A DNA stretch of 64,000 nucleotides, taken from positions 11,142,428-11,206,427 of the forward strand of contig OU452211.1 of the NCBI GenBank assembly GCA_911728435.2, read 5' to 3'. The notes beneath the pieces were generated by a model, which was not told where the DNA came from, did not search any database, and was given only the letters and a program-made list of their open reading frames with translations. Both the position numbers and the translations under genes were made by a program. This stretch comes from Apoderus coryli. Taxonomy: Eukaryota; Arthropoda; Insecta; Coleoptera; Attelabidae. Position 1 is the first letter of the stretch. Each line of letters opens with the position of its first letter. This document shows, piece after piece, positions 1-64,000 of this stretch.

Positions 1-425
1 TGAGCATAAATTCAGCAAAAACCGCAATTATAACATTCACTAGAACTCTAAATATCAGACGAATTAGCCTGAATTGTGAGGTCATTGAACAGAATTTGGA
101 AGTAAAATATCTAGGAATCACCCTTGATATTAAACTTCTTTGTAATAAGCATGTTGAAATAACGGTTAGTATAAAGCAACAAAAGCTCTGATGGTGTTCA
201 GAAATCTGGGAGACTTGGGGTTGTTACCCCAAAATACTGCGGTGGATGTACATCGTGATTGTGATACCTATCATAACATATGCGGCAATAGTCTGGGTTC
301 TAAGGCAGAACAAAGTACAACAAGGAGAAAACTTGATAGGGTACAAAGACTAGGAGGCATATGCATTAGTGGGGCTATGATAAACGTGTCCAACTAGAGC
401 ACTGGAGACTATTATTACGAATTTC
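1..425 (+). pseudogene. Non-LTR retrotransposon RT C-terminal fragment
   Basis: Translating the first 425 bases in shifting frames gives the RT thumb region of a non-LTR retrotransposon: a KYLGITLD block (about 110-132), then a DRVQRLGGICISGAM block (about 346-378) matching the 'ERVQRLA-ICITGAMRT' signature. That signature is typical of R1/LOA-type elements, which also carry RNase H. Stops and frameshifts separate the blocks, so it is a dead remnant that enters from beyond the left edge. Strand and family type are clear; the clade assignment is from memory of the motif. Confidence 0.7.
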
Positions 426-440
426 ACACTTTTTTTCTTG

Positions 441-562
441 GATAGACATTCAGTCATGTCTTAGTAAAGATTTTCTTAGCAATGACTGAATGTATAGACA
501 TTCAGTATATACGTGTATAGACATTCAGTCATATGTTCGTAAAGATTTTCTTAGCAATTTCT
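441..562. repeat. Short direct duplication
   Basis: The segment TAGACATTCAGTCATGT followed by TTCGTAAAG/TTAGTAAAG and ATTTTCTTAGCAAT occurs at about 443-483 and again at about 517-557. An extra TAGACATTCAG copy lies at 494, and an inverted GACTGAATG at 484. It lies between two retrotransposon scraps. Confidence 0.6.
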
Positions 563-810
563 ATCTTCCTTGTGAGGATTTCTGGTGGATTCCGCTTCTA
601 ATTCATTTGAGGGGTTTGATCTACTACCCGAGTCTCAAGGAGTAGGATGGCTCGCTCCTCTCCCCCTTCTGTATTGATCCCATCTGGTTTCTTAAGTACC
701 ACCGTTGGGTTTCTTCGCCCCTGTAGAACTGGAAGCGATATTTTCAAAAAAGGTCTTTTGACCTTCCTGATTTTTTTTATTATTCAAAGTTAACCGGTTA
801 GTGTACCCTG

Positions 811-1000
811 TCAATTTCCGTCACGTTTGGCTTTATTAAAAAGCCAACGGACCTCAAGCCTGAGTTTTGACAGTTTGTCATTCCACAAAGGAGCGTCCTT
901 ACTTGCTTTAACAGCTTGCAGTGTGAGTGGGCAATTGGAATCAAAAGCTTCCATTATTGCTTCACTGACTTGGTTTACTCTCCACTCATGAACGTGGTTA
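811..1000 (-). pseudogene. Non-LTR ORF2 fragment (endonuclease-RT linker)
   Basis: Reading the complement gives a run with 'SEAIMEAFDSNCPL', 'APLWNDKLSKLR' and 'LFNKAKRDGN', the pattern of the linker between endonuclease and RT domains in RNase H-bearing non-LTR elements. It stops abruptly at 811 and lacks both flanking domains. It may belong to the same family as the fragment at 1-425, but in the opposite orientation. The family is recognised by pattern only. Confidence 0.6.
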
Positions 1001-1004
1001 GCTA

Positions 1005-2745
1005 AACATAACCTAAAAAATTTTAATTGGACGCAAGAGTGTATGGAGGTGGAACATGCTAAATGCACACCAAACTCAAATTTAAATGTATAGTAGGGAT
1101 AGTTGCAGTTTAATAAAGAAAAAGCTTGATAAAAAAACTATTCTATTAGAACGGATGCAGTATCATATGTAGAATATTTTATGTTGGTTATAGTATACAA
1201 AATATATCTAACAAATGGATGCAACAAAGTATGCAAATAATTAAATAACTCTAACTCAAGCTAAACCCAACCTAAGAATTTTTATTTGGACGCAAGAGTG
1301 TATGCAGGTGGAACATGTTAAAGGCAGATTAATCGCAAATTTCAAAGTATGGTAGGGATTGTTGTAGTTTAGTAAGAAAAAAAATGATAAAAAACTATTC
1401 TATTTTTAGAACGGATGCAGTATTATATGTAGAATATGTTATTTTGGTTATAGTATACACTATATATAACAAATGGATGCAGCAAAGTATGCAAATAATT
1501 AAATAACTCTAACCCAAGCTAAACCTAACCTAAGAATTTTTAATTGGACGCAAGAGTGTATGAAGGTGGAACATGCTAAATGCACACTAAACTCAAATTT
1601 AAAAGTATAGTAGGGATTGTTGCAGTTTAATAAAAAAAAACTTGATAAAAAACTAATCTATTTTTAGAACGGATGCAGTATTATATGTAGAATATGTTAT
1701 GTTGGTTATAGTATACACTATATATAACAAATGGATGCAACAAAGTGTGAAAATAATTTAATAACTCTAACCCAAGCTAAACCTAACCTAAGAATTTTTA
1801 ATTGGACGCAAGAGTGTATGAAGGTGGAACATGCTAAATGCACACTAAACTCAAATTTAAAAGTATAGTAGGGATTGTTGCAGTTTAATAAAAAAAAACT
1901 TGATAAAAAACTAATCTATTTTTAGAACGGATGCAGTATTATATGTAGAATATGTTATGTTGGTTATAGTATACACTATATATAACAAATGGATGCAACA
2001 AAGTGTGAAAATAATTTAATAACTCTAACCCAAGCTAAACCCAACCTAAGAGTTTTTAATCGGACGCAAGAGTGTATGCAATCAGAGCATGTTAAATGCA
2101 GAGTAATCGCAAATTTAAAAGTATGGTAGGGATTGTTGCAGTTTAATAAGAAAAAACTTGTTGAAAAAACTATTCTATTTTTAGAACGGATGCAGTATTA
2201 TATGTAGAATATGTTATGCTGGTTATAGTATACAGTATATATAACAAATGGATGCAGCAAAGTATGCAAATAATTAAATAACTTTAACCCAAACTAAACA
2301 TAACCTAAGAATTTTTAATTGCTGCAGTTTAGTAACAAAAAAAATGATATAAAAACTATTCTATTTTTAGAACGGATGCAGTATTATATGTAGAATATGA
2401 TATTTTGGTTATAGTATACTCTATATGTCTAACGAAAAGACGCAGCAAAGTATGCCCATAATTAAATAACTTTAACCCATGCTAAACCTAATCTATCAAT
2501 TTTTATTTGGACGCAAGAGTGTATGTAGCTGGAGCATGCTAAATACAACTAATTTCAAATTTAAAAGTATAGTAGGGATTGTTGCAGTTTAATAAAAAAA
2601 AACCCTTATAAAAACTATTCTATTTTTAGAACGGATGTAGTATTATATGTAGAATATGTTATGTTGGTTATAATATATAATATATTTAACAAATTGATGC
2701 AGCAAAGTATGTAAGTAAATAATTGGATGTGGCTAACCGAGACTA
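1005..2745. repeat. Tandem satellite, ~258-bp monomer, about 7 copies
   Basis: The motif GGACGCAAGAGTGTATG starts at 1029, 1288, 1546, 1804 and 2062, spacings of 258-259 bases. A monomer shortened by about 70 bases follows, then another copy at 2509. Each monomer also has AACGGATGCAGTAT, TATATGTAGAATATG and a CTAAACCTAACCTAAG stretch. The monomers at 1546 and 1804 are almost identical, so the array was homogenised or duplicated recently. Decayed relatives (GGACGC with ATGCAGTATTATAT) trail to about 2990. No coding potential. Confidence 0.93.
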
Positions 2746-3309
2746 AACATAACCTCAATTTAAATATATATTTTTAGGGCGCCGTAACATATCAGAAAAA
2801 AATAACTTAGAAAAAACGTTGTTCATTGACATGTCGAAACATGAACGGATGCAATATTGTATGCATGTTATGTAGGTTTTCATTATATATAATATATTTT
2901 CTTGAGGGACGCAGTATTATATACAATCGTGTTAATTTATAGGTCTACTAATTTAAAATCCCTCGAAAAAGAGAGAAAATAACGATGCGGCAACACTGTG
3001 GGACGCTGCAATATCCGTAAAAACGAGGAAAATATATATTTTGGAGTTGATAATGATAGCAAGATGAAAGGAGCTAGTAATGATAGCACGACCTAAAAAT
3101 TTGTATATTAAAAGTTGCTCCAATCAATACGAAAATCCGTTTCCCCCGATAAAAAAATTCGCTGATTAATATACTTGAATCAGATTTGCTCTAACTATAG
3201 CCCTTCCAGGGGACGCCATAAGGTTGGAATATGTAAAGACGCAGTAAAGTCTCAAGATGTATATATATATACTATACTCTGTCAACTTAGTTGAATATCT
3301 TTGTTTGTT

Positions 3310-3337
3310 TATATATATATATATATATATATATATT
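3310..3337. repeat. (AT)n microsatellite
   Basis: Uninterrupted AT dinucleotides followed by a T run. Confidence 0.95.
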
Positions 3338-3597
3338 TTTTTTGGTGATTTATGATAATAAATTTTAGTTTTATTTAGTTCACCAAAAATTGCTCAACTG
3401 GTAATACTGGAAATGGATTTCAATCAAGAAAGGAAAGTAGGTAGGTACCTATATAACAAAAATATTTAAATTTTTTAAATCAATGTTTATGTACAAAAGA
3501 AATCACCCTATTGGAAGATGCTCTCATTTTTGCAAATGGCCGCCAATGTCAAATCTGTTTTGACATTTGTGGACTAGACAGATGAAGTGAACAAGCC

Positions 3598-4690
3598 ATG
3601 GAGCGATACACTCCCCAAGAACGCAGACTAATCGTGTCTATTTTTTTGCGTAACAATTCCTCTGTGGTGTTGGCGCAGCGCGAATTCCGTGGACGATTCC
3701 CCGGCCGTCCTACACCCACTGCGCAAACCCTGCGCCGTTTGGCCACCAACCTTGAAGAGTCTGGAACCACACGAGACGTTGCCAAGAGTGGCCGGTCCCG
3801 GAGCGCCCGTTCTGCCGAGAATATCGCCGCTGTTGCCGAGGATGTCGAGTTGTCGCCGGAAACATCGACCAGACGCCGTGCCACGCAATTAGCCATCAAC
3901 CGGACGTCCCTAAGGCGAATTTTGGTCAAAGACCTGCGCATGTTCCCGTACAAAGTCCGTGCATCAGATGCTGCCTGCCGACCGCCAAACGCGCGTAACC
4001 TACGCCCAAGCCATCCTCAATCTCGAGGAAGAAGTGGACGATTTTGCGACCATCATCATAATGAGCGATGAGGTTCATTTCCACCTCAGCGGGTACGTGA
4101 ACAAGCAAAACTATCGCTTCTGGGGCACCGAAAATCCAAGAGTGATGCACGAGAAGCCATTACACCCGCTCAAAGTGACTGCATGGTGCGTTGTTCACGC
4201 TGGAGGAGTCATCGGGCCATTTTTTTTCGAGAATGCCTCTGGCCAAACGACAACAGTGGACGGTACGCGCTATAGGGCCATGTTGACCAAGTTTTTTTCT
4301 GCCGGAATTGGACGAATTAGGACTGAGGAACATGTGGTTCCAACAGGACGGAGCAACGGCACACACTGCGCGAGCGAGAACCGATATTCTGAAGGCAGCG
4401 TTCCCGGGTCACCTCATCTCTCGTTTTGGCGAGTTGCACTGGCCCGCAAGATGGCCCGATTTAACCGTTCCAGACTTTTTTTGTAGGGTTTTTTGAAGTC
4501 CCGTGTTACGTGAACAATCCCGAGACTATAGAAGCCCTCAAGGACAACATTCGACACGAGTGCGAGAATCTGTCGCCCGAAGTTCTCGCCGAAGTGATGA
4601 AAAATGCCATAAAACGAGCCCGTATGGCAATCAATTGTGACGGCGCCCATTTGGCCGATATAATCTTCTCTCAAACAAACATAATCAAAA
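3598..4690 (+). pseudogene. Tc1/mariner-superfamily transposase, broken
   Basis: It begins MERYTPQERRLIVSIFLRNN, the helix-turn-helix start of a Tc1/mariner-related family common in insects. Catalytic blocks follow: SDEVHFHLSGYVNKQNYRFW (first Asp), MWFQQDGATAHTAR (second Asp) and WPDLTVPDFF (third Asp), with 36 residues between the second and third by my count. The C-terminal helix region runs to 'GAHLADIIF'. The reading frame shifts at least three times, near 3950, 4300 (in a T run) and 4480 (in a T run), so no active enzyme is made. The coding part is much more GC-rich than its surroundings, as expected for a fairly recent arrival. Weakly matching inverted ends (CAAAAGAAATCACCC near 3496; complement of GGATGACTTCTTTTTG near 4744) may be its TIRs. 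Confidence 0.9.
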
Positions 4691-4894
4691 AACAGAATCG
4701 AAGTTTTTCATTTAGAAAAAAAAAAAGAGAACCAAACAACATCGGATGACTTCTTTTTGCCCACCTTGTATATACAGCGTGAGTACAGAGTGAGTCTCGC
4801 GACGGTCTACTATGCCAAAACTATTCAGATTTTCAAAATTCTTTCAACGTCTAATTTTGTAGACCTATTAGTACTACATTCTAAAATATGTAAA

Positions 4895-4967
4895 AATACA
4901 GGGTGTTACATTATCCCGTAGCATATCAAACTTACGTTTGTTTTAAATGGAACACCCTAGATATTAT
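4895..4967. mobile_element. Possible tiny MITE with ACAGGGTGTT ends
   Basis: ACAGGGTGTTACATT at about 4898 faces AAATGGAACACCCTAGA at about 4949. The two ends are imperfect inverted repeats of the kind found at termini of mariner-derived miniature elements in insects. Only ~70 bases lie between them. A similar single terminus (GGGACACCCTGTAT) occurs at about 22,420. Confidence 0.4.
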
Positions 4968-7867
4968 TTTTTTTTGATTTTGATACAAGGTTTGTTTGCT
5001 CTAAAATGCATACTTAACTAGATATTAATTTTAAAAGTTAAAAAACATGCCCCATTATAAGCCATTTTTTATTGTTACGCCAATGCGTTTTGCAAATAGT
5101 AGGGATTTCATAAGATGTACAACATCCATTACACATTGGTTCAAAATTATTAAGAATATTAAGAAATAGTGCAAAATAATTCGTTTATGTCAAATTATGC
5201 CACATTTACATAGTTTCACAGTATATTTTTAAAACAATTTTTTATTTTGAATATTTAAAAGATTTATTTATTATCTTTTTCAAAGCGTAATTTGAGTTAA
5301 ATGAACATAATTGGTTCTGCAAAACACAAGAAAAGCGATTTTAAACCAGTTGATTTAAATTCCTAAAACTTTGCTACAAGAGTATTCAAAATGATTACTT
5401 AGTAAAAGCTAATTCATTCCAAAAAGAGGAGTTAAACACATTTACAAATCAAACAACGCCTAGTCGTAATTTGTGCACCCAAGCCACTGTTATAGCCAAC
5501 ATTATTGTATAGAGTAATGGTCATAAAACATGATATAAAATATTTATAAATACCTTACTAATACAGAAATAAACACATTAAATACCCAGTAAACAACAAA
5601 ACATAAATAGATACCTATACGTAAAAACTCACCCAAACAAAATTATCCAAATCGAATATTTTTATCTCTACTCCACTATTACCTATTATTCTGCTATATG
5701 CCTGTGACTGATAATTGCATGAAAATCCAATTAACTACCATACAATTTTTTAATCAATCGTCCATTAATGCCATTTACAGTTTTGTTATAATAAATCATC
5801 AAAAGTTTATTCAATCACTGACTTAATTAGCAGGAATATTAAACATAACCTAATAAAATATAGCGACTACCAAGGTATACCTACGTTTTTTGTTTTATAT
5901 AAATATTATAAATATATAGGTACACGATAAATAATTAAACACAGGCGGTGTATCCGTTACAGTATATTTTAAGCAGATATCTATAAAGAATAATTAATTA
6001 TAAATTTGCCGTACAGAGGGAGACACCTACTTGAATCAGCTAGTAACTATTTAACGCATACGGGGTGTGATCAAATTAATAATATAATATTTTTTATTTC
6101 CAATATTTTATTATTTAAAAAATGCAACAGCAATATAAAACGTTGCCTTAATGTGCCTTTATAAATGATCACACGGTACATGTACATATGTTGTCAGATT
6201 TCGCATATGCACTGTAAATTAAGAAATGGGATGGTAAGGAATACCTAACATAATATAAAATCGACCTACAGGTCAAACCGATAAATTAAGTAAGTTAATA
6301 TTGTAATAAGAACGACGGGCTCCTATAGTAAAGCATAATAATGAATATTTCTAAATTTAAAGATTATTTTTGAGTGGAGAACATAAACCATACTTATTTC
6401 CAAAAAATTTGTATTGCCAGTTAGAGGAAATACCTAAATACTACATGGATTGTACCTATTACAAAGTATCATGCAAATTGTGAACACTGAAGCTGATTCT
6501 GAAGTTAATAATATAAACATATTACTATTCCTTTCTCATCCCTTACAATGCCGCGATTTGGGCAGAGATTTCTTCATTAATATTCCAACTTGCTATGAAG
6601 TTTACTTTGTGGTTTTATATTCCAAACCAAAAACTTTAAAGAGTAAATACAAAATACACAACCATCTAAAATTAACATTCCGTCTATGGCATTTCCTTCT
6701 AACAAATGTAAAGTTTCAATGAATAGCTGGATAGGAAAAGAGAAAATAAGAAGCGAATGAAGAAAACGGAGATTATACGACTGCCGAAGACGGAATGAAA
6801 CTCGAAATTAAACGTACACTATATCGATTTGTTATACTGAATTAAAAGGGAAATGGCATTCGCTTTTTGGATTAGAAAACTTGAGAAAGTTTTTCAAAGA
6901 AAATCATCACTACAAGCCTGGAGCCAGCAATGAAAAATAAAATAAGTATTTTTTATGAACCAGAATCACATTCTTATATGGTCACTTTGTTGCATATCAA
7001 ACTCATGGCCAGCAACTGGCTGACTCTAGATTTCGATGCATTATTATAGCGCGTTCACTATACTTTCCCTGTGCGGGAAAGTAATATATTGTTCAAAGAG
7101 GTTTAAATAATCACATAAATTTCCATTGTGTTTCGGTCTAAAATAACTTTCAACCAAAAATCCTTAAAATAAGTTCATATTTTACGAATTTCGCACTCGT
7201 ACTTCAAAAAGTTCTAAAGATAATTTTAAAGTTTTTGGTCGAAAAGTTACGATACTTGGTATAAGATCACTCTAGACAAAATTGTATTTAAATCTGCTTT
7301 AACTAGAGTTGCCGAAGGAATAAAAAAGAACGAAATGTAGACAGCGTGATGTATTTTTAAATATATCAAGTTCTCATACAACAATATCGTTATTACTTAT
7401 TGCTACTTATTTGTATACGAACTATTTTGAAACTTGTTCTAGAAGCACCTGTGCAAGATCAAGAAGCGGCTGTTTCAACATAATACAGGTATTCCAAATT
7501 TTAAGAATAATCTGAACTCAATAAGTGAGACTATTTTGTTCAATAGCGCAGCAATAGCAAAAATATTTAATTCAAATTGACATGATGTCTGCGAATAAAG
7601 TAGAAAAAAAAGATCAGCTTTTCCTGCCGTTTATTCTATCAAATAAACTTAACTTACAGTATAATAGTCATAAAAATATACTAAAATTAAATTATTCCTC
7701 AATGTCTAGTGCCACAAGGCACCACTTATGCAGACAAAACTTTTATTACTCTACAGTGTTATCTTTCATCAGATGATATGATATAACTTGTTCCATTCCT
7801 ATTATGTTCTATAGATACTCCTTAATTCTTGAAAACTTCAGAGTTTGGTAAGTGACTTTACATTATA
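4968..7867. other. AT-rich spacer, no gene recognised
   Basis: Short open frames (for example 6450-6722) have no recognisable domain and look like chance. I see no transposon protein or RNA gene. Confidence 0.6.
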
Positions 7868-8640
7868 TGAGCTCTTACTTCATTCATTGTAATAATTATT
7901 AGAACATGCACTTTATGACGTAAGTTTTCCCAAACCTTTTACGAAATTTTAAGACAGTGATACACAGTATAACAATTTAGCCCAAAATTGCTATTATAAC
8001 ACAGAAAGCATGATGTATACAGACTGAGGGAGATGTACTACTGGAGTTCAGTTGTTGGTAGAATACCTGACCGGCAATCGGGAGATGTGGGTTCGATTTC
8101 CACTTGTGTCAGGGATTTTTTCAGTTATATATGAGCTTTTACTATTCATATTCATTCATTGCAACAATTATTAGAACATGCACTTTATGACGTAAGTTTT
8201 CCCAAACCTTTTACCGAAATTTTAAAACAGTGATACACACTATAACAATTCCCAATTTAGCCCAAAATTGCTATTATAACACAGAAAGCATGATGTATAC
8301 AGACTGAGAGAGATGTACTACTGGAGTTCAGTTATTGGTAGAATACCTGACCGGCAATCGGGAGATGTGGGTTCAATTTCCACTTGTGTCAGGGATATTT
8401 TCAGTTATATATGAGCTCTTACTATTCATATTCATTTATTGTAAGAATTATTCTTAGAACATGCACTTTAGTTCGACAAAGATACGCAGTATAACAATTT
8501 CCAATTTAGCCCAAAATTGCTATAACACAGAAAGCATGATGTATACAGACTGAGGGAGATGTACTACTGGAGTTCAGTTATTGGTAGACACCTAACCGGC
8601 AATAGGGAGATGTGGGTTCGAATCCCATTAAAACGAATTT
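7868..8640 (+). repeat. Tandem triplication containing a tRNA-like segment
   Basis: Three copies of a ~272-283-bp unit start at AGAACATGCACTTTA (7901, 8173, 8456). Each contains a segment (about 8043-8110, 8323-8390, 8568-8630) that looks like a tRNA: a D-arm/A-box-like AGTTCAGTTGTTGGTAGA, an anticodon arm CCTGA-CCGGCAA-TCGGG that pairs over five base pairs, and a T-arm GTGGG-TTCGATT-TCCAC with a GGTTCGA B-box core. I see no convincing acceptor stem, so this is better called a tRNA-derived (SINE-like) unit than a functional tRNA. The third copy has the most canonical T-arm (GGTTCGAATCCC). Confidence 0.75.
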
Positions 8641-8644
8641 GTTG

Positions 8645-11575
8645 ATATCGACAATATTTCTGCCGATTAGAATTTAAAAAAAAAAGGTACCAAAGATTTA
8701 TTGGATATGGAAACCTCAACATTTATTTTTTATAATAAAAAATATAATATTTGATTGATTATACACGTAAAATAAATTAAATGATATGTCGCACTTGCCA
8801 TTGATACCTATTAAAATTAATCGTGGGTAATATTTCAGCGATGCCGTCAAGAACGATGCGTTTTTGAACGATTTATTATACAAGTTGAGCTATTGAGGCT
8901 CAATTTATCATATCGATAAATATATTGTGGCATTCTCCGCTTAAATGCCATGGTAATCCTATTTTATTCATAGTGAAATGTTTCAAAGTATACAGAGTGG
9001 CCCATTTGAAAGACGGTGGCCCTCATAAATTATTTTATTCATGGAGCGAATTGTGTAGCTCCTCACTATACTTAATTCACCTTACAATTAGAGACTATGC
9101 GATCCCTTTTTTCATAATATAAGAAACATTTCCCTCTAAAACATGTTATATAGAGCAAAAACCACCCTTCACTATATGTAGCTTAAGCATAATGTAGTTT
9201 TAATGTTTAAGGTTCTGTAGTCGAATGACTTGCACTTATTGAAATGTTCAAACCTGATTGATGGATCGTTTCTATAGTATGCAATGTACATGTTTGCCGT
9301 CCCAACGATTTACACATAGTTTCGTTAAAATAAAACACTACAAATAAACTCAACAGAAAACAAATACATGGAATTACCCATTTATATCGTTTGCATGTCT
9401 GTTTGGTATGTAGTGATTACTGTTTCAATTAATTTTGATAGAAAACTAAACCAAAAGTTCGAGCTTTAATAAATAGGTATTAGATTTCTAAAAAAATGTA
9501 TATAGTCAACAGCTTTCGAATTAAAATTAAATTTGTCCCTTTCACATGGTACATATCCTAGTCTATTAAAACATCAAAAACTGTACCAATATTTATGAAG
9601 AAAAACAAAAATAAAATTGAGAACTATAGACCTGTTACTTTTTCTTGAATATATTTAAATAAATATACAGAAAAAACTGGTGGTGACTGAGAACTTTTAT
9701 TAATACCTATTGAAATAATATGTGCGCTATTGCGTAGGAACGGGTTTACGTTGAGCTTAGGCACCTACCCCGGCCGCCTTCTATCTATTGTAGATAGGTA
9801 GGTATACTATTTGCACGAATTTCGATTGTACGCTAGGTATTTTTGTTTACTGTTTTTTACGTTACGTTTGAACTATTTGTTCGTTTGTTGTTTAAATACT
9901 AGTGCCATTGATTAAAAAGTGTATGTATTTAATTATTTAATAATAATAGTAATAATATTAGTACAAGTAAAGATTAGTAATTGTGCTGCACAACTTGTCG
10001 CGGTAGCGGTAAGTAGTAATTAGGTAGTAATATTAATGTTTATTAAATACAAATAATTTTTTATTTTATTTGTATTTGATTATGTCTTAGATTTCGTAAA
10101 GAGTGGTGAATGAGGCATAATTTTTAAAAATAAAAAAAAATAAGATTCACCTTACGTGTATATACGGGTATATTCTGCGACCTGACAACGGCCTCCGACA
10201 TGATATTTTGGTGGACACGCACAGCGTTTTCTGTTAGTGGAAATAGCTCTATGATATAACTAACATAATACAGTGAGTTAACGTAAATTTTTAGAACAAT
10301 CGCGGAAATTCATTTCAGACATTGAGTTATTAACGAACAGCAGGACTCCCTTGTGAGATGAATATGGAGTTTAGTGCAAATAGAAAGTCCATTTCACATA
10401 TTATATTATGCAAATACAAAATGAAGAAAAATAAGCAATTTCAAAAAAGTAGATTATTATTACTGCTGTGAAAACAGAGCGTAATATCTGACGAGTTGCA
10501 AACCATTATATGGAAATGAACTGTAATTATTAATTTTGAATTGAATTTCCGGCGGAGGAAAATTATGCTGACTTAGGTTTTGGTTGCAAGCAAAAATTTA
10601 GAACATGTGTTTTTTTGTTAAATCAAATCCGAAAGTTATTAAAAAATCACCAAAGAAAGTGGAAAAATATAAAAATCGATATGTTTGAAGTCAAAACTAA
10701 TGAGATTGGGCTGGCACGTACTCAAAAGACTTTTGAACAAGTATATACCTTCCAACTCATTTCTCCAGGCACTTGATGTTTGATGAAATCTCAGTTTTTG
10801 TCATGGTTTAGAGAAAAAAAACTACTCTATGTAAGAGAACCTTAAAGAGAATTCATCGAATCAGAATCGGCAATTTTCATGGCTCATAACATTAATAAAC
10901 ATATAAAATGTGAAATCGTTAACTATCCACATTGTGTATCCCTATAATCCTATGCAGCAGTATCTAGATCAATTTTTATCAGTGAAATCTCTCTGGGGAC
11001 CGATCAGCTTCGTAAAGCTGTTTGAGCTACGAAGATCTTAAATTCGTCGATCGCACATACCTAACAACTCCAAAACTAGATGCGCCCGAATTCCCTGGCG
11101 AGAGGCTTTATTTGTACATTGCTTGTTACATAAAATACCAAGACTTTTAGTTATGTTGGAAATTAAAAGTCTTGTTACTTTATGTAACAGACAATTCCCA
11201 CATAAATCATTAGTTTGGAAATGGTATAATCATTTATTTGCACTAAAGCGATTCACATCTGCATAGATATTAGTAGTAGATTTCTTGTAATAACACAGAA
11301 GCATGTATAATATAGAGAATCTATGATAATAATCAGAAAGTTATTGCACCATTCCAAACGTTATTTATGTTTCTCTAAAACAGTCCATTTACCTAATTTG
11401 CAGTATATACCAAATTGCAACCATAAATGAAATTGTAGCTAGATATTATCTTACAAAATACATAAATAGGTCGGATATACAAAGCTATAATTGACTTCAA
11501 TTCAATTGAGTATCAGGCTTTTTTGTTCATACTTTTAATAAAATCTAATTTGGTACATCTCAATTCAAATATGAG
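8645..11575. other. Spacer, no gene recognised
   Basis: AT-rich with one short GC-rich island near 9740-9775 (CACCTACCCCGGCCGCC). No coding region with a recognisable domain. It contains the hairpin annotated at 11,119. Confidence 0.55.
11119..11194. repeat. Hairpin, ~32-bp arms
   Basis: The left arm (11,119-11,150, TTGCTTGTTACATAAA...CAAGACTTTTAG) pairs with the right arm (11,161-11,194, AATTAAAAGTCTTG...TTATGTAACAGACAA) with a few mismatches and a ~10-base loop. The function is unknown: it could be a small foldback element or a microRNA-like precursor. Confidence 0.75.
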
Positions 11576-11579
11576 TAAA

Positions 11580-13091
11580 TAATAATAATAATAATCTCTT
11601 TATTGTCTAACAGGTATTGCTACCCAATAACAAGACAAAATCTTACATAAACAAAACCAATTGCATTAGCATACAAAAATACCCAACTTAGAACTAACTT
11701 AAAACTAACTGAAAAATACAAAAAAGGAAATACACGCATCAAAACGAAAAAAAAATCGGGAGGATTACAAGAACAATTAATAATAACAATAAATAATTAA
11801 CACATGAACATAATTCATCAAAACAAATCCCCAGCCCGCAAACATGTCTCTAAACTTTTCTTAAAAGAATCAAGCGATACATTAAAAAAATTAACGTGTT
11901 CATTAATGACTAATCGGTTGCTGTATTTACAATCTCGAAATAGTAGATTCACAATTAGAACGAATCTGTGGCACCCAAAATAAACTAGCACTTCTAGAGT
12001 GAACCCTAGGGACACGAAACCATAGCTGCTGAAGCAACCGAGGACAGTCCAACATATTGTTGATCAACTTAAAAAGAAAGATCTGAGATGCGAAGATGCG
12101 TCTCTCGGCTAACGGCGGAAATCCAAACCTTGTCAGTAACAGGCCGGGATCACACCCACGAGGAGGAAAATATCCATCAATTTTAAATGACAAATATTTT
12201 AAAAACTTAGGTTGGATACTCTCCAATCTCTGTATATGAACACGGTAGATGGGCGACCAAATGATTGTAGCGAATTCCAAAATAGACACAACAAAGGCGA
12301 AATAGAGGCTTTTCAGGCAGTCCATGTTGTTGAATTCTCTGGTCTGTCTAAAAATAAATCCTAACATTCGCAAAGCATTAGCAGAAACTTGCTCAATGTG
12401 GTAGTTGAAAGATAAATCACCATCCAAGTATACACCAAGATCTTTGATTAAAGCGCAGTGTTCCAAATTTGAATTATCGATGGTGTAGTTTCGCAAAAAC
12501 GGATCTTGACGTCTTGTAAATGTCACCGACTTACATTTGTTCAGATTTAGAGGAAGTCTATTTAGATCACACCATTCTGAGAGCAGACACAGATCTCTTT
12601 GAAGCTGTGCGCAATCGTTCTCACAAACAACAGTGCGATACAATTTTAAATCATCCACAAACAACAAATAATTGCTATTGAAACCAGAGAGTGGAGTTCC
12701 ACTTGAGGCTGTGAATGAACCCATTGTATTCAACAAATTGTTGCCTTGCTCCCAGATAGGACTGAAAAAAAGATATCAGATCCCTGCTGAAGCCAATGTC
12801 GCACAGCTTCTGTTGAATCAGGGAATGATCAATCTTATCGAATGCCTTGGGAAAGTCAGTATAGATTGAGTCGACTTGCGAACCTCGACCGACAGCCGGA
12901 ATTACATCCTGCAGGAAAGTGGTTAGATTGGTCACCGTAGAACGACCCTTAATGAACCCATGTTTCTGGTAAACTAGCCTATGTTTTATTTGTCCAAATA
13001 ACTTATTGTGCGGAGCAATTTCAAAAACCTTTGCGTAAAATAGGCCCCAGCACCAGCTCATTATCCATTGATATCTAAACTTTAATTTCAT
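11580..13091 (-). pseudogene. Jockey/CR1-like non-LTR reverse transcriptase, 5'-truncated
   Basis: On the complement the RT fingers/palm appear first ('HGFIKGRSTVTNL', 'VDSIYTDFPKAFDKIDH', 'YLGARQQFVEYNG'; 13,091-12,675). After a frame change near 12,700 come 'FVDDLKLYR' (the YADD motif mutated to FVDD), 'LPLNLNKCK', 'KDLGVYLDGDLSFNYH' and the thumb region to 11,927. The 'SSGVPQGS' block is damaged at the frame change. The 3' end carries CAATAAAG and a short ATT/AAT tail at 11,580-11,597, typical of such elements. There is no endonuclease domain, so it is truncated at its 5' end. Confidence 0.85.
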
Positions 13092-13099
13092 GGGCTCTA

Positions 13100-15845
13100 A
13101 GACTTGCGTTGACCAGAGTGCTAACAGCGATTGGGATGGACGGGTCTTTTGGCGATAAGATTGCAGTGAAGAGGTAACAACATTGCTGAATTCTCACGTA
13201 GCAAGAATCTTCTTCTTCTTCTTAAATCAGTTAACGTAATTAATTGATAGACCTGACCCAATATAGGTTTGAATAATCTAGGATTAGGAATAAACGCGGA
13301 AAAACATAGTTCAGCCTAGTGGAGCAATAATTATATATTGCGTCTTTGATGAAACCAAACCTATAAATAATAGTTTCAATTTGTCCTTAAACAAGAAATG
13401 TAAGAGGTAATTATTTCATTCGAATCACCGTTGACAACAAAATCGATCTGTTAGATTCGTTTTACAATGGAATAGAGCATAAGTTGTGTAAAATACCAAT
13501 TCCTTTACGGTACACAGGATAAATCCTTTAATTAATGCGTAAAATCACATTTACTTTAGCAACAAAACACCATTATTCCAATCCAAACCAGCTTGGCTTA
13601 CAATGCGGTATATACAATGACTAAACTGCAAATAGACCCAAAAATGCATATAGAGACTCTAGATAGAGCTGGAAAATTTCTGTAACCACGGTATTTAAAT
13701 TAACAACCGATCCCACTAGAGTAGGTATCACAATATGTCGCAGAGCTACGTTAGGTACTAGCATAGTGAAATTAGTATGACAAACTAAGTCATTGTCAAT
13801 CTCTTTGGGCTGAACCAGTTTACTCTTACTCTTCTTTAAGAATTCCCGAGATCATAGTGCTCCTGAGTTCACTGCTGTTTATATAAAGGGGTTATTATGC
13901 ATGCCTGGAGGATTTCTTACTTTTTTTCTGTCGTAGCCAATAACAAATGCTAGTCTGCAAATTAAAATGTTGCCATACAACGGGAGAGAGCTTTCATCTT
14001 CCTCATTGAACAGTAAATTAAAAAAATATGGTTTTAATTTGCAAAAAACGACAGGTTTACCATTTTTTTCATTAAAAATATGCACTGCACGCCACTGGAA
14101 ACGTAGTTATGACAATATATTATAAATAATATAACTGCAATTTATCATTCTTTAGTTTCCCGATGGATAGTAAAAGGTAAGATATTTATGTAGTATTTGA
14201 ATTAGATGCATATTACCAATTGTTATTTTGAAAAACAAATATTTCTAAACAAACTGTTTAAAAGATTGAGCTTACTTGCCTAAAAAAATCACACAAATTT
14301 TTTTTAGAAAACATGAATAACTTCGCTTAATTTTGCAGAACAGTGGCCCTTATCTTTTATAACTTGGTTCAGTCTATTTACCCATAAAAGTCCAATACAT
14401 CTTAAGTATTCTAAAAAGAGAGCTTAAAAATCTTACTAGATGAGTGCAAAAATTCTATTAAATTCTGACAGTGTTTATTAAATTTGAATTACATATTTTA
14501 ACTATTATAGATATTAGCAGGTAGTAAATTCACGTCTCAGGTTTTATTGCACATTTATTGGGGGTGATTTTAGCATGTTTTGTAGGTATATAATGGGCAA
14601 TTCCCAACATGTGTGCTTGCGTTGTTTTTCTGAAGGCCATAAACAGGTAAAATATAATATACATATAATTATATGGAAACATGAATAAAAGTAAAAAAGT
14701 ATTTGTTTGTTTTTATAATTAATAAAGATGTAATTCTATTATAAAATAATTCTATTACTCCCCTGTTCTTTACCTATCCTGTAATTTCAATAAAACGTAA
14801 ATACGGATCTGTAGAGTATATTAAAAAATGGCTACCACCTGCCTCGCACGGGACAATAGAAAGTGGTGGGAGTTCATATTCTCTGTTGTTCTCTGGTTCG
14901 CTCTCAATATCTTCTAAATATTAACAAAATATTCCATGCGGTTTCTTTTGCAGCACCTTGCAAACTATGCATTTCCGATCCTAAGTTTGTATGAACTTTT
15001 CATCATACAATCATCAAATCATTATTTAAACTTGAGTCGTACTTAATTATTTCGTATCAAACAATATTCATAAAATTTGAATCCCGTTTGTCATAACTTT
15101 TACTTGACTAGGTATATAAATTATGTGAATGAATAATAAACTTTCCAGTTAAATCGACTTAATCGAAATCAGGTTCTTTGTTAAACCAACCCAGTTGCCT
15201 GCAAAATCGTAATTAAAAGAGCAATCGAAGCATATATTCCTTTAATTACAAAATAAGCCAGCACAAACCTACACCGTTTAAATGGGATAATCAAGAACTC
15301 GCGTTCTATTTTCCACACACCTTATGTAAATCTTGGCATCGGGCTTTTCTTGTTAAACCTTGTTATTGAAATTTATTAAGCTTTTTTCCCTATTTCGTGT
15401 GCTAAATTATAATGTCTCTCGTTACTGCACAGGTTATAATTTCCTTGGAGGCAGTGCGTTTGGAATACGAATTTTGACTTTGATTTACTTTACGTTGATT
15501 GATGTCTCTCTTCTAAATAATTCAGATGCTTGGAAACGGCGGCGTCGCTCGAATATCAAATAAGTTATGGTATAGTTTGTAGAATATTTGGATTACTAAA
15601 TAAAATGGATCGACTACTCATAAGTGTCAATTCCGAACCAGAATTGATAATAGCGGCTCTCTATTCGGACCTCAAAACAAAACCTACCAGTTAGACGAAT
15701 TCCTAGAGAAAACACAAAGAACAATAGCTCAATACTAAGTTCCTTTTCCTTGTCAGCATATTCAGAACAGTATGAGTTTGTTATCAAGCACTAACGCAAA
15801 TATAAATAGAACCAAAGAAACACTCAAAATTAAACGTCTCACTAT
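13100..15845. other. Spacer, no gene recognised
   Basis: Mostly AT-rich non-coding sequence. The open frame at 15,360-15,563 has no recognisable domain. A possible micro-exon at 14,593-14,646 is discussed among the findings. Confidence 0.5.
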
Positions 15846-15849
15846 ACTC

Positions 15850-16791
15850 AAAAACTCCAAAAAACCGTGCTTGCAAACATCTGAAAAACTACGCTAACTA
15901 TGGTCTCCAAATACTTCGGAATATTTCATATTTAATATTTCGCAAAAGTAAATCAGGAAAACGGTAGATCTTAAGAACGAACAGAGTGGGATTATCAACG
16001 TATTTGACCATCAGAAATAGCAGATATTTCAAAGTTTCTACCATCATGATATTATATTTTGTACTTGTAAGACCGCATCTTGAATAGGCATCGGTTGTGG
16101 GGATGCCGATAGCTGTTACGCATATAGGTAGATTCTATAGAGAAAGTGCAAAAACCACTACGCAAAAACTCCAAAAAACCGTGAGTGCAAACATCTGAAA
16201 ATCTCCGCTTACTAAGGTCTCCAAATACTTCGGAATATTTCATATTTAATATTTCGCAAAAGTAAATCAGGAAAACGGTAGATCTTAAGAACGAACAGAG
16301 TGGGATTATCAACGTATTTGACCATCAGAAATAGCAGATATTTCAAAGTTTCTACCCTCATGAGATTATATTTTGTACTTGTAAGACCGCATCTTGAATA
16401 TGCATCGGTTGTGGGGATGCCGATAGCTGTTACGCATATAGGTAGATTCTATAGAGAAAGTGCAAAAACCACTACGCAAAAACTCCAAAAAACCGTGAGT
16501 GCAAACATCTGAAAATCTCCGCTTACTAAGGTCTCCAAATACTTCGGAATATTTCATATTTAATATTTCGCAAAAGTAAATCAGGAAAACGGTAGATCTT
16601 AAGAACGAACAGAGTGGGATTATCAACGTATTTGACCATCAGAAATAGCAGATATTTCAAAGTTTCTACCATCATGAGATTATATTTTGTACTTGTAAGA
16701 CCGCATCTTGAATAGGCATCGGTTGTGGGGATGCCGATAGCTGTTACGCATAGAGGTAGATTCTATAGAGAAAGTGCAAAAACCCTTCGAA
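15850..16791. repeat. 314-bp unit repeated three times in tandem
   Basis: The string CAAAAACTCCAAAAAACCGTG recurs at ~15,850, ~16,163 and ~16,477, exact 314-base spacings. The units differ by only a few bases (for example GTGCTTGC against GTGAGTGC, ATCATGATAT against CTCATGAGAT). Each unit encodes part of an RT thumb region, so the satellite-like array arose by local amplification of a retrotransposon piece. Confidence 0.93.
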
Positions 16792-17257
16792 AATTTCATA
16801 CAATAATATATGTTAAATGAATATGAACTTGATACTTTAAGTGATAGACGTCAATACTTTGCAGTAGCCTTTATCTATTGTATCTTGAACAATTTAAAAC
16901 ATCATGAATGTGGTTTTCTTAGGTTTATATATTAATTAGATTAATCTGAGAATATCCTGTAAGAATATTTGCTGGAATGAGCCGCATGGTTCATCTGCGT
17001 TGAATAACTCATCGAAAATCCAATGAAGAGTCTGATATTTTCCCCAAAATCAATTTTGAATCATCGCAAGTCAGATATATATATATCTCCGACAAAATTA
17101 TTGTTTTGAATTGTTATTTTTAGATTGTAGTTTATTTGTTTAGCTTTTGTTATGTGTTAGTTAGTAAGTATATTGTTAATTTTTAATTTCACATTACTTG
17201 TAATTACCATTTTTGTTGTTGTGTTTAATGTATTGGTAAATAAATGAATCACAAACA
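15850..17257 (+). pseudogene. Non-LTR RT C-terminal remnant with 3' end
   Basis: Each 314-bp unit encodes 'IRNSRYFKVSTLMRLYFVLV' and 'RPHLEYASVV', the thumb region of jockey/CR1-like RTs. After the last unit the frame-shifted remains continue (near 16,805-16,890: 'ELDTLSDRR', 'YFAVAFIYCILN'). They end in a T-rich 3' region closing with GGTAAATAAATGAATC at 17,233-17,250, like the A-rich tail of such elements. RT core motifs are absent. There are multiple stops. Confidence 0.7.
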
Positions 17258-17288
17258 AAAACATAAGTATAAACATCACATTAGCCAA

Positions 17289-18565
17289 CTATTTTGAAAG
17301 AAATAATTTATTTTCTCCGAAACAATTTGGATTTAGACCGAAACTTAACACCGTTTCAGCTATAGAAAACTTTATAAATAGCGTTATAACCGCTTTTGAG
17401 AGTAGAAGTCTTGTGGGGGCTTCTTTTCTTGATTTAACAAAGGCGTTTGATTGCGTCTCACACGATATCTTGTTGGGTAAACTGGAGCGATACGGTATGA
17501 GTGCGAATTCGATTCGTTTGCTGAGTTCCTGTCTCACTGGTAGGAATGTCGTAACGATGTTTGACTCAAAGTCTTCTCAGCCCTTGTTGAGCTCTTGTGG
17601 AGTCCCACAGGGCTCGGTGCTCGGACCTCTATTGTTTTTGATTTTCATTAATGATTTACCGCTACATCTGCCATGTTCTGACCTGACATTGTTTGCAGAC
17701 GATTCAACTATTGTCGATGTTGAACTGTCGAGTGATGTTCTGGCCTCAAGTATGATTAATTCACAGTCGAGGGCTGCGGACTGGTTTGCAGCTAACAAAC
17801 TCTGTATGAATGCCAATAAAACAGCTACTAAAATATTTACATTACGTGAGACGGATGTTGCTGTTTCTGATGGTCTGGTAAAGTTTTTGGGTGTCACTTT
17901 GGACCAAAAGCTAACCTGGGCGGGTCATGTCGAGGTTACCATTGCCAAGTTGTCTAAGGTTGTGTTCATGTTGAGAAGCTTGAAGGGTGAAGTCTCTTTT
18001 AATGTTTTGAAATCAGCATATTATGGCCTTTTTCACAGTGTGGCTTCATATTCGCAATCCAAAGACGAGTGGTTCGAATAATGACAGATTTAAAGTTTAG
18101 AGAGGATGTCAGACCTAAATTTAAAGAATGTAAAATAATTACACTCCCGTGTCTCTATATCTACAATTCAATTATGTATCTGAAAAATAATTACAATCTG
18201 TACATAAGGCATGATGAAGTTCACAACCACAATACCAGAAACAAAAATGACATTCTTCCTGAATATATGAGGTTGGGTAGAAGCAGAAATTCTGTGAATT
18301 ATTATGGTCCCACATGCTATAATCATTTGCCAGATAGTTTGAAAACACTAAGCGTTGCAATGTTCAAAAATAGATTAAAAAACTACTTAATTGACCAGGC
18401 TTTTTACTCCATTGATGAATTCCTCAGCACTGACTTTCCGTTTTGATTAAGTTATATACATTTCTATGTTTTTATGTTGTGTTATGTAATATTTTAATAT
18501 TTAATATGACTTGTGTAAACCTTTTTTGGTAATGACATGTAATGACAATAAATAAATAAACATTT
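17289..18565 (+). pseudogene. CR1-like reverse transcriptase, truncated and internally deleted
   Basis: Reads 'KQFGFRPKLNTVSAIENF', 'SFLDLTKAFDCVSHDIL', 'SSCGVPQGSVLGPLLF', 'LTLFADDSTIV' (the FADD catalytic pair intact), 'NKLCMNANKT' and 'KFLGVTLDQKLTW' (17,413-18,081). After an internal deletion near 18,060 it continues with the C-terminal 'HNHNTRNKNDILPEYMRLGR' and 'GPTCYNHLPDSLK' to a stop at 18,444-18,446. The 3' region ends in GACAATAAATAAATAAA at about 18,545-18,561. There is no endonuclease, and the fingers are cut at the start. Confidence 0.88.
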
Positions 18566-18569
18566 ATAT

Positions 18570-20405
18570 AATTGAACTAAGGTTTTCTAAGCCTCTGATG
18601 ATGGACATATTTTGTCGCATCAAAACGCTCCTAAAATGTCAATATTTTGTAATGACATAAATGAAGGAAAAATATTTTTAAACAACCATGGTATTGGAAG
18701 ATTTAACCATGCAATAGACAACTATTATTTCTTACGTTAATAAAATAATCAACAATAACATAAGTAAAAGATGTTTAAGTACAATATAAAAGCTTTAAAG
18801 TAATAAACTTTGGAGCAGGAATATAAACATAAGGAAAACAAAAACCTTGCATTGTGTGAAGACAGTCAACTTCGAGAAGACTATTGGTTTTTCAAGTAAT
18901 TTTTCAGATTTTCTTGTATAGGTGCTGTCAATTTTGACATGCTACACATCTATTATAGTCTTAATTAAAAGAACAATACCTATATTAATTTTTCTTCTCA
19001 AAATTACCAATAATAATACATAATTATGTAACATTACACTATTACATAAAGGACCTCTATATAGGTACGTAAATGCCATATCGATTACTATAAAATGTGT
19101 ATACAAAATTAGGTTAAAAATAAGAAAATTGTAATCTAGCGTAATCTAGTGTTGAAACACGGTAGACTAAATCAAATAAAACTGCATTTTCGTAATTTGA
19201 TAACAAAATTAATAATTAAAAATAACTTTGTATTATCTACTGTATACATTTAGACCTTTAAAAGTGCATGACATCTATATTTACACATTTTTTTAATTAG
19301 TTAATTTAAAACCCAGTCAAGTCATAAAATGTATGTGATTAATCCATCATTAAAATTATTAATTCGCAAGCCCTATCTGTGCTTTAACCAGATTAAATGT
19401 GCTATAATATAAAAAAGGTCACTTACCCTTCGCTTGTTCGTGAACTATAACAAATTTTCGGCAATATCTATTGGTATAAAAATGAATTCTAACGAAAATT
19501 TTCTATAAAACCACCCTTAAAGAACCACGTATGCCAACTTAATGGCACAAAATAGCACCATGAACAACGTGAAAGCATTAGCTTAGCATTGCGCATGTTC
19601 AGGAATTTCCTTTATTTTCTTGTTTCTTTTCCTCTAAAACCCATCGGACATAAAACGCCAATATTTCGATTCTGCTGTGTTAGTTGGGAAATTCATAGAG
19701 ATGATCGATAATCGACTACAACTAGTTTTCTAGTAACCTCTAATTATTAATCATTGAAATCCAAAGGCGAATTGGTTTATTTATTTAGCAATAACAATGA
19801 CCAATAAGACACTTTATTAGCAACCTCATTAGATATCCTGATGGAAATATACACAAATGTCACTGCCGTATCGACATATAATAATATATCGATAAGTATC
19901 CCTTTATCGAGATCATCATATTCTACAAGCACTTATCTTGGTGGTGAAGGAAATCTTCCACAGATTCAGCGTGGCGCCCTCAAGCGGTGAAAGTCAGACA
20001 TAAGCACAACAGTATTGATCGTGTTAATAATAAATTTTCATTTTTGATTCCTTTTTGGCTAAATGAGGCGTGCAATATTTGGCGCTATTTTCGCATTACT
20101 TTTGCTCGTTCGCGTTTTCATATAACGCGTCTGCCGTCTATGAATAACCAAAAAGACGTTTTATATTCATAAATTCAAGCCATGCATAGGTGAGAATTGA
20201 TGTTTTGAAGCATATTTAAACTGAATTTTTTAGAAAAGTGTCGTTAAAACTAACGTATTGTATAAAACTACTATTCTTCAAACTTTAGAAGACTTTACCG
20301 TACTATTTTTATAAATTGTAAATTATATTATTTTGAAAACATAGGATTCCAAATCCAAATTGTATGTTTTGCTTCAAATTACAGCAAACTTTACAACTAT
20401 CTAAT
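18570..20405. other. AT-rich spacer, no gene recognised
   Basis: No domain-bearing ORF. A few good-looking splice-donor strings on the - strand (for example complement of TCACTTACCC near 19,429) have no supporting exon. Confidence 0.5.
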
Positions 20406-20410
20406 TATAC

Positions 20411-20620
20411 GAGGTATGACTACAAAATAACGAAACTGATTCTTCTGGAGAAGAAATACGCGCATGCGCTAAACACGAACGACTAACAACTTGAGCCTAA
20501 AGCGGTCTTTTTTCTCCCGTGTCTGTGAATAAATCACTCTGGCCGCTGCTGTCTTTTGTTAATATGGTTTTCAAAGGTGAACGAGTGTTCTCTATAACGA
20601 GTTGAGTTTTTTTATACCCG
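20411..20620. mobile_element. Mariner-like terminal region
   Basis: ACGAGGTATGACTACAAAAT followed by AACGAAACT at 20,411 matches the terminal inverted repeat style of classical mariner elements, followed by a GCGCATGCGC stretch also typical of their untranslated ends. The matching transposase fragment lies at 21,200-21,665 on the complement, with an RT fragment between. The opposite TIR was not found. Confidence 0.55.
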
Positions 20621-20627
20621 AAATTCT

Positions 20628-21197
20628 TTGAGCTATTGCCCAATCCATAAATCTGCTGAGTATGATCATGTTGAAAATTATAGACCCGTCTCGCTCCTGC
20701 CCAACTTCTTGAAGGTTTTTGCCTCCTACTTGTCTGATCGACAACACTATGTCGAATACAATGGTCATAAATCGGAAACTTTCACACCCACCAGCGGAGC
20801 GCCTAAGGGCATCTGTTTGGCACCATTAATATTTTCAATTTTCATTAATGACATATCCCAGGAACTCACAAGCAACCATTTGATGTTTGCAGACGATCTG
20901 AAGTTGTATCGTGTTATTCGAGACACTTCGGATTGCGTATTGTTGCAGCGCGACTTATCTAAGCTTGAAGATTGGTGTAACTATAATAAATTGTCTTTAA
21001 ATATTAATAAATGTAAGTTTGTCACATTTTCGAAATCGCAAACTGTTTTTGAATATCGCTATCAGCTGAGTGACACTGCGCTTGAGTATTGTGATGTTGT
21101 CAGGGATCTTGGAGTTTACGTCGACACTGAATTGTCATTTAATTATCATATTCGAAGTATTACCCGAGATGCACTACGCATGCTTGGCTTTTCCTGA
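20628..21197 (+). pseudogene. Jockey/CR1-like RT fragment with internal deletion
   Basis: Contains 'NYRPVSLLPNFLKVF' fused directly to 'ASYLSDRQHYVEYNGHKSET', so roughly the RT segment around 'YTDFSKAFD' is missing. It continues with a degraded 'SGAPKGICLAPLIFSIFIND', 'LMFADDLKLYR' (YADD present as FADD), 'LSLNINKCKFVTF' and 'RDLGVYVDTELSFNYH'. It ends at 'RDALRMLGF', where mariner-derived sequence begins. It resembles the element at 11,580-13,091. Confidence 0.85.
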
Positions 21198-21199
21198 TT

Positions 21200-21665
21200 T
21201 CTTAGAACACAACTGGCAAACAAATGGTTGTGTACCACTCAGAATTGACTGTTCTGCGTTGTTCTAGTGGTACGGTTGCGACCTGTCCAGTTTTCCGAAA
21301 TAACTGGCGACCATTTGCTTGGAAGTGCTTCGTGCGCGAACAACTTTTGTTCGATTTGGCTCATCTTGAAACATTCATACAGTCGACTGCTGTTTACTTT
21401 CGGGCTCATACGCGTAAATCCACGATTCATCACCTGTCACGATGTCATAGACGTGTTTCGAAGCCCCGCGATCGTATTTTTTGAGCATTTCTTTCGACCA
21501 ATCGACACGAGCCTTATTTTGAGCGATTGACAAATTGTGTGGGATCCAACGCGAACAAATTTTTTTGACAGTCAAATGTTTATGCAATATTGAATGCCTA
21601 AGGTTGTCTCAATCTCTTGATAGGTCACATGACGATCTTGCAATATTATAGTTCGCGCACAACAA
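21200..21665 (-). pseudogene. Mariner (SETMAR-like) transposase fragment
   Basis: On the complement: 'DRHVTYQEIETTLGIQ', then 'KKICSRWIPHNLSIAQNKAR' and 'VYDIVTGDESWIYAYEPESK' (first catalytic Asp in GDESW), then degraded remnants of the strand following it. This is the classical mariner family, different from the transposases at 3.6 and 38.3 kb. The C-terminal third with the remaining catalytic aspartates is missing, replaced by RT sequence. Confidence 0.85.
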
Positions 21666-21669
21666 CTGA

Positions 21670-23638
21670 TTTTGTTTGTTTTTAGAATTAATATCGACAG
21701 TTTGTTTAAATAAGTTTTCTAACAAGTTAACAAAGATTAGTTTGTTTTTCTATCATTCCAAATTGCAATCTAAATTTTAATTTATATTGTTTCTCACCGA
21801 AGATAATTATTCAAGTTTTAATACAACATCATGTAATTTGATTGACTATAAAATGGAAACACCTTTTTACCTATGCATAATATTCTATTTCCGAGGACAA
21901 TTAAATCACGATATAGCCAGTAGCTATTGCTCATGATATACGCTTAAGTCTTAAGTACGGAAATATAATTTCGAAAATAACTATTGATTAATTGTAATAT
22001 TAAAATATTTTCAATCAGTGGCGTCAGACCTTTACGAGGCGTTTATCCAAATAATAGAGCCTCAAAAACTACAAACTAGTAAAAAGTTGCCCTTATTTTA
22101 ATGCTAAATAAGACAAAACAAAAAAATCTCGGGATTTCCATTTGAATCAATAATTTAATTTTGACGATCTTCGCAATTCTATGTTTCATCTTATTTTTGA
22201 GCACCCTGTATTAATGTAAATATTATCTACCTAATATCTCTTAAAGTAGATCTTTCCCAACAAGGACTACAACCTAAAAATAATTAAATAAGAATTTCAT
22301 ATCCACAAAGTGTGTTTATAAGCTTGCGTAGAATCCAAAACCATGTTGAATTGGACCCATTGACGGTAGTACAAACCCAAATTTTCAAAATCGATCGCTA
22401 CCGTTTATCGTGGGACACCCTGTATATTTTACTTATATTCTGAACAGGGTAAGTGATCGAACACGCAAAAATATTCAATTCAACAAAGAATGTTTGTTTT
22501 GATTGTTTATCATAGCTATTTAGGATCTGTAAAATTTTTCAAGATTTTAGTTTGTTTTATTTTGTTACTATTTTAATTTGTTTGTAAGCCTCTCTTTGTT
22601 GCTGTAATTTTGTGATTTGATTTGTTACTGTAACTTTGATTGATTAATTTGTTTGACGTACTATAAGTACATGTTTTGTAACATAAAATGGTGAATAAAT
22701 CTATCTATACAGCGAAATTCCTCTTTTTTGATTGCCAAGCTGTTTTAATTTTAATGGCGATTCAATTTTCATAAAAACTTCATTTTAAGCGAAATCAAAA
22801 ATGTGTACAATTTTACAAAAAGAGACCATCTATTTATTTAGTGAGAGAGGCAACTTCAGACTGTAGTAATTTCGACCATGAACTTAATTAAATTTTTACC
22901 GAGCAAGGTGTCAAACTAAACTCTCAAAGTTGCTGCGACGCAATAGAAAATTTATATCCCGGCTATATTTTAAAGAATGGTTATTAAATTATTAACATGT
23001 TAACATTCCCTTTTTTAAGAGAGAACTTTACCATGATTCTATGATTCCTCAGAGAAGCCACATGTCGAATACAGGTGTCCACTAGGTCTTTTTTTAACAA
23101 ATATCATAAGAAAGTTAGAATAAAAAAGAGCCTAAGCCCTAAATAAGCCTTAAGAAACAATATCTACAAAAGTAGTGTACCTACCTAGTCCGAGTTAACT
23201 CCTAAGTTGATTAATCAATTTATTTATTAAGGCATTGAGCGTTGTTCAGAACAGAAAGTTGTTACCAAACTAAAGCCTTCATAATGCGAAATATTTTGTA
23301 CGAATAACAGTGAGCATTCCGAGTTGCATGTAGAATGAAAAGCTTAATTTAAAGCACGGCAGTGAATAATTCACACGATTGATTGAGTTGTACCAGGAGA
23401 AGTTTGCGCACTTATGTTGGAGTTTATGCATAGATGGAGAAAGGAAACATCCCAACGCCATTGTTTAAAATATTGGAATTCATGATTCAAGGAAGATAAT
23501 ATCCATAAAGAACAGCATTAATTATCTGTTGAATTATTATTATAAATAAAAAATCAAGATTAACTGTTTTGTGTATTCGACCAGATATACCCGGTACTTA
23601 TATGTTTTAATTAATTGTTTACTATATAACCCATTATA

Positions 23639-23675
<37 letters not shown>

Positions 23676-26160
23676 GTCAGTTGTTTATATTAAAGTTTAT
23701 AACTGTAAAAGATTGAAGAATTTGATTCAATGATGAGAGTGAATGGGTATACCGATTATTTAAATAGGACTTTTATGTATGTTAACACTTAAATAAAATT
23801 ATTTGGCCGTTTCAAATATCAATTAAATGATAAATAATATACTTTACCTACGTATTTTCAAACCCACAGCAACAACTTACCATAATTACTCTTTATTACT
23901 TCTTGTGAAAGTATAATACGTAAGTAGGTATGATATTAAATTTATTTTTCAACTCATGCATTTTAATATCTTGTTGATATTTTTTTTACCATAATTCCCA
24001 GCGTACATTACTATGTCGCTTTCATTGGCCTTGAACTAGGGAAAACGATTTCATTTTATTTTTTTTTTTTCAAAAAAAAAAATGAAAACAAGAATGTAAT
24101 AATTTAAAAAAACTGTGTAGAATATTAATGGTTGTAGTTGTAGCAGATGTATTTTTACAGAAAAATTGCATATTATCTACCTACATCTTCGCTTTCTATT
24201 TTATTATACCGATGAATTCATACATATATCGTACGAACATTTGGGTGGTCAACTGATATTTTTAACCAATTTTCTTTATATGCGATATTTTCATTAAAAT
24301 TGGGCCTATTGTAGATGCCAGAGCTTGGGCCTGAATATTGACACACCCGGTATATTATAAAAAAACATTGCATCCGGTTAAACTAGCTAATTTCGCTGAT
24401 TAATAATTTATAAAAGTTCATCACTCTAACATCGGTATTGCATCTACTAAATAGACAAAATTTGCTGATTGACATTTTTCCACAAAATCGGTACGCGATG
24501 CCGGGAATAGACAAGTTTGTAATTGGGTCATATTCGAAAGAGTGGAAAAAAGTAAAGTAATAAATATTGGTGTAACAGGAAGTTACAGGGGATTTTTATT
24601 GCGCTTCTATGTAGTAAAGTTTGAAGAGAGTGTGTAATAAAACGGACGGGCAATGGAATTTACTGTTGTCCGGCCCTGTGGTTATGTCTGAGTTTTATGG
24701 TTTGTATTAGTTTGGGAATATTATTTAGGTAGATTGTATACAAATGTTCTAAACTCAGTCATATAAAATGTAAGGGTATATTTTCTATTTATCTTATCTT
24801 CTATTAGAAAAAAAAAATTCTTCCAAGGCAATAAATACGTCTACAAGCAGGCAAACAAAAAAGATATGAATTTTGTCATTTTTCTTGTCCAACTCTTGGG
24901 AAAGATAACCAGATGTCAGAAATACCCGGTGATCTAAACACTCAAAACCATCGATAGATCTTCATGCAAATTAAATGTCGAACATTTTTTATTATATACA
25001 AAAAGCTATTTGGAAAGCATCACGGTTTCCCATATCAAAATAATATATATAATGGGCGAATAAAAAAATTATGGGTTTTTGTCCAGTCGCGACATCCAAC
25101 TTAAGAATCTTTATTAAAGTCGACATACAAATAAAAATGTATATTATTTTGTAATGTTCTCACCCTGTAATGTATTTGGGTATATATTGTAAAATGCCTT
25201 TTTTCTGATTGGTTTATTTTCATTCTGTATTACCTACTATGTAAGTTTTATGAGGCAATTCTAGAAAGGAAAAATGACTTTAAGATTAGAATGGTTCTAG
25301 TCTTGATCGAGTAAAGAAGTGTTTTCAAAATTGTATAAAGTTAAATTAAATATTTTAATTTGTTTTTTGAACTTAGTAAATTTTTCAGTTAAGATTTATT
25401 TTCTAGTTTTTGTTTGAAGACTAAGTTCTTTTCTTTTTATTCTGAAATAGTGAATTGTATAAAGTTCCATAAGTTTTGATATTCCTTTAATTGAAGGCCT
25501 TTTTGTTTAATCAATTTTTATTATATAAAGTTTAAAGTTATTTCTTTTAGTAATTGAAATAAATTCCGTTTTCACTAGTATGTTAAAGTCTCGTATCGAA
25601 TTATATTAATTTTTCCTATTTTTAAGTAGTACAAGTAATAACTACGATTTTCTTTTAAATTCTCATTATTACTTAATTGTTTTATTCTTTCTCTTTCTTT
25701 TATTTATACATATTTATTTCTTTATTGTTATTCATTTTCTTTAATTAGTTTTAATTATTAAATTAGTTGTTTTTAGCCCACAAACTTTTTGTTTCATTTC
25801 TAATAAAGTTTCGATAAATTATTGACAAAAGGGTCAACCAATTAAATATTTTCTTTTATATTTTTTTATAACACCCGCTAATTCCAATATGGTTACAAGT
25901 GGTTGGAGACTTGGCAGCTCGGAGCATAAATTCTCCCTGGAGTTGGAACACATGTGTCCGAATGCTCCGCCAGTTCTATCTACCAATTATTTCAAATATT
26001 TCCTTTTTAAAAGTGAACGAAATTTCAAACAATCACGTTGAGCATGGACAAGTTCTTTGTGAAATGGAAAAAAATCAGTCGGTGGTTCTGTTAATACAAA
26101 TAACCCATTGGTAGGTTCATCAATTATCATACTATCATCGTATCTGTTAGATTTTATAAT
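21670..26160. other. Spacer, no host gene recognised
   Basis: A T-rich stretch at about 22,500-22,715 ending GGTGAATAAATCTATCTAT resembles the 3' end of a non-LTR element. A (TA)n microsatellite lies at about 23,637-23,673. A short non-repetitive stretch at 25,890-25,970 is open but unrecognised. I found nothing else to annotate. Confidence 0.5.
23637..23673. repeat. (TA)n microsatellite
   Basis: About 18 uninterrupted TA units. Confidence 0.95.
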
Positions 26161-26164
26161 AATA

Positions 26165-26270
26165 ATAATTGATGCTAAGTCTCCAACATACATAAGCAAG
26201 AGAAGAGGCCCCAGAACAGTACCCTGTGAAACACCACGACGAACCTGGCCGTTTTGTGTAATTTTTCAAT
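26165..26270 (-). pseudogene. Short RT fragment around the palm motif
   Basis: The complement reads 'RRGVSQGTVLGPLL' and 'YVGDL', the GVPQGTVLGPLLF-YVNDL block of non-LTR reverse transcriptases. Both flanks are unrelated AT-rich sequence with an (ATT)-rich insertion at 26,157-26,170. Confidence 0.7.
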
Positions 26271-26389
26271 TTATTTACGAAATCCTTAATATAACTGGCG
26301 ACAGATTAAGGTACCTATATATTATTAATTTAAAGGTGAATTTCTACAGTACAATATTAAGACTTAAAATCTGTCACAAAAAATAAACC

Positions 26390-27280
26390 TTTTGAATTCA
26401 GTGTATTTTAAAACAAGTGCACAGGTAAGACATTTCTGTCAGACACCAAAAAAAAAACAAAACAGAATGAAAACCCAACATCTCAAGTGAAGTTAAGCCC
26501 ATTCCCCATTCTAAAGTCCACGAAAAACGACAATCAAAATGAAATATTGTTAGTTCTCCGTCGCTCTCGGCTTTCTCTCACTCCCTTCTACATGGCGATA
26601 TGCCCGATAAGGGCACAAAGTCTACAGGAAATATATTAATGATAAAAACGTCAACGGCGACTGTTAGTAAAAATCCCCCTTATTTCCTATACTTTTTTTA
26701 ACATCTTAAAGGGAAAAAACTTTTTTGTGTTATGGTAACATATGTGGTTTTCTGATAGTGTGCATAAAACAGAGGCGTGGATTACTTCTTGTGGTTGTGG
26801 TTTGGAGAAACAGACAAAATGTAAAACAACATCCATTGTAAAATAAAAATTCTCTATTTCATATTTGCAATTCGTTTGAACGACCGCAAAAATTGTCATT
26901 ATTTTGCTTACCCTGTACTTATACCCCAAGCTTCTATCTTTAGAAATAACTTGAGACATCCCATGATAACAATCAATTTTGATCACCCCGTACATAAATT
27001 AAGACAAATTTACATTGTAATAAATCAACAACATACATATTACCAATATTAATGTGGTTCACCTACTTTAAAATTAGAAGTGAGAGTTTTTACAACCAGC
27101 ATTTCTTCCAATTATATTAAATGACATTTTGAAAATAAATGCAATATACTCGTACCTACTTATCTTGCTTAGAGATCAACACACATTAGTTTCTCTAATA
27201 TAATTCTTTGTATTGTATTAAGAGTCTCTATAAAGCATTGTCAAATGTATAACAAATCATATCAATAGTAGATCCATTGA
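26390..27280. other. Spacer, no gene recognised
   Basis: The 102-codon frame at 26,687-26,995 on the complement has no recognisable domain. I regard it as chance. Confidence 0.5.
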
Positions 27281-27325
27281 CTAGGAAATTCGGCAAACCG
27301 GAATTATCAGTAGAATACCCCTAGG

Positions 27326-27462
27326 GTCTTGATAATACCGAGATAATTTTGTCATAGAGAATGCCGAAAACGTGTTGCCTGCGGCCTTGGGTTATTATCC
27401 TTGAGCAACTCGCTTGAAGGATTCTCTACGACAAAATTTTGAGTATTTATCAAGGCCCGAGG
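27326..27462. repeat. Imperfect inverted repeat upstream of Crypton-like ORFs
   Basis: Arms GTCTTGATAATACCGAGATA...TAGAGAAT (about 27,327-27,362) and ATTCTC...TATTTATCAAGGC (about 27,421-27,456) pair over ~36 bases with mismatches. The ~58-base loop is GC-rich (GTTGCCTGCGGCC). It lies just outside the 3' end of the broken recombinase and may be part of the same element. Confidence 0.65.
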
Positions 27463-27580
27463 AGTATTCGATAAGATAATTTTTTACTTTGCAGATATCA
27501 AAAATTTGATTGTCAATCTGACGTTTAATAATTTTCAATACAAAATGTATTAGTTTTAATCAAACAAATATTATTCATTT

Positions 27581-28697
27581 TTAGTTAAAACTACAGTTGT
27601 GAAAAGTACAATTGGTAAATGTTAAATTGGAAGAAGAGTTTGCTGAAGTTGACGGATTGTTAATTTCCACTGTTGAAGAAATTCCTCGCATGGTGTTGAT
27701 TATTTCACCATGGCGTTCTTGGTTGATATTCAAGTATGGTTTAATTGAATTAGAGCTGATATGTCCTGTTATTTTTATTAATTGCTGTTCAGGAATTCCT
27801 TTATTTGCCAAATGGCTAACTGCAGTTGATCTGTTCGAATGATTGGATATCTTTTTACACTTAGTGTCCAATTGTGTTCTTGCCTACCGGTATATTGTCA
27901 AACCATGTGGCACTTTCGGATTTCCAGAAACGATTTGGTCTCAAGAATAGGCCACTGGAAGTAATATTTTTCCCCCTTTTGGACAATAATTTATGGAATA
28001 ACCGAACAGGGCATGCACTTTCGTTTGAAATATTTGGAACAAGCCACTTACTATTTGTACAACTTTTCGATCCTCCTTGGCATGTTTTACTGAATATTGG
28101 ATTGTATTCAATTCTGTTGGTTGGCGTTCCATCATTATTTTTCTCAATCGTGAAATAATCTATAAGGCAATCAGCTGGTGCACAACCTCTCCAAGCTAAC
28201 TCAACAGCTACAATGTGGTAAAAAAAAATTTGTAAACCTTCTGCTGTACATTAAATGATTCTAGCCAAATCACTTGAATTCAAATTTGATGAACTGCATT
28301 TTCGTTTGTTTGGATCCTGCTGTAATCTTTTACGTTTTGCATTTCTTGCACCTCGGGCATTTTTGAATATCACACTGGTAAACGGTTCGAATACAATTTT
28401 GAAGTCATTGAAGTATTATTCCTGGAGTAGCCTACTCGTGGTATTCCAAATTGTTTTTACAGTTGCTTCTTTATATTCAGTTCCGTCAGCTTTTCTCATA
28501 TTTACCGCATAATCTTTCAATATATTAGCCAAATTATGCAAACTCGTTTCAGCATTCAGTTCGTATTCTCTGGTCGCACAAAACTCGAGAAATATTTTCC
28601 ATACATATTTTTTTGATTTGATTGTATTTTTTGGTATATTATTAGATATAATATCATTATTTGCATCGTTAGATGCAATACCAAATTTTCGCGACAT
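27581..28697 (-). pseudogene. Crypton-like tyrosine recombinase, broken
   Basis: Three remnants lie in order on the complement. 28,697-28,416 is an N-terminal core-binding-like part ('YVWKIFLEFCATREYELNAE', 'LANILKDYAVNMRK'). 28,250-27,890 is a middle part with shifted frames ('AWRGCAPADCLIDYFTIEKN'). 27,871-27,581 is the C-terminal catalytic part: 'NHSNRSTAVSHLANKG' supplies the H-x-x-R box and 'ITGHISSNSIKPYLNI' the second histidine and tyrosine nucleophile. This is the layout of Crypton and related DUF3504-type recombinases in animals. Several frameshifts and stops make it inactive. The first ATG (28,697) follows a T-rich leader. Similar TGTCARTYTGACGTTTAAT strings at ~27,513 and ~28,710 lie just outside the coding remnants in direct orientation. 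Confidence 0.82.
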
Positions 28698-28759
28698 TTT
28701 TAAACCAGTTGTCAGTTTGACGTTTAATTAATTTTTAATAAAAAAAAAACACCAAACTG

Positions 28760-29230
28760 AAAACACCACATGTAGGGTATTATCGCTGTAATCCAGAGGT
28801 GATTGGATGAAATTTGACACATGACTTAAAATTCAGTAATTTGATTGGTTACTATATTTAGTAAAAAATTATCGATGCAAAGCGATGCCTATGCTTTGGT
28901 AATTATATAATAATGATTCAAAAGAGTGAACTTCCATCATCAGTAACTTAAATAGTATATAAAAAGTTCAAATTCAGAAGTTAAGAAATAAAAACACCAC
29001 TTATGGGGACAAATTGGTTTAAAGTTGAGATGGTACTGAAGTCAATCAATTCGATAGGTGCAAAATGAAACCTTTCTAGTCATTTTTTTAAATTCATGGA
29101 AAAAACTTTAATTATATACTATGGATTTGCAATATTTTTCATTATTTAACGTGTCCTACATCAGTTGCCTGAACTTTCCAATATCACTCGATCCTATAAG
29201 CTGAAGCCTGACTTTAATACAAAGGTTTGC
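28760..29230. other. Spacer, no gene recognised
   Basis: Non-coding sequence between the Crypton remnant and the retroposon. It includes the pre-insertion target of the latter. Confidence 0.5.
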
Positions 29231-29243
29231 AAGCCTTATCCAG
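29231..29243. repeat. Target-site duplication, left copy
   Basis: AAGCCTTATCCAG here is repeated exactly at 29,733-29,745, directly after the poly(A) of the retroposon. Confidence 0.85.
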
Positions 29244-29732
29244 TCCTCAAGTGCTGGGCCAAAAGCGAGCACCAGAGATATTGGGAACATATTCCCAAGC
29301 AGGAGCATGGGAAGAGGTTTATACCTGGTGCAACAACAAAACGCACTGAAAAACTGCTATCATTAAGCAGGAGTCAGATACGAATAACTATGGGACTAAT
29401 TACTGGGCATTGCGCTCTGAGAGACCACCTAAATAAGATGGGGCTGTACAATGGGGACCTGCAATGCAGATTATGTAATGGGGCAGTTGAAACAGCTTAC
29501 CATGTAATATGTGAGTGTGTAGTTCTACAACGAAGACGACACGCTATTTTTGGGCATGCGCTGATTGCGCCAGCAGATATTGACACCCACCACATAACTG
29601 AACTCCACAAGTTAGTGGAGGGTACAGGGCTGCTCGATTGGGTGGCATAATATACGGGGATTTTCACAATAAGCCCATGAGGCTGCAGTGAAACCGGGGA
29701 CTAAAGTCGTACGGACCCTTTCAAAAAAAAAA
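29244..29732 (+). mobile_element. 5'-truncated RNase H-type non-LTR retrotransposon copy
   Basis: The coding part (to the stop at 29,648-29,650) is the extreme C-terminus after the RNase H domain: 'RYWEHIPKQEHGKRFIPGA', 'LSRSQIRITMGLITGHCAL' and a CCHC-like 'CRLCNGAVETAYHVICECVV'. A short 3' UTR and 10-12 A residues follow. The insertion is bracketed by an exact 13-bp direct repeat, AAGCCTTATCCAG, so both ends are defined. The open frame upstream of 29,244 belongs to the target and reads through by chance. The related RNase H piece at 46.8-47.6 kb has the same C-terminal architecture. Confidence 0.88.
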
Positions 29733-29745
29733 AAGCCTTATCCAG
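29733..29745. repeat. Target-site duplication, right copy
   Basis: Exact copy of 29,231-29,243 immediately after the poly(A) run. Confidence 0.85.
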
Positions 29746-29859
29746 ACTCTTGACAATTTCTATCACTAACCTACCTAGTAGAAATTATTTTCAATAAACC
29801 AACAACTCAAACCATGTCATTGCTTTAAAAAAAAATCCACAGATCACACATTACAAGTA

Positions 29860-30084
29860 TCTGTCAAGTGGGGATCATTTTCAGCATCTTTATTTATTTA
29901 AAATATGTATGCAACATAGTAATTGTGGCAAAGGTAATCGTGTTCTTCGGTCTGAAAGTGAAAGACATACCCATTTCGATCGCGTTTTGTTTTAACATCA
30001 TTAGTGAACGTGTTCGCGTGCGTGTGTTTACATTATTTTATATTATATGAGTGCTAACTAGAGTTGCATTTAATATACGGCAAC
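29860..30084 (+). promoter_or_regulatory. Probable 5' UTR / promoter region of Skeletor
   Basis: Sequence before the Skeletor ATG contains a locally CpG-richer stretch (GATCGCGTTTTG, GTGTTCGCGTGCGTGTG at about 29,977-30,028) unlike the AT-rich surroundings. No TATA box or initiator can be fixed by eye. The call rests on position only. A 5' non-coding exon further upstream is equally possible. Confidence 0.3.
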
Positions 30085-30133
30085 ATGACATCACAACTGC
30101 TACTTGCCAGTGCGGCTGTCATTTGTCTTTTTG
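30085..30133 (+). CDS. Skeletor: Skeletor exon 1 (signal peptide)
   Basis: ATG opens MTSQLLLASAAVICLFG, a short hydrophobic signal peptide. The exon ends in phase 1 at a canonical GGTAAGTT donor. The start is the only ATG giving a signal peptide joined in phase to exon 2. Confidence 0.85.
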
Positions 30134-33100
30134 GTAAGTTATGTTGCATGAAAATAATAAGAGTTTACAATGTGTGCACGGGTTGAGTTTGGAAGATTTT
30201 GATTTTTTTTTTATTTTATGAAAATATTTTCAAAACCGTGATTTATTACACCAATTGTGCAAAAAACACTAATAAACTTTTTTCTCAAAGTGGTTAATTT
30301 CATAGCTACTATTAAAATAATGAAATTAAAAAAACAAAAAAACCAAAATCATTAAAAATGTTATTTTTGTTATACCCTGTATAGTAATCGTAAATTTCGT
30401 ACTCGAAATTGTAGTTTTGACACAAGCAGACGTTTTTATAAAGAATGAGTTTTCCTTCTAAATCTACAAATAAAAAAGTTTTTGCTCTTCCAAACTCTAT
30501 CCGTCGATACATTGTATGTTGAGGGAGAAAGCTCCGCCGGCTAATACTTACTGTTAAATAAATAATGGAAATTATTAAAGAAGAATATATCAAAACAATC
30601 ACAACAGAAAAGAACCCACTCAATAAAACATTTACATCTTTAATATATTAAAGAAAAAACAAGAAATATTTAAAAAAAAAACTTGAACTGATTGATTGGG
30701 CTTCGCTGGGTCATAAATACAAATTAAAAAATCTAAAACTGCAAGGACAAATTCAATTAAACAAGGTTTTCTAAGAATCGAAAACCCTTTACAAAAATTT
30801 AGTAGATGGTTCACTATTTTCGATGTCGATTCTATCGTTGTTTCTCTTCATTTAAATCATCTATAGTCAGGACTATGGATGGATTTTAATGTTCACGGGG
30901 TTTCCGGGGGTCTAAACCTCATAATGTAACAGCAGAGTAGGTTTAAGTCCTGGTTACTATACGACGAGTTTGAGTGCACGCTCACCTCAAAAGTGAGCAT
31001 CTAACAAAAATTATGTGTTTATAAGATTGTGAAAAATCTCAGCTCTATATCATTATACGTACAATACCTTATTACAAAATTCAAATAAAGCATAATGAAG
31101 TAGAAAAGATGTAATAATAGATCGGCATATTATGGAACTAATTCTTAATGGTTCTTGCTGGCCTTGAACAAATATGTTTTTCTATATTAGATTTTAAAAT
31201 ATTGTAGTACCTATATCATGTTTGAATGTAGGTGTAGGCTCACGTTAAAATATTGAAAATTTAATTTATTATTATAGTTTTACGATATAACCAACTGTCG
31301 CTTAAGCCATTACACGAGGTTGGACAGCAAATGACAAAGAACTTTTCTCTTATATCATGATGTGATCTTTTATTAATAAAAATGTATTTAAGCAACTTAG
31401 GACAGTAGTTAAATGTAAAAAGACATGAAATGTCAAGAAAAATCAGAATGTATTTGTTCGAAGGTTCGTCAAAGTTTTGGTCTTTTGTCAATTCCAAAAG
31501 CAAATCTGGGCGATTGCCTGGTAGTATGACTTACAATGATGATAATATTGATGATCCGCAGGAACTTGTCAATACATTTGCGGAATTTTTCAACACATCA
31601 TACGTTGCATCTCAGGCATTTGATATTGATCAGGGATTGTTTGATGTTGTGAATGTGTCTCATTTACCGGATCGTGTGATTACTGAGACGGAGGTCTATG
31701 GAGCTTTGAGAAGGTTAAAAGCTAAATTTACATCGGGTCCTGATGGTATACCATCTTTTGTAATTAGGGATTGTGCCACTGTGTTTGCTAAACCATTGTG
31801 TACAATATTCAATGTTTCTTTGCGATCGTGTAGTTTCCCCTCTGATTGGGAATCTTCTAGAGTAACGCCGGTTCATAAGAAGCGAGATAAACAGGATATT
31901 TCAAATTATAGACCAATTTCGATACAGTCGTGTTTTTCTAAAGTTTTTGAATTTGTGCTCCATGATATTATTATGAGCCATGTTAGGCGTCAGATTTCAT
32001 CGGTACAACATGGCTTTTTTCCCGGTCGTTCTACGTCAACTAATTTATTGGTTTTAACACAGTTTTTAACTGAGCGACTTGATAACGGGGGTCAGGTAGA
32101 TGTAATCTACACTGATTTTTCTAAAGCCTTTGATAGACTTGATCATGGTATTCTACTGCGTCAACTGTGTCGTTATGGACTATCTTATAATTTACTGCTG
32201 CTATTGAAGTCGTATCTGAAGGATAGATTTCAGTATGTGGAAAGTCGAGGATTTCGTTCCGCAAATTTTAAAGTGTCATCTGGTGTTCCCCAGGGCTCTG
32301 TCCTTGGACCATTGTTGTTCCTGTGTTTTATCGATGATATTTCTAGTGGCTTCACAAATAGTTCGTTATTATATGCTGACGACTTCAAAGTATATTCTGT
32401 CATTAATAGTACTGAAGATTGTTCTCATCTTCAGGACGATTTAAATGTTGTATATGAGTGGTGTGTCCGTAATAATCGTTATCTGAATATTGATAAATGT
32501 TTTAGTGTTTCCTATACACGAAAAATAAACCCTGTCAAATTTTCATATTGTATAAATAATAGTCCATTAACAACTTGCGATGAGTTTAAAGATTTAGGTG
32601 TTTGGTTTGATGGTCAACTGAGCTTTACTAATCATTACAATAATATAGTTTCAGCATCCTATAGATCTCTGGGTTTTATTGTGCGCAATTCGAAAGAGTT
32701 TGTGACTCTCATTATTCTTTTCAACGCATTTGTCAGATCTAAACTGGAATATGCATCTGTAGTATGGAATCCTATGTATGCCATACATATGAATAATATT
32801 GAACGTATCCACCGTCGTTTTCCAAGTTGCTGTGGTTTCGGGTTGATGGGGTTTATCCATCCATTGGGTTTCCTCATGATATTCTGTTAAACCGTTTTAA
32901 TCTAGTACCATTAAATGCTCGGAGAGCATATTCCGCTTTAGTATTGCTCTTTAAGATTATTAATGGACTTCTTGACTGTCCAGAGTTTTTAAGCCAGATT
33001 TCTTTTTGTGTCCCAAATCTACGTACACGTAATAACGGAATTGTATTTTACTTTCCGGCCCCGCGTACTAATTTGTTGTTGCGTTCCCCTTTATATTTTA

Positions 33101-36100
33101 TGTGCCATACTTGTAACTCTGTGTCCGAGCAAATTGATATTTTTAATTCAACTTTGTCTTGTATAAAAAATATATTTCTTAGAATATAAATTTAGTGTTA
33201 GATATTAAGAATTTACTATAATTTTTCCTGCCCTTTAATTGGGCAGTGTATCTTAAATAAATAAATAAATAAATAAATTCTTAGAAACCTTAAACCTTTA
33301 TCAAAAAATATCAGAAAAAATCCGCACCGTGTTTAATAAACTAAAGGAATTATTTTAACGTATCTTTAGTGTAATTAGAAACCAAAAATACTAATAATTA
33401 ATGCAATGATTACAATGCAATACTCAGCAATTTATGAGATCGTGGTTGTTTTTTCATTATCTGGTCAAAATTATACAACAAAATTCAACTGGTTATTTTT
33501 TGCGCAACATTTTACTACAATATTTTAATCGGATTTGTACTGGTTATTAGTGATTTTGTTTCTGTTCACAAAATATTATAATTATTAACGTTGATACCTA
33601 TGGAGATTAAAATATTCATGTTGTTTATCTTTTATTGAAAAAGTGAAAGTGTTGTTAATTCATGTGTAACATTTGGGTCTGTCGGAAGATCATCTTGTGG
33701 TATACAGTTTACAGAGTCTGCTTGCATATGAGGCGATAACATTTATTATGATATTTCGGTCTTACCTATTTTTAGAAGATTTATACTTGGCTCAATTCCA
33801 ACAACATTATAAATAGTTGTACCTGTTTGTATTAGTGTAAAGTAGCAACTTGTTAAACTTCGCCAAACTTCGCCAAACATCTTACGAAGTCCAAGTGATC
33901 ATGTTGTGATTTTTGACAGGTAGTTTCCTGGCCCAATCCAATAAAAAAAGTAGTGCAAATGTTTTGATTTTTTCCCAAATATTCTTGTTAAAATATTCGT
34001 CTTCATACTTGACCAGACCTTATACGATTCCAACTACAGAGTAGGTGTTAATATTTGCCAACTAAAAGTCATTTATTATTATCTATTTTTGGCAATATAA
34101 TCAGGTTCGGTTTATTCTTATACCAACAATACCCAATATTATTTTTGTTAAGAGTCATCGAGTCTATAGTGAAAGTACTCGTTCTTGATACTGAATGACA
34201 TCTTGATGAATCTGAACTTTTAAAACTAGGTAAGATGGTTGTTTACAAGCTGTGACATTTATTTGAATGGATGTCATAATAAAACCACTTTCATAATTTT
34301 GGGCCTCGAATATTTTTCTTTATTTTCAAATTAAACATTACACACACAGTCAAAAGCCCTTTTAAGGTCACAAAATATACCCACAGGCCTTCCACCAGCA
34401 TCCAACGATGCCACAAGCTGAGAATAAAATGTAATTTTGGTCTTTGAGTCGCATTGCTGGCTGACGAGTACCCCCAAGTATTTTATAGATGACACTTGTG
34501 TAATGTGCTCTCCGTTGATCATTAGTGTAACTGGTTTTGGTGATTTTGAGAATACCATCAGTTTGGTCTTGGATGTATTCATATAAAGCCCAAAGTTCTC
34601 ACTATACTCCACAATAATGTTCATAAGGGATTGAAGTTCTGTTATACTGCTGGCTATTACGACGGTATCATATGCGTATCGAAGGTTACTTATATTGATT
34701 CCATTGATCTTTATGCCTGCAGTTGAATTTTCGAGAGCTTCGATGAATATTGCCTCAGAGTAGAGATTAAACAGTAGTGGGGACAGTACACAACCTTGTC
34801 GCACGCCCCTTCTTATTGCTATTTCTTCTGATGTGGACCCTTCGATTTTGACTGTTGCTGTTTGGTGCCAATAAAGTTCAGTAATGATCCTTAGATCTTG
34901 AGCATCGATCCCGGTTGATTTTAGGATGTTGATCATTTTTTGATGTGATACACAATCAAAAGCTTTTTTATAATCAATAAAGCACGCGAATACATCGACG
35001 TTCATGTCTCTACATCTCTGAGTCAGCACATTCAAAGAGAAAAGAGCCTCTCGGATACCCGTTCCATTCCTAAAGCCAAATTGCGAGCGATCAATTACGG
35101 ACTCACACTTTTTGTATATGCGGTTATGAATGATCCGCAAGAATATCTTCAAGGCGTGGGACATCAAACTGATCATGCGGTATTCGTCACATTGTGATGC
35201 CTTGTTCTTCTTTGGCAAAGTAACAAAGGTGAATCTCAGCCAGTCTGTGGGTATTTTTCCGCCTCTGTACATTCGGTTAAATACAGTAGTAATGAGATTT
35301 AAACCAACCCCGTCCTCGGCAGCTGCAAGTTTAAATGTTTCCGCATGCACGTTGTCAGGACCAACTGCTCTTCTGTTCTTTTGTAGTTTAATTGCATGTT
35401 TGACCTCTTCTTTTGTAATTTCAGGAGCCCTTCCGTTGATTTCGTATATATCAGGGGGTGAGTCTGGTCTCATGTCATTAAAGAGATTTTCGGTATATTC
35501 TTTCCACCTTTTTAGTTTCTCATCTACTCCTATAAGAATTTCATTGTTGGGGCCCCTTAATATTCCACTATGACCTCTCCGCTGCCTGCCTGTAAGCTCT
35601 TTGATATTCCTGTGTAAGTTAAAGAGATCGTGCTTCTTCTGAAGTATTTCTATTTCCGTGCATTTGTTCGCCAACCATGATTCTTTGGCTTGTCTGCATT
35701 TCGCACGAATGAGCCTGTTAATTTCGTTATATTTATCTGTATTGTTGTGTTTTTGTTGTCTTCGTTCATTCATAAGTGTGAGGATTTCATCAGTCATCCA
35801 CTCCTGTTTTTTGGTGCTATTTGTAAATCCAATATCAGTCTCCTGGGTCGTAGTTAACGCCTTCTTCATAGCTTCCCATGAAGACTCAATGTCTTCATCT
35901 GATACGTTGTTTATAGATCTCTCAACTTCTTTCAACCTGTTCTCAAGTTTTTGACTGATTTGTGTTCTTTCTGCCAGATTTTCGAGTTTCCCTATATCAA
36001 TACGTTTCTGTCGTGGGGCCAGTTTAGATCTAACAAAGCGGTGTATTTTAATATCCATCACAACTGCGTTGTGGTCGCTGTTGATATCTGCTCCAGGGTA

Positions 36101-39100
36101 TGTTTTGACTGATTTAATAAACTTTTTATATTCGTGTCTTACGAGAATGTAATCTATTTGATTTCTTACTATATGTCCGTCTCGATCAGCAGGTGAACGC
36201 CAAGTGTATAAACGTCTTTTGTGGAGCTTGAAAAAAGTGTTGGCAATGCTTAGTCGTTGTTCTGAGCAAAACTGTGCAAGTCGCCCTACTAAATGCAAAT
36301 GTTATCGGATGCCGCGTTACCACTCTGGGCACAAAGAAATTAATTAAACCCAGCATGTACGAACAGTCAATGTTATTGTGTAACAATTTATACAAAAATT
36401 TCACAGCATATACTTGTCTTCTCTTAGCTAAGCTAGGTTCGTCAAATCTCAATAATAATAATAATGCCGCATGATCACATCCTCTCAGTGGATAAAAGCC
36501 ATCTAATCTGTAGGATAAATATTTTAAGAGCCTTCTTTGAACTGACTCAATGGCAGCAGAATGCAAAATCAAGCTTAGATCTGACATCGGCATAATACAA
36601 CAGTTTCACAGTATTGATATCGCTGAAATATCTATTTCGTATGATATATCCCAACATCCATGAAGCAGACGATACAACTTCATTCCTTTGAGAAACAAAA
36701 GTAAAATCACTATCAAAAATTATGACTAAATCTTTCACCTCACTGACTGACTCGATCAACTTTTTCACCCGCTAATACATAGTCGTACATTGTCGCGATT
36801 TTCAAGCGTGAGAAAGTGATAATTTTGCACTTAGAAATATTGAGTGGCAATCTATTTGCCGTACCCCACTCACAGAGTCTATCCATATTATGCTGGAGAG
36901 CCTGACATTCACTCTGTGTCCTGATATCTTGAAAAATTTTCAGATCATCGGCATAGGCAAGTTTGCTACAAACAAGTGACTCAATCAAGTCGTTTACGAT
37001 ATATTAAAGAGTAAAGGTCCCAAATTGGAACCCTGAGGCACTCCAGAAGACAAAACAAAAGTTTTGGATCTGTAACCACTATACTCCACAAATTGACTCC
37101 AACCAATCAAGTACGAACTAAATAAGTCAACAAGCCTATGATTGAATCCAAACTCCTTCAGCTTCAATATCAACAAATGATGATCAATCCTGTCAAAGGC
37201 TTTTTTAAAATCCGTATATAGCACATCAACTTGTCCAAGATTATCCAACGCTAAACAAACCTGCTCCGAAAGTACAGCCAAATTTGACACACACGAACGA
37301 CCAGACAGAAAGATTTTTAATTCCTGCACATACGAGTACTTTATCATAGATTACTATTTCAAAAACCTTTGAAAAGTTACACAATATGGAAATTGGTCTG
37401 TAGTTAGTAATATGTGAAGGATTTCCACTCTTAAACACTGGTGTAATTCTGGCAATCTTCCATCGGCTGGGACATGCTTGCTTAGAAATGACAAAAGCCT
37501 ATCCATAAAAATACTCAAAGACCTTTAACACAATAGATGCCAGAGCGAAAGGCCTTTTTTCTTGATTCCATTGATCAAGTAAGTCAGACGCTTGACTATT
37601 CTTTTCAGAACCGCTTCAGGAGATATTTGTCTAGCAATTCCTTTGTTCAGTTTTCTAAATAAAAACCTTTTAATTTCCTTAATTAGTAAAATATTAGGTA
37701 ACTAACATCTTACCCTTTAACTCGATTAAATGCTAAAATGCAGTTATCTTGTACCCTATCCACTTAACGATACATCTGTCTCTCCATATAATGATAGAAT
37801 ATGTTCGGTATTTCTAAAACTAAATTACCGGACAACGTATTTTCCATCTGAAGTAGGCAACAAGCAATAAAACTATCAATTTCCACACGTATACGAGAAG
37901 TAGCTGCTCCTAAAATCTGATTGGGGGTCGAAACTTAGTTGGATGTTTAATGGAAGCTGACCACCAGATATATGTGAGTGTATATATATCGGGGTATTAT
38001 AGGGTCCGCTCTGGCATTATCCAGGCGCTGCAATTTCGAGGAAAATTGCAAGTTGCTGCAAACAGTTTAATGTATTTTGGGAAACAGCCAATGGCGTAAC
38101 TACATGGATGATATCTATTTATAATATTCAAAAAATAAAGCAAAAAACTACGACAAATGTTGGTGTAAAATGGTAAAAACACTACCATCTGATATAAAAC
38201 GGTTTCCAATAGGGATGATATGATTTTGAAGCGACGTTGCGGCTATTTGTAATATGTCATGATCTGTCATTTGTCTGTCATTGTATTCAGTAGTGTTTAC
38301 AACTTCATCATGGAGAAATATACGCAATAACAACGTTTACAAATTATTCAGTTTTATTATCAAACTAATCGTTCTCCAATTCCAACTTTTCGTGCGCTTT
38401 TGCAATTTTATGATCGTCATAATCGTCCAAATGTGCTCGCTATTCGTCGAATTGTTGAAAATTTTGAGCGTACATTTTCTTTACATAATGTTCAAGTGCC
38501 AATAAGACAAAGAACCGCCCGAAGTCATGCAAATATTGCTGCCGTTCAGGCAAGTGTTGCTGAAGACCGCAATTTGTCGATTCCAAGACGTTCCCAACAA
38601 TTGGGACTGTCTCAAAGCACAACCTGGCGGATTTTGAGAAAGGATTTGGGTTTGCATCCGTATAAAATTGTTCTCACTCAAGAACTGAAGCCATTTGACC
38701 ACCGTAAACGTCGTGAATTTGCTGATTTTGCCTTGGAACAACTTCAAAACGATAACGATTTTCTTAAGAAAATCATTTTCTCCGATGAGGCACACTTTCA
38801 TCTGAGTGGTGTGGTAAATAAACAAGACTGTCGATTCTGGTGCGGAGAAAATCCACAAATTATTCATGAAAAACCATTACATTCACCTAAATTGACAGCG
38901 TGGTCTGGTGGAATCATCGGTCCGTACTTCTTTCGAAATGATGCTGGTAACACCGTTACTGTAAATGGAGAGCGGTATAGATCGATGATAACCAACTTTT
39001 TATGGCCAATTTTGGAAGAAGTTGATCTTAACAACATTTGGTTCCAGCAAGACGGGGCTACGTGCCACACAGCAAATGCAACAATTGAATTATTGCGAGA

Positions 39101-42100
39101 AAAGCTTGGAGTTTCGATTATTTCAAAAAATTGTGATATTGAATGGCCTCCAAGAACTTGTGATTTAACACCATTAGAGTATTTCTTGTGGGGTTATTTG
39201 AAGTCATTGATATACCAAACTCTCTTCAAGCTTTACAAGTCAATATTGAACGTGCCATTCATGACATACGACTTGATTTAGTGGAAAAAGTGCTCGAAAA
39301 TTGGGTTCATCGAATTCGTTCCTGCAGAAGAAGTCATGGAGACCATTTGAATGAAGTTTTATTTAGAACTTAATTGCATCGATTGTACTTCACACTCAAT
39401 AAAAAACGTTTGAATTTGCTTAACAATAAGTGTGTTTTTTTTAAAGAAATCATATCATCATATCATTTACTCTAACGAATGCCTCATACCCCATGGAGTT
39501 CCTTGATCCCATTTTATTTCTAATCTACATAAACGACATTTCATGTCTTGCAATAAGAGGTCAATTCACAGTATTTGCTGACGATACTACTATTCTATGG
39601 TCTCATAAAGACCCTGCTTCATTGACAACAATAGTAACAGAGGACCTGGTGGTGATTAAGAGGTGGTGTGACTCAAACCTTCTGTCCCTATATGTAAGCA
39701 TAACTAAATTAGTATGCTTTAAGTATTTGTGTCCAGCGCAGATGGGTTAGAGTTATAGCCAATGAACTTGGAGTGGAAACTGCAAGACTAGCATATTTTT
39801 CTCTTGTGGAGAGTCATCTGCGTTATGGGATTGCTTTCTGGGGATGCTGCAGTCAGTATCTGTTCAGCTCTGTGTTTGTTTTGCAGAAGAGAGCAGTAAG
39901 ATTTGTTTGTCGTAAAACTAACAGAGACACTTGTAGGCCTCTGTGAGACTTTAAGGATAATACCATTGTGTGGTCTTTTTATACTGGAAACGGCTTGCTT
40001 GATCTATAAAAAATTTGGTACTCAACTTGGATCTTTCAACAAACCTTATAATACCAGGCAGATGTTTGACATTCCAATGCCGATTCCTCAAACGGAATTA
40101 ACCAGGAATTCCCTAATTTATTTAAGCATAAAAATGTTTAACCATCTCCCTAATAATATTAAAATGAGGCCAAACTTGTTAAGTTTTAAAAGGTTGTTAA
40201 GTTTTAAAAGTAATTGTGTATTGGCTTTGTTATGCGTTTGTTTGTTCTGCCCATTGTAATTACTGTGATTTTGATTATTGTGTGATTATTGTTAGCATTT
40301 GTCTCGATGGAGCAAAGTTCGGATAATGTTTATCTAGTTGTTCTAGAATGCAAATACCTGCGAGCGTCCGCCACTGCTGATGGGATATGTTACAAAGGTT
40401 TCTGTGGTTGGCAGTTCTGGTTTAACATAGATAGAAACTTCCTACTACCCTTCATTACTTGTTAAAATTAGATAAATTTTCTGGACGCAATTTAAATATG
40501 GTCTCATCTGGTTAATTATAGTCCAAAATGGCAAAGTTGTAATTTAAATGGTTTAGAAATTTGCTGCTCCAAATTTGAATCATGTATATACAAAATAAAC
40601 TAGCTTTAATTGTAAATAATACGGAATACACAACTAATGACACAATTTTTAGATATTTAATTAACAGAGCAACTACAAATGAATATTAAACAAATAATTT
40701 AATGCAAAATCCAATTAACATGTGTCATATTATATTTTCAATTTTCTCTTTTAGGCTCTCCAACTCAAAGTCAATACTTGGGAAAGTTTCTCGGAAAACT
40801 TTCCGAACTACATCACGGAGTTTCTGGTGAAGTTTACGCAGTAGATGGCCGAACTTTACACATAAAAGACTTCACTTATGACGGACAAGGGCCAGGTAAT
40901 ACATTTTTAATTACATATCCAAATAATATTCCACGTAAATTTATTTATTCTTATAGCTGCATATTTTTACGCCAGCACATACAAAACAGCTGATAGTCGA
41001 GGGTTTCGACTGAGGGATGAGAACAATAACGGTGAAGTGATTAAACGGTATAGGAAAGAAGGAATCACATTAACCTTGCCAGAGGGAAAAACGCTGAACA
41101 ATATCAAGATATTTTATGTATGGTGCGAAGAATTTGATGTAAGTTCAAACCGATAAAAATTTAAGATATTTTAACATATTTACACATTTTTCTTTGCAGG
41201 TAAACTTTGGCGATGTAAAAATACCGCGCAACTTTGATCATCCGCGACCTCAAAAAATATCACCTTTGAATGGAGTTCATGCCATCTCATCTGACAACAT
41301 TGTGATAGTTGACGCACAAACTTTACTAATTCCGAACTTGAGCTATGACGGAGAAGCACCAGGTATGGGATATAATATAATATAATGCTTCTGGAAACTT
41401 TAGAGTTGAGATTCAGAAGGTGGATACAAATATGCACAAAACATAAGTGTATTTGAGTTATTTAATTTAATGTTTATTATGGCTCAAGATCCCAACTCGT
41501 TTCCCTTTCTCTTGAAATTGAATCTTCATTTTAAATTCTTTATCACACCTCTGCACTTGGTGATAGAAAGAGCAGCAAATGACACCATACGCAGCCTGTC
41601 TCGAGAGAGGGCTGCAGATCATCTGATCAAACACATCCGATCACTAGACGTCCCTAGTGACGAAACTAAGAAAAAATAGAACCTTCTGAAGAACTTCACT
41701 ACAAAGTTAAGTAGCAAGACGGACTGGGAAAGGAACTTAGCACCAGGAATCTTAAAGAAAACACATCAGAATGCTTTACAGACGGCTTAATGCTTGGCTG
41801 CTTTATAAGAGATGCAGTTGTTTGAGACGATGTGTGAGAACTCGCATTGTCGTGGTGAAGAGTGCTCCGTCTTCGGCGGTTGGTTCTCCTGATTTCTTGG
41901 AAGGCAACTGGCAAACATATGGTTGTGTACCACTCAGAATTGACTGTTCTGCGTTGTTCTAGTGGTACGGTTGCAGGCGACCATTTGCTTGGAAGTGCTT
42001 CGTGCGCGAACAACTTTGGTTGGATTTGGCTCATCTTGAAACACCCATACAGTCGACTGCTGTGTACTTTCGGGCTCATACGCGTAAATCCACGATTCAT

Positions 42101-45100
42101 CACCTGTCACGATGTCATAGACGTGTTTCGAAGCACCGCGATCCTATATTTTCCATCCATGCACTGTTGCTGAGTTAATCCACGTGAAAAGTTGTAAAAA
42201 ATAACCGCTCGAAAATGTTCACGATTTAATTCCATTTTTGGGCCGAGATGAATCTGTTCTTAGTACGTATAACCTCAAAAATTCCAACTTTACGATAGAG
42301 CTGTTACCAGGATTGCCAAATCCCGAAATGTCAGATAAAATTTAGCTCTATAAACAGATATCTTAAGTTGTTGGCGCATTCCAGCAACTCCCATTATTCT
42401 TTAGCATAACTCTCAAATATATATTAAGTTTCAAGCGCAAAGACATTCCTGCTATGCCTTTTGAATTGTTGCAATACTTCTATGGAAAGTTATCCGCTCC
42501 TACTAGATACTACTTGAAAACTTTGGGTGAAATGAGCATAATAAAAAATGTATAAAAACTATTTGTCTAATTCAGCCAGTTTTTACCATCAAGTTTAAGA
42601 GCAATTACAACCACATATTCCCTTTTAGATGCCAAATTTTGGGTTGGAAAAGGTTCAAAACCATCTCCGCAAGGCGTTAGAGTTCCAGATGAAAATGGTA
42701 AAGAAGTACCATTACGCAGATATGACAGGAAAACAGTCGTGTTAACACTACCTGGTGATCTAACCGTGTTCGACATTGGCCATTTTGGGATTTGGTGTGA
42801 AGAATTCACAGTTGATTTTGGACATATTCAAATTCCTCAACCCCTTAACGTGCCACCATCCCTGCGAATGTTGGGAGTTAGCCCCCAAGTAAGTGTCAAA
42901 ACCTAAAGGTATAAGAAATATGTTTCAAGATTGACTTGAAATCAACACCACCAGATTTGTCGAGATTGTTAGTTTGGTAAGCCAACTGCAGCTCTGTTAA
43001 AGATCATAAGTACTGTAAACCTCTAAGATCTTGAATAGTTTGAGGCCAGGTCTTTGTCAGGTGTGAAAATGATAGTACTTAGGCCTGCATTGAAATTATA
43101 AACCCTAAGCATCTTAGGAATGATTTTCTGCAGAAGACAAACGTATAGGTATTTTAATCTATTAACAAAACTATCCAAAACAAAAATAGGTATATACACA
43201 AGGCAAGTGTCCTCCAATTTTAATAGAATTAAGTCGTTAACTCATTATGCTACACAGTTTCTTTTCTGTGATTACAGAAACAATACTCATCACCGATCTA
43301 TAACCAATCCGAGCAAGTAACTTCAGACCAAAGACACCATTCTACTTCTTCTTCTGGGGGACACTTGCCAGCCACTACTTATCGACCGGCCATATATCGT
43401 CCTGCATTGCTGCAACGTCGCATTGACCCACAGCAACCACACTTTGTCAGTTTCCAACATTACAATAATCTTCAACCAAGTCAAAATCCACCTCCTCAAC
43501 AAGGATTTCCGTTACAAAATAATGGGTTCTATCATCAACAGATATATCAACCAGTATTAAATAATTACCAAAGAACAACTAGTAACGGCATACCAGCCAA
43601 TACCGTTCAACAGCATTCTGATATATCAGCTAGTCAATCAAATAATCGATATCAACTAAACAATAATAACAATCTCTTAATTTATAATCAATTTGCTGCG
43701 CAGCAATATCAGCAAAACCAACTTGCTCAGTCATTGCCCCATCATCATAATAGGTTTGACTTGGGACATCAACACAATTACAACCTTTATGGATAGTTAA
43801 TACACTTAAGAATCCTGCATCATAAGCGTTAAACGTTTTGCTTTTAACGTATTCAAGTTTATTTTCTAAAACTCAAAGTAATTATCTGAATTGCAACATT
43901 ATTTAACGTCTAATTCGACAAAAAAAAAATCATTTTTATTGTTTTTCAAAATTGCTGCATTAATAAAAATGTGATAAGATCTTTTAGCGATGCCCCGGTA
44001 GGGAAACAGCAATTAATATTCATTACCGCTGACCTACTTAGAGACTAAAACGGAACTCTATAATATTATAGTTTATGTGGACTGTTTGAGCAAGCTTTTT
44101 TACATTTAGAGATATTTAGACGTCTAGATAAATCGTTTTTGAGCTAAATTGGATTACTGCTGTCTAACTTTTATCCCGCCTTAGCTGACACATAATGTAT
44201 CTTGCATATAATTCTGTATATCTAGAAAAGAACAATATTAGATTTTCAAACTATAACATACAGGGCAACCGGTTATACTTATGGTCAAATCTTACATATT
44301 GTAAATGTGTTTTTGTAATTATTAATCTTGTATGTTTTACGTGCTTTGTGTATTCTACAATTTTCTTGTATATTTATTTATTCGACTAGCTTTTTAACAA
44401 CGAAAACCAAATTTACTATTATATACTCATATTTAAGCGCATTTTTTGTATAAATATTTAAGCTTTAATTTATTTAAATTATAATAATTGGGCCAGTATT
44501 TTAATTTTATTGATTTTTATATAATATTTTTTTTTGTAATATATTTTATGCATTTTTAAAAAAAATTGTTAATATTCAACCTATAACGAGTAGATACGAA
44601 TATAAAATCACCTCAGCGTTACAACTAGATGACATCTTATAGCTTATCGCGCTTATCAACTTATTGAAGTACAGTTTTTAAGGTTAAAACATGTTAGTTT
44701 TCTCTCCGTATCAGGAAATCCCCTGTACATATTTTATATATTTCAAAGCAGGATCTAAAATAAAATTAGTTGTAACCCAGTAGGTATATTGAGAGAAAGT
44801 CAATCTACTTTTGCAAAACATATGAATGATAATGATATTAATACGCGTCCTGGTTCCATTCATATAGATATTATTCTCCCTATATATCAAAACACAGAGG
44901 CAGGCAGTTTTCTCTCATGCTTTTGTGTTTGTATAAGCCGCTTTTAATCTGTGATTAATGTAAATGGCTAAATTACATAACTCTTCCAGCAGACTAATTA
45001 AGTAGAAAGTAGTTTCAGTCATAATGATCATGCAAAATAACCATTATAAAATATGGGTATACATTTGTAAACACTGAGTATTGAAATACAGCTTTATAAT

Positions 45101-48100
45101 TTTGTGCATCCTGATGTATTCCTAATATAATAGACGATATTTACTTACGTATGTTCCCGTGAAATTTATCAGTAAAATCTGGAAAATTGTTTTAAAATAA
45201 AATAAATAAATATAAATTTGTCAAAAAATTAAAAATAATTTGTAGACAGGTAAACAAAACATATAAAACATAAGAATAATAATTAATACATACAGGTACA
45301 TCGTCAAATAAATAAATAAATAAATCAATTAAGATACTTAAAGTAAATTAATTAAGTAAATATTCTACAGTTCAATATATATACATATACTTGATTTCGG
45401 ATTCTTGGGTTCAAGTCTGGATAGTAAAACATGAAATATCATTCCATTTTTTTATAAAATTTTATTTTGAGACGTTTAGACTGAAAGTTCAAGTCTTTTT
45501 CAATCTAAAAATTACAAGTCATGTGGTCAATAACAAAGATACAATAGTAAAACTTACCACAAATAAAATAACAAAACATTCACATTAATATAGAAAAAAA
45601 AAAAAAAGACTTGCATGGTTATACAATTATAATATTTAATAATTATAATTGTATAACCATGCAAGTCTTTTTTTTTTTTTTTCTATATTAATGTGAATGT
45701 TTTGTTATTTTATTTGTGGTAAGTTTTACTATTGTATCTTTGTTTTTTGAAATGTTGTTATTGACCACATGACTTGTAATTTTTAGATTGAAAAAGACTT
45801 GAACTTTCAGTCGAAACGTCTCAAAATAAAATATAAAAAAACTTTTTTACTTTTTATTTATTTATTTATTTAGGGTACATCTGTGCAGACAGAGGTGAAA
45901 CAACCTGTATATCTGCCAGGTACTTAAACTCGTATTGTAATTTTACCATGAATCCAAACAACCCCTATTCTAGTTTTTTATCCAAATAAAACTATATCGA
46001 AGTTTTATGGTCAACACGATACATCTAAGAATTAAATGCATTAATTATATACTTTTTTACAGTCCAAACTGAACTGCGAAGTTCTGAGCGATGATTTGGC
46101 ATTTGAAATTAGATGGGCTGTTGCTGGAGAAAGTATCGTTTTACAACTGGTAGCCAAATTGGGTAAGTAACTTTTAGCGATTCTAAATCCTACAGTTGAC
46201 CTCAAAATTAAAACAAAAACAAGCCACTTAGTAATCAGGATTACTGCAAATTGATCACTTTACTTATGCATAATTTCTCGATAAATCATTATAAAAAAAA
46301 GCCCTTTCCAAACTCAATGTTAAAAGCAGGTCAGTACAACTAATATATCGATATAAAATCGTGATCATCCATCTAATTTTCTAGATTTTTATTACATTTT
46401 TATCACTTTCAAGCATTCATTTGCAAAACAATGATTATTATTATATCAACATTCCCCGACCTTGTTTAATATAGATTCTATGCAACATCTTGATGTCATT
46501 CCACTTGCAGAACTAAAATTTTTAAAGTTCAAGGCATGCATAAAAACGATTGTAACATCAAATCTTACGCATAAATCATTTATTGGCAATATGTATTGCT
46601 TTTTTAGAAGATGCTCAATCGTAAGTACAAGGTTCGTCACTACAGCCGAAGGGAATACGGTTGACATCAGCTAAAGTGCTTGATGATTAGGACGATCTCT
46701 GAATATCAGGAAAAACTTAGTTGCAGTTAGAAAAATTGAGCATAATCTCTTGCATCTTTTATCGGAGTCGTTTAGGCTGTTTGGCCTCCCCTCACTTCGA
46801 CCTGCAGAAGATCTTTTGTGAATGACTCTAATCTATGAATTGCCCAGCTGTCCCACACTTTTCATAAAGTTGATGATTTCTCTGAGGGCTAAATTCCTTG
46901 CCTCGTCGGGTGTTAGGGTCACCCCTCCAAGGTGTTTAAGCCTTTTGCAAAAAAATGCCATGCATTCACAGAGCACGTGTTCTGTAGTCTCTCTTGTCGT
47001 CCTCGGTTAGGCCCATCTTTTTGAGATGGTACTTCACTGGGTGGTGTCCCGTAAAAAGGCCTGTAATTCACCTTAGGTCGCTTCTCTCCAGTTGGATAAG
47101 CTTCCCTGCGTTGGCCTCTGAAGGTTTGATAAACCTTTTTGATTGTCTTAGGCCTGGAGTGTTTCTCCAGTAGGACTTAAGTTGTTCCTTTTCCCATCTC
47201 CGAAGTTCTTCGTTCTTATGGCTTTTTGGAAGGCCAAAGATGGGTTCCGGGCCGCAGAACGGAGCGCTTGCGCCCTCTTTTGCAAGTTGGTCCGCCTTCA
47301 TGTCCTGGCACCCATGTCAGAGTAATCTTTTTCCCCTGAGCTGCCAGTTGCTTTAGGGTCTGTTTGCATTCCCATGCTAGCTTTGACGTGAAGGTGTAAG
47401 ACCTCAGTGCTTTTAACGCAGCTTGACTGTCTGACATCATATTGATCTGCCGTTCCGGGATGCCTCTCTGCAGGCATTCTTGAGCACAACGATTGACTTG
47501 AACTGAGGCTGAAATTCACTATTTTGCTGATTCTTTCCATAGTATTTTCTTGGAGTCTTCTCTGTATGGCTTTTTTAGAAGATTGCTCAATCGTAAGTAC
47601 AAGTATCGTCACTACAGACGAAGGGATGCTTTTGATGATTAGGACGATCTCTGAATATCAGGAAAAACTTAGTTGCAGTTAGAAAAATTGAGCATAATCT
47701 CTTGCAACTGCAAGAAAGACTACAGCAGGCTAACGCTGTAGAAGGATCAGAACTGTGTAATGACTTGAAATGAGGCTGAAATTCACTATTTTGCTGATTC
47801 TTTCCATAGTGCTTTCTTGGAGTCTTCTCTTACATCAGATGGAGAACACTTGGCGCCAAGGTCGGTGTAGAGAGCGTGACTGAAAGTGATGATGGTGTGC
47901 AATCCATTCTTGTACACGATTGCATTGCATCGGAAAGGTTTCTGATCGCTTGGAAGCTATTTCTATCCTGTCAAACTTTTCTAAACTGTTTAAAGTCATA
48001 CCGCAATATGGATTTATGTCACAGATCTACTGCAACAAACTTGACTTTGATTTGTCAGGAAATATCTGAAGTTTTGGACAGAGGAGGCCGTACCGATATA

Positions 48101-51100
48101 ACTAAGGCCTTTGACAGGATGGACCACGGAATTCTTATTAGAAAACTCAAATCCTATTTACGCGACAGAGTCCCCAACTAACAATTTAATTTTTTTAATT
48201 GCTGTAAGAACGTTTATAAAATATATTTTATAAAACACCCATTGTTTTATAAACATTTTCACAACGTTCTTACGCGCCTTATAAACACGAAAAAGGCGCA
48301 GATTTATAAAAAAAATCGACTCGTTAACGGTTCTATAAATGTTGCTGGTTGCTATTATACAATAGTTTTTAGAACGTTTATAAATATCTAATAAAAATCA
48401 AATAAAACTGTTATAAAACAGTTTTATTATAACACTGTTACTAGAACAAAGCGACATATTTGTATAACTACTATACAACTGTTATAAACATATTTTATAA
48501 CTCTTTTATAAGAGCCTCAATTGCAACATTTTTGCTATCAACAGCAACAGTTAAAGGATATAAACGTTCTAAAATACCTTTTTACACAAAATTATTTTAT
48601 AATTATAATGCATTGTTGTTGGTACACATTAATAAAATCTGAACAATCATGGAGGTAAAAATAATATAAAACGCTATAATACCCAATAATGAATAATAAA
48701 ATAAGTCAGATAAAATTCACCCATGAGCAGATTTGGCTGCGAAACAAAATTTACTGTTAAATATATTGTATATTATTACTAAAATTTTAATGCGCCTCGC
48801 GAATTATGTAAATTAATGAATTTAGATTTTATAAATTATATAAAAATTTTTTTTTATTGTCACTTATTGTTGAAAATAATCTTTTGGTATATCCTTCATT
48901 ATGTAATGACTGATTCTTCTGGAAAAATGCGGAACATGATTTGATACTGCCCATGTTTTCTCTTAGTTTTGCATTTTTTTCTAGCTCACTTGTTGTGCTT
49001 GAAGCATGATATTGATCACCAATTCTCTATTTCGGCTACCCGCTCACCATCTCGTAATAATTCCTCCTGAGAATTTAACAGTCTCCAAAATATTTGGTGT
49101 CTTATAAATTGTCATTAATTTGATTAGATTCCATTACAGTTTCCTACTCATTACTATAGTCACTAATGCTTTCCCTTTGATAATTTAGAATATTGTAATT
49201 AATTTTCTATTAAATGCACAACTGCTTTTCGTTTGGACATTTTAAACCTGTGTATGATATAACAATAAATATCAGTTGAAAATAAATAAGACTATGTTAT
49301 ATATTAGTTCTAGGTAATGTTTATGACAGCATTTTAATTTTATAAAATATGCATTGGCAACATATTTATTTTTTTATTGTTTTTAATAAAATAACTAAAA
49401 AACAATTTTGTAATTATTAATTTGCGCACAAATTTGCTGCAGCAAACAAATCGCTCTTAATAACGACAATAAAAAAACTATTTTATTATTACGAAACGTA
49501 CTTTAACAGAATAATTTTATAATTGTTTTTAAAGGAACAAGTTAATGCAGACTAGTACTTTTACAAAATGCTTTTAAAACCAATTATCATTCGGAACAAA
49601 TTCGTCCTATAAAAAATATTTTATAAACGTTTATAAAACTGTTACGATATCATATTTTATAACTATTTTATTATTTTGCTGTAAAAACGTTCTTAAAACA
49701 GTTTTCCTCACAGAAAAGTTTAACACAGCAGTTTTATCACCAAACGAACCTTTAAAGAACAAAAAAGTTTTTACTAAGCGGCAATAAAATAATTATAAAA
49801 TATATTAGTTCTTTAAGAATGTCGAATTGCTAGTTGGGTCCAATATGTTTTTTAATGGATTTTAAAGCATTACTTGGCAACATCGGATCTAAAAAAACCA
49901 ATATCGTTTCTCAAAATCGAAAAACAACATGAATTAAGTGAAGAACCTCTATATTTTGTTCCCATTCAAAAAACACTTTCAAGTATCACAAACTTACTGG
50001 GTATTCGTATAACTTTGTTGTGATAATTAGATACCCAACAATAACTACCTATACTTAATAACATCATAAACTTCGCAATATTAAAGTAGGTAAACCATTT
50101 ATGAATATTCATATTCATATAAAACTGGCAGATAATGAAAGAACAATAAGCATACAAGTGTTGTACAATGTTATTATTATCAAGTTACTCTCGCAACAGC
50201 TGCAAAATAACAACAAAATAATTGTAGATATTTATTTAAATAGATACCTGCAACAATGACTAGAGTTGATCTCAACATATCATATTTTCTATTTCTTAAA
50301 ACATTTTAATAATTACGAAAGAACTGCATTTATCTTTGTTGGCATAGAAATCTTAAATAGAATGGATAAGTATACTTTACATGTGCTGTATTCTGCAATA
50401 TAAACGATGTGAATTACTTATATGTGAGAGAAAAAGAACTGTAGGGGATCATTTCGAGTTTTAGAATTACTGATGATTACTAAAACCCCCAACAGCTTTG
50501 GTAAATTCGAAGCTGATAATATTCCCTGAAAATCAAGATCAGGATTATATCCTTCATGGGAGGTTTTCTGTTGACTACTCTCACTGTATTGACACTTGTT
50601 TCTGGAATTATGATCCTGAAACTAGGCACTAATCCACGAATAGGTAGAACTCGATTGATATCTAAAAAGCTCAAATAACTCACAGCTGTGAGAAATGTTC
50701 TTTTTTTCAATATTGAGATTGTGTAGCTTTACTAGATTCATCGTCCAGACCCACCGCTTTTTCACCTGACCTTGCACCATAACTTTTCCCCTATTTTTCA
50801 AGGTCGAATAACGAGATTTGCTAAAGATTTGAAAGGAGAAACTTTAAAGTATAGAAAGAAGTGTAAATATGTATGTCGTGTTTCTTAATTTACAGATGCC
50901 AGAGAATACATGTCATTCGGACTATCTGGCGATGATTCACGAAGTGTCATGATTGGTGGTGATGTAGTAGTTGCTTGGGTGGACAAACAGACCCTTAAAG
51001 GATATGCGCAGGATTATTACTTAGCTGACAAATCACAATGTTCCGGTCCTACTGGCTCTTGTCCTGACAACAGATTAGAGGTAAAAACTGCCTTCATTTA

Positions 51101-54100
51101 AAAGAGGAATCTTTCACATTTTCCCAGAACACAAGACATTTTGAAGGTATTTATTGTTTTAAAAGCTAAAATCATCAAACACGTGAGGTTTGTTTTGAAA
51201 GGGGGAATAATCTGCGAATATTTCCCAACCCCCAAGTTCAAAACCCACTCCTAAGATCTTAAAAGGGATTAAGGAACAGTGGTACCTCATTTTATAGGAA
51301 TTTCTGTTTGAAAGCAGGCGGTGCTCCCGTAGAACTTTTAATGAATTACTTGTTCCAAAGGGTAAAATAAATCCACCAATGTGGAAAGGGGCTTTAAAAA
51401 CCATTCAAATCGATGAGTGACATTCGAGATTGCACAAGTGGTCGTAGCATCTTGCAAAGAGTATTTTTTAATACGTTGAAACAAATGTAGAAAAGTTGCT
51501 TGACAATGACATCATTGGCAAACGATAATTCTAATAAACCCATCGTAGCAATTCCTAAAAGGCCAGGAAAAATTCAACTCCTGATCGATTTTATATTTAT
51601 GTTTTCTTTTCGCAGGATAATGCGGATAGTATTCGATTACTAAACGCCGCAATGGTAAATGGATATTCCATTGTAACTTATCAACGACCTTTAAGAGCTG
51701 CCGACAAATTCGATCTGCAAATTTACACAAACCGTTCACAGGCGATAATTTGGGCTATTGGTCCTCTTAATCAACGCGATGAAGTTTCATTCCATAGCCA
51801 TTATCTCAAAAGTAAGCTTAATTACAACTTCAGGATTACATTATAGCTACAATAGACAAGAAGGATTCCCATTACGATACATTATAAAAGCCATGTCTGA
51901 ACGTTTTCTTTTTCATAAAATAGATTTTTGTATGCCTGGATATATCAAATCAAATATTATTGGAAGAAATCGATTCCACAAAAATTAAGTATCGCTTTGT
52001 TTCAGAGGATAGTTTCATTGAGTTTGGCCGACCAGCACACTGGAACTGTCCGCTTCCAGAAACCGAACCGATTACCATACGTAACATACAACAATCACAG
52101 ATCCAATCCACAGAGAGTACACAAGATATAAGCTCTTCCCAATCGGAAGCAGTGACGAGACCTGACAACCGTCAACGCAACAATGAACGAAGACGTGGTG
52201 GTAACCGAGGATCCACAAAACCACCAGTAACGGAACCAACACTGGTACAGTTCTCATAGAATAAACTAATTTATACTAATTCACGGAAATTTCTCACACC
52301 AACCGAAACCAATCCAACCCAACCCAACTTTTCGATACCACTTTTATAGAATTATGGCGGTTTATGACAGAGAAGTCGATGTTCAGTAGGCCCGTGTGGC
52401 TTCAAATTACGAACTGTTTGTTATGTCTATTCCAAAAATCAAACAATTATTTTATTAAATTTTAGGCTCTGATAGTTCAAAATGATTTAGAACTATTATA
52501 CCGGTTTACTTAATCCGACTATTTTAGGACGTTGATGATTCTGAGCGAAGTACGAGTAGTAATAGATCAAAACCCAGAAATCCGAACAGAGGAGTTCAAA
52601 GAGTTGAAAATAAAGGTGCAATTCAGAAGAAGAATGCTTGGAAAATTCCCCCAATACAATGTGATGAACCAGAAGATGGAGTATTTTATGCCCAAATGGG
52701 CCCAACTGGCGGTAAACATGGCTACCCAGCAATAACAGGTCTGTTTGTCTAGTGATAATTTCAGAAATAATTTTAACAAATACAATCATTTCAGGTCATG
52801 TTGGATGGGGTATATCATGGTACATAAATGGCTTGCTAATTCCGGAAATTCATGTAGTTAGAGGGAAAACCTACACGTTTGTTGTTGAAGGTGGTACAGA
52901 TCCTGAGGTATCGGCTAAATACCATCCATTCTATATAACTGATGATCCTGTGGGTGGATATGCCTACAAAACACCCGAAGAACGAGAAGTAAGTTTCATC
53001 AACATTATTTTATGTAGCCCAATCAATCACTTTGGCGCCAACTGCAGCTGCAAGCAGTAAACGATTTTGAAATTACAAGAACTAAGCCACACTTCATGTT
53101 GGTCTTAAGAACATCCTTGCTGCCTTTTCGTGAGCCGACCTTAAGCTGTGAATAGAGTTATTATCTCTTGACATGAGGATTACGTGGCCAGTCCATCGCA
53201 GCTGTGCACCTCAATGCTAGTTGTTTCAGCTTCCTCCAGAACGCTGATGTTTCTTCTTCTTAGGACGCCGTCTCCCTACGAAGGTTGGCGATCCAAATGG
53301 CTATTGTTGTGCGGGAAACCGCAGCTCTGAAAATTTCTATGGACGTCTGTCCGAACCATCTGCGTAAGTCCCTCAGCCATGAATTTTGTCTACGGCCGAC
53401 TGACCGTTTTCCTTCGATCTTTCCCTCTGTTATCAGGCGTAGAATCTCATATCGTTCGCCTCTCATGATATGTCCTAGGTACTGCAGCTTTCTCTCCTTG
53501 ATTGTCGTGAGGAGTTCTTTGTGTTTACCCATTTGCTGCATAACCTCTATGTTTGTCTTATGTGCCGTCGAAGAAACTCGCAGCATTCGTCTGTAGGTTG
53601 CATCAATGGTCCAGCTCTCACATCCGTATAGAAGGACAGGGAAGATGTAGCAGCGAAGTAATCTAATCCGGAGGTCCAGGCTGAGGTCCCGGTTTGCCAG
53701 AAGTGTCCTCATGTTATTCAGAATTTTCCGTGCTTGCGCAATTCTTGATCTAATTTCAGTCTTTGAGTCGCATTGCTGGCTGACGAGTACCCCCAAGTAT
53801 TTTATAGATGACACTTGTGTAATGTGCTCTCCGTTGATCATTAGAGTAACGGGTTTTGGTGATTTTGAGAATACCATCAGTTTGGTCTTGGATGTATTCA
53901 TATAAAGCCCAAAGTTCTCACTATACTCCACAATAAGGTTCATAAGGGATTGAAGTTCTGTTATACTGCTGGCTATTACGACGGTATCATCTGCGTATCC
54001 AAGGTTACTTATATTGATTCCATTGATCTTTATGCCTGCAGTTGAATTTTCGAGAGCTTCGATGAATATTGCCTCAGAGTAGAGATTAAACAGTAGTGGG

Positions 54101-56921
54101 GACAGTACACAACCTTGTCGCACGCCCCTTCTTATTGCTATTTCTTCTGATGTGGACCCTTCGATTTTGACTGTTGCTGTTTGGTGCCAATAAAGTTCAG
54201 TAATGATCCTTAGATCTTGAGCATCGATCCCGGTTGATTTTAGGATGTTGATCATTTTTTGATGTGACACACAATCAAAAGCTTTTTTATAATCAATAAA
54301 GCACGCGAATACATCGACGTTCATGTCCCTACAGTCAGCACATTCAAAGAGAAAAGAGCCTCTCGGGTACCCGTTCCATTCCTAAAGCCAAATTGCGAGC
54401 GATCAATTACGGACTCACACTTTTTGTATATGCGGTTATGAATGATCCGCAAGAATATCTTCAAGGCGTGGGACATCAAACTGATAATGCGGTATTCGTC
54501 ACATTGTGATGCCTTTTTCTTCTTTGGCAAAGTAACAAAGGTGGATCTCAGCCAGTCTGTGGGTATTTTTCCGCCTCTGTACATTCGGTTAAATACAGTA
54601 GTAATGAGATTTAGACCAACCCCGTCCTCGGCAGCTGCAAGTTTAAATGTTTCCGCATGCACGTTGTCAGGACCAACTGCTCTTCTGTTCTTTTGTAGTT
54701 TAATTGCATGTTTGACCTCTTCTTTTGTAATTTCAGGAGCCCTTTCGTTGATTTCGTATATATCAGGGGGTGAGTCTGGTCTCATGTCATTAAAGAGATT
54801 TTCGGTATATTCTTTCCACCTTTTTAGTTTCTCATCTACTCCTATAAGAATTTCATTGTTGGAGCCCCTTAATATTTCACTATGACCTCTCCGCTGCCTG
54901 CCTGTAAGCTCTTTGATATTCCTGTGTAAGTTAAAGAGATCGTGCTTCTTCTGAAGTATTTCTATTTCCGTGCTGATGTTTGGTCCTCTCATTTACGAAT
55001 TACCACAATATTTGGTGCAGGCTGGTAGGGATTTGTGTTTTCTTTATATTTAGTTGAAGACCGATACTCCTGTATGTGCTGCTTTGATATTATCGTGAAG
55101 GAGTCGAATTATCCGGATGAATTTCTGGGGACATCCGTTGAGCTTCAATATCCTCAACAGAGTCGACAAGGACAAGGAGTTGACAAGGTCTATAAAACCC
55201 ATGTATAGAGGACGTAAACTCATTTATAAGCACGCATACACTGTATTGCAGATTTTCAAACGTGCCGTGTTATTGCGTAATAGCATGTGACCTCACGTGA
55301 CGTGATAATAGTCTGTCTACGCCTTAAGACGTGCCGAAAACGTAAATTTGCAAGAACAAAATTATGCAGTGACGTCTAACTTGGCTTGAGCTACATGAGG
55401 TGAACGTAGTCTGTATGTAGTTTGGTTTTTAACACTTCTGAGTTTCTTCAGGAAGTTCAAATATTTGCTGGAGTTACAACAAGTAATGATGGAACCGTCG
55501 AACCAACTGGAACTGGACGGTTATGCCACTGGACCCACACAAGTGATATGGATGCAGATGATTTTGAATCATTTGGAGCTTACCAACGTACTTTAGAATT
55601 GAAATGTGATCAAGGCGAACCAGGAGTCATTCAATGGACACCAGATAAAGATACACCAGACACTGTTTACTATCAAGTAAGAATAATATAAATTTGTAAC
55701 CAAAAATTCACTGACATACAATTTTTTTAGTGTTTTACTCATCGCCATTTGGGTTGGAAAATCCATGTCCATGACGACTGCGATGAATCCACAGCTGCTA
55801 GCGAATATCACCTAGCAATAGCTGAATCACCAAGTGCGGACATCGAAGGCAGTGATTTAGTTGAATCACAATCTATTCAAGTGGAGACTAGGGTAAAATT
55901 AAACCATTACACAACAATTGACGAAACCAATACATTAAAACATCTTTCAGAACACACAAAACCAATCCAACTAGACAATAATAAGACAAAACAAAGGCAA
56001 CCGGTAGTACAAAGAGGACGAAACCTTCACAATACGTCACGGACTAACCCACAAAGGAATATAAAGACTACAGACCAAATTCTTTCAAAACCACCAAAGG
56101 GACAAAAATTCTTTACAAAACAAATTCAAACACAACCCTATACAAATTTACACACAACTAAACGCTCAATCAAGGTTGAAATTTCTCCAGAACAAGCTTC
56201 CACAGAAAAAGAACCAGACACATTACTATACAACTCAGGCATTATTCCATTAATCGAATTGTATTCTATATCTCAATCAGAGAAGAACCTGAATGACGAC
56301 ATAGAAGCTGATATTGAAGTAGAAGGCCAACTTGGAGTTATAAAAATCAGCAATGAAAGAAAGTTAAGCTTGAAAACAAGGAGTTTGGTCGAAGAACCAA
56401 TTGCAGCAGCTGCAGAAAAAATTAATTCCTACTACCTCCCACCCCCAACAGCTTCAAGACCAATCGAAAAACATAGCAGCAACATTGATATTGAACCTCC
56501 ACTTAATGTTGATTTAGCGGTATCTCCACCAGATACAGTAGTGACATACGATGGGAAAAAAGTATCTGGCGCAAGTCTTACAGCAAAACCATTTGAGAAG
56601 TCGAATATTTTCGAACAAAAACTATCACAATCTATGCGGGGGAAGCCCCAGTACGTCCCTTATAAAGGTGAATTACCTCCGTTAGATGCGGTTTACACAA
56701 ACAGTAAGAATGTACCGCAGTACAAAAAGGGAAAGAGTTTGAATAGAGGGTTGGATGTGCCCCAGGAAACTACGAAATTGCGGAGAGTTAGGCGACATCA
56801 TACTCCGCAACATATTGCGGAACAGCAAAAGAACAGCGAGATAAGTGCAGCGGATTTACCTAGTTTTAAACCTTATTTTAGTATACTAATGGTTGCTTTT
56901 GTATTTTTAATTTATTTGTAA
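30085..56921 (+). CDS. Skeletor: Skeletor (Knickkopf3) gene, full-length form, 13 coding exons
   Basis: The exons listed separately join in consistent phase to 1105 codons plus stop. Order: signal peptide (residues 1-17); two DM13 domains (about 23-130 and 145-250); a DOMON domain (about 266-425); a linker rich in Ser, Gln and Arg; a conserved cupredoxin-like region (about 555-730, with GHVGWGISWYINGLLIPE and CFTHRHLGWKIHVHD); then ~370 residues of polar, low-complexity tail closing in a hydrophobic run (YFSILMVAFVFLIYL). Drosophila Skeletor is known as a spindle-matrix protein. The beetle orthologue Knk3 acts in cuticle organisation, and the family resembles GPI-anchored Knickkopf. Signal peptide plus hydrophobic C-terminus favour secretion and a membrane or GPI anchor here (inference). 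Intron 1 (10.6 kb) and the introns at 46-51 and 53-55 kb are swollen by transposons, but no exon is disrupted. Confidence 0.93.
30134..31260. other. Skeletor intron 1, first part
   Basis: AT-rich non-coding sequence. Short frames such as 30,312-30,623 on the complement have no recognisable domain. Confidence 0.5.
31430..33283 (+). pseudogene. Jockey/CR1-like non-LTR reverse transcriptase in Skeletor intron 1
   Basis: This is the best-preserved RT domain of its type here. The main frame (31,430-32,890) holds 'KAKFTSGPDGIPSFVIRDC', 'NYRPISIQSCFSKVFE', 'QHGFFPGRSTSTNLL', 'VIYTDFSKAFDRLDH', 'SSGVPQGSVLGPLLFL', 'SLLYADDFKVYS' (YADD intact), 'KDLGVWFDGQLSFTNH' and 'FVRSKLEYASVVWNPMY'. One frameshift near 32,820 separates the last 120 codons (32,827-33,189). 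The 3' UTR ends in (AAAT)n at about 33,258-33,283. There is no endonuclease domain, so it is a 5'-truncated copy. Relics of the linker may extend upstream to about 31,260. Compared with the damaged copies at 11.6 and 36.3 kb it is young. Confidence 0.92.
33284..34320. other. Skeletor intron 1, stretch without recognised features
   Basis: AT-rich, no coding frame of note. Confidence 0.5.
34325..34435 (-). pseudogene. RT scrap of a different element fused to the RTE copy
   Basis: The complement reads 'YSQLVASLDAGGRPVGIFCD' then 'LKRAFDCV', a palm motif A segment (GIFCDLSRAFDCV) of an unrelated non-LTR family. It continues the open frame of the RTE-like copy beyond the point (about 34,435) where that copy stops matching its relative at 53,750. 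Confidence 0.75.
34436..36285 (-). pseudogene. RTE-like endonuclease/reverse transcriptase, long open copy
   Basis: On the complement it starts inside the endonuclease ('NQIDYILVRHEYKKFIKSVK', 'GADINSDHNAVVMDI', with the SDH catalytic motif). It continues through a linker into RT: 'VGPDNVHAETFKL', 'CDEYRMISLMSHALKIFLRI', 'RSQFGFRNGTG', 'VFACFIDYKKAFDCVSHQKM', 'IRRGVRQGCVLSPLLFNLYS', then 'NLRYAYDTVV'. The last is the YADD catalytic box changed to YAYD, which should abolish activity. The frame stays open for over 600 codons, so the copy is young. It lacks the N-terminal endonuclease half and the C-terminal third that its relative at 53,250-54,985 retains. Confidence 0.92.
36290..37630 (-). pseudogene. 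Jockey/CR1-like reverse transcriptase, multiply broken
   Basis: Blocks on the complement, in order: 'HITNYRPISILCNFSKVFEI' (37,420-37,340), 'VDVLYTDFKKAFDRIDHHLL', 'SSGVPQGSNLGPLLF' (to 36,994), 'SKLAYADDLKIFQD' and 'LPLNISKCKIITF' (36,988-36,780), and a thumb part 'QRRLLKYLSYRLDGFYPLRG' (36,560-36,470). Frames change at least four times. The C-terminal end abuts the RTE copy at about 36,285, so that copy and this one form a back-to-back cluster on one strand. Confidence 0.87.
38214..39459 (+). mobile_element. Tc1/mariner-superfamily element in Skeletor intron 1
   Basis: GATGATATGATTT at 38,214-38,226 is matched by its exact complement AAATCATATCATC at 39,447-39,459, either side of the transposase remnant. 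They are short but suitably placed to be the inner part of TIRs. The exact element ends and TSD cannot be fixed by eye. Confidence 0.6.
38310..39373 (+). pseudogene. Tc1/mariner-superfamily transposase, nearly intact
   Basis: Same family as the copy at 3.6 kb, but with AT-rich codons and little protein similarity outside the motifs. ATG at 38,310 opens MEKYTQ, then a TAA (38,328-38,330) interrupts. The same frame continues to 39,281 with the HTH region ('LGLSQSTTWRILRKDLGLHP'), 'IIFSDEAHFHLSGVVNKQDC', 'IWFQQDGATCHTANATIELL' and 'CDLTPLEYFLWGYLKS'. The catalytic Asp triad is present, with 36 residues between the second and third. A single frameshift near 39,205 moves the C-terminus ('NSLQALQVNIERAIHDIRLD') into another frame ending at 39,373. 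Two lesions in all suggest a fairly recent death. Confidence 0.92.
39490..40259 (+). pseudogene. CR1-like RT C-terminal remnant
   Basis: 'DPILFLIYINDI' and 'FTVFADDTTILWSHK' (FADD box) start the remnant at 39,493. After deletions come 'LVESHLRYGIAFWGCC' (about 39,808) and 'VLQKRAVRFVCR' (about 39,880). From 39,903 an open frame runs through 'YNTRQMFDIPMPIPQTELTR' and 'NSLIYLSIKMFNHLPNNIK' to a stop at 40,257-40,259. Everything before the palm is missing. Confidence 0.82.
40755..40895 (+). CDS. Skeletor: Skeletor exon 2 (first DM13, N-terminal part)
   Basis: CTTTTAG acceptor; reads 'QYLGKFLGKLSELHHGVSGE' and 'VYAVDGRTLHIKDFTYDGQG', the opening of a DM13 domain; donor GGTAATAC, phase 1. Confidence 0.93.
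40957..41138 (+). CDS. Skeletor: Skeletor exon 3 (first DM13, C-terminal part)
   Basis: TTATAG acceptor after an intron of only 61 bases; reads 'AYFYAST', 'RLRDENNNGEVIKRYRKEGI' and 'TLTLPEGKTLNNIKIFYVWC', completing DM13; donor GTAAGTTC, phase 0. Confidence 0.92.
41200..41362 (+). CDS. Skeletor: Skeletor exon 4 (start of second DM13)
   Basis: TTTGCAG acceptor after a 61-base intron; reads 'VNFGDVKIPRNFDHPRPQKI' and 'GVHAISSDNIVIVDAQTLLI', ending in 'SYDGEAP'; donor GGTATGGG, phase 1. Confidence 0.93.
41470..41785 (+). other. Unrecognised coding-like remnant in Skeletor intron 4
   Basis: An open frame (41,470-41,679) and its continuation past a TAG to about 41,783 give a basic, helix-like protein: 'RAANDTIRSLSRERAADHLI', 'KLSSKTDWERNLAPGILKKT'. 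Composition looks coding rather than random. I do not recognise the family. It directly precedes a mariner fragment and is probably part of a mobile element or a processed copy of some gene. Confidence 0.4.
41790..42160 (-). pseudogene. Mariner (SETMAR-like) transposase fragment, second copy
   Basis: On the complement: 'MSPKVHSSRLYGCFKMSQ' region in one frame, then 'TVPLEQRRTVNSEWYTTICL' and 'TLHHDNASSHTSSQTT' (second catalytic Asp in HHDN). Bases 41,870-42,150 share near-identity with 21,200-21,480, except that a stretch of about 25 bases present there (between GGTTGC and GGCGACC) is missing here. It retains the middle of the catalytic domain that the first copy lacks. Both ends are truncated. 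Confidence 0.85.
42629..42888 (+). CDS. Skeletor: Skeletor exon 5 (second DM13)
   Basis: CTTTTAG acceptor; 'DAKFWVGKGSKPSPQGVRVP', 'RRYDRKTVVLTLPGDLTVFD', 'FGIWCEEFTVDFGHIQIPQP' complete the second DM13; ends 'GVSPQ' at donor GTAAGTGT, phase 0. From here transcripts can go to either of two exons. Confidence 0.93.
43278..43796 (+). CDS. Skeletor: Skeletor alternative terminal exon (short DM13-only isoform)
   Basis: The acceptor ATTACAG is in phase 0 with exon 5. The 172 codons that follow are rich in Gln, Asn, Tyr, Pro and His ('QQPHFVSFQHYNNLQPSQNP', 'PHHHNRFDLGHQHNYNLYG') and stop at TAG 43,794-43,796. Joined to exons 1-5 this makes 437 residues: signal peptide, two DM13 domains and a Q/N-rich tail. 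Drosophila Skeletor and beetle Knk3 are both known to make short 5' isoforms as well as long ones. An AATAAA lies 166 bases after the stop. If this exon were instead kept inside the long mRNA, that mRNA would be bicistronic, as reported for fly Skeletor. Confidence 0.85.
   Translation, partial: KQYSSPIYNQSEQVTSDQRHHSTSSSGGHLPATTYRPAIYRPALLQRRIDPQQPHFVSFQHYNNLQPSQNPPPQQGFPLQNNGFYHQQIYQPVLNNYQRTTSNGIPANTVQQHSDISASQSNNRYQLNNNNNLLIYNQFAAQQYQQNQLAQSLPHHHNRFDLGHQHNYNLYG
43962..43967 (+). terminator. Polyadenylation signal for short Skeletor isoform
   Basis: AATAAA 166 bases after the TAG of the alternative terminal exon. Confidence 0.6.
43968..45446. other. Skeletor intron, no gene recognised
   Basis: AT-rich and without coding frames of note. 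It may include further 3' UTR of the short isoform. Confidence 0.5.
45447..45842. repeat. Very long near-perfect inverted repeat (~396 bp)
   Basis: The two halves mirror each other around about 45,637. Matching marks are GAGACGTTTAGACTGAAAG/CTTTCAGTCGAAACGTCTC at the outer ends, CAAGTCATGTGGTCAATAAC, TACAATAGTAAAACTTACCAC, AACAAAACATTCACATTAAT, an A13/T15 run, and GACTTGCATGGTTATACAAT at the centre. The right half has ~15 extra bases (around 45,745-45,759) and at least one substitution, so it is not an exact mirror. No ORF. It could be a foldback/MITE-type element or a head-to-head duplication. Confidence 0.95.
46063..46162 (+). CDS. Skeletor: Skeletor exon 6 (start of DOMON)
   Basis: TTTTTTACAG acceptor, phase 0 with exon 5; reads 'SKLNCEVLSDDLAFEIRWAV' and 'IVLQLVAKL', the first strands of the DOMON domain; donor GGTAAGTA, phase 1. 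Confidence 0.92.
46596..46752. repeat. Direct repeat, copy A
   Basis: Shares near-identity with 47,567-47,710 (TTTTTTAGAAGAT...CTCAATCGTAAGTACAAG, then GATTAGGACGATCTCTGAAT and AGGAAAAACTTAGTTGCAGT). The RNase H-type fragment lies between the copies. Confidence 0.88.
46755..47600 (-). pseudogene. RNase H domain and C-terminus of a non-LTR retrotransposon
   Basis: On the complement: 'MMSDSQAALKALRSYTF' (RNase H strand with the SDSQAA Asp), 'KLAWECKQTLKQLAAQGKKI', 'TLTWVPGHEG' (the VPGH box), a frame change, 'ADQLAKEGASAPFCGPEPIF', 'YWRNTPGLRQSKRFI', 'KLIQLERSDLR', 'ITGLFTGHHPVKYHLKKMGL' and 'ALCECMAFF', ending at a stop near 46,836 and a decayed 3' UTR. The polymerase domain is absent. Same type as 29,244-29,732. 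A 63-bp piece at 47,503-47,565 recurs at 47,771-47,833. Confidence 0.87.
47567..47710. repeat. Direct repeat, copy B
   Basis: See copy A at 46,596. This copy lacks a short stretch (AATACGGTTGACATCAGCTA...) found in copy A. Confidence 0.88.
47940..48172 (+). pseudogene. RT fragment
   Basis: 'CHRSTATNLTLICQEISEVL' and 'DRGGRTDITKAFDRMDHGIL' show an RT fingers-palm segment with a small deletion before 'TKAFDRMDH'. It then jumps to 'LKSYLRDRV', where the TIR element begins at 48,173. Confidence 0.75.
48173..49838. mobile_element. Non-autonomous TIR element rich in TTTATAAAA-type motifs
   Basis: Left end CCCAACTAACAATT (48,173-48,186) is mirrored by AATTGCTAGTTGGG (49,825-49,838): 14-bp TIRs with one mismatch. 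TC lies on both outer sides, a possible 2-bp TSD. The first ~350 and last ~280 bases are packed with variants of TTTATAAAA, GTTTTATAAC and AACGTTTATAAA in both orientations. The 1-kb interior has no recognisable protein. Its left end cuts an RT fragment, so it inserted into, or was captured with, that sequence. Confidence 0.75.
49839..50895. other. Skeletor intron 6, remainder
   Basis: Non-coding. I see no recognisable element up to the TTTACAG acceptor of exon 7. Confidence 0.5.
50896..51080 (+). CDS. Skeletor: Skeletor exon 7 (DOMON core)
   Basis: TTACAG acceptor; 'AREYMSFGLSGDDSRSVMIG', 'GDVVVAWVDKQTLKGYAQDY', 'CSGPTGSCPDNRLE'; donor GTAAAA, phase 0. The 'DVVVAWVD...YAQDY' stretch is the hallmark of the DOMON fold in this family. 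Confidence 0.94.
51616..51811 (+). CDS. Skeletor: Skeletor exon 8 (end of DOMON)
   Basis: TTTTCGCAG acceptor; 'DNADSIRLLNAAMVNGYSIV', 'TYQRPLRAADKFDLQIYTNR', 'WAIGPLNQRDEVSFHSHYLK'; donor AGTAAGCT, phase 1. Confidence 0.94.
52006..52226 (+). CDS. Skeletor: Skeletor exon 9 (linker), alternative 3' ends
   Basis: TTTGTTTCAG acceptor; 'DSFIEFGRPAHWNCPLPETE' then a Ser/Gln/Arg-rich linker. Two donors are in the right phase for exon 10: GTAACG at 52,227 and GTACAG at 52,245, the second adding six residues. If neither is used, translation ends at TAG 52,257-52,259. Confidence 0.85.
52528..52738 (+). CDS. Skeletor: Skeletor exon 10
   Basis: TATTTTAG acceptor; a charged linker 'DVDDSERSTSSNRSKPRNPN', then conserved 'IPPIQCDEPEDGVFYAQMGP' and 'TGGKHGYPAIT'; donor GGTCTGTT, phase 1 (a weak but GT-containing donor). 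Confidence 0.9.
52795..52988 (+). CDS. Skeletor: Skeletor exon 11 (cupredoxin-like region)
   Basis: ATTTCAG acceptor; 'GHVGWGISWYINGLLIPEIH', 'VVRGKTYTFVVEGGTDPEVS', 'KYHPFYITDDPVGGY'; donor GTAAGTTT, phase 0. This is among the most conserved parts of Skeletor. Confidence 0.95.
53085..53235 (-). pseudogene. RT C-terminal scrap in Skeletor intron 11
   Basis: The complement reads 'LRWTGHVILMSRDNNSIHSL' and 'EKAARMFLR', the 'LRWAGHV' box found near the C-terminus of RTE/CR1-like ORFs. It is adjacent to, but separate from, the RTE copy that follows. Confidence 0.65.
53250..54985 (-). pseudogene. RTE-like reverse transcriptase, second copy, in Skeletor intron 11
   Basis: Two long frames on the complement (54,992-54,321 and 54,324-53,260) are split by a short deletion/frameshift near 54,330 ('SLNVLT...MNVDVFACF'). 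They carry the same RT as the copy at 34.4-36.3 kb, here with an intact 'NLGYADDTVV' catalytic box. The C-terminal region that the other copy lost is present: 'PVLLYGCESWTIDATYRRML', 'LQYLGHIMRGERYEILRLIT' and 'SWLRDLRRWFGQTSIEIFRA'. The 3' end has an AAGAAGAAGAAA tail (complement of 53,250-53,262). The endonuclease is missing, so it is a 5'-truncated copy. In aligned parts the two copies differ at only scattered bases. Confidence 0.93.
55000..55200 (-). pseudogene. RTE-type RT fragment of another subfamily
   Basis: The complement reads 'LVNSLSLSTLLRILKLNGCP', then 'QKFIRIIRLLHDNIKAAHTG', the 'LWKILxKxGCPxKFIRIIRLLHD' segment of RTE-like RTs. It directly abuts the 5' edge of the RTE copy and is strongly decayed. 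Confidence 0.7.
55452..55676 (+). CDS. Skeletor: Skeletor exon 12
   Basis: TTTCTTCAG acceptor; 'EVQIFAGVTTSNDGTVEPTG', 'GRLCHWTHT', 'FGAYQRTLELKCDQGEPGVI', 'WTPDKDTPDTVYYQ'; donor GTAAGAAT, phase 0. Confidence 0.95.
55731..56921 (+). CDS. Skeletor: Skeletor exon 13 (terminal, long polar tail)
   Basis: ATTTTTTTAG acceptor after a 54-base intron; starts 'CFTHRHLGWKIHVHDDCDES', ending the cupredoxin-like region. It is followed by ~370 residues rich in Lys, Ser, Thr, Glu and Pro with no known domain, a basic 'RRVRRHH' site, and a hydrophobic C-terminus (YFSILMVAFVFLIYL) after small residues (SAAD), as in GPI-anchor signals. The frame is open throughout. In fly Skeletor a comparable tail is reached by stop-codon readthrough; no internal stop needs to be read through here. 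Confidence 0.93.
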   Translation, partial: CFTHRHLGWKIHVHDDCDESTAASEYHLAIAESPSADIEGSDLVESQSIQVETRVKLNHYTTIDETNTLKHLSEHTKPIQLDNNKTKQRQPVVQRGRNLHNTSRTNPQRNIKTTDQILSKPPKGQKFFTKQIQTQPYTNLHTTKRSIKVEISPEQASTEKEPDTLLYNSGIIPLIELYSISQSEKNLNDDIEADIEVEGQLGVIKISNERKLSLKTRSLVEEPIAAAAEKINSYYLPPPTASRPIEKHSSNIDIEPPLNVDLAVSPPDTVVTYDGKKVSGASLTAKPFEKSNIFEQKLSQSMRGKPQYVPYKGELPPLDAVYTNSKNVPQYKKGKSLNRGLDVPQETTKLRRVRRHHTPQHIAEQQKNSEISAADLPSFKPYFSILMVAFVFLIYL

Positions 56922-59562
56922 AACAAATGTAATTAATAAGTTTATATTTAATAATATTAAGTATTTGTTATTTCTATTCAATCCTATACCCAAATGTAAA
57001 TAAGGTGGAACCTTAGTAATGTAACTTGTTTTACAGTCACAGTCATAAATAATTAAAACGTTAATAAGTGTGTGTTCAGACAAAACACAACTATCTTAAT
57101 ATACGAATTTAACTAGCAAATAACACAAAAATATCTCAAATAATAATTTAGTTCAGTTACTTACTTGTTTATATCGCTTCCAATAGTACGGACGACAGAG
57201 AAGAAAGTGGTGTTATTAACCTCACGTTCAGAGAAATTTCTTCAACCAAAACTGAAAGTGGATAACGGGAAGAACATCCATGTTATGCTGGATTAGAAAA
57301 TAATAAAACAAAATGGATAATTATAAAAAAAAGAGATAAGGTAGAGCAGGTACTTACCCGTCCTAATCTGTGTTCTTTTTTATCTAGCACAGAGAGGATT
57401 AAGTATGCTGGGTCTTTTTCTACTACTCTCAAACTACTCGGTCTTTTATACTACACAGAAGCAAAGATTATTGTGTACATTAATCTTTACCAGAAGGCTT
57501 CAAAACTGTAAGAAATACTCTGGTAAACACCTATTCCAAATATGGTCATATAGCAGTTAATTGGTGCAAATAATCGCGGAATCTACATCAAGTAGCCATG
57601 GAAAAAATATAACAAAACTAAAAATCCCTGAATAAGGAAATCGCTTTGACTAGGAAATTCCTAGTCAAAGGGAAATCGTATGAAAATTAATATTAAATTA
57701 GTACCTTACGAAGTTTTTATTAAACATAAAACTATTTGTACTAAACACAAATTCAAATATTTTAAATCATAAATTTCGCCATCTCCCAGATACAGCTGAT
57801 GAAATAAAAAGAAGAGCTTAATATTTTATTCATGCGTACTCGCTGAACCACTTGCTACTGGAGGCCAAGCTTGAAGAGGAAGAGAGAGAGACATATGAAA
57901 GAAATGTATAAAAATCACTGCACATTTTAATAACTGTTGGCTGAAATAGAACTTGGAAACGCCAAATCTATGGTATATTAATAGATAACCTGTTACACCT
58001 CAGCTGAACTAATGCAACATTATAACCTGCCACTCACTTCACATACATTTTTGTGGTAAAAGTTACAACAAACTGTCAACTTATAGTTGACCCATAGAAC
58101 ATATTATTGGGGACGGGTTTCTCACTTACCAGTCAATTTAAAAGGAATGTGCAAATAATTGAGCTGATATTTGGCGTAAAGGAAAACGCCTAATGGTAGA
58201 TCACAAAATAAAAACAGATGGATAAAGCTAACCTTTAATAAGGTTGAGCGATCCCGTGAATTTTCAATCAGCCACACCGAGGAAGAAGAAGAAGAAGAAT
58301 TTTCGATCACAGTGTGATTACTGTGATTTTTTCATATTCCATTTACGCAACAGTAATTTGTAAATGTATATTATCTACGAAGTACAGTTTAGAGTTTGTT
58401 AATTTAAACTTTAATTCCAATTTTGTTTTATTATTGGTAAAAAAACCTGATACCGAATTATTATTTATAAAATTATTATTTAGGTTAACAGATACATGCC
58501 ATTATTAAAGGATTGTTATTTGGCCCGTAAGGTGGAGGCCACATCGAGAAGAGAGAGAAAGGGTTGTCATTTATCATAACCTCATTTTTCTCATAGTACA
58601 AAAACACATACCATGCATTTTTCTGAAGCGTTGATTCTCAATTAACTGAATTTACTCATTTAGTTTTGATCTCTGCATTCACAACAATGTGATATAAGAT
58701 ATGTAATTAATATTTGCATCTAAAACGCCTTTTTAATTGTTTTTGCTACTGATATAACCAGGTATTCTTTTATATTGTTACCTTTTAAGCTGATGATGGG
58801 ATTTGAAACTCCGACACATGTCCCTATAATTAAAAACAAGTTTTTTGTAATAAATTGGTGGAGACGAGGTGTGTTTTTTGCATTGTAATTGAAGTTATTG
58901 ATATCCCAGATTAATAATAAGAAAAAAACACTCCCAAACAACCGGTTGTATGCATTATTATTTTATATTAAAAATAATAATTCAAATACTCTATTATATT
59001 ATACACTACCATTTTCTTTAAACACAATGATACTACGTTTAGCACTTTCTGTAGTTCTGTGCGCTGGTCTCCCTATGTTTTAATATGCTTCAAATATAAA
59101 CCCCAAGAGCCGTTTTTTGCAATAACCAGAGAGCCCAGTAATCCGTTTAATCAGCCTCTAAATAGTATCTCTTCTTATTTATAAATACAAACAACGCACC
59201 AAAACCCATCTGTCAAACACCAGTGCCCCGAAAGTTTCGTCGATCGACAACTCATCAGAGAAGCTGTCTCAATAAATGTGGAATAAAAGAATCAATATTC
59301 AATGAATTTAAATTTATTTCTTATATCAATTATAGATTAGGTAATTATTATGCATTATTTCTTAAGATATTTTCAAATAAATTTTGTATATACGTTTACT
59401 TCAATGACAGAGGTTAACACAACATTAAAACATTAATACCAAAGTACTAGGAGCGATTACAAAGTATTTCTTACCATGATATGAAGATTACTCTAACCAT
59501 ATTTTTAAGAAAAGTAACTGAAATATGTATTTTATAACAAATCTCAAATGAGATACATTATA
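56922..59562. other. 3' UTR of Skeletor and spacer
   Basis: No canonical AATAAA right after the stop; ATTAATAAG at 56,933 may serve. Short frames (58,122-58,310; 58,720-58,941) have no recognisable domains. A (GAA)n stretch lies at about 58,281-58,300. Confidence 0.5.
57644..57670. repeat. Perfect 27-base palindrome
   Basis: CTTTGACTAGGAA-A-TTCCTAGTCAAAG: 13-base arms with a single central base. Confidence 0.9.
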
Positions 59563-59590
59563 TCTGTGGCTTGGTCGAAAAAGGGCCTAT
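59563..59590 (+). repeat. Left terminal inverted repeat (28 bp)
   Basis: Begins TCTGTGGCTTGGTCGAAAAA and ends GGGCCTAT. Exact complement at 63,178-63,205. Confidence 0.95.
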
Positions 59591-60060
59591 GTACAAAATT
59601 GCCAAAATTGAGTTAGTGGGCCTATCTTACTAAATGAAACATTCTCTTTCCAATAAAAATGGTCCCAAGTGAATAAATCTAATAGTTGTCGATTTAGCCG
59701 ATTCGAAAAGGGCCCACGTGTGAGGGCCAATGTACAAACTGAAAAACGTAAAGTCCCATGTACGTGTTAGGCCTTTTTATATGGTCCTATGTCCAGACAG
59801 ATTGGTAATTTATAAACATAGAACAGCCTAAGTGACCAATAGACATAAAAAATATGGGCCTATGTGATCTTAGGTCTTTTTAGTATTTTCTTTTATTTGT
59901 ATTTTTTTGGGCCCAACTGCCACTTATTAAAAGTATATTTAAATCTATGGGCCTATGTGAACTTTGGCCGTTTTATTATTCAATAAATACACTTGAAAAA
60001 GGCTCAAGTGCAACATAGAGGTCCAGTTGGTACTTAGGCCTTAGCGCATGTGACGGCAAA
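59579..60060 (+). repeat. Left subterminal motif cluster
   Basis: Repeated variants of GGGCCTATGTG within ~480 bases: at about 59,582, 59,621, 59,706, 59,720, 59,777, 59,856, 59,909, 59,948 and 60,041. Half-variants read GGTCCTATGT, GGTCCCAAGTG and GGCTCAAGTG. Almost all point in the + direction. Plausibly transposase binding sites (inference). Confidence 0.8.
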
Positions 60061-60291
60061 TACTATCATAACCTCAAAATTTGTTTTAACTAACAGTTTG
60101 TTGCAAGTAGTAAGGTGTTTGTTTTTTTTTATACATTTTTAGTTTGTTTAGCTGTATGTTTTTGTTCGAGGTAAGTTTTATTAACTTTTAATCTTCTAAA
60201 GAATGTATATATGTAGTTATATCTAATAACAATATAATATTATTGAGGCTACTATTTTCGTAGCACATGCAAACATACACTTAGAGTCAGA

Positions 60292-62695
60292 ATGTCTTTA
60301 AGCAATGGGAATTCTTGCCAATCACGTAGCCAGAGAATTATAGGCTTAGCCCTGGAAAATAAATATCCACCGGAACATTTTAATAAAATAAATGACAATA
60401 AAACTATACCAGTAGTAAGTTAATGAAACAAACGCTCCTAGTACATATTATTAATAAAAATCGTATTTATAGGAAATACCAAATATCATGCCCTCTCATG
60501 AAAATAGCGTATTGAAGGAAGCTACCAATACCGATAATATTGAGATTACGATTTTGGAAAACGTTGTTTTTGAAGTGAGTTTTTATCTTCGCATTTATTT
60601 GTTGTACATAGCTTGTAAAAGTATGCCCAACATTAAAAGAATGAAATACAAAAATCTAATAATTCCAGGAACCACATTATGATTTTGTTAACGAGCAATT
60701 TGTATCAATCAAGATCAACAAGTACATGAGTCTATTGATGAACAAAAAATGGAAAATGTAAGTTACTGATTTAAGGAAAGTGCCTATAAATTACAGATTT
60801 GAAATAACTGCAGGATGAAACAGACACCATTGGCGACATAAGCGATCCTTTTGCAACAGACTCAGATACCTCTTATAGGACAGAAAGTCAAAACGAAACC
60901 AGCGAATCGGAAAAAGAAACACGAAAAGGGAAAATAAAGTCAAGGAAACGAGTAAGAAATGAGTCACTATGGCAAATAAATAAAATAAAGATTGCAAGAG
61001 CAAGTGGTCAAGAATATAAAACAAAGAAAAATAAAATTGTCAAAGCAAAAAGGTTAAAAGAACCATGTATATGCAGAAAAAAGTGTTACGAGAAATTTAG
61101 CAATGAGGAAAGGTTGAATCTGTTTCAAGAATTTTATGATTTGAACTATAATGAACAAACTCAACTTTTATCAACTTTAGTTAGGGAATTTGAAAAGCTT
61201 CGACGCACTAAACGTGAAGAAAACAGCAGAAGAGTATTTAGTCGTATGTATACGTTAAAGAAAGAAGGTTTGCCTGTAGAAGTTTGTAAATTAATGTTTA
61301 TGAATACTCTGGATGTAAGTCTTAAAAGACTACGATATACGATTGAGAAGTGTCGGCTTTCTACAAGCGGGATATGTACATCAGACAAAAGAGGAAAACA
61401 CGGAAATCACCCTAAAATAGCAGAAGAAGATAAAAATATTGTAATTCAGCACATTTCTAAATTTCCAGCTTATAAGAGTCATTATTCTCGATCGCATTCT
61501 GAAAAACGTTACCTATCACCTGATTTAGGCATTCAACAGATGTATAGGCTTTATGTAGATTATTGTAAAGAAATCTACAAAACTCCAGTATCTGACCACT
61601 TTTACCGAAACATTTTTGTGTCAAATTTCAACCTTTCGTTTCATCCACCACATAACGACACGTGCAGCAAGTGCGACAAGTTAAACATTTTGATAAAAGC
61701 CACTACTGATGAAGGACAAAAAATTGATTACGAACGCGAAAAATCAGAACATTTAAATGCCGCAGAGAGAGCCTACAATGAAAAAAGGATTGACAAAGAA
61801 AGAAGTAAACAGGATGCAACTGTAGTAACGGCAATGTTCGACTTGCAAAAGTGTTTACCGACTCCTCATCTAAAAAGTGGAATCGCATTTTATAAAAGGC
61901 AGTTGTGGGTTTTTAACCTAACAATCTACGAGGTTTCAAGCGCCAATGAAAATAAATCCTTTTGTTTTATGTGGGACGAAACCACTTCAAATCGTGGAGG
62001 GCAAGAAATTGCTTCATGTCTCCTTAAGTATATAAAAAACTTGCCTCCAGGTACAAGTTATCTAAATTTATATAGCGATTGCTGCTCAGGGCAAAATAAA
62101 AACATTTATGTCACTACTCTACTGTCCAAGGTTTTTGAATTTTTGCCACCAAACCACAATTTAAAAGAAATTCATCACAAATTCCTAATCTCCGGTCATA
62201 CTCATTTGGAAGCAGATTCAATTCATGCTTCGATTGAAAAAGCAAAGAAGTAGTATTCAGCGAAAAGGAGGAATTAACGTAATTGACATGTCTCAGGATG
62301 ATTTTTACAATATAAGTGCTCTTCAGAAAGCGTGTTTTGTGAATAGAAAGAAAAACGCAGACGGCGAACAAATGTCTTTTTTAAAAGCCAACCATTTCCT
62401 TTGCACCAAAGACAATCCTGGCAAAATTTTTTACAAGGAAAGCTTCAAAGAGAGAGAGTTCAAAGTCTGGGATATCCTAAAAAAGAAAAAAGCACAAGCA
62501 GGGGAAGGACTACCAACTTTGGAAATACTAAATAATTCATACCCTCTGCCTATTGCAAAAAAAAAATTGGACGACATTAAAAGTTTAATACATCCAAATT
62601 GTCGAGTTTTTTATAGCCATCTTAAACCACAAGAAAGCACTATCGACGAAGATGAAGAAGTGTGCCCTATAGGTACCTTAGAATATGACGAATAA
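60292..62695 (+). pseudogene. Multi-exon transposase (DUF7869-like), two frameshifts
   Basis: Exons by splice signals: 60,292-60,414 (MSLSNGNSCQSRSQ; donor GTAAGT), 60,473-60,574 (EIPNIMPSHENS; donor GTGAGT), about 60,669-60,757 (donor GTAAGT) and 60,814-62,695. The third exon does not keep frame: 'EPHYDFVNEQ' at its start and 'VHESIDEQKMEN' at its end lie in different frames, implying a one-base lesion. The large exon has an acidic head, a basic stretch, a Cys cluster 'CICRKKCYEKFSNEERL', 'CSKCDKLN', then an RNase-H-like core: 'AMFDLQKCLPTPHL', 'CFMWDETTSNRGGQE', 'YSDCCSGQNKN', 'KFLISGHTHLEADSIH'. Candidate catalytic Asp residues are in FDLQ, SDCCSGQN and EADS. A second frameshift at ~62,235-62,253 puts the last ~140 residues ('FYNISALQKACFVNRKKNAD') in another frame ending TAA at 62,695. 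A 5' non-coding exon may end at GAG|GTAAGT (60,170). Confidence 0.85.
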
Positions 62696-62879
62696 CGTTG
62701 TTTGTTTTGAATTTGTTGCCATTTTGAAATTAAAAGTTTAGTTCCTATTATTAAAAGTTAAAACTGTCATTAATACTTATGTAACTTTAAATAAATGTTA
62801 AGGGTATGACCAATTTCCTTAAAGTGTTTTATTTATATTAAAACTAAAAAATAAAGCATAATCCTCAAAATGTTTAATA

Positions 62880-63003
62880 GTCAAAAAGGGCCCAAGTTTT
62901 TCCCTTTCTAAAAATGGGGCTTAAGTAACGATTTTGAGGGCTTATGTGAATGTCAGATTTAGGGCCTTTGTGAGTTGGGCCAAAAGTGTAGGGGCCCAAC
63001 TAA
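62880..63003 (+). repeat. Right subterminal motif cluster
   Basis: AAAAGGGCCCAAGT (62,885), GGGGCTTAAGT (62,925), GAGGGCTTATGTGA (62,938), TAGGGCCTTTGTGA (62,960), TTGGGCCAAAAGTG (62,976), GGGGCCCAACT (62,990): the same motif family as at the left end and in the same orientation, not mirrored. Confidence 0.8.
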
Positions 63004-63177
63004 CAAAAATGTGTTAATAAATAGAACCATCCACAAATTATTAATATCATTACAATTATTACATTTCTAATAACATGCTGGCCAAATTTTATATAATTCG
63101 GATGAAGTGTTTTTACTCAACGAATTTATTTTAAAAATGTACAAATGCTTGATTATCTCGAAACTTGATTTCGGTAG

Positions 63178-63205
63178 ATAGGCCCTTTTTCGACCAAGCC
63201 ACAGA
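63178..63205 (-). repeat. Right terminal inverted repeat (28 bp)
   Basis: Exact complement of the left TIR, ending CCAAGCCACAGA. Confidence 0.95.
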
Positions 63206-63299
63206 TATTCTCTTAAATAAAAATTAAATGTCAAGAATTAAATTGCCTCAACTTTTAAATCCCCCTGTAGCATACTCTCTCACTAATATACCTCTGTAA

Positions 63300-63513
63300 T
63301 TACTCCTTAGTACTACCACTATCTCCATTTTCTTTTGGCGCCGATCTTGATCTAGACCGTGACCTTGATTTCTTCTCATGACTTACGGACCGTGATCTGG
63401 ACCGTTTTGCTGATGCAGATCTGGATTTCTGCTGGGATCGGCTACGAGAACGTGAACGGCTCCTAGAACGGCTGCGACGATCCTTGGAACGGCTTCTGGA
63501 TCGACTGCGTGAT
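63300..63513 (-). CDS. SR-family splicing factor, last exon (RS domain)
   Basis: On the complement, after a CATCCCCAG acceptor, the frame encodes unbroken Arg-Ser dipeptides ('SRSRSRSRSKDRRSRSRS', 'SAKRSRSRSVSHEKKSRS') and ends 'NGDSGSTKE' at TAA 63,300-63,302. Such an RS domain at the C-terminus is diagnostic of SR proteins, which bind pre-mRNA through upstream RRMs and guide splice-site choice in the nucleus. The RRM exons are not in the window and must lie beyond 64,000. The upstream ATG-containing stretch (63,514-63,542) is probably intron; an alternative acceptor CTCTCAG at ~63,533 would add a few residues. The transposon ends only 95 bases past the stop. Confidence 0.8.
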
Positions 63514-63542
63514 CTGGGGATGCATTTAAATGCTGAGAGCAA

Positions 63543-64000
63543 CAGTTATATTTGAGGTAGCACTATGGGAGGGATTTATGAATTGGAGTCATTCGTGGTC
63601 GATTAACGTTGAGATCATCAGCTCAGTGTGTGCTTTATGGTAGTAAAAGATCTGTAGACTTCTCGCTGTGGTTACTGAAAGTACATATTCTAAACTTTTT
63701 AATATTATTGAAAATATATCTGCTTTAAATACATTAATCTATTTCGTTTTGATCAGAATATGTATGTATTGACTGATTCTAGATTTTTGAATGATTTGAA
63801 TACTTTATTTCCAAATTTTAAGCCACGGAACAACTCGTATTAATAATTAATTTTGTTTTGTACCTATACAATCAATTTTTAGTCAGGTAAACTTATGAAC
63901 TTGGCATGAATCTAAATGTTTTGAGATCTTGGTGTCCTGCTTGATGTCGTTTGCTCGTCACGTTACAGACATCACTAATAAAGCAACTAGACCATTTACA
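63543..64000. other. Probable intron of the SR gene, no feature recognised
   Basis: AT-rich, no RRM-encoding exon seen on the complement. Confidence 0.45.

What the first reader, a model, noticed from the sequence alone, without database searches (positions are those of the whole stretch)
59563..63205. Structurally complete DNA transposon with an unusual spliced transposase
28-bp identical TIRs, ATAT on both outer sides, a multi-exon transposase with an 'SDCCSGQNKN'/'GHTHLEADSIH' core and Cys clusters, and subterminal repeats together define a whole element. The protein belongs to a family usually annotated only as an uncharacterised DUF; here it is tied to clear transposon ends. This is the best candidate for an undescribed mobile system in the window.
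Basis: partly seen in the sequence, partly recalled or inferred. Interest (0 to 1): 0.85.

Follow-up and report, generated by a model that had tools for sequence, protein, structure and literature searches.

The report
Sola2-like DNA transposon, broken copy
This is a real, fairly young cut-and-paste DNA transposon in an insect-like genome, one of several families there whose 'unknown function' protein is a transposase that inserts at short A/T-rich sites; it looks like a member of a known transposon group, and this particular copy is broken.

The parts
59560..59563 (.). left direct repeat ATAT (target-site duplication in the preferred reading)
   Evidence: seven copies
59564..59590 (+). left terminal inverted repeat, 27 bp identical to the right one
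59618..59959 (+). left subterminal repeats of GGGCCTATGTG type on + (starts 59618, 59661, 59710, 59724, 59783, 59824, 59856, 59909, 59949); the TIR itself carries one at 59583; probable transposase-binding sites (inferred)
60292..60414 (+). exon 1, starts MSLSNGNS
   Evidence: donor GTAAGT
60473..60574 (+). exon 2
   Evidence: TTATAG acceptor, GTGAGT donor
60669..60757 (+). exon 3, with a 1-bp frame-shifting deletion near 60701 in this copy
   Evidence: TTCCAG acceptor, GTAAGT donor
60814..62695 (+). exon 4: zinc-ligand-like residues, RNase H-like DDD core and C-terminal region; open only to 62250 in this copy, then continued in another frame
61840..61842 (+). codon of D344, first catalytic Asp (inferred role)
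   Evidence: D in 71 of 71; coordinates
62077..62079 (+). codon of D423, second catalytic Asp (YSDCCSGQNKN)
   Evidence: D in 68 of 69
62215..62217 (+). codon of D469, third catalytic Asp (GHTHLEAD)
   Evidence: D in 71 of 71
62249..62251 (+). place of the 50-bp frame-shifting deletion in this copy
62888..62972 (+). right subterminal repeats on +, same direction as the left ones (starts 62888, 62917, 62938, 62962)
63178..63204 (-). right terminal inverted repeat, 27 bp
63205..63208 (.). right direct repeat ATAT

Best explanation
It is a broken copy of a recently active cut-and-paste DNA transposon family whose DUF7869 protein is a DDD transposase, most likely of the Sola superfamily (Sola2 group). 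Shown here: near-identical copies with identical ends at different places, 4-bp direct repeats (mostly AWWT) around this and eight other DUF7869 families of the genome, shorter derivatives with the same ends, and a predicted RNase H-like core with three conserved Asp, of which the first and third fall at integrase triad positions by alignment range. Inferred: the transposase binds the inverted ends and the subterminal GGGCCTATGTG repeats through its N-terminal part, cuts the ends with metal ions held by D344, D423 and D469, and joins them, 4 bp staggered, into AWWT targets; gap repair makes the duplication. This copy can no longer make a whole transposase, but its ends are whole, so it might be moved in trans.
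Against: No curated Sola2 protein was compared, so the name rests on anatomy. The duplication could be read as 2 bp with a T..A-ended element; L027 (GTAT/GTAT) speaks against that, the old derivative L029 (TAAT/AAAT) would fit it. One copy of 51 (starting L054) has AAAT against AATA. L028 gave no paired ends with the finder; L008 lacks this family's end motif and was not examined further. No empty site was seen: that search did not complete. The residue-level match to integrase is from alignment ranges only. Whole-model TM-scores are low, about 0.2. Zinc sites and the role of the repeats are inference; no activity assay.
Confidence: 0.82

Rival explanations
1. DUF7869 elements are a DDD transposon superfamily of their own, with a Sola-like target repeat reached independently or by distant kinship.
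For: No sequence link to any Sola protein was shown; DUF7869 is the only Pfam family that more than one of 72 members matched, 60 of 72; no held paper contains DUF7869.
Against: DDD, 4-bp AWWT repeat, TIR and length fit Sola/Sola2 as described. Hydra, with Sola-2 in print (PMC12220107, one passage), also has a DUF7869 relative (P0150); that is weak, as Hydra has many superfamilies.
Confidence: 0.15
2. A host gene (domesticated or ordinary) that happens to lie between inverted repeats.
For: Deposited names in the listed rows are uncharacterized, unnamed, hypothetical or DUF7869 (two carry enzyme names).
Against: Seven near-identical copies with the same ends and their own 4-bp repeats at different places, with different flanks; 91 transposase matches in one genome, a lower bound.
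Confidence: 0.01
3. A member of another TIR superfamily (Chapaev, hAT, P, MuDR, Kolobok, Dada, mariner, piggyBac).
For: All have TIRs and a DDE/D core; mariner transposase cores are among the structural matches.
Against: Repeats are not TA or TTAA in any of 51 copies. [quoted passage not shown] Chapaev is tied to DUF1280 (PMC3985635, passage), which none of 72 members matched at 0.01.
Confidence: 0.05

Closest known systems
Sola superfamily, Sola2 group
   Same: DDD transposase, 4-bp repeats, AWWT targets (ATAT, AAAT, ATTT), TIRs, 3-4 kb
Pfam PF25273, DUF7869
   Same: The window protein is above its cut-off (29.8-30.3 bits against 26)
   Different: The Pfam match covers residues 378-476 only and is named as of unknown function; here it is tied to transposon ends
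Tc1/mariner (Mos1)
   Different: AWWT 4-bp repeats instead of TA; triad DDD with 45 residues between the last two; extra zinc-ligand-like residues
Retroviral integrases
   Same: Best structural match of the core; first and third triad positions agree by range
   Different: No sequence match in the PDB set even by profile at E 10; not a retroelement

Membership tests
Sola / Sola2 DNA transposons | transposase with a DDD triad | tested here: met
   D344 71/71, D423 68/69, D469 71/71; on a predicted RNase H fold
Sola / Sola2 DNA transposons | 4-bp target-site duplication | tested here: met
   50 of 51 copies with both ends found have an exact 4-bp repeat (26 of 26, 24 of 25). For the two E885 copies the finder demanded one; ends of the rest were set with the flanks in view; a 2-bp reading with T..A ends is not excluded except by L027
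Sola2 group | AT-rich AWWT targets (as reported for dictyostelid Sola2) | tested here: met
   AWWT in 47 of 51; the others GTAT, AACT, ACAT and one unequal pair; AWWT is 5.4% of positions in the window
Sola / Sola2 DNA transposons | TIRs of 11-1124 bp, length mostly 2-9 kb | tested here: met
   27-bp TIR, 3,641-3,727 bp
Sola2 group | sequence homology to curated Sola2 transposases | not testable with these tools
   no Repbase/Dfam tool; founding papers not held; in the rows listed by three protein searches (120 of 158, 77, 120 of 902) none is named Sola or transposase
Tc1/mariner | TA target duplication (PMC10741241, passage) | tested here: not met
piggyBac | TTAA target (PMC7351741, abstract start in the listing) | tested here: not met
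   no TTAA among 51 copies
hAT, P, MuDR, Kolobok, Dada | C/DxxH motif between second and third acidic residue | tested here: not met
   absent from residues 423-469 of the window protein (sequence; motif); relatives not scanned for it
Pfam DUF7869 (PF25273) | score above the curated cut-off | tested here: met
   30.3 against 26 bits

The most novel reading that the evidence does not exclude
DUF7869 proteins are the transposases of a large, hardly described group of DDD transposons of insects (and at least Hydra) that is still amplifying (20 rows of equal score with a 645-aa open frame in this one genome), with a strict palindromic A-N-N-T target, mostly AWWT, and many different end sequences, and that stands apart from Sola as a superfamily of its own.
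Probability: 0.15. Interest if true: 0.55.

Novelty: new member of a known kind. Interest (0 to 1): 0.36.

Why it matters
It gives a Pfam family of unknown function a likely job: proteins deposited from many insects as 'uncharacterized' or 'DUF7869 domain-containing' look like transposases and should be masked, not counted as host genes. It also gives ends, a target rule and near-identical copies, so that an excision test in insect cells would be straightforward. It does not reveal a new mechanism.

Tried and rejected
Rejected or left open: (1) A programmed frameshift or tiny intron at 62,250: rejected, as the majority of the seven copies carry 50 more bases there and the beetle protein P0001 has 17 residues more there. 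(3) Subterminal repeats: only a mononucleotide shuffle and the rest of the window served as control. (4) Relatives in viral contigs and genome contigs: none confirmed. (5) PDB by sequence or profile: none. BFVD: no match at 0.001. (6) Literature: 'DUF7869' 0 papers; 'GQNKN'/'GQNRN' 8 papers, none about transposases by title; 'Sola2' 57 papers, 40 listed; four Sola phrases 17 papers. I found no paper that links DUF7869 to Sola. PMC10045372 does not mention Sola. (7) The second model (P0019) gave the same integrase and mariner matches at lower Z (10.1); its C-terminal part was not tested alone. (8) L028 gave no paired ends. Of seven left-end fragments fetched, four had both ends: three with exact 4-bp repeats (ATTT, ATAT, AGTT), one with TAAT against AAAT; in L031-L033 the other end was not in the stretch. 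(9) In one search the script lost its anchor in L006 and L007 and printed '0 models' for them; that is no test of their splicing.

Full report
Observation. The inverted ends are real: 35 nt at 97% including ATAT, of which 31 nt are identical, 27 without the ATAT. They enclose a DUF7869 gene. The own genome answered after many busy calls: 428,062,225 bases in 129 contigs, the window being C19:11142428-11206427.

Copies and ends. Of 91 transposase matches (a lower bound; 89 of 1,005 candidates were scored), seven are 99-100% identical to the window's protein, the window's own included. All 7 carry the same two ends. Pairwise DNA divergence is 0.24-0.71% over 3.6-3.7 kb, so the spread is recent. 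Next to the ends stand ATAT (4 copies), AATT (2) and ATTT (1), the same on both sides of each copy. ATTT is no palindrome, so the 4 bp are a direct repeat and not a continuation of the inverted one.

Other families of the same protein. I fetched 20 further stretches: 19 copies of eight other DUF7869 families (grouped by me from score and open frame) and one singleton. The 19 gave paired ends with an exact 4-bp repeat; the singleton L028 did not, and L008 was only checked for this family's ends. That makes 26 copies: ATAT 12, AATT 5, AAAT 5, ATTT 3, GTAT 1. For the two E885 copies the finder demanded a repeat; the other ends were set with the flanks in view. To test this I fetched only the ends of 25 more copies (20 of family A645, 5 of B760) at the places forecast from the transposase matches: 25 of 25 had both ends there, 24 with an exact 4-bp repeat (AATT 15, ATAT 6, ATTT 1, AACT 1, ACAT 1), one with AAAT against AATA. 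In all 50 of 51 are exact and 47 of 51 are AWWT. AWWT covers 5.4% of positions in the window, and random 4-mers there agree in 0.6% of pairs. End sequences differ among families; the target rule does not. One family has 20 rows of equal score, 260.1 bits, with a 645-aa open frame; two of its copies differ by 0.03%.

How long is the duplication? Because nearly every target is A-N-N-T, each element has a T before it and an A after it. Forty-nine of 51 copies fit both readings. L027, a young copy with GTAT on both sides, favours 4 bp; the old derivative L029, with TAAT and AAAT, would fit 2 bp or a mutation. I take 4 bp as more likely, also because the Sola papers state it.

Non-autonomous derivatives. 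The left 137 bp match 31 places and the right 150 bp match 36, seven of each being the full copies. Four of seven fetched fragments have both ends, at 721-1,241 bp; three have exact 4-bp repeats.

The gene. Three GT-AG introns are seen in the window, and copy L005 gives an open four-exon frame of 751 aa; models that skip exon 2 or 3 are open as well, so transcripts are needed. L005, L006 and L007 have an open 648-aa frame for the last exon; L001-L004 have a broken last exon. The window's copy lacks 22, 1, 50, 9 and 2 bp against the majority; the 1-bp and 50-bp losses break the frame. Spliced transposase genes are ordinary in eukaryotes (established knowledge).

Subterminal repeats. Sixteen matches to GGGCCTATGTG (up to 3 mismatches) lie in the non-coding parts between TIR and gene, 13 on the + strand (9 left, 4 right), against 0.87 on average in shuffles and 59 in the 59,559 other bases of the window. 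The inner part of the TIR is itself such a repeat, so they are probably transposase-binding sites (inference). They run in the same direction at both ends, which a simple mirror arrangement would not give; I have no explanation for that.

What it is. DDD transposase, 4-bp duplication, TIR and length agree with the Sola superfamily as described in PMC10741241 (passage), and the AWWT site with Sola2 in PMC3627910 (section 11). Direct homology to a curated Sola2 protein could not be tested. Other superfamilies fail on the duplication (mariner, piggyBac) or on the C/DxxH motif (hAT, P, MuDR, Kolobok, Dada; PMC9587614, passage). No held paper contains 'DUF7869', so the link between DUF7869 and transposon ends was not found in that library; Repbase was not available and may well hold such elements.

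Verdict. A real, recently active transposon family with a broken copy in the window, most likely Sola2-like: a new member of a known kind. The gain is the likely function of DUF7869.

Noticed in passing
63300-63542 (minus strand): An Arg/Ser-repeat-rich open frame, like an SR splicing factor by eye, ends about 90 bp beyond the element's right repeat; no Pfam match at 1e-3.
   Followed up: partly
17413-18081, 31430-32890, 34331-36298, 53260-54324: Four open frames with a reverse transcriptase domain (RVT_1): the window is rich in retrotransposons. Those in 34331-36298 and 53260-54992 look like two copies of one element by eye.
   Followed up: partly
3598-4486 and 38400-39281: Two mariner/Tc-like transposase fragments by eye (label recalled); no Pfam match at 1e-3 for the two frames scanned.
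   Followed up: partly
1000-2321, 7879-8470, 15845-16784: Tandem arrays with units of 258, 280 and 314 bp.
   Followed up: no
L006, residue 344 of the transposase: One of the seven near-identical copies has Asn in place of the first catalytic Asp although the frame of its last exon is open.
   Followed up: no
P0154: A DUF7869 protein whose record also carries an integrase core (rve, PF00665) in its C-terminal part; possible fusion or prediction artefact.
   Followed up: no
59618-59959 and 62888-62972: Subterminal repeats run in the same direction at both ends instead of mirrored; unexplained.
   Followed up: no
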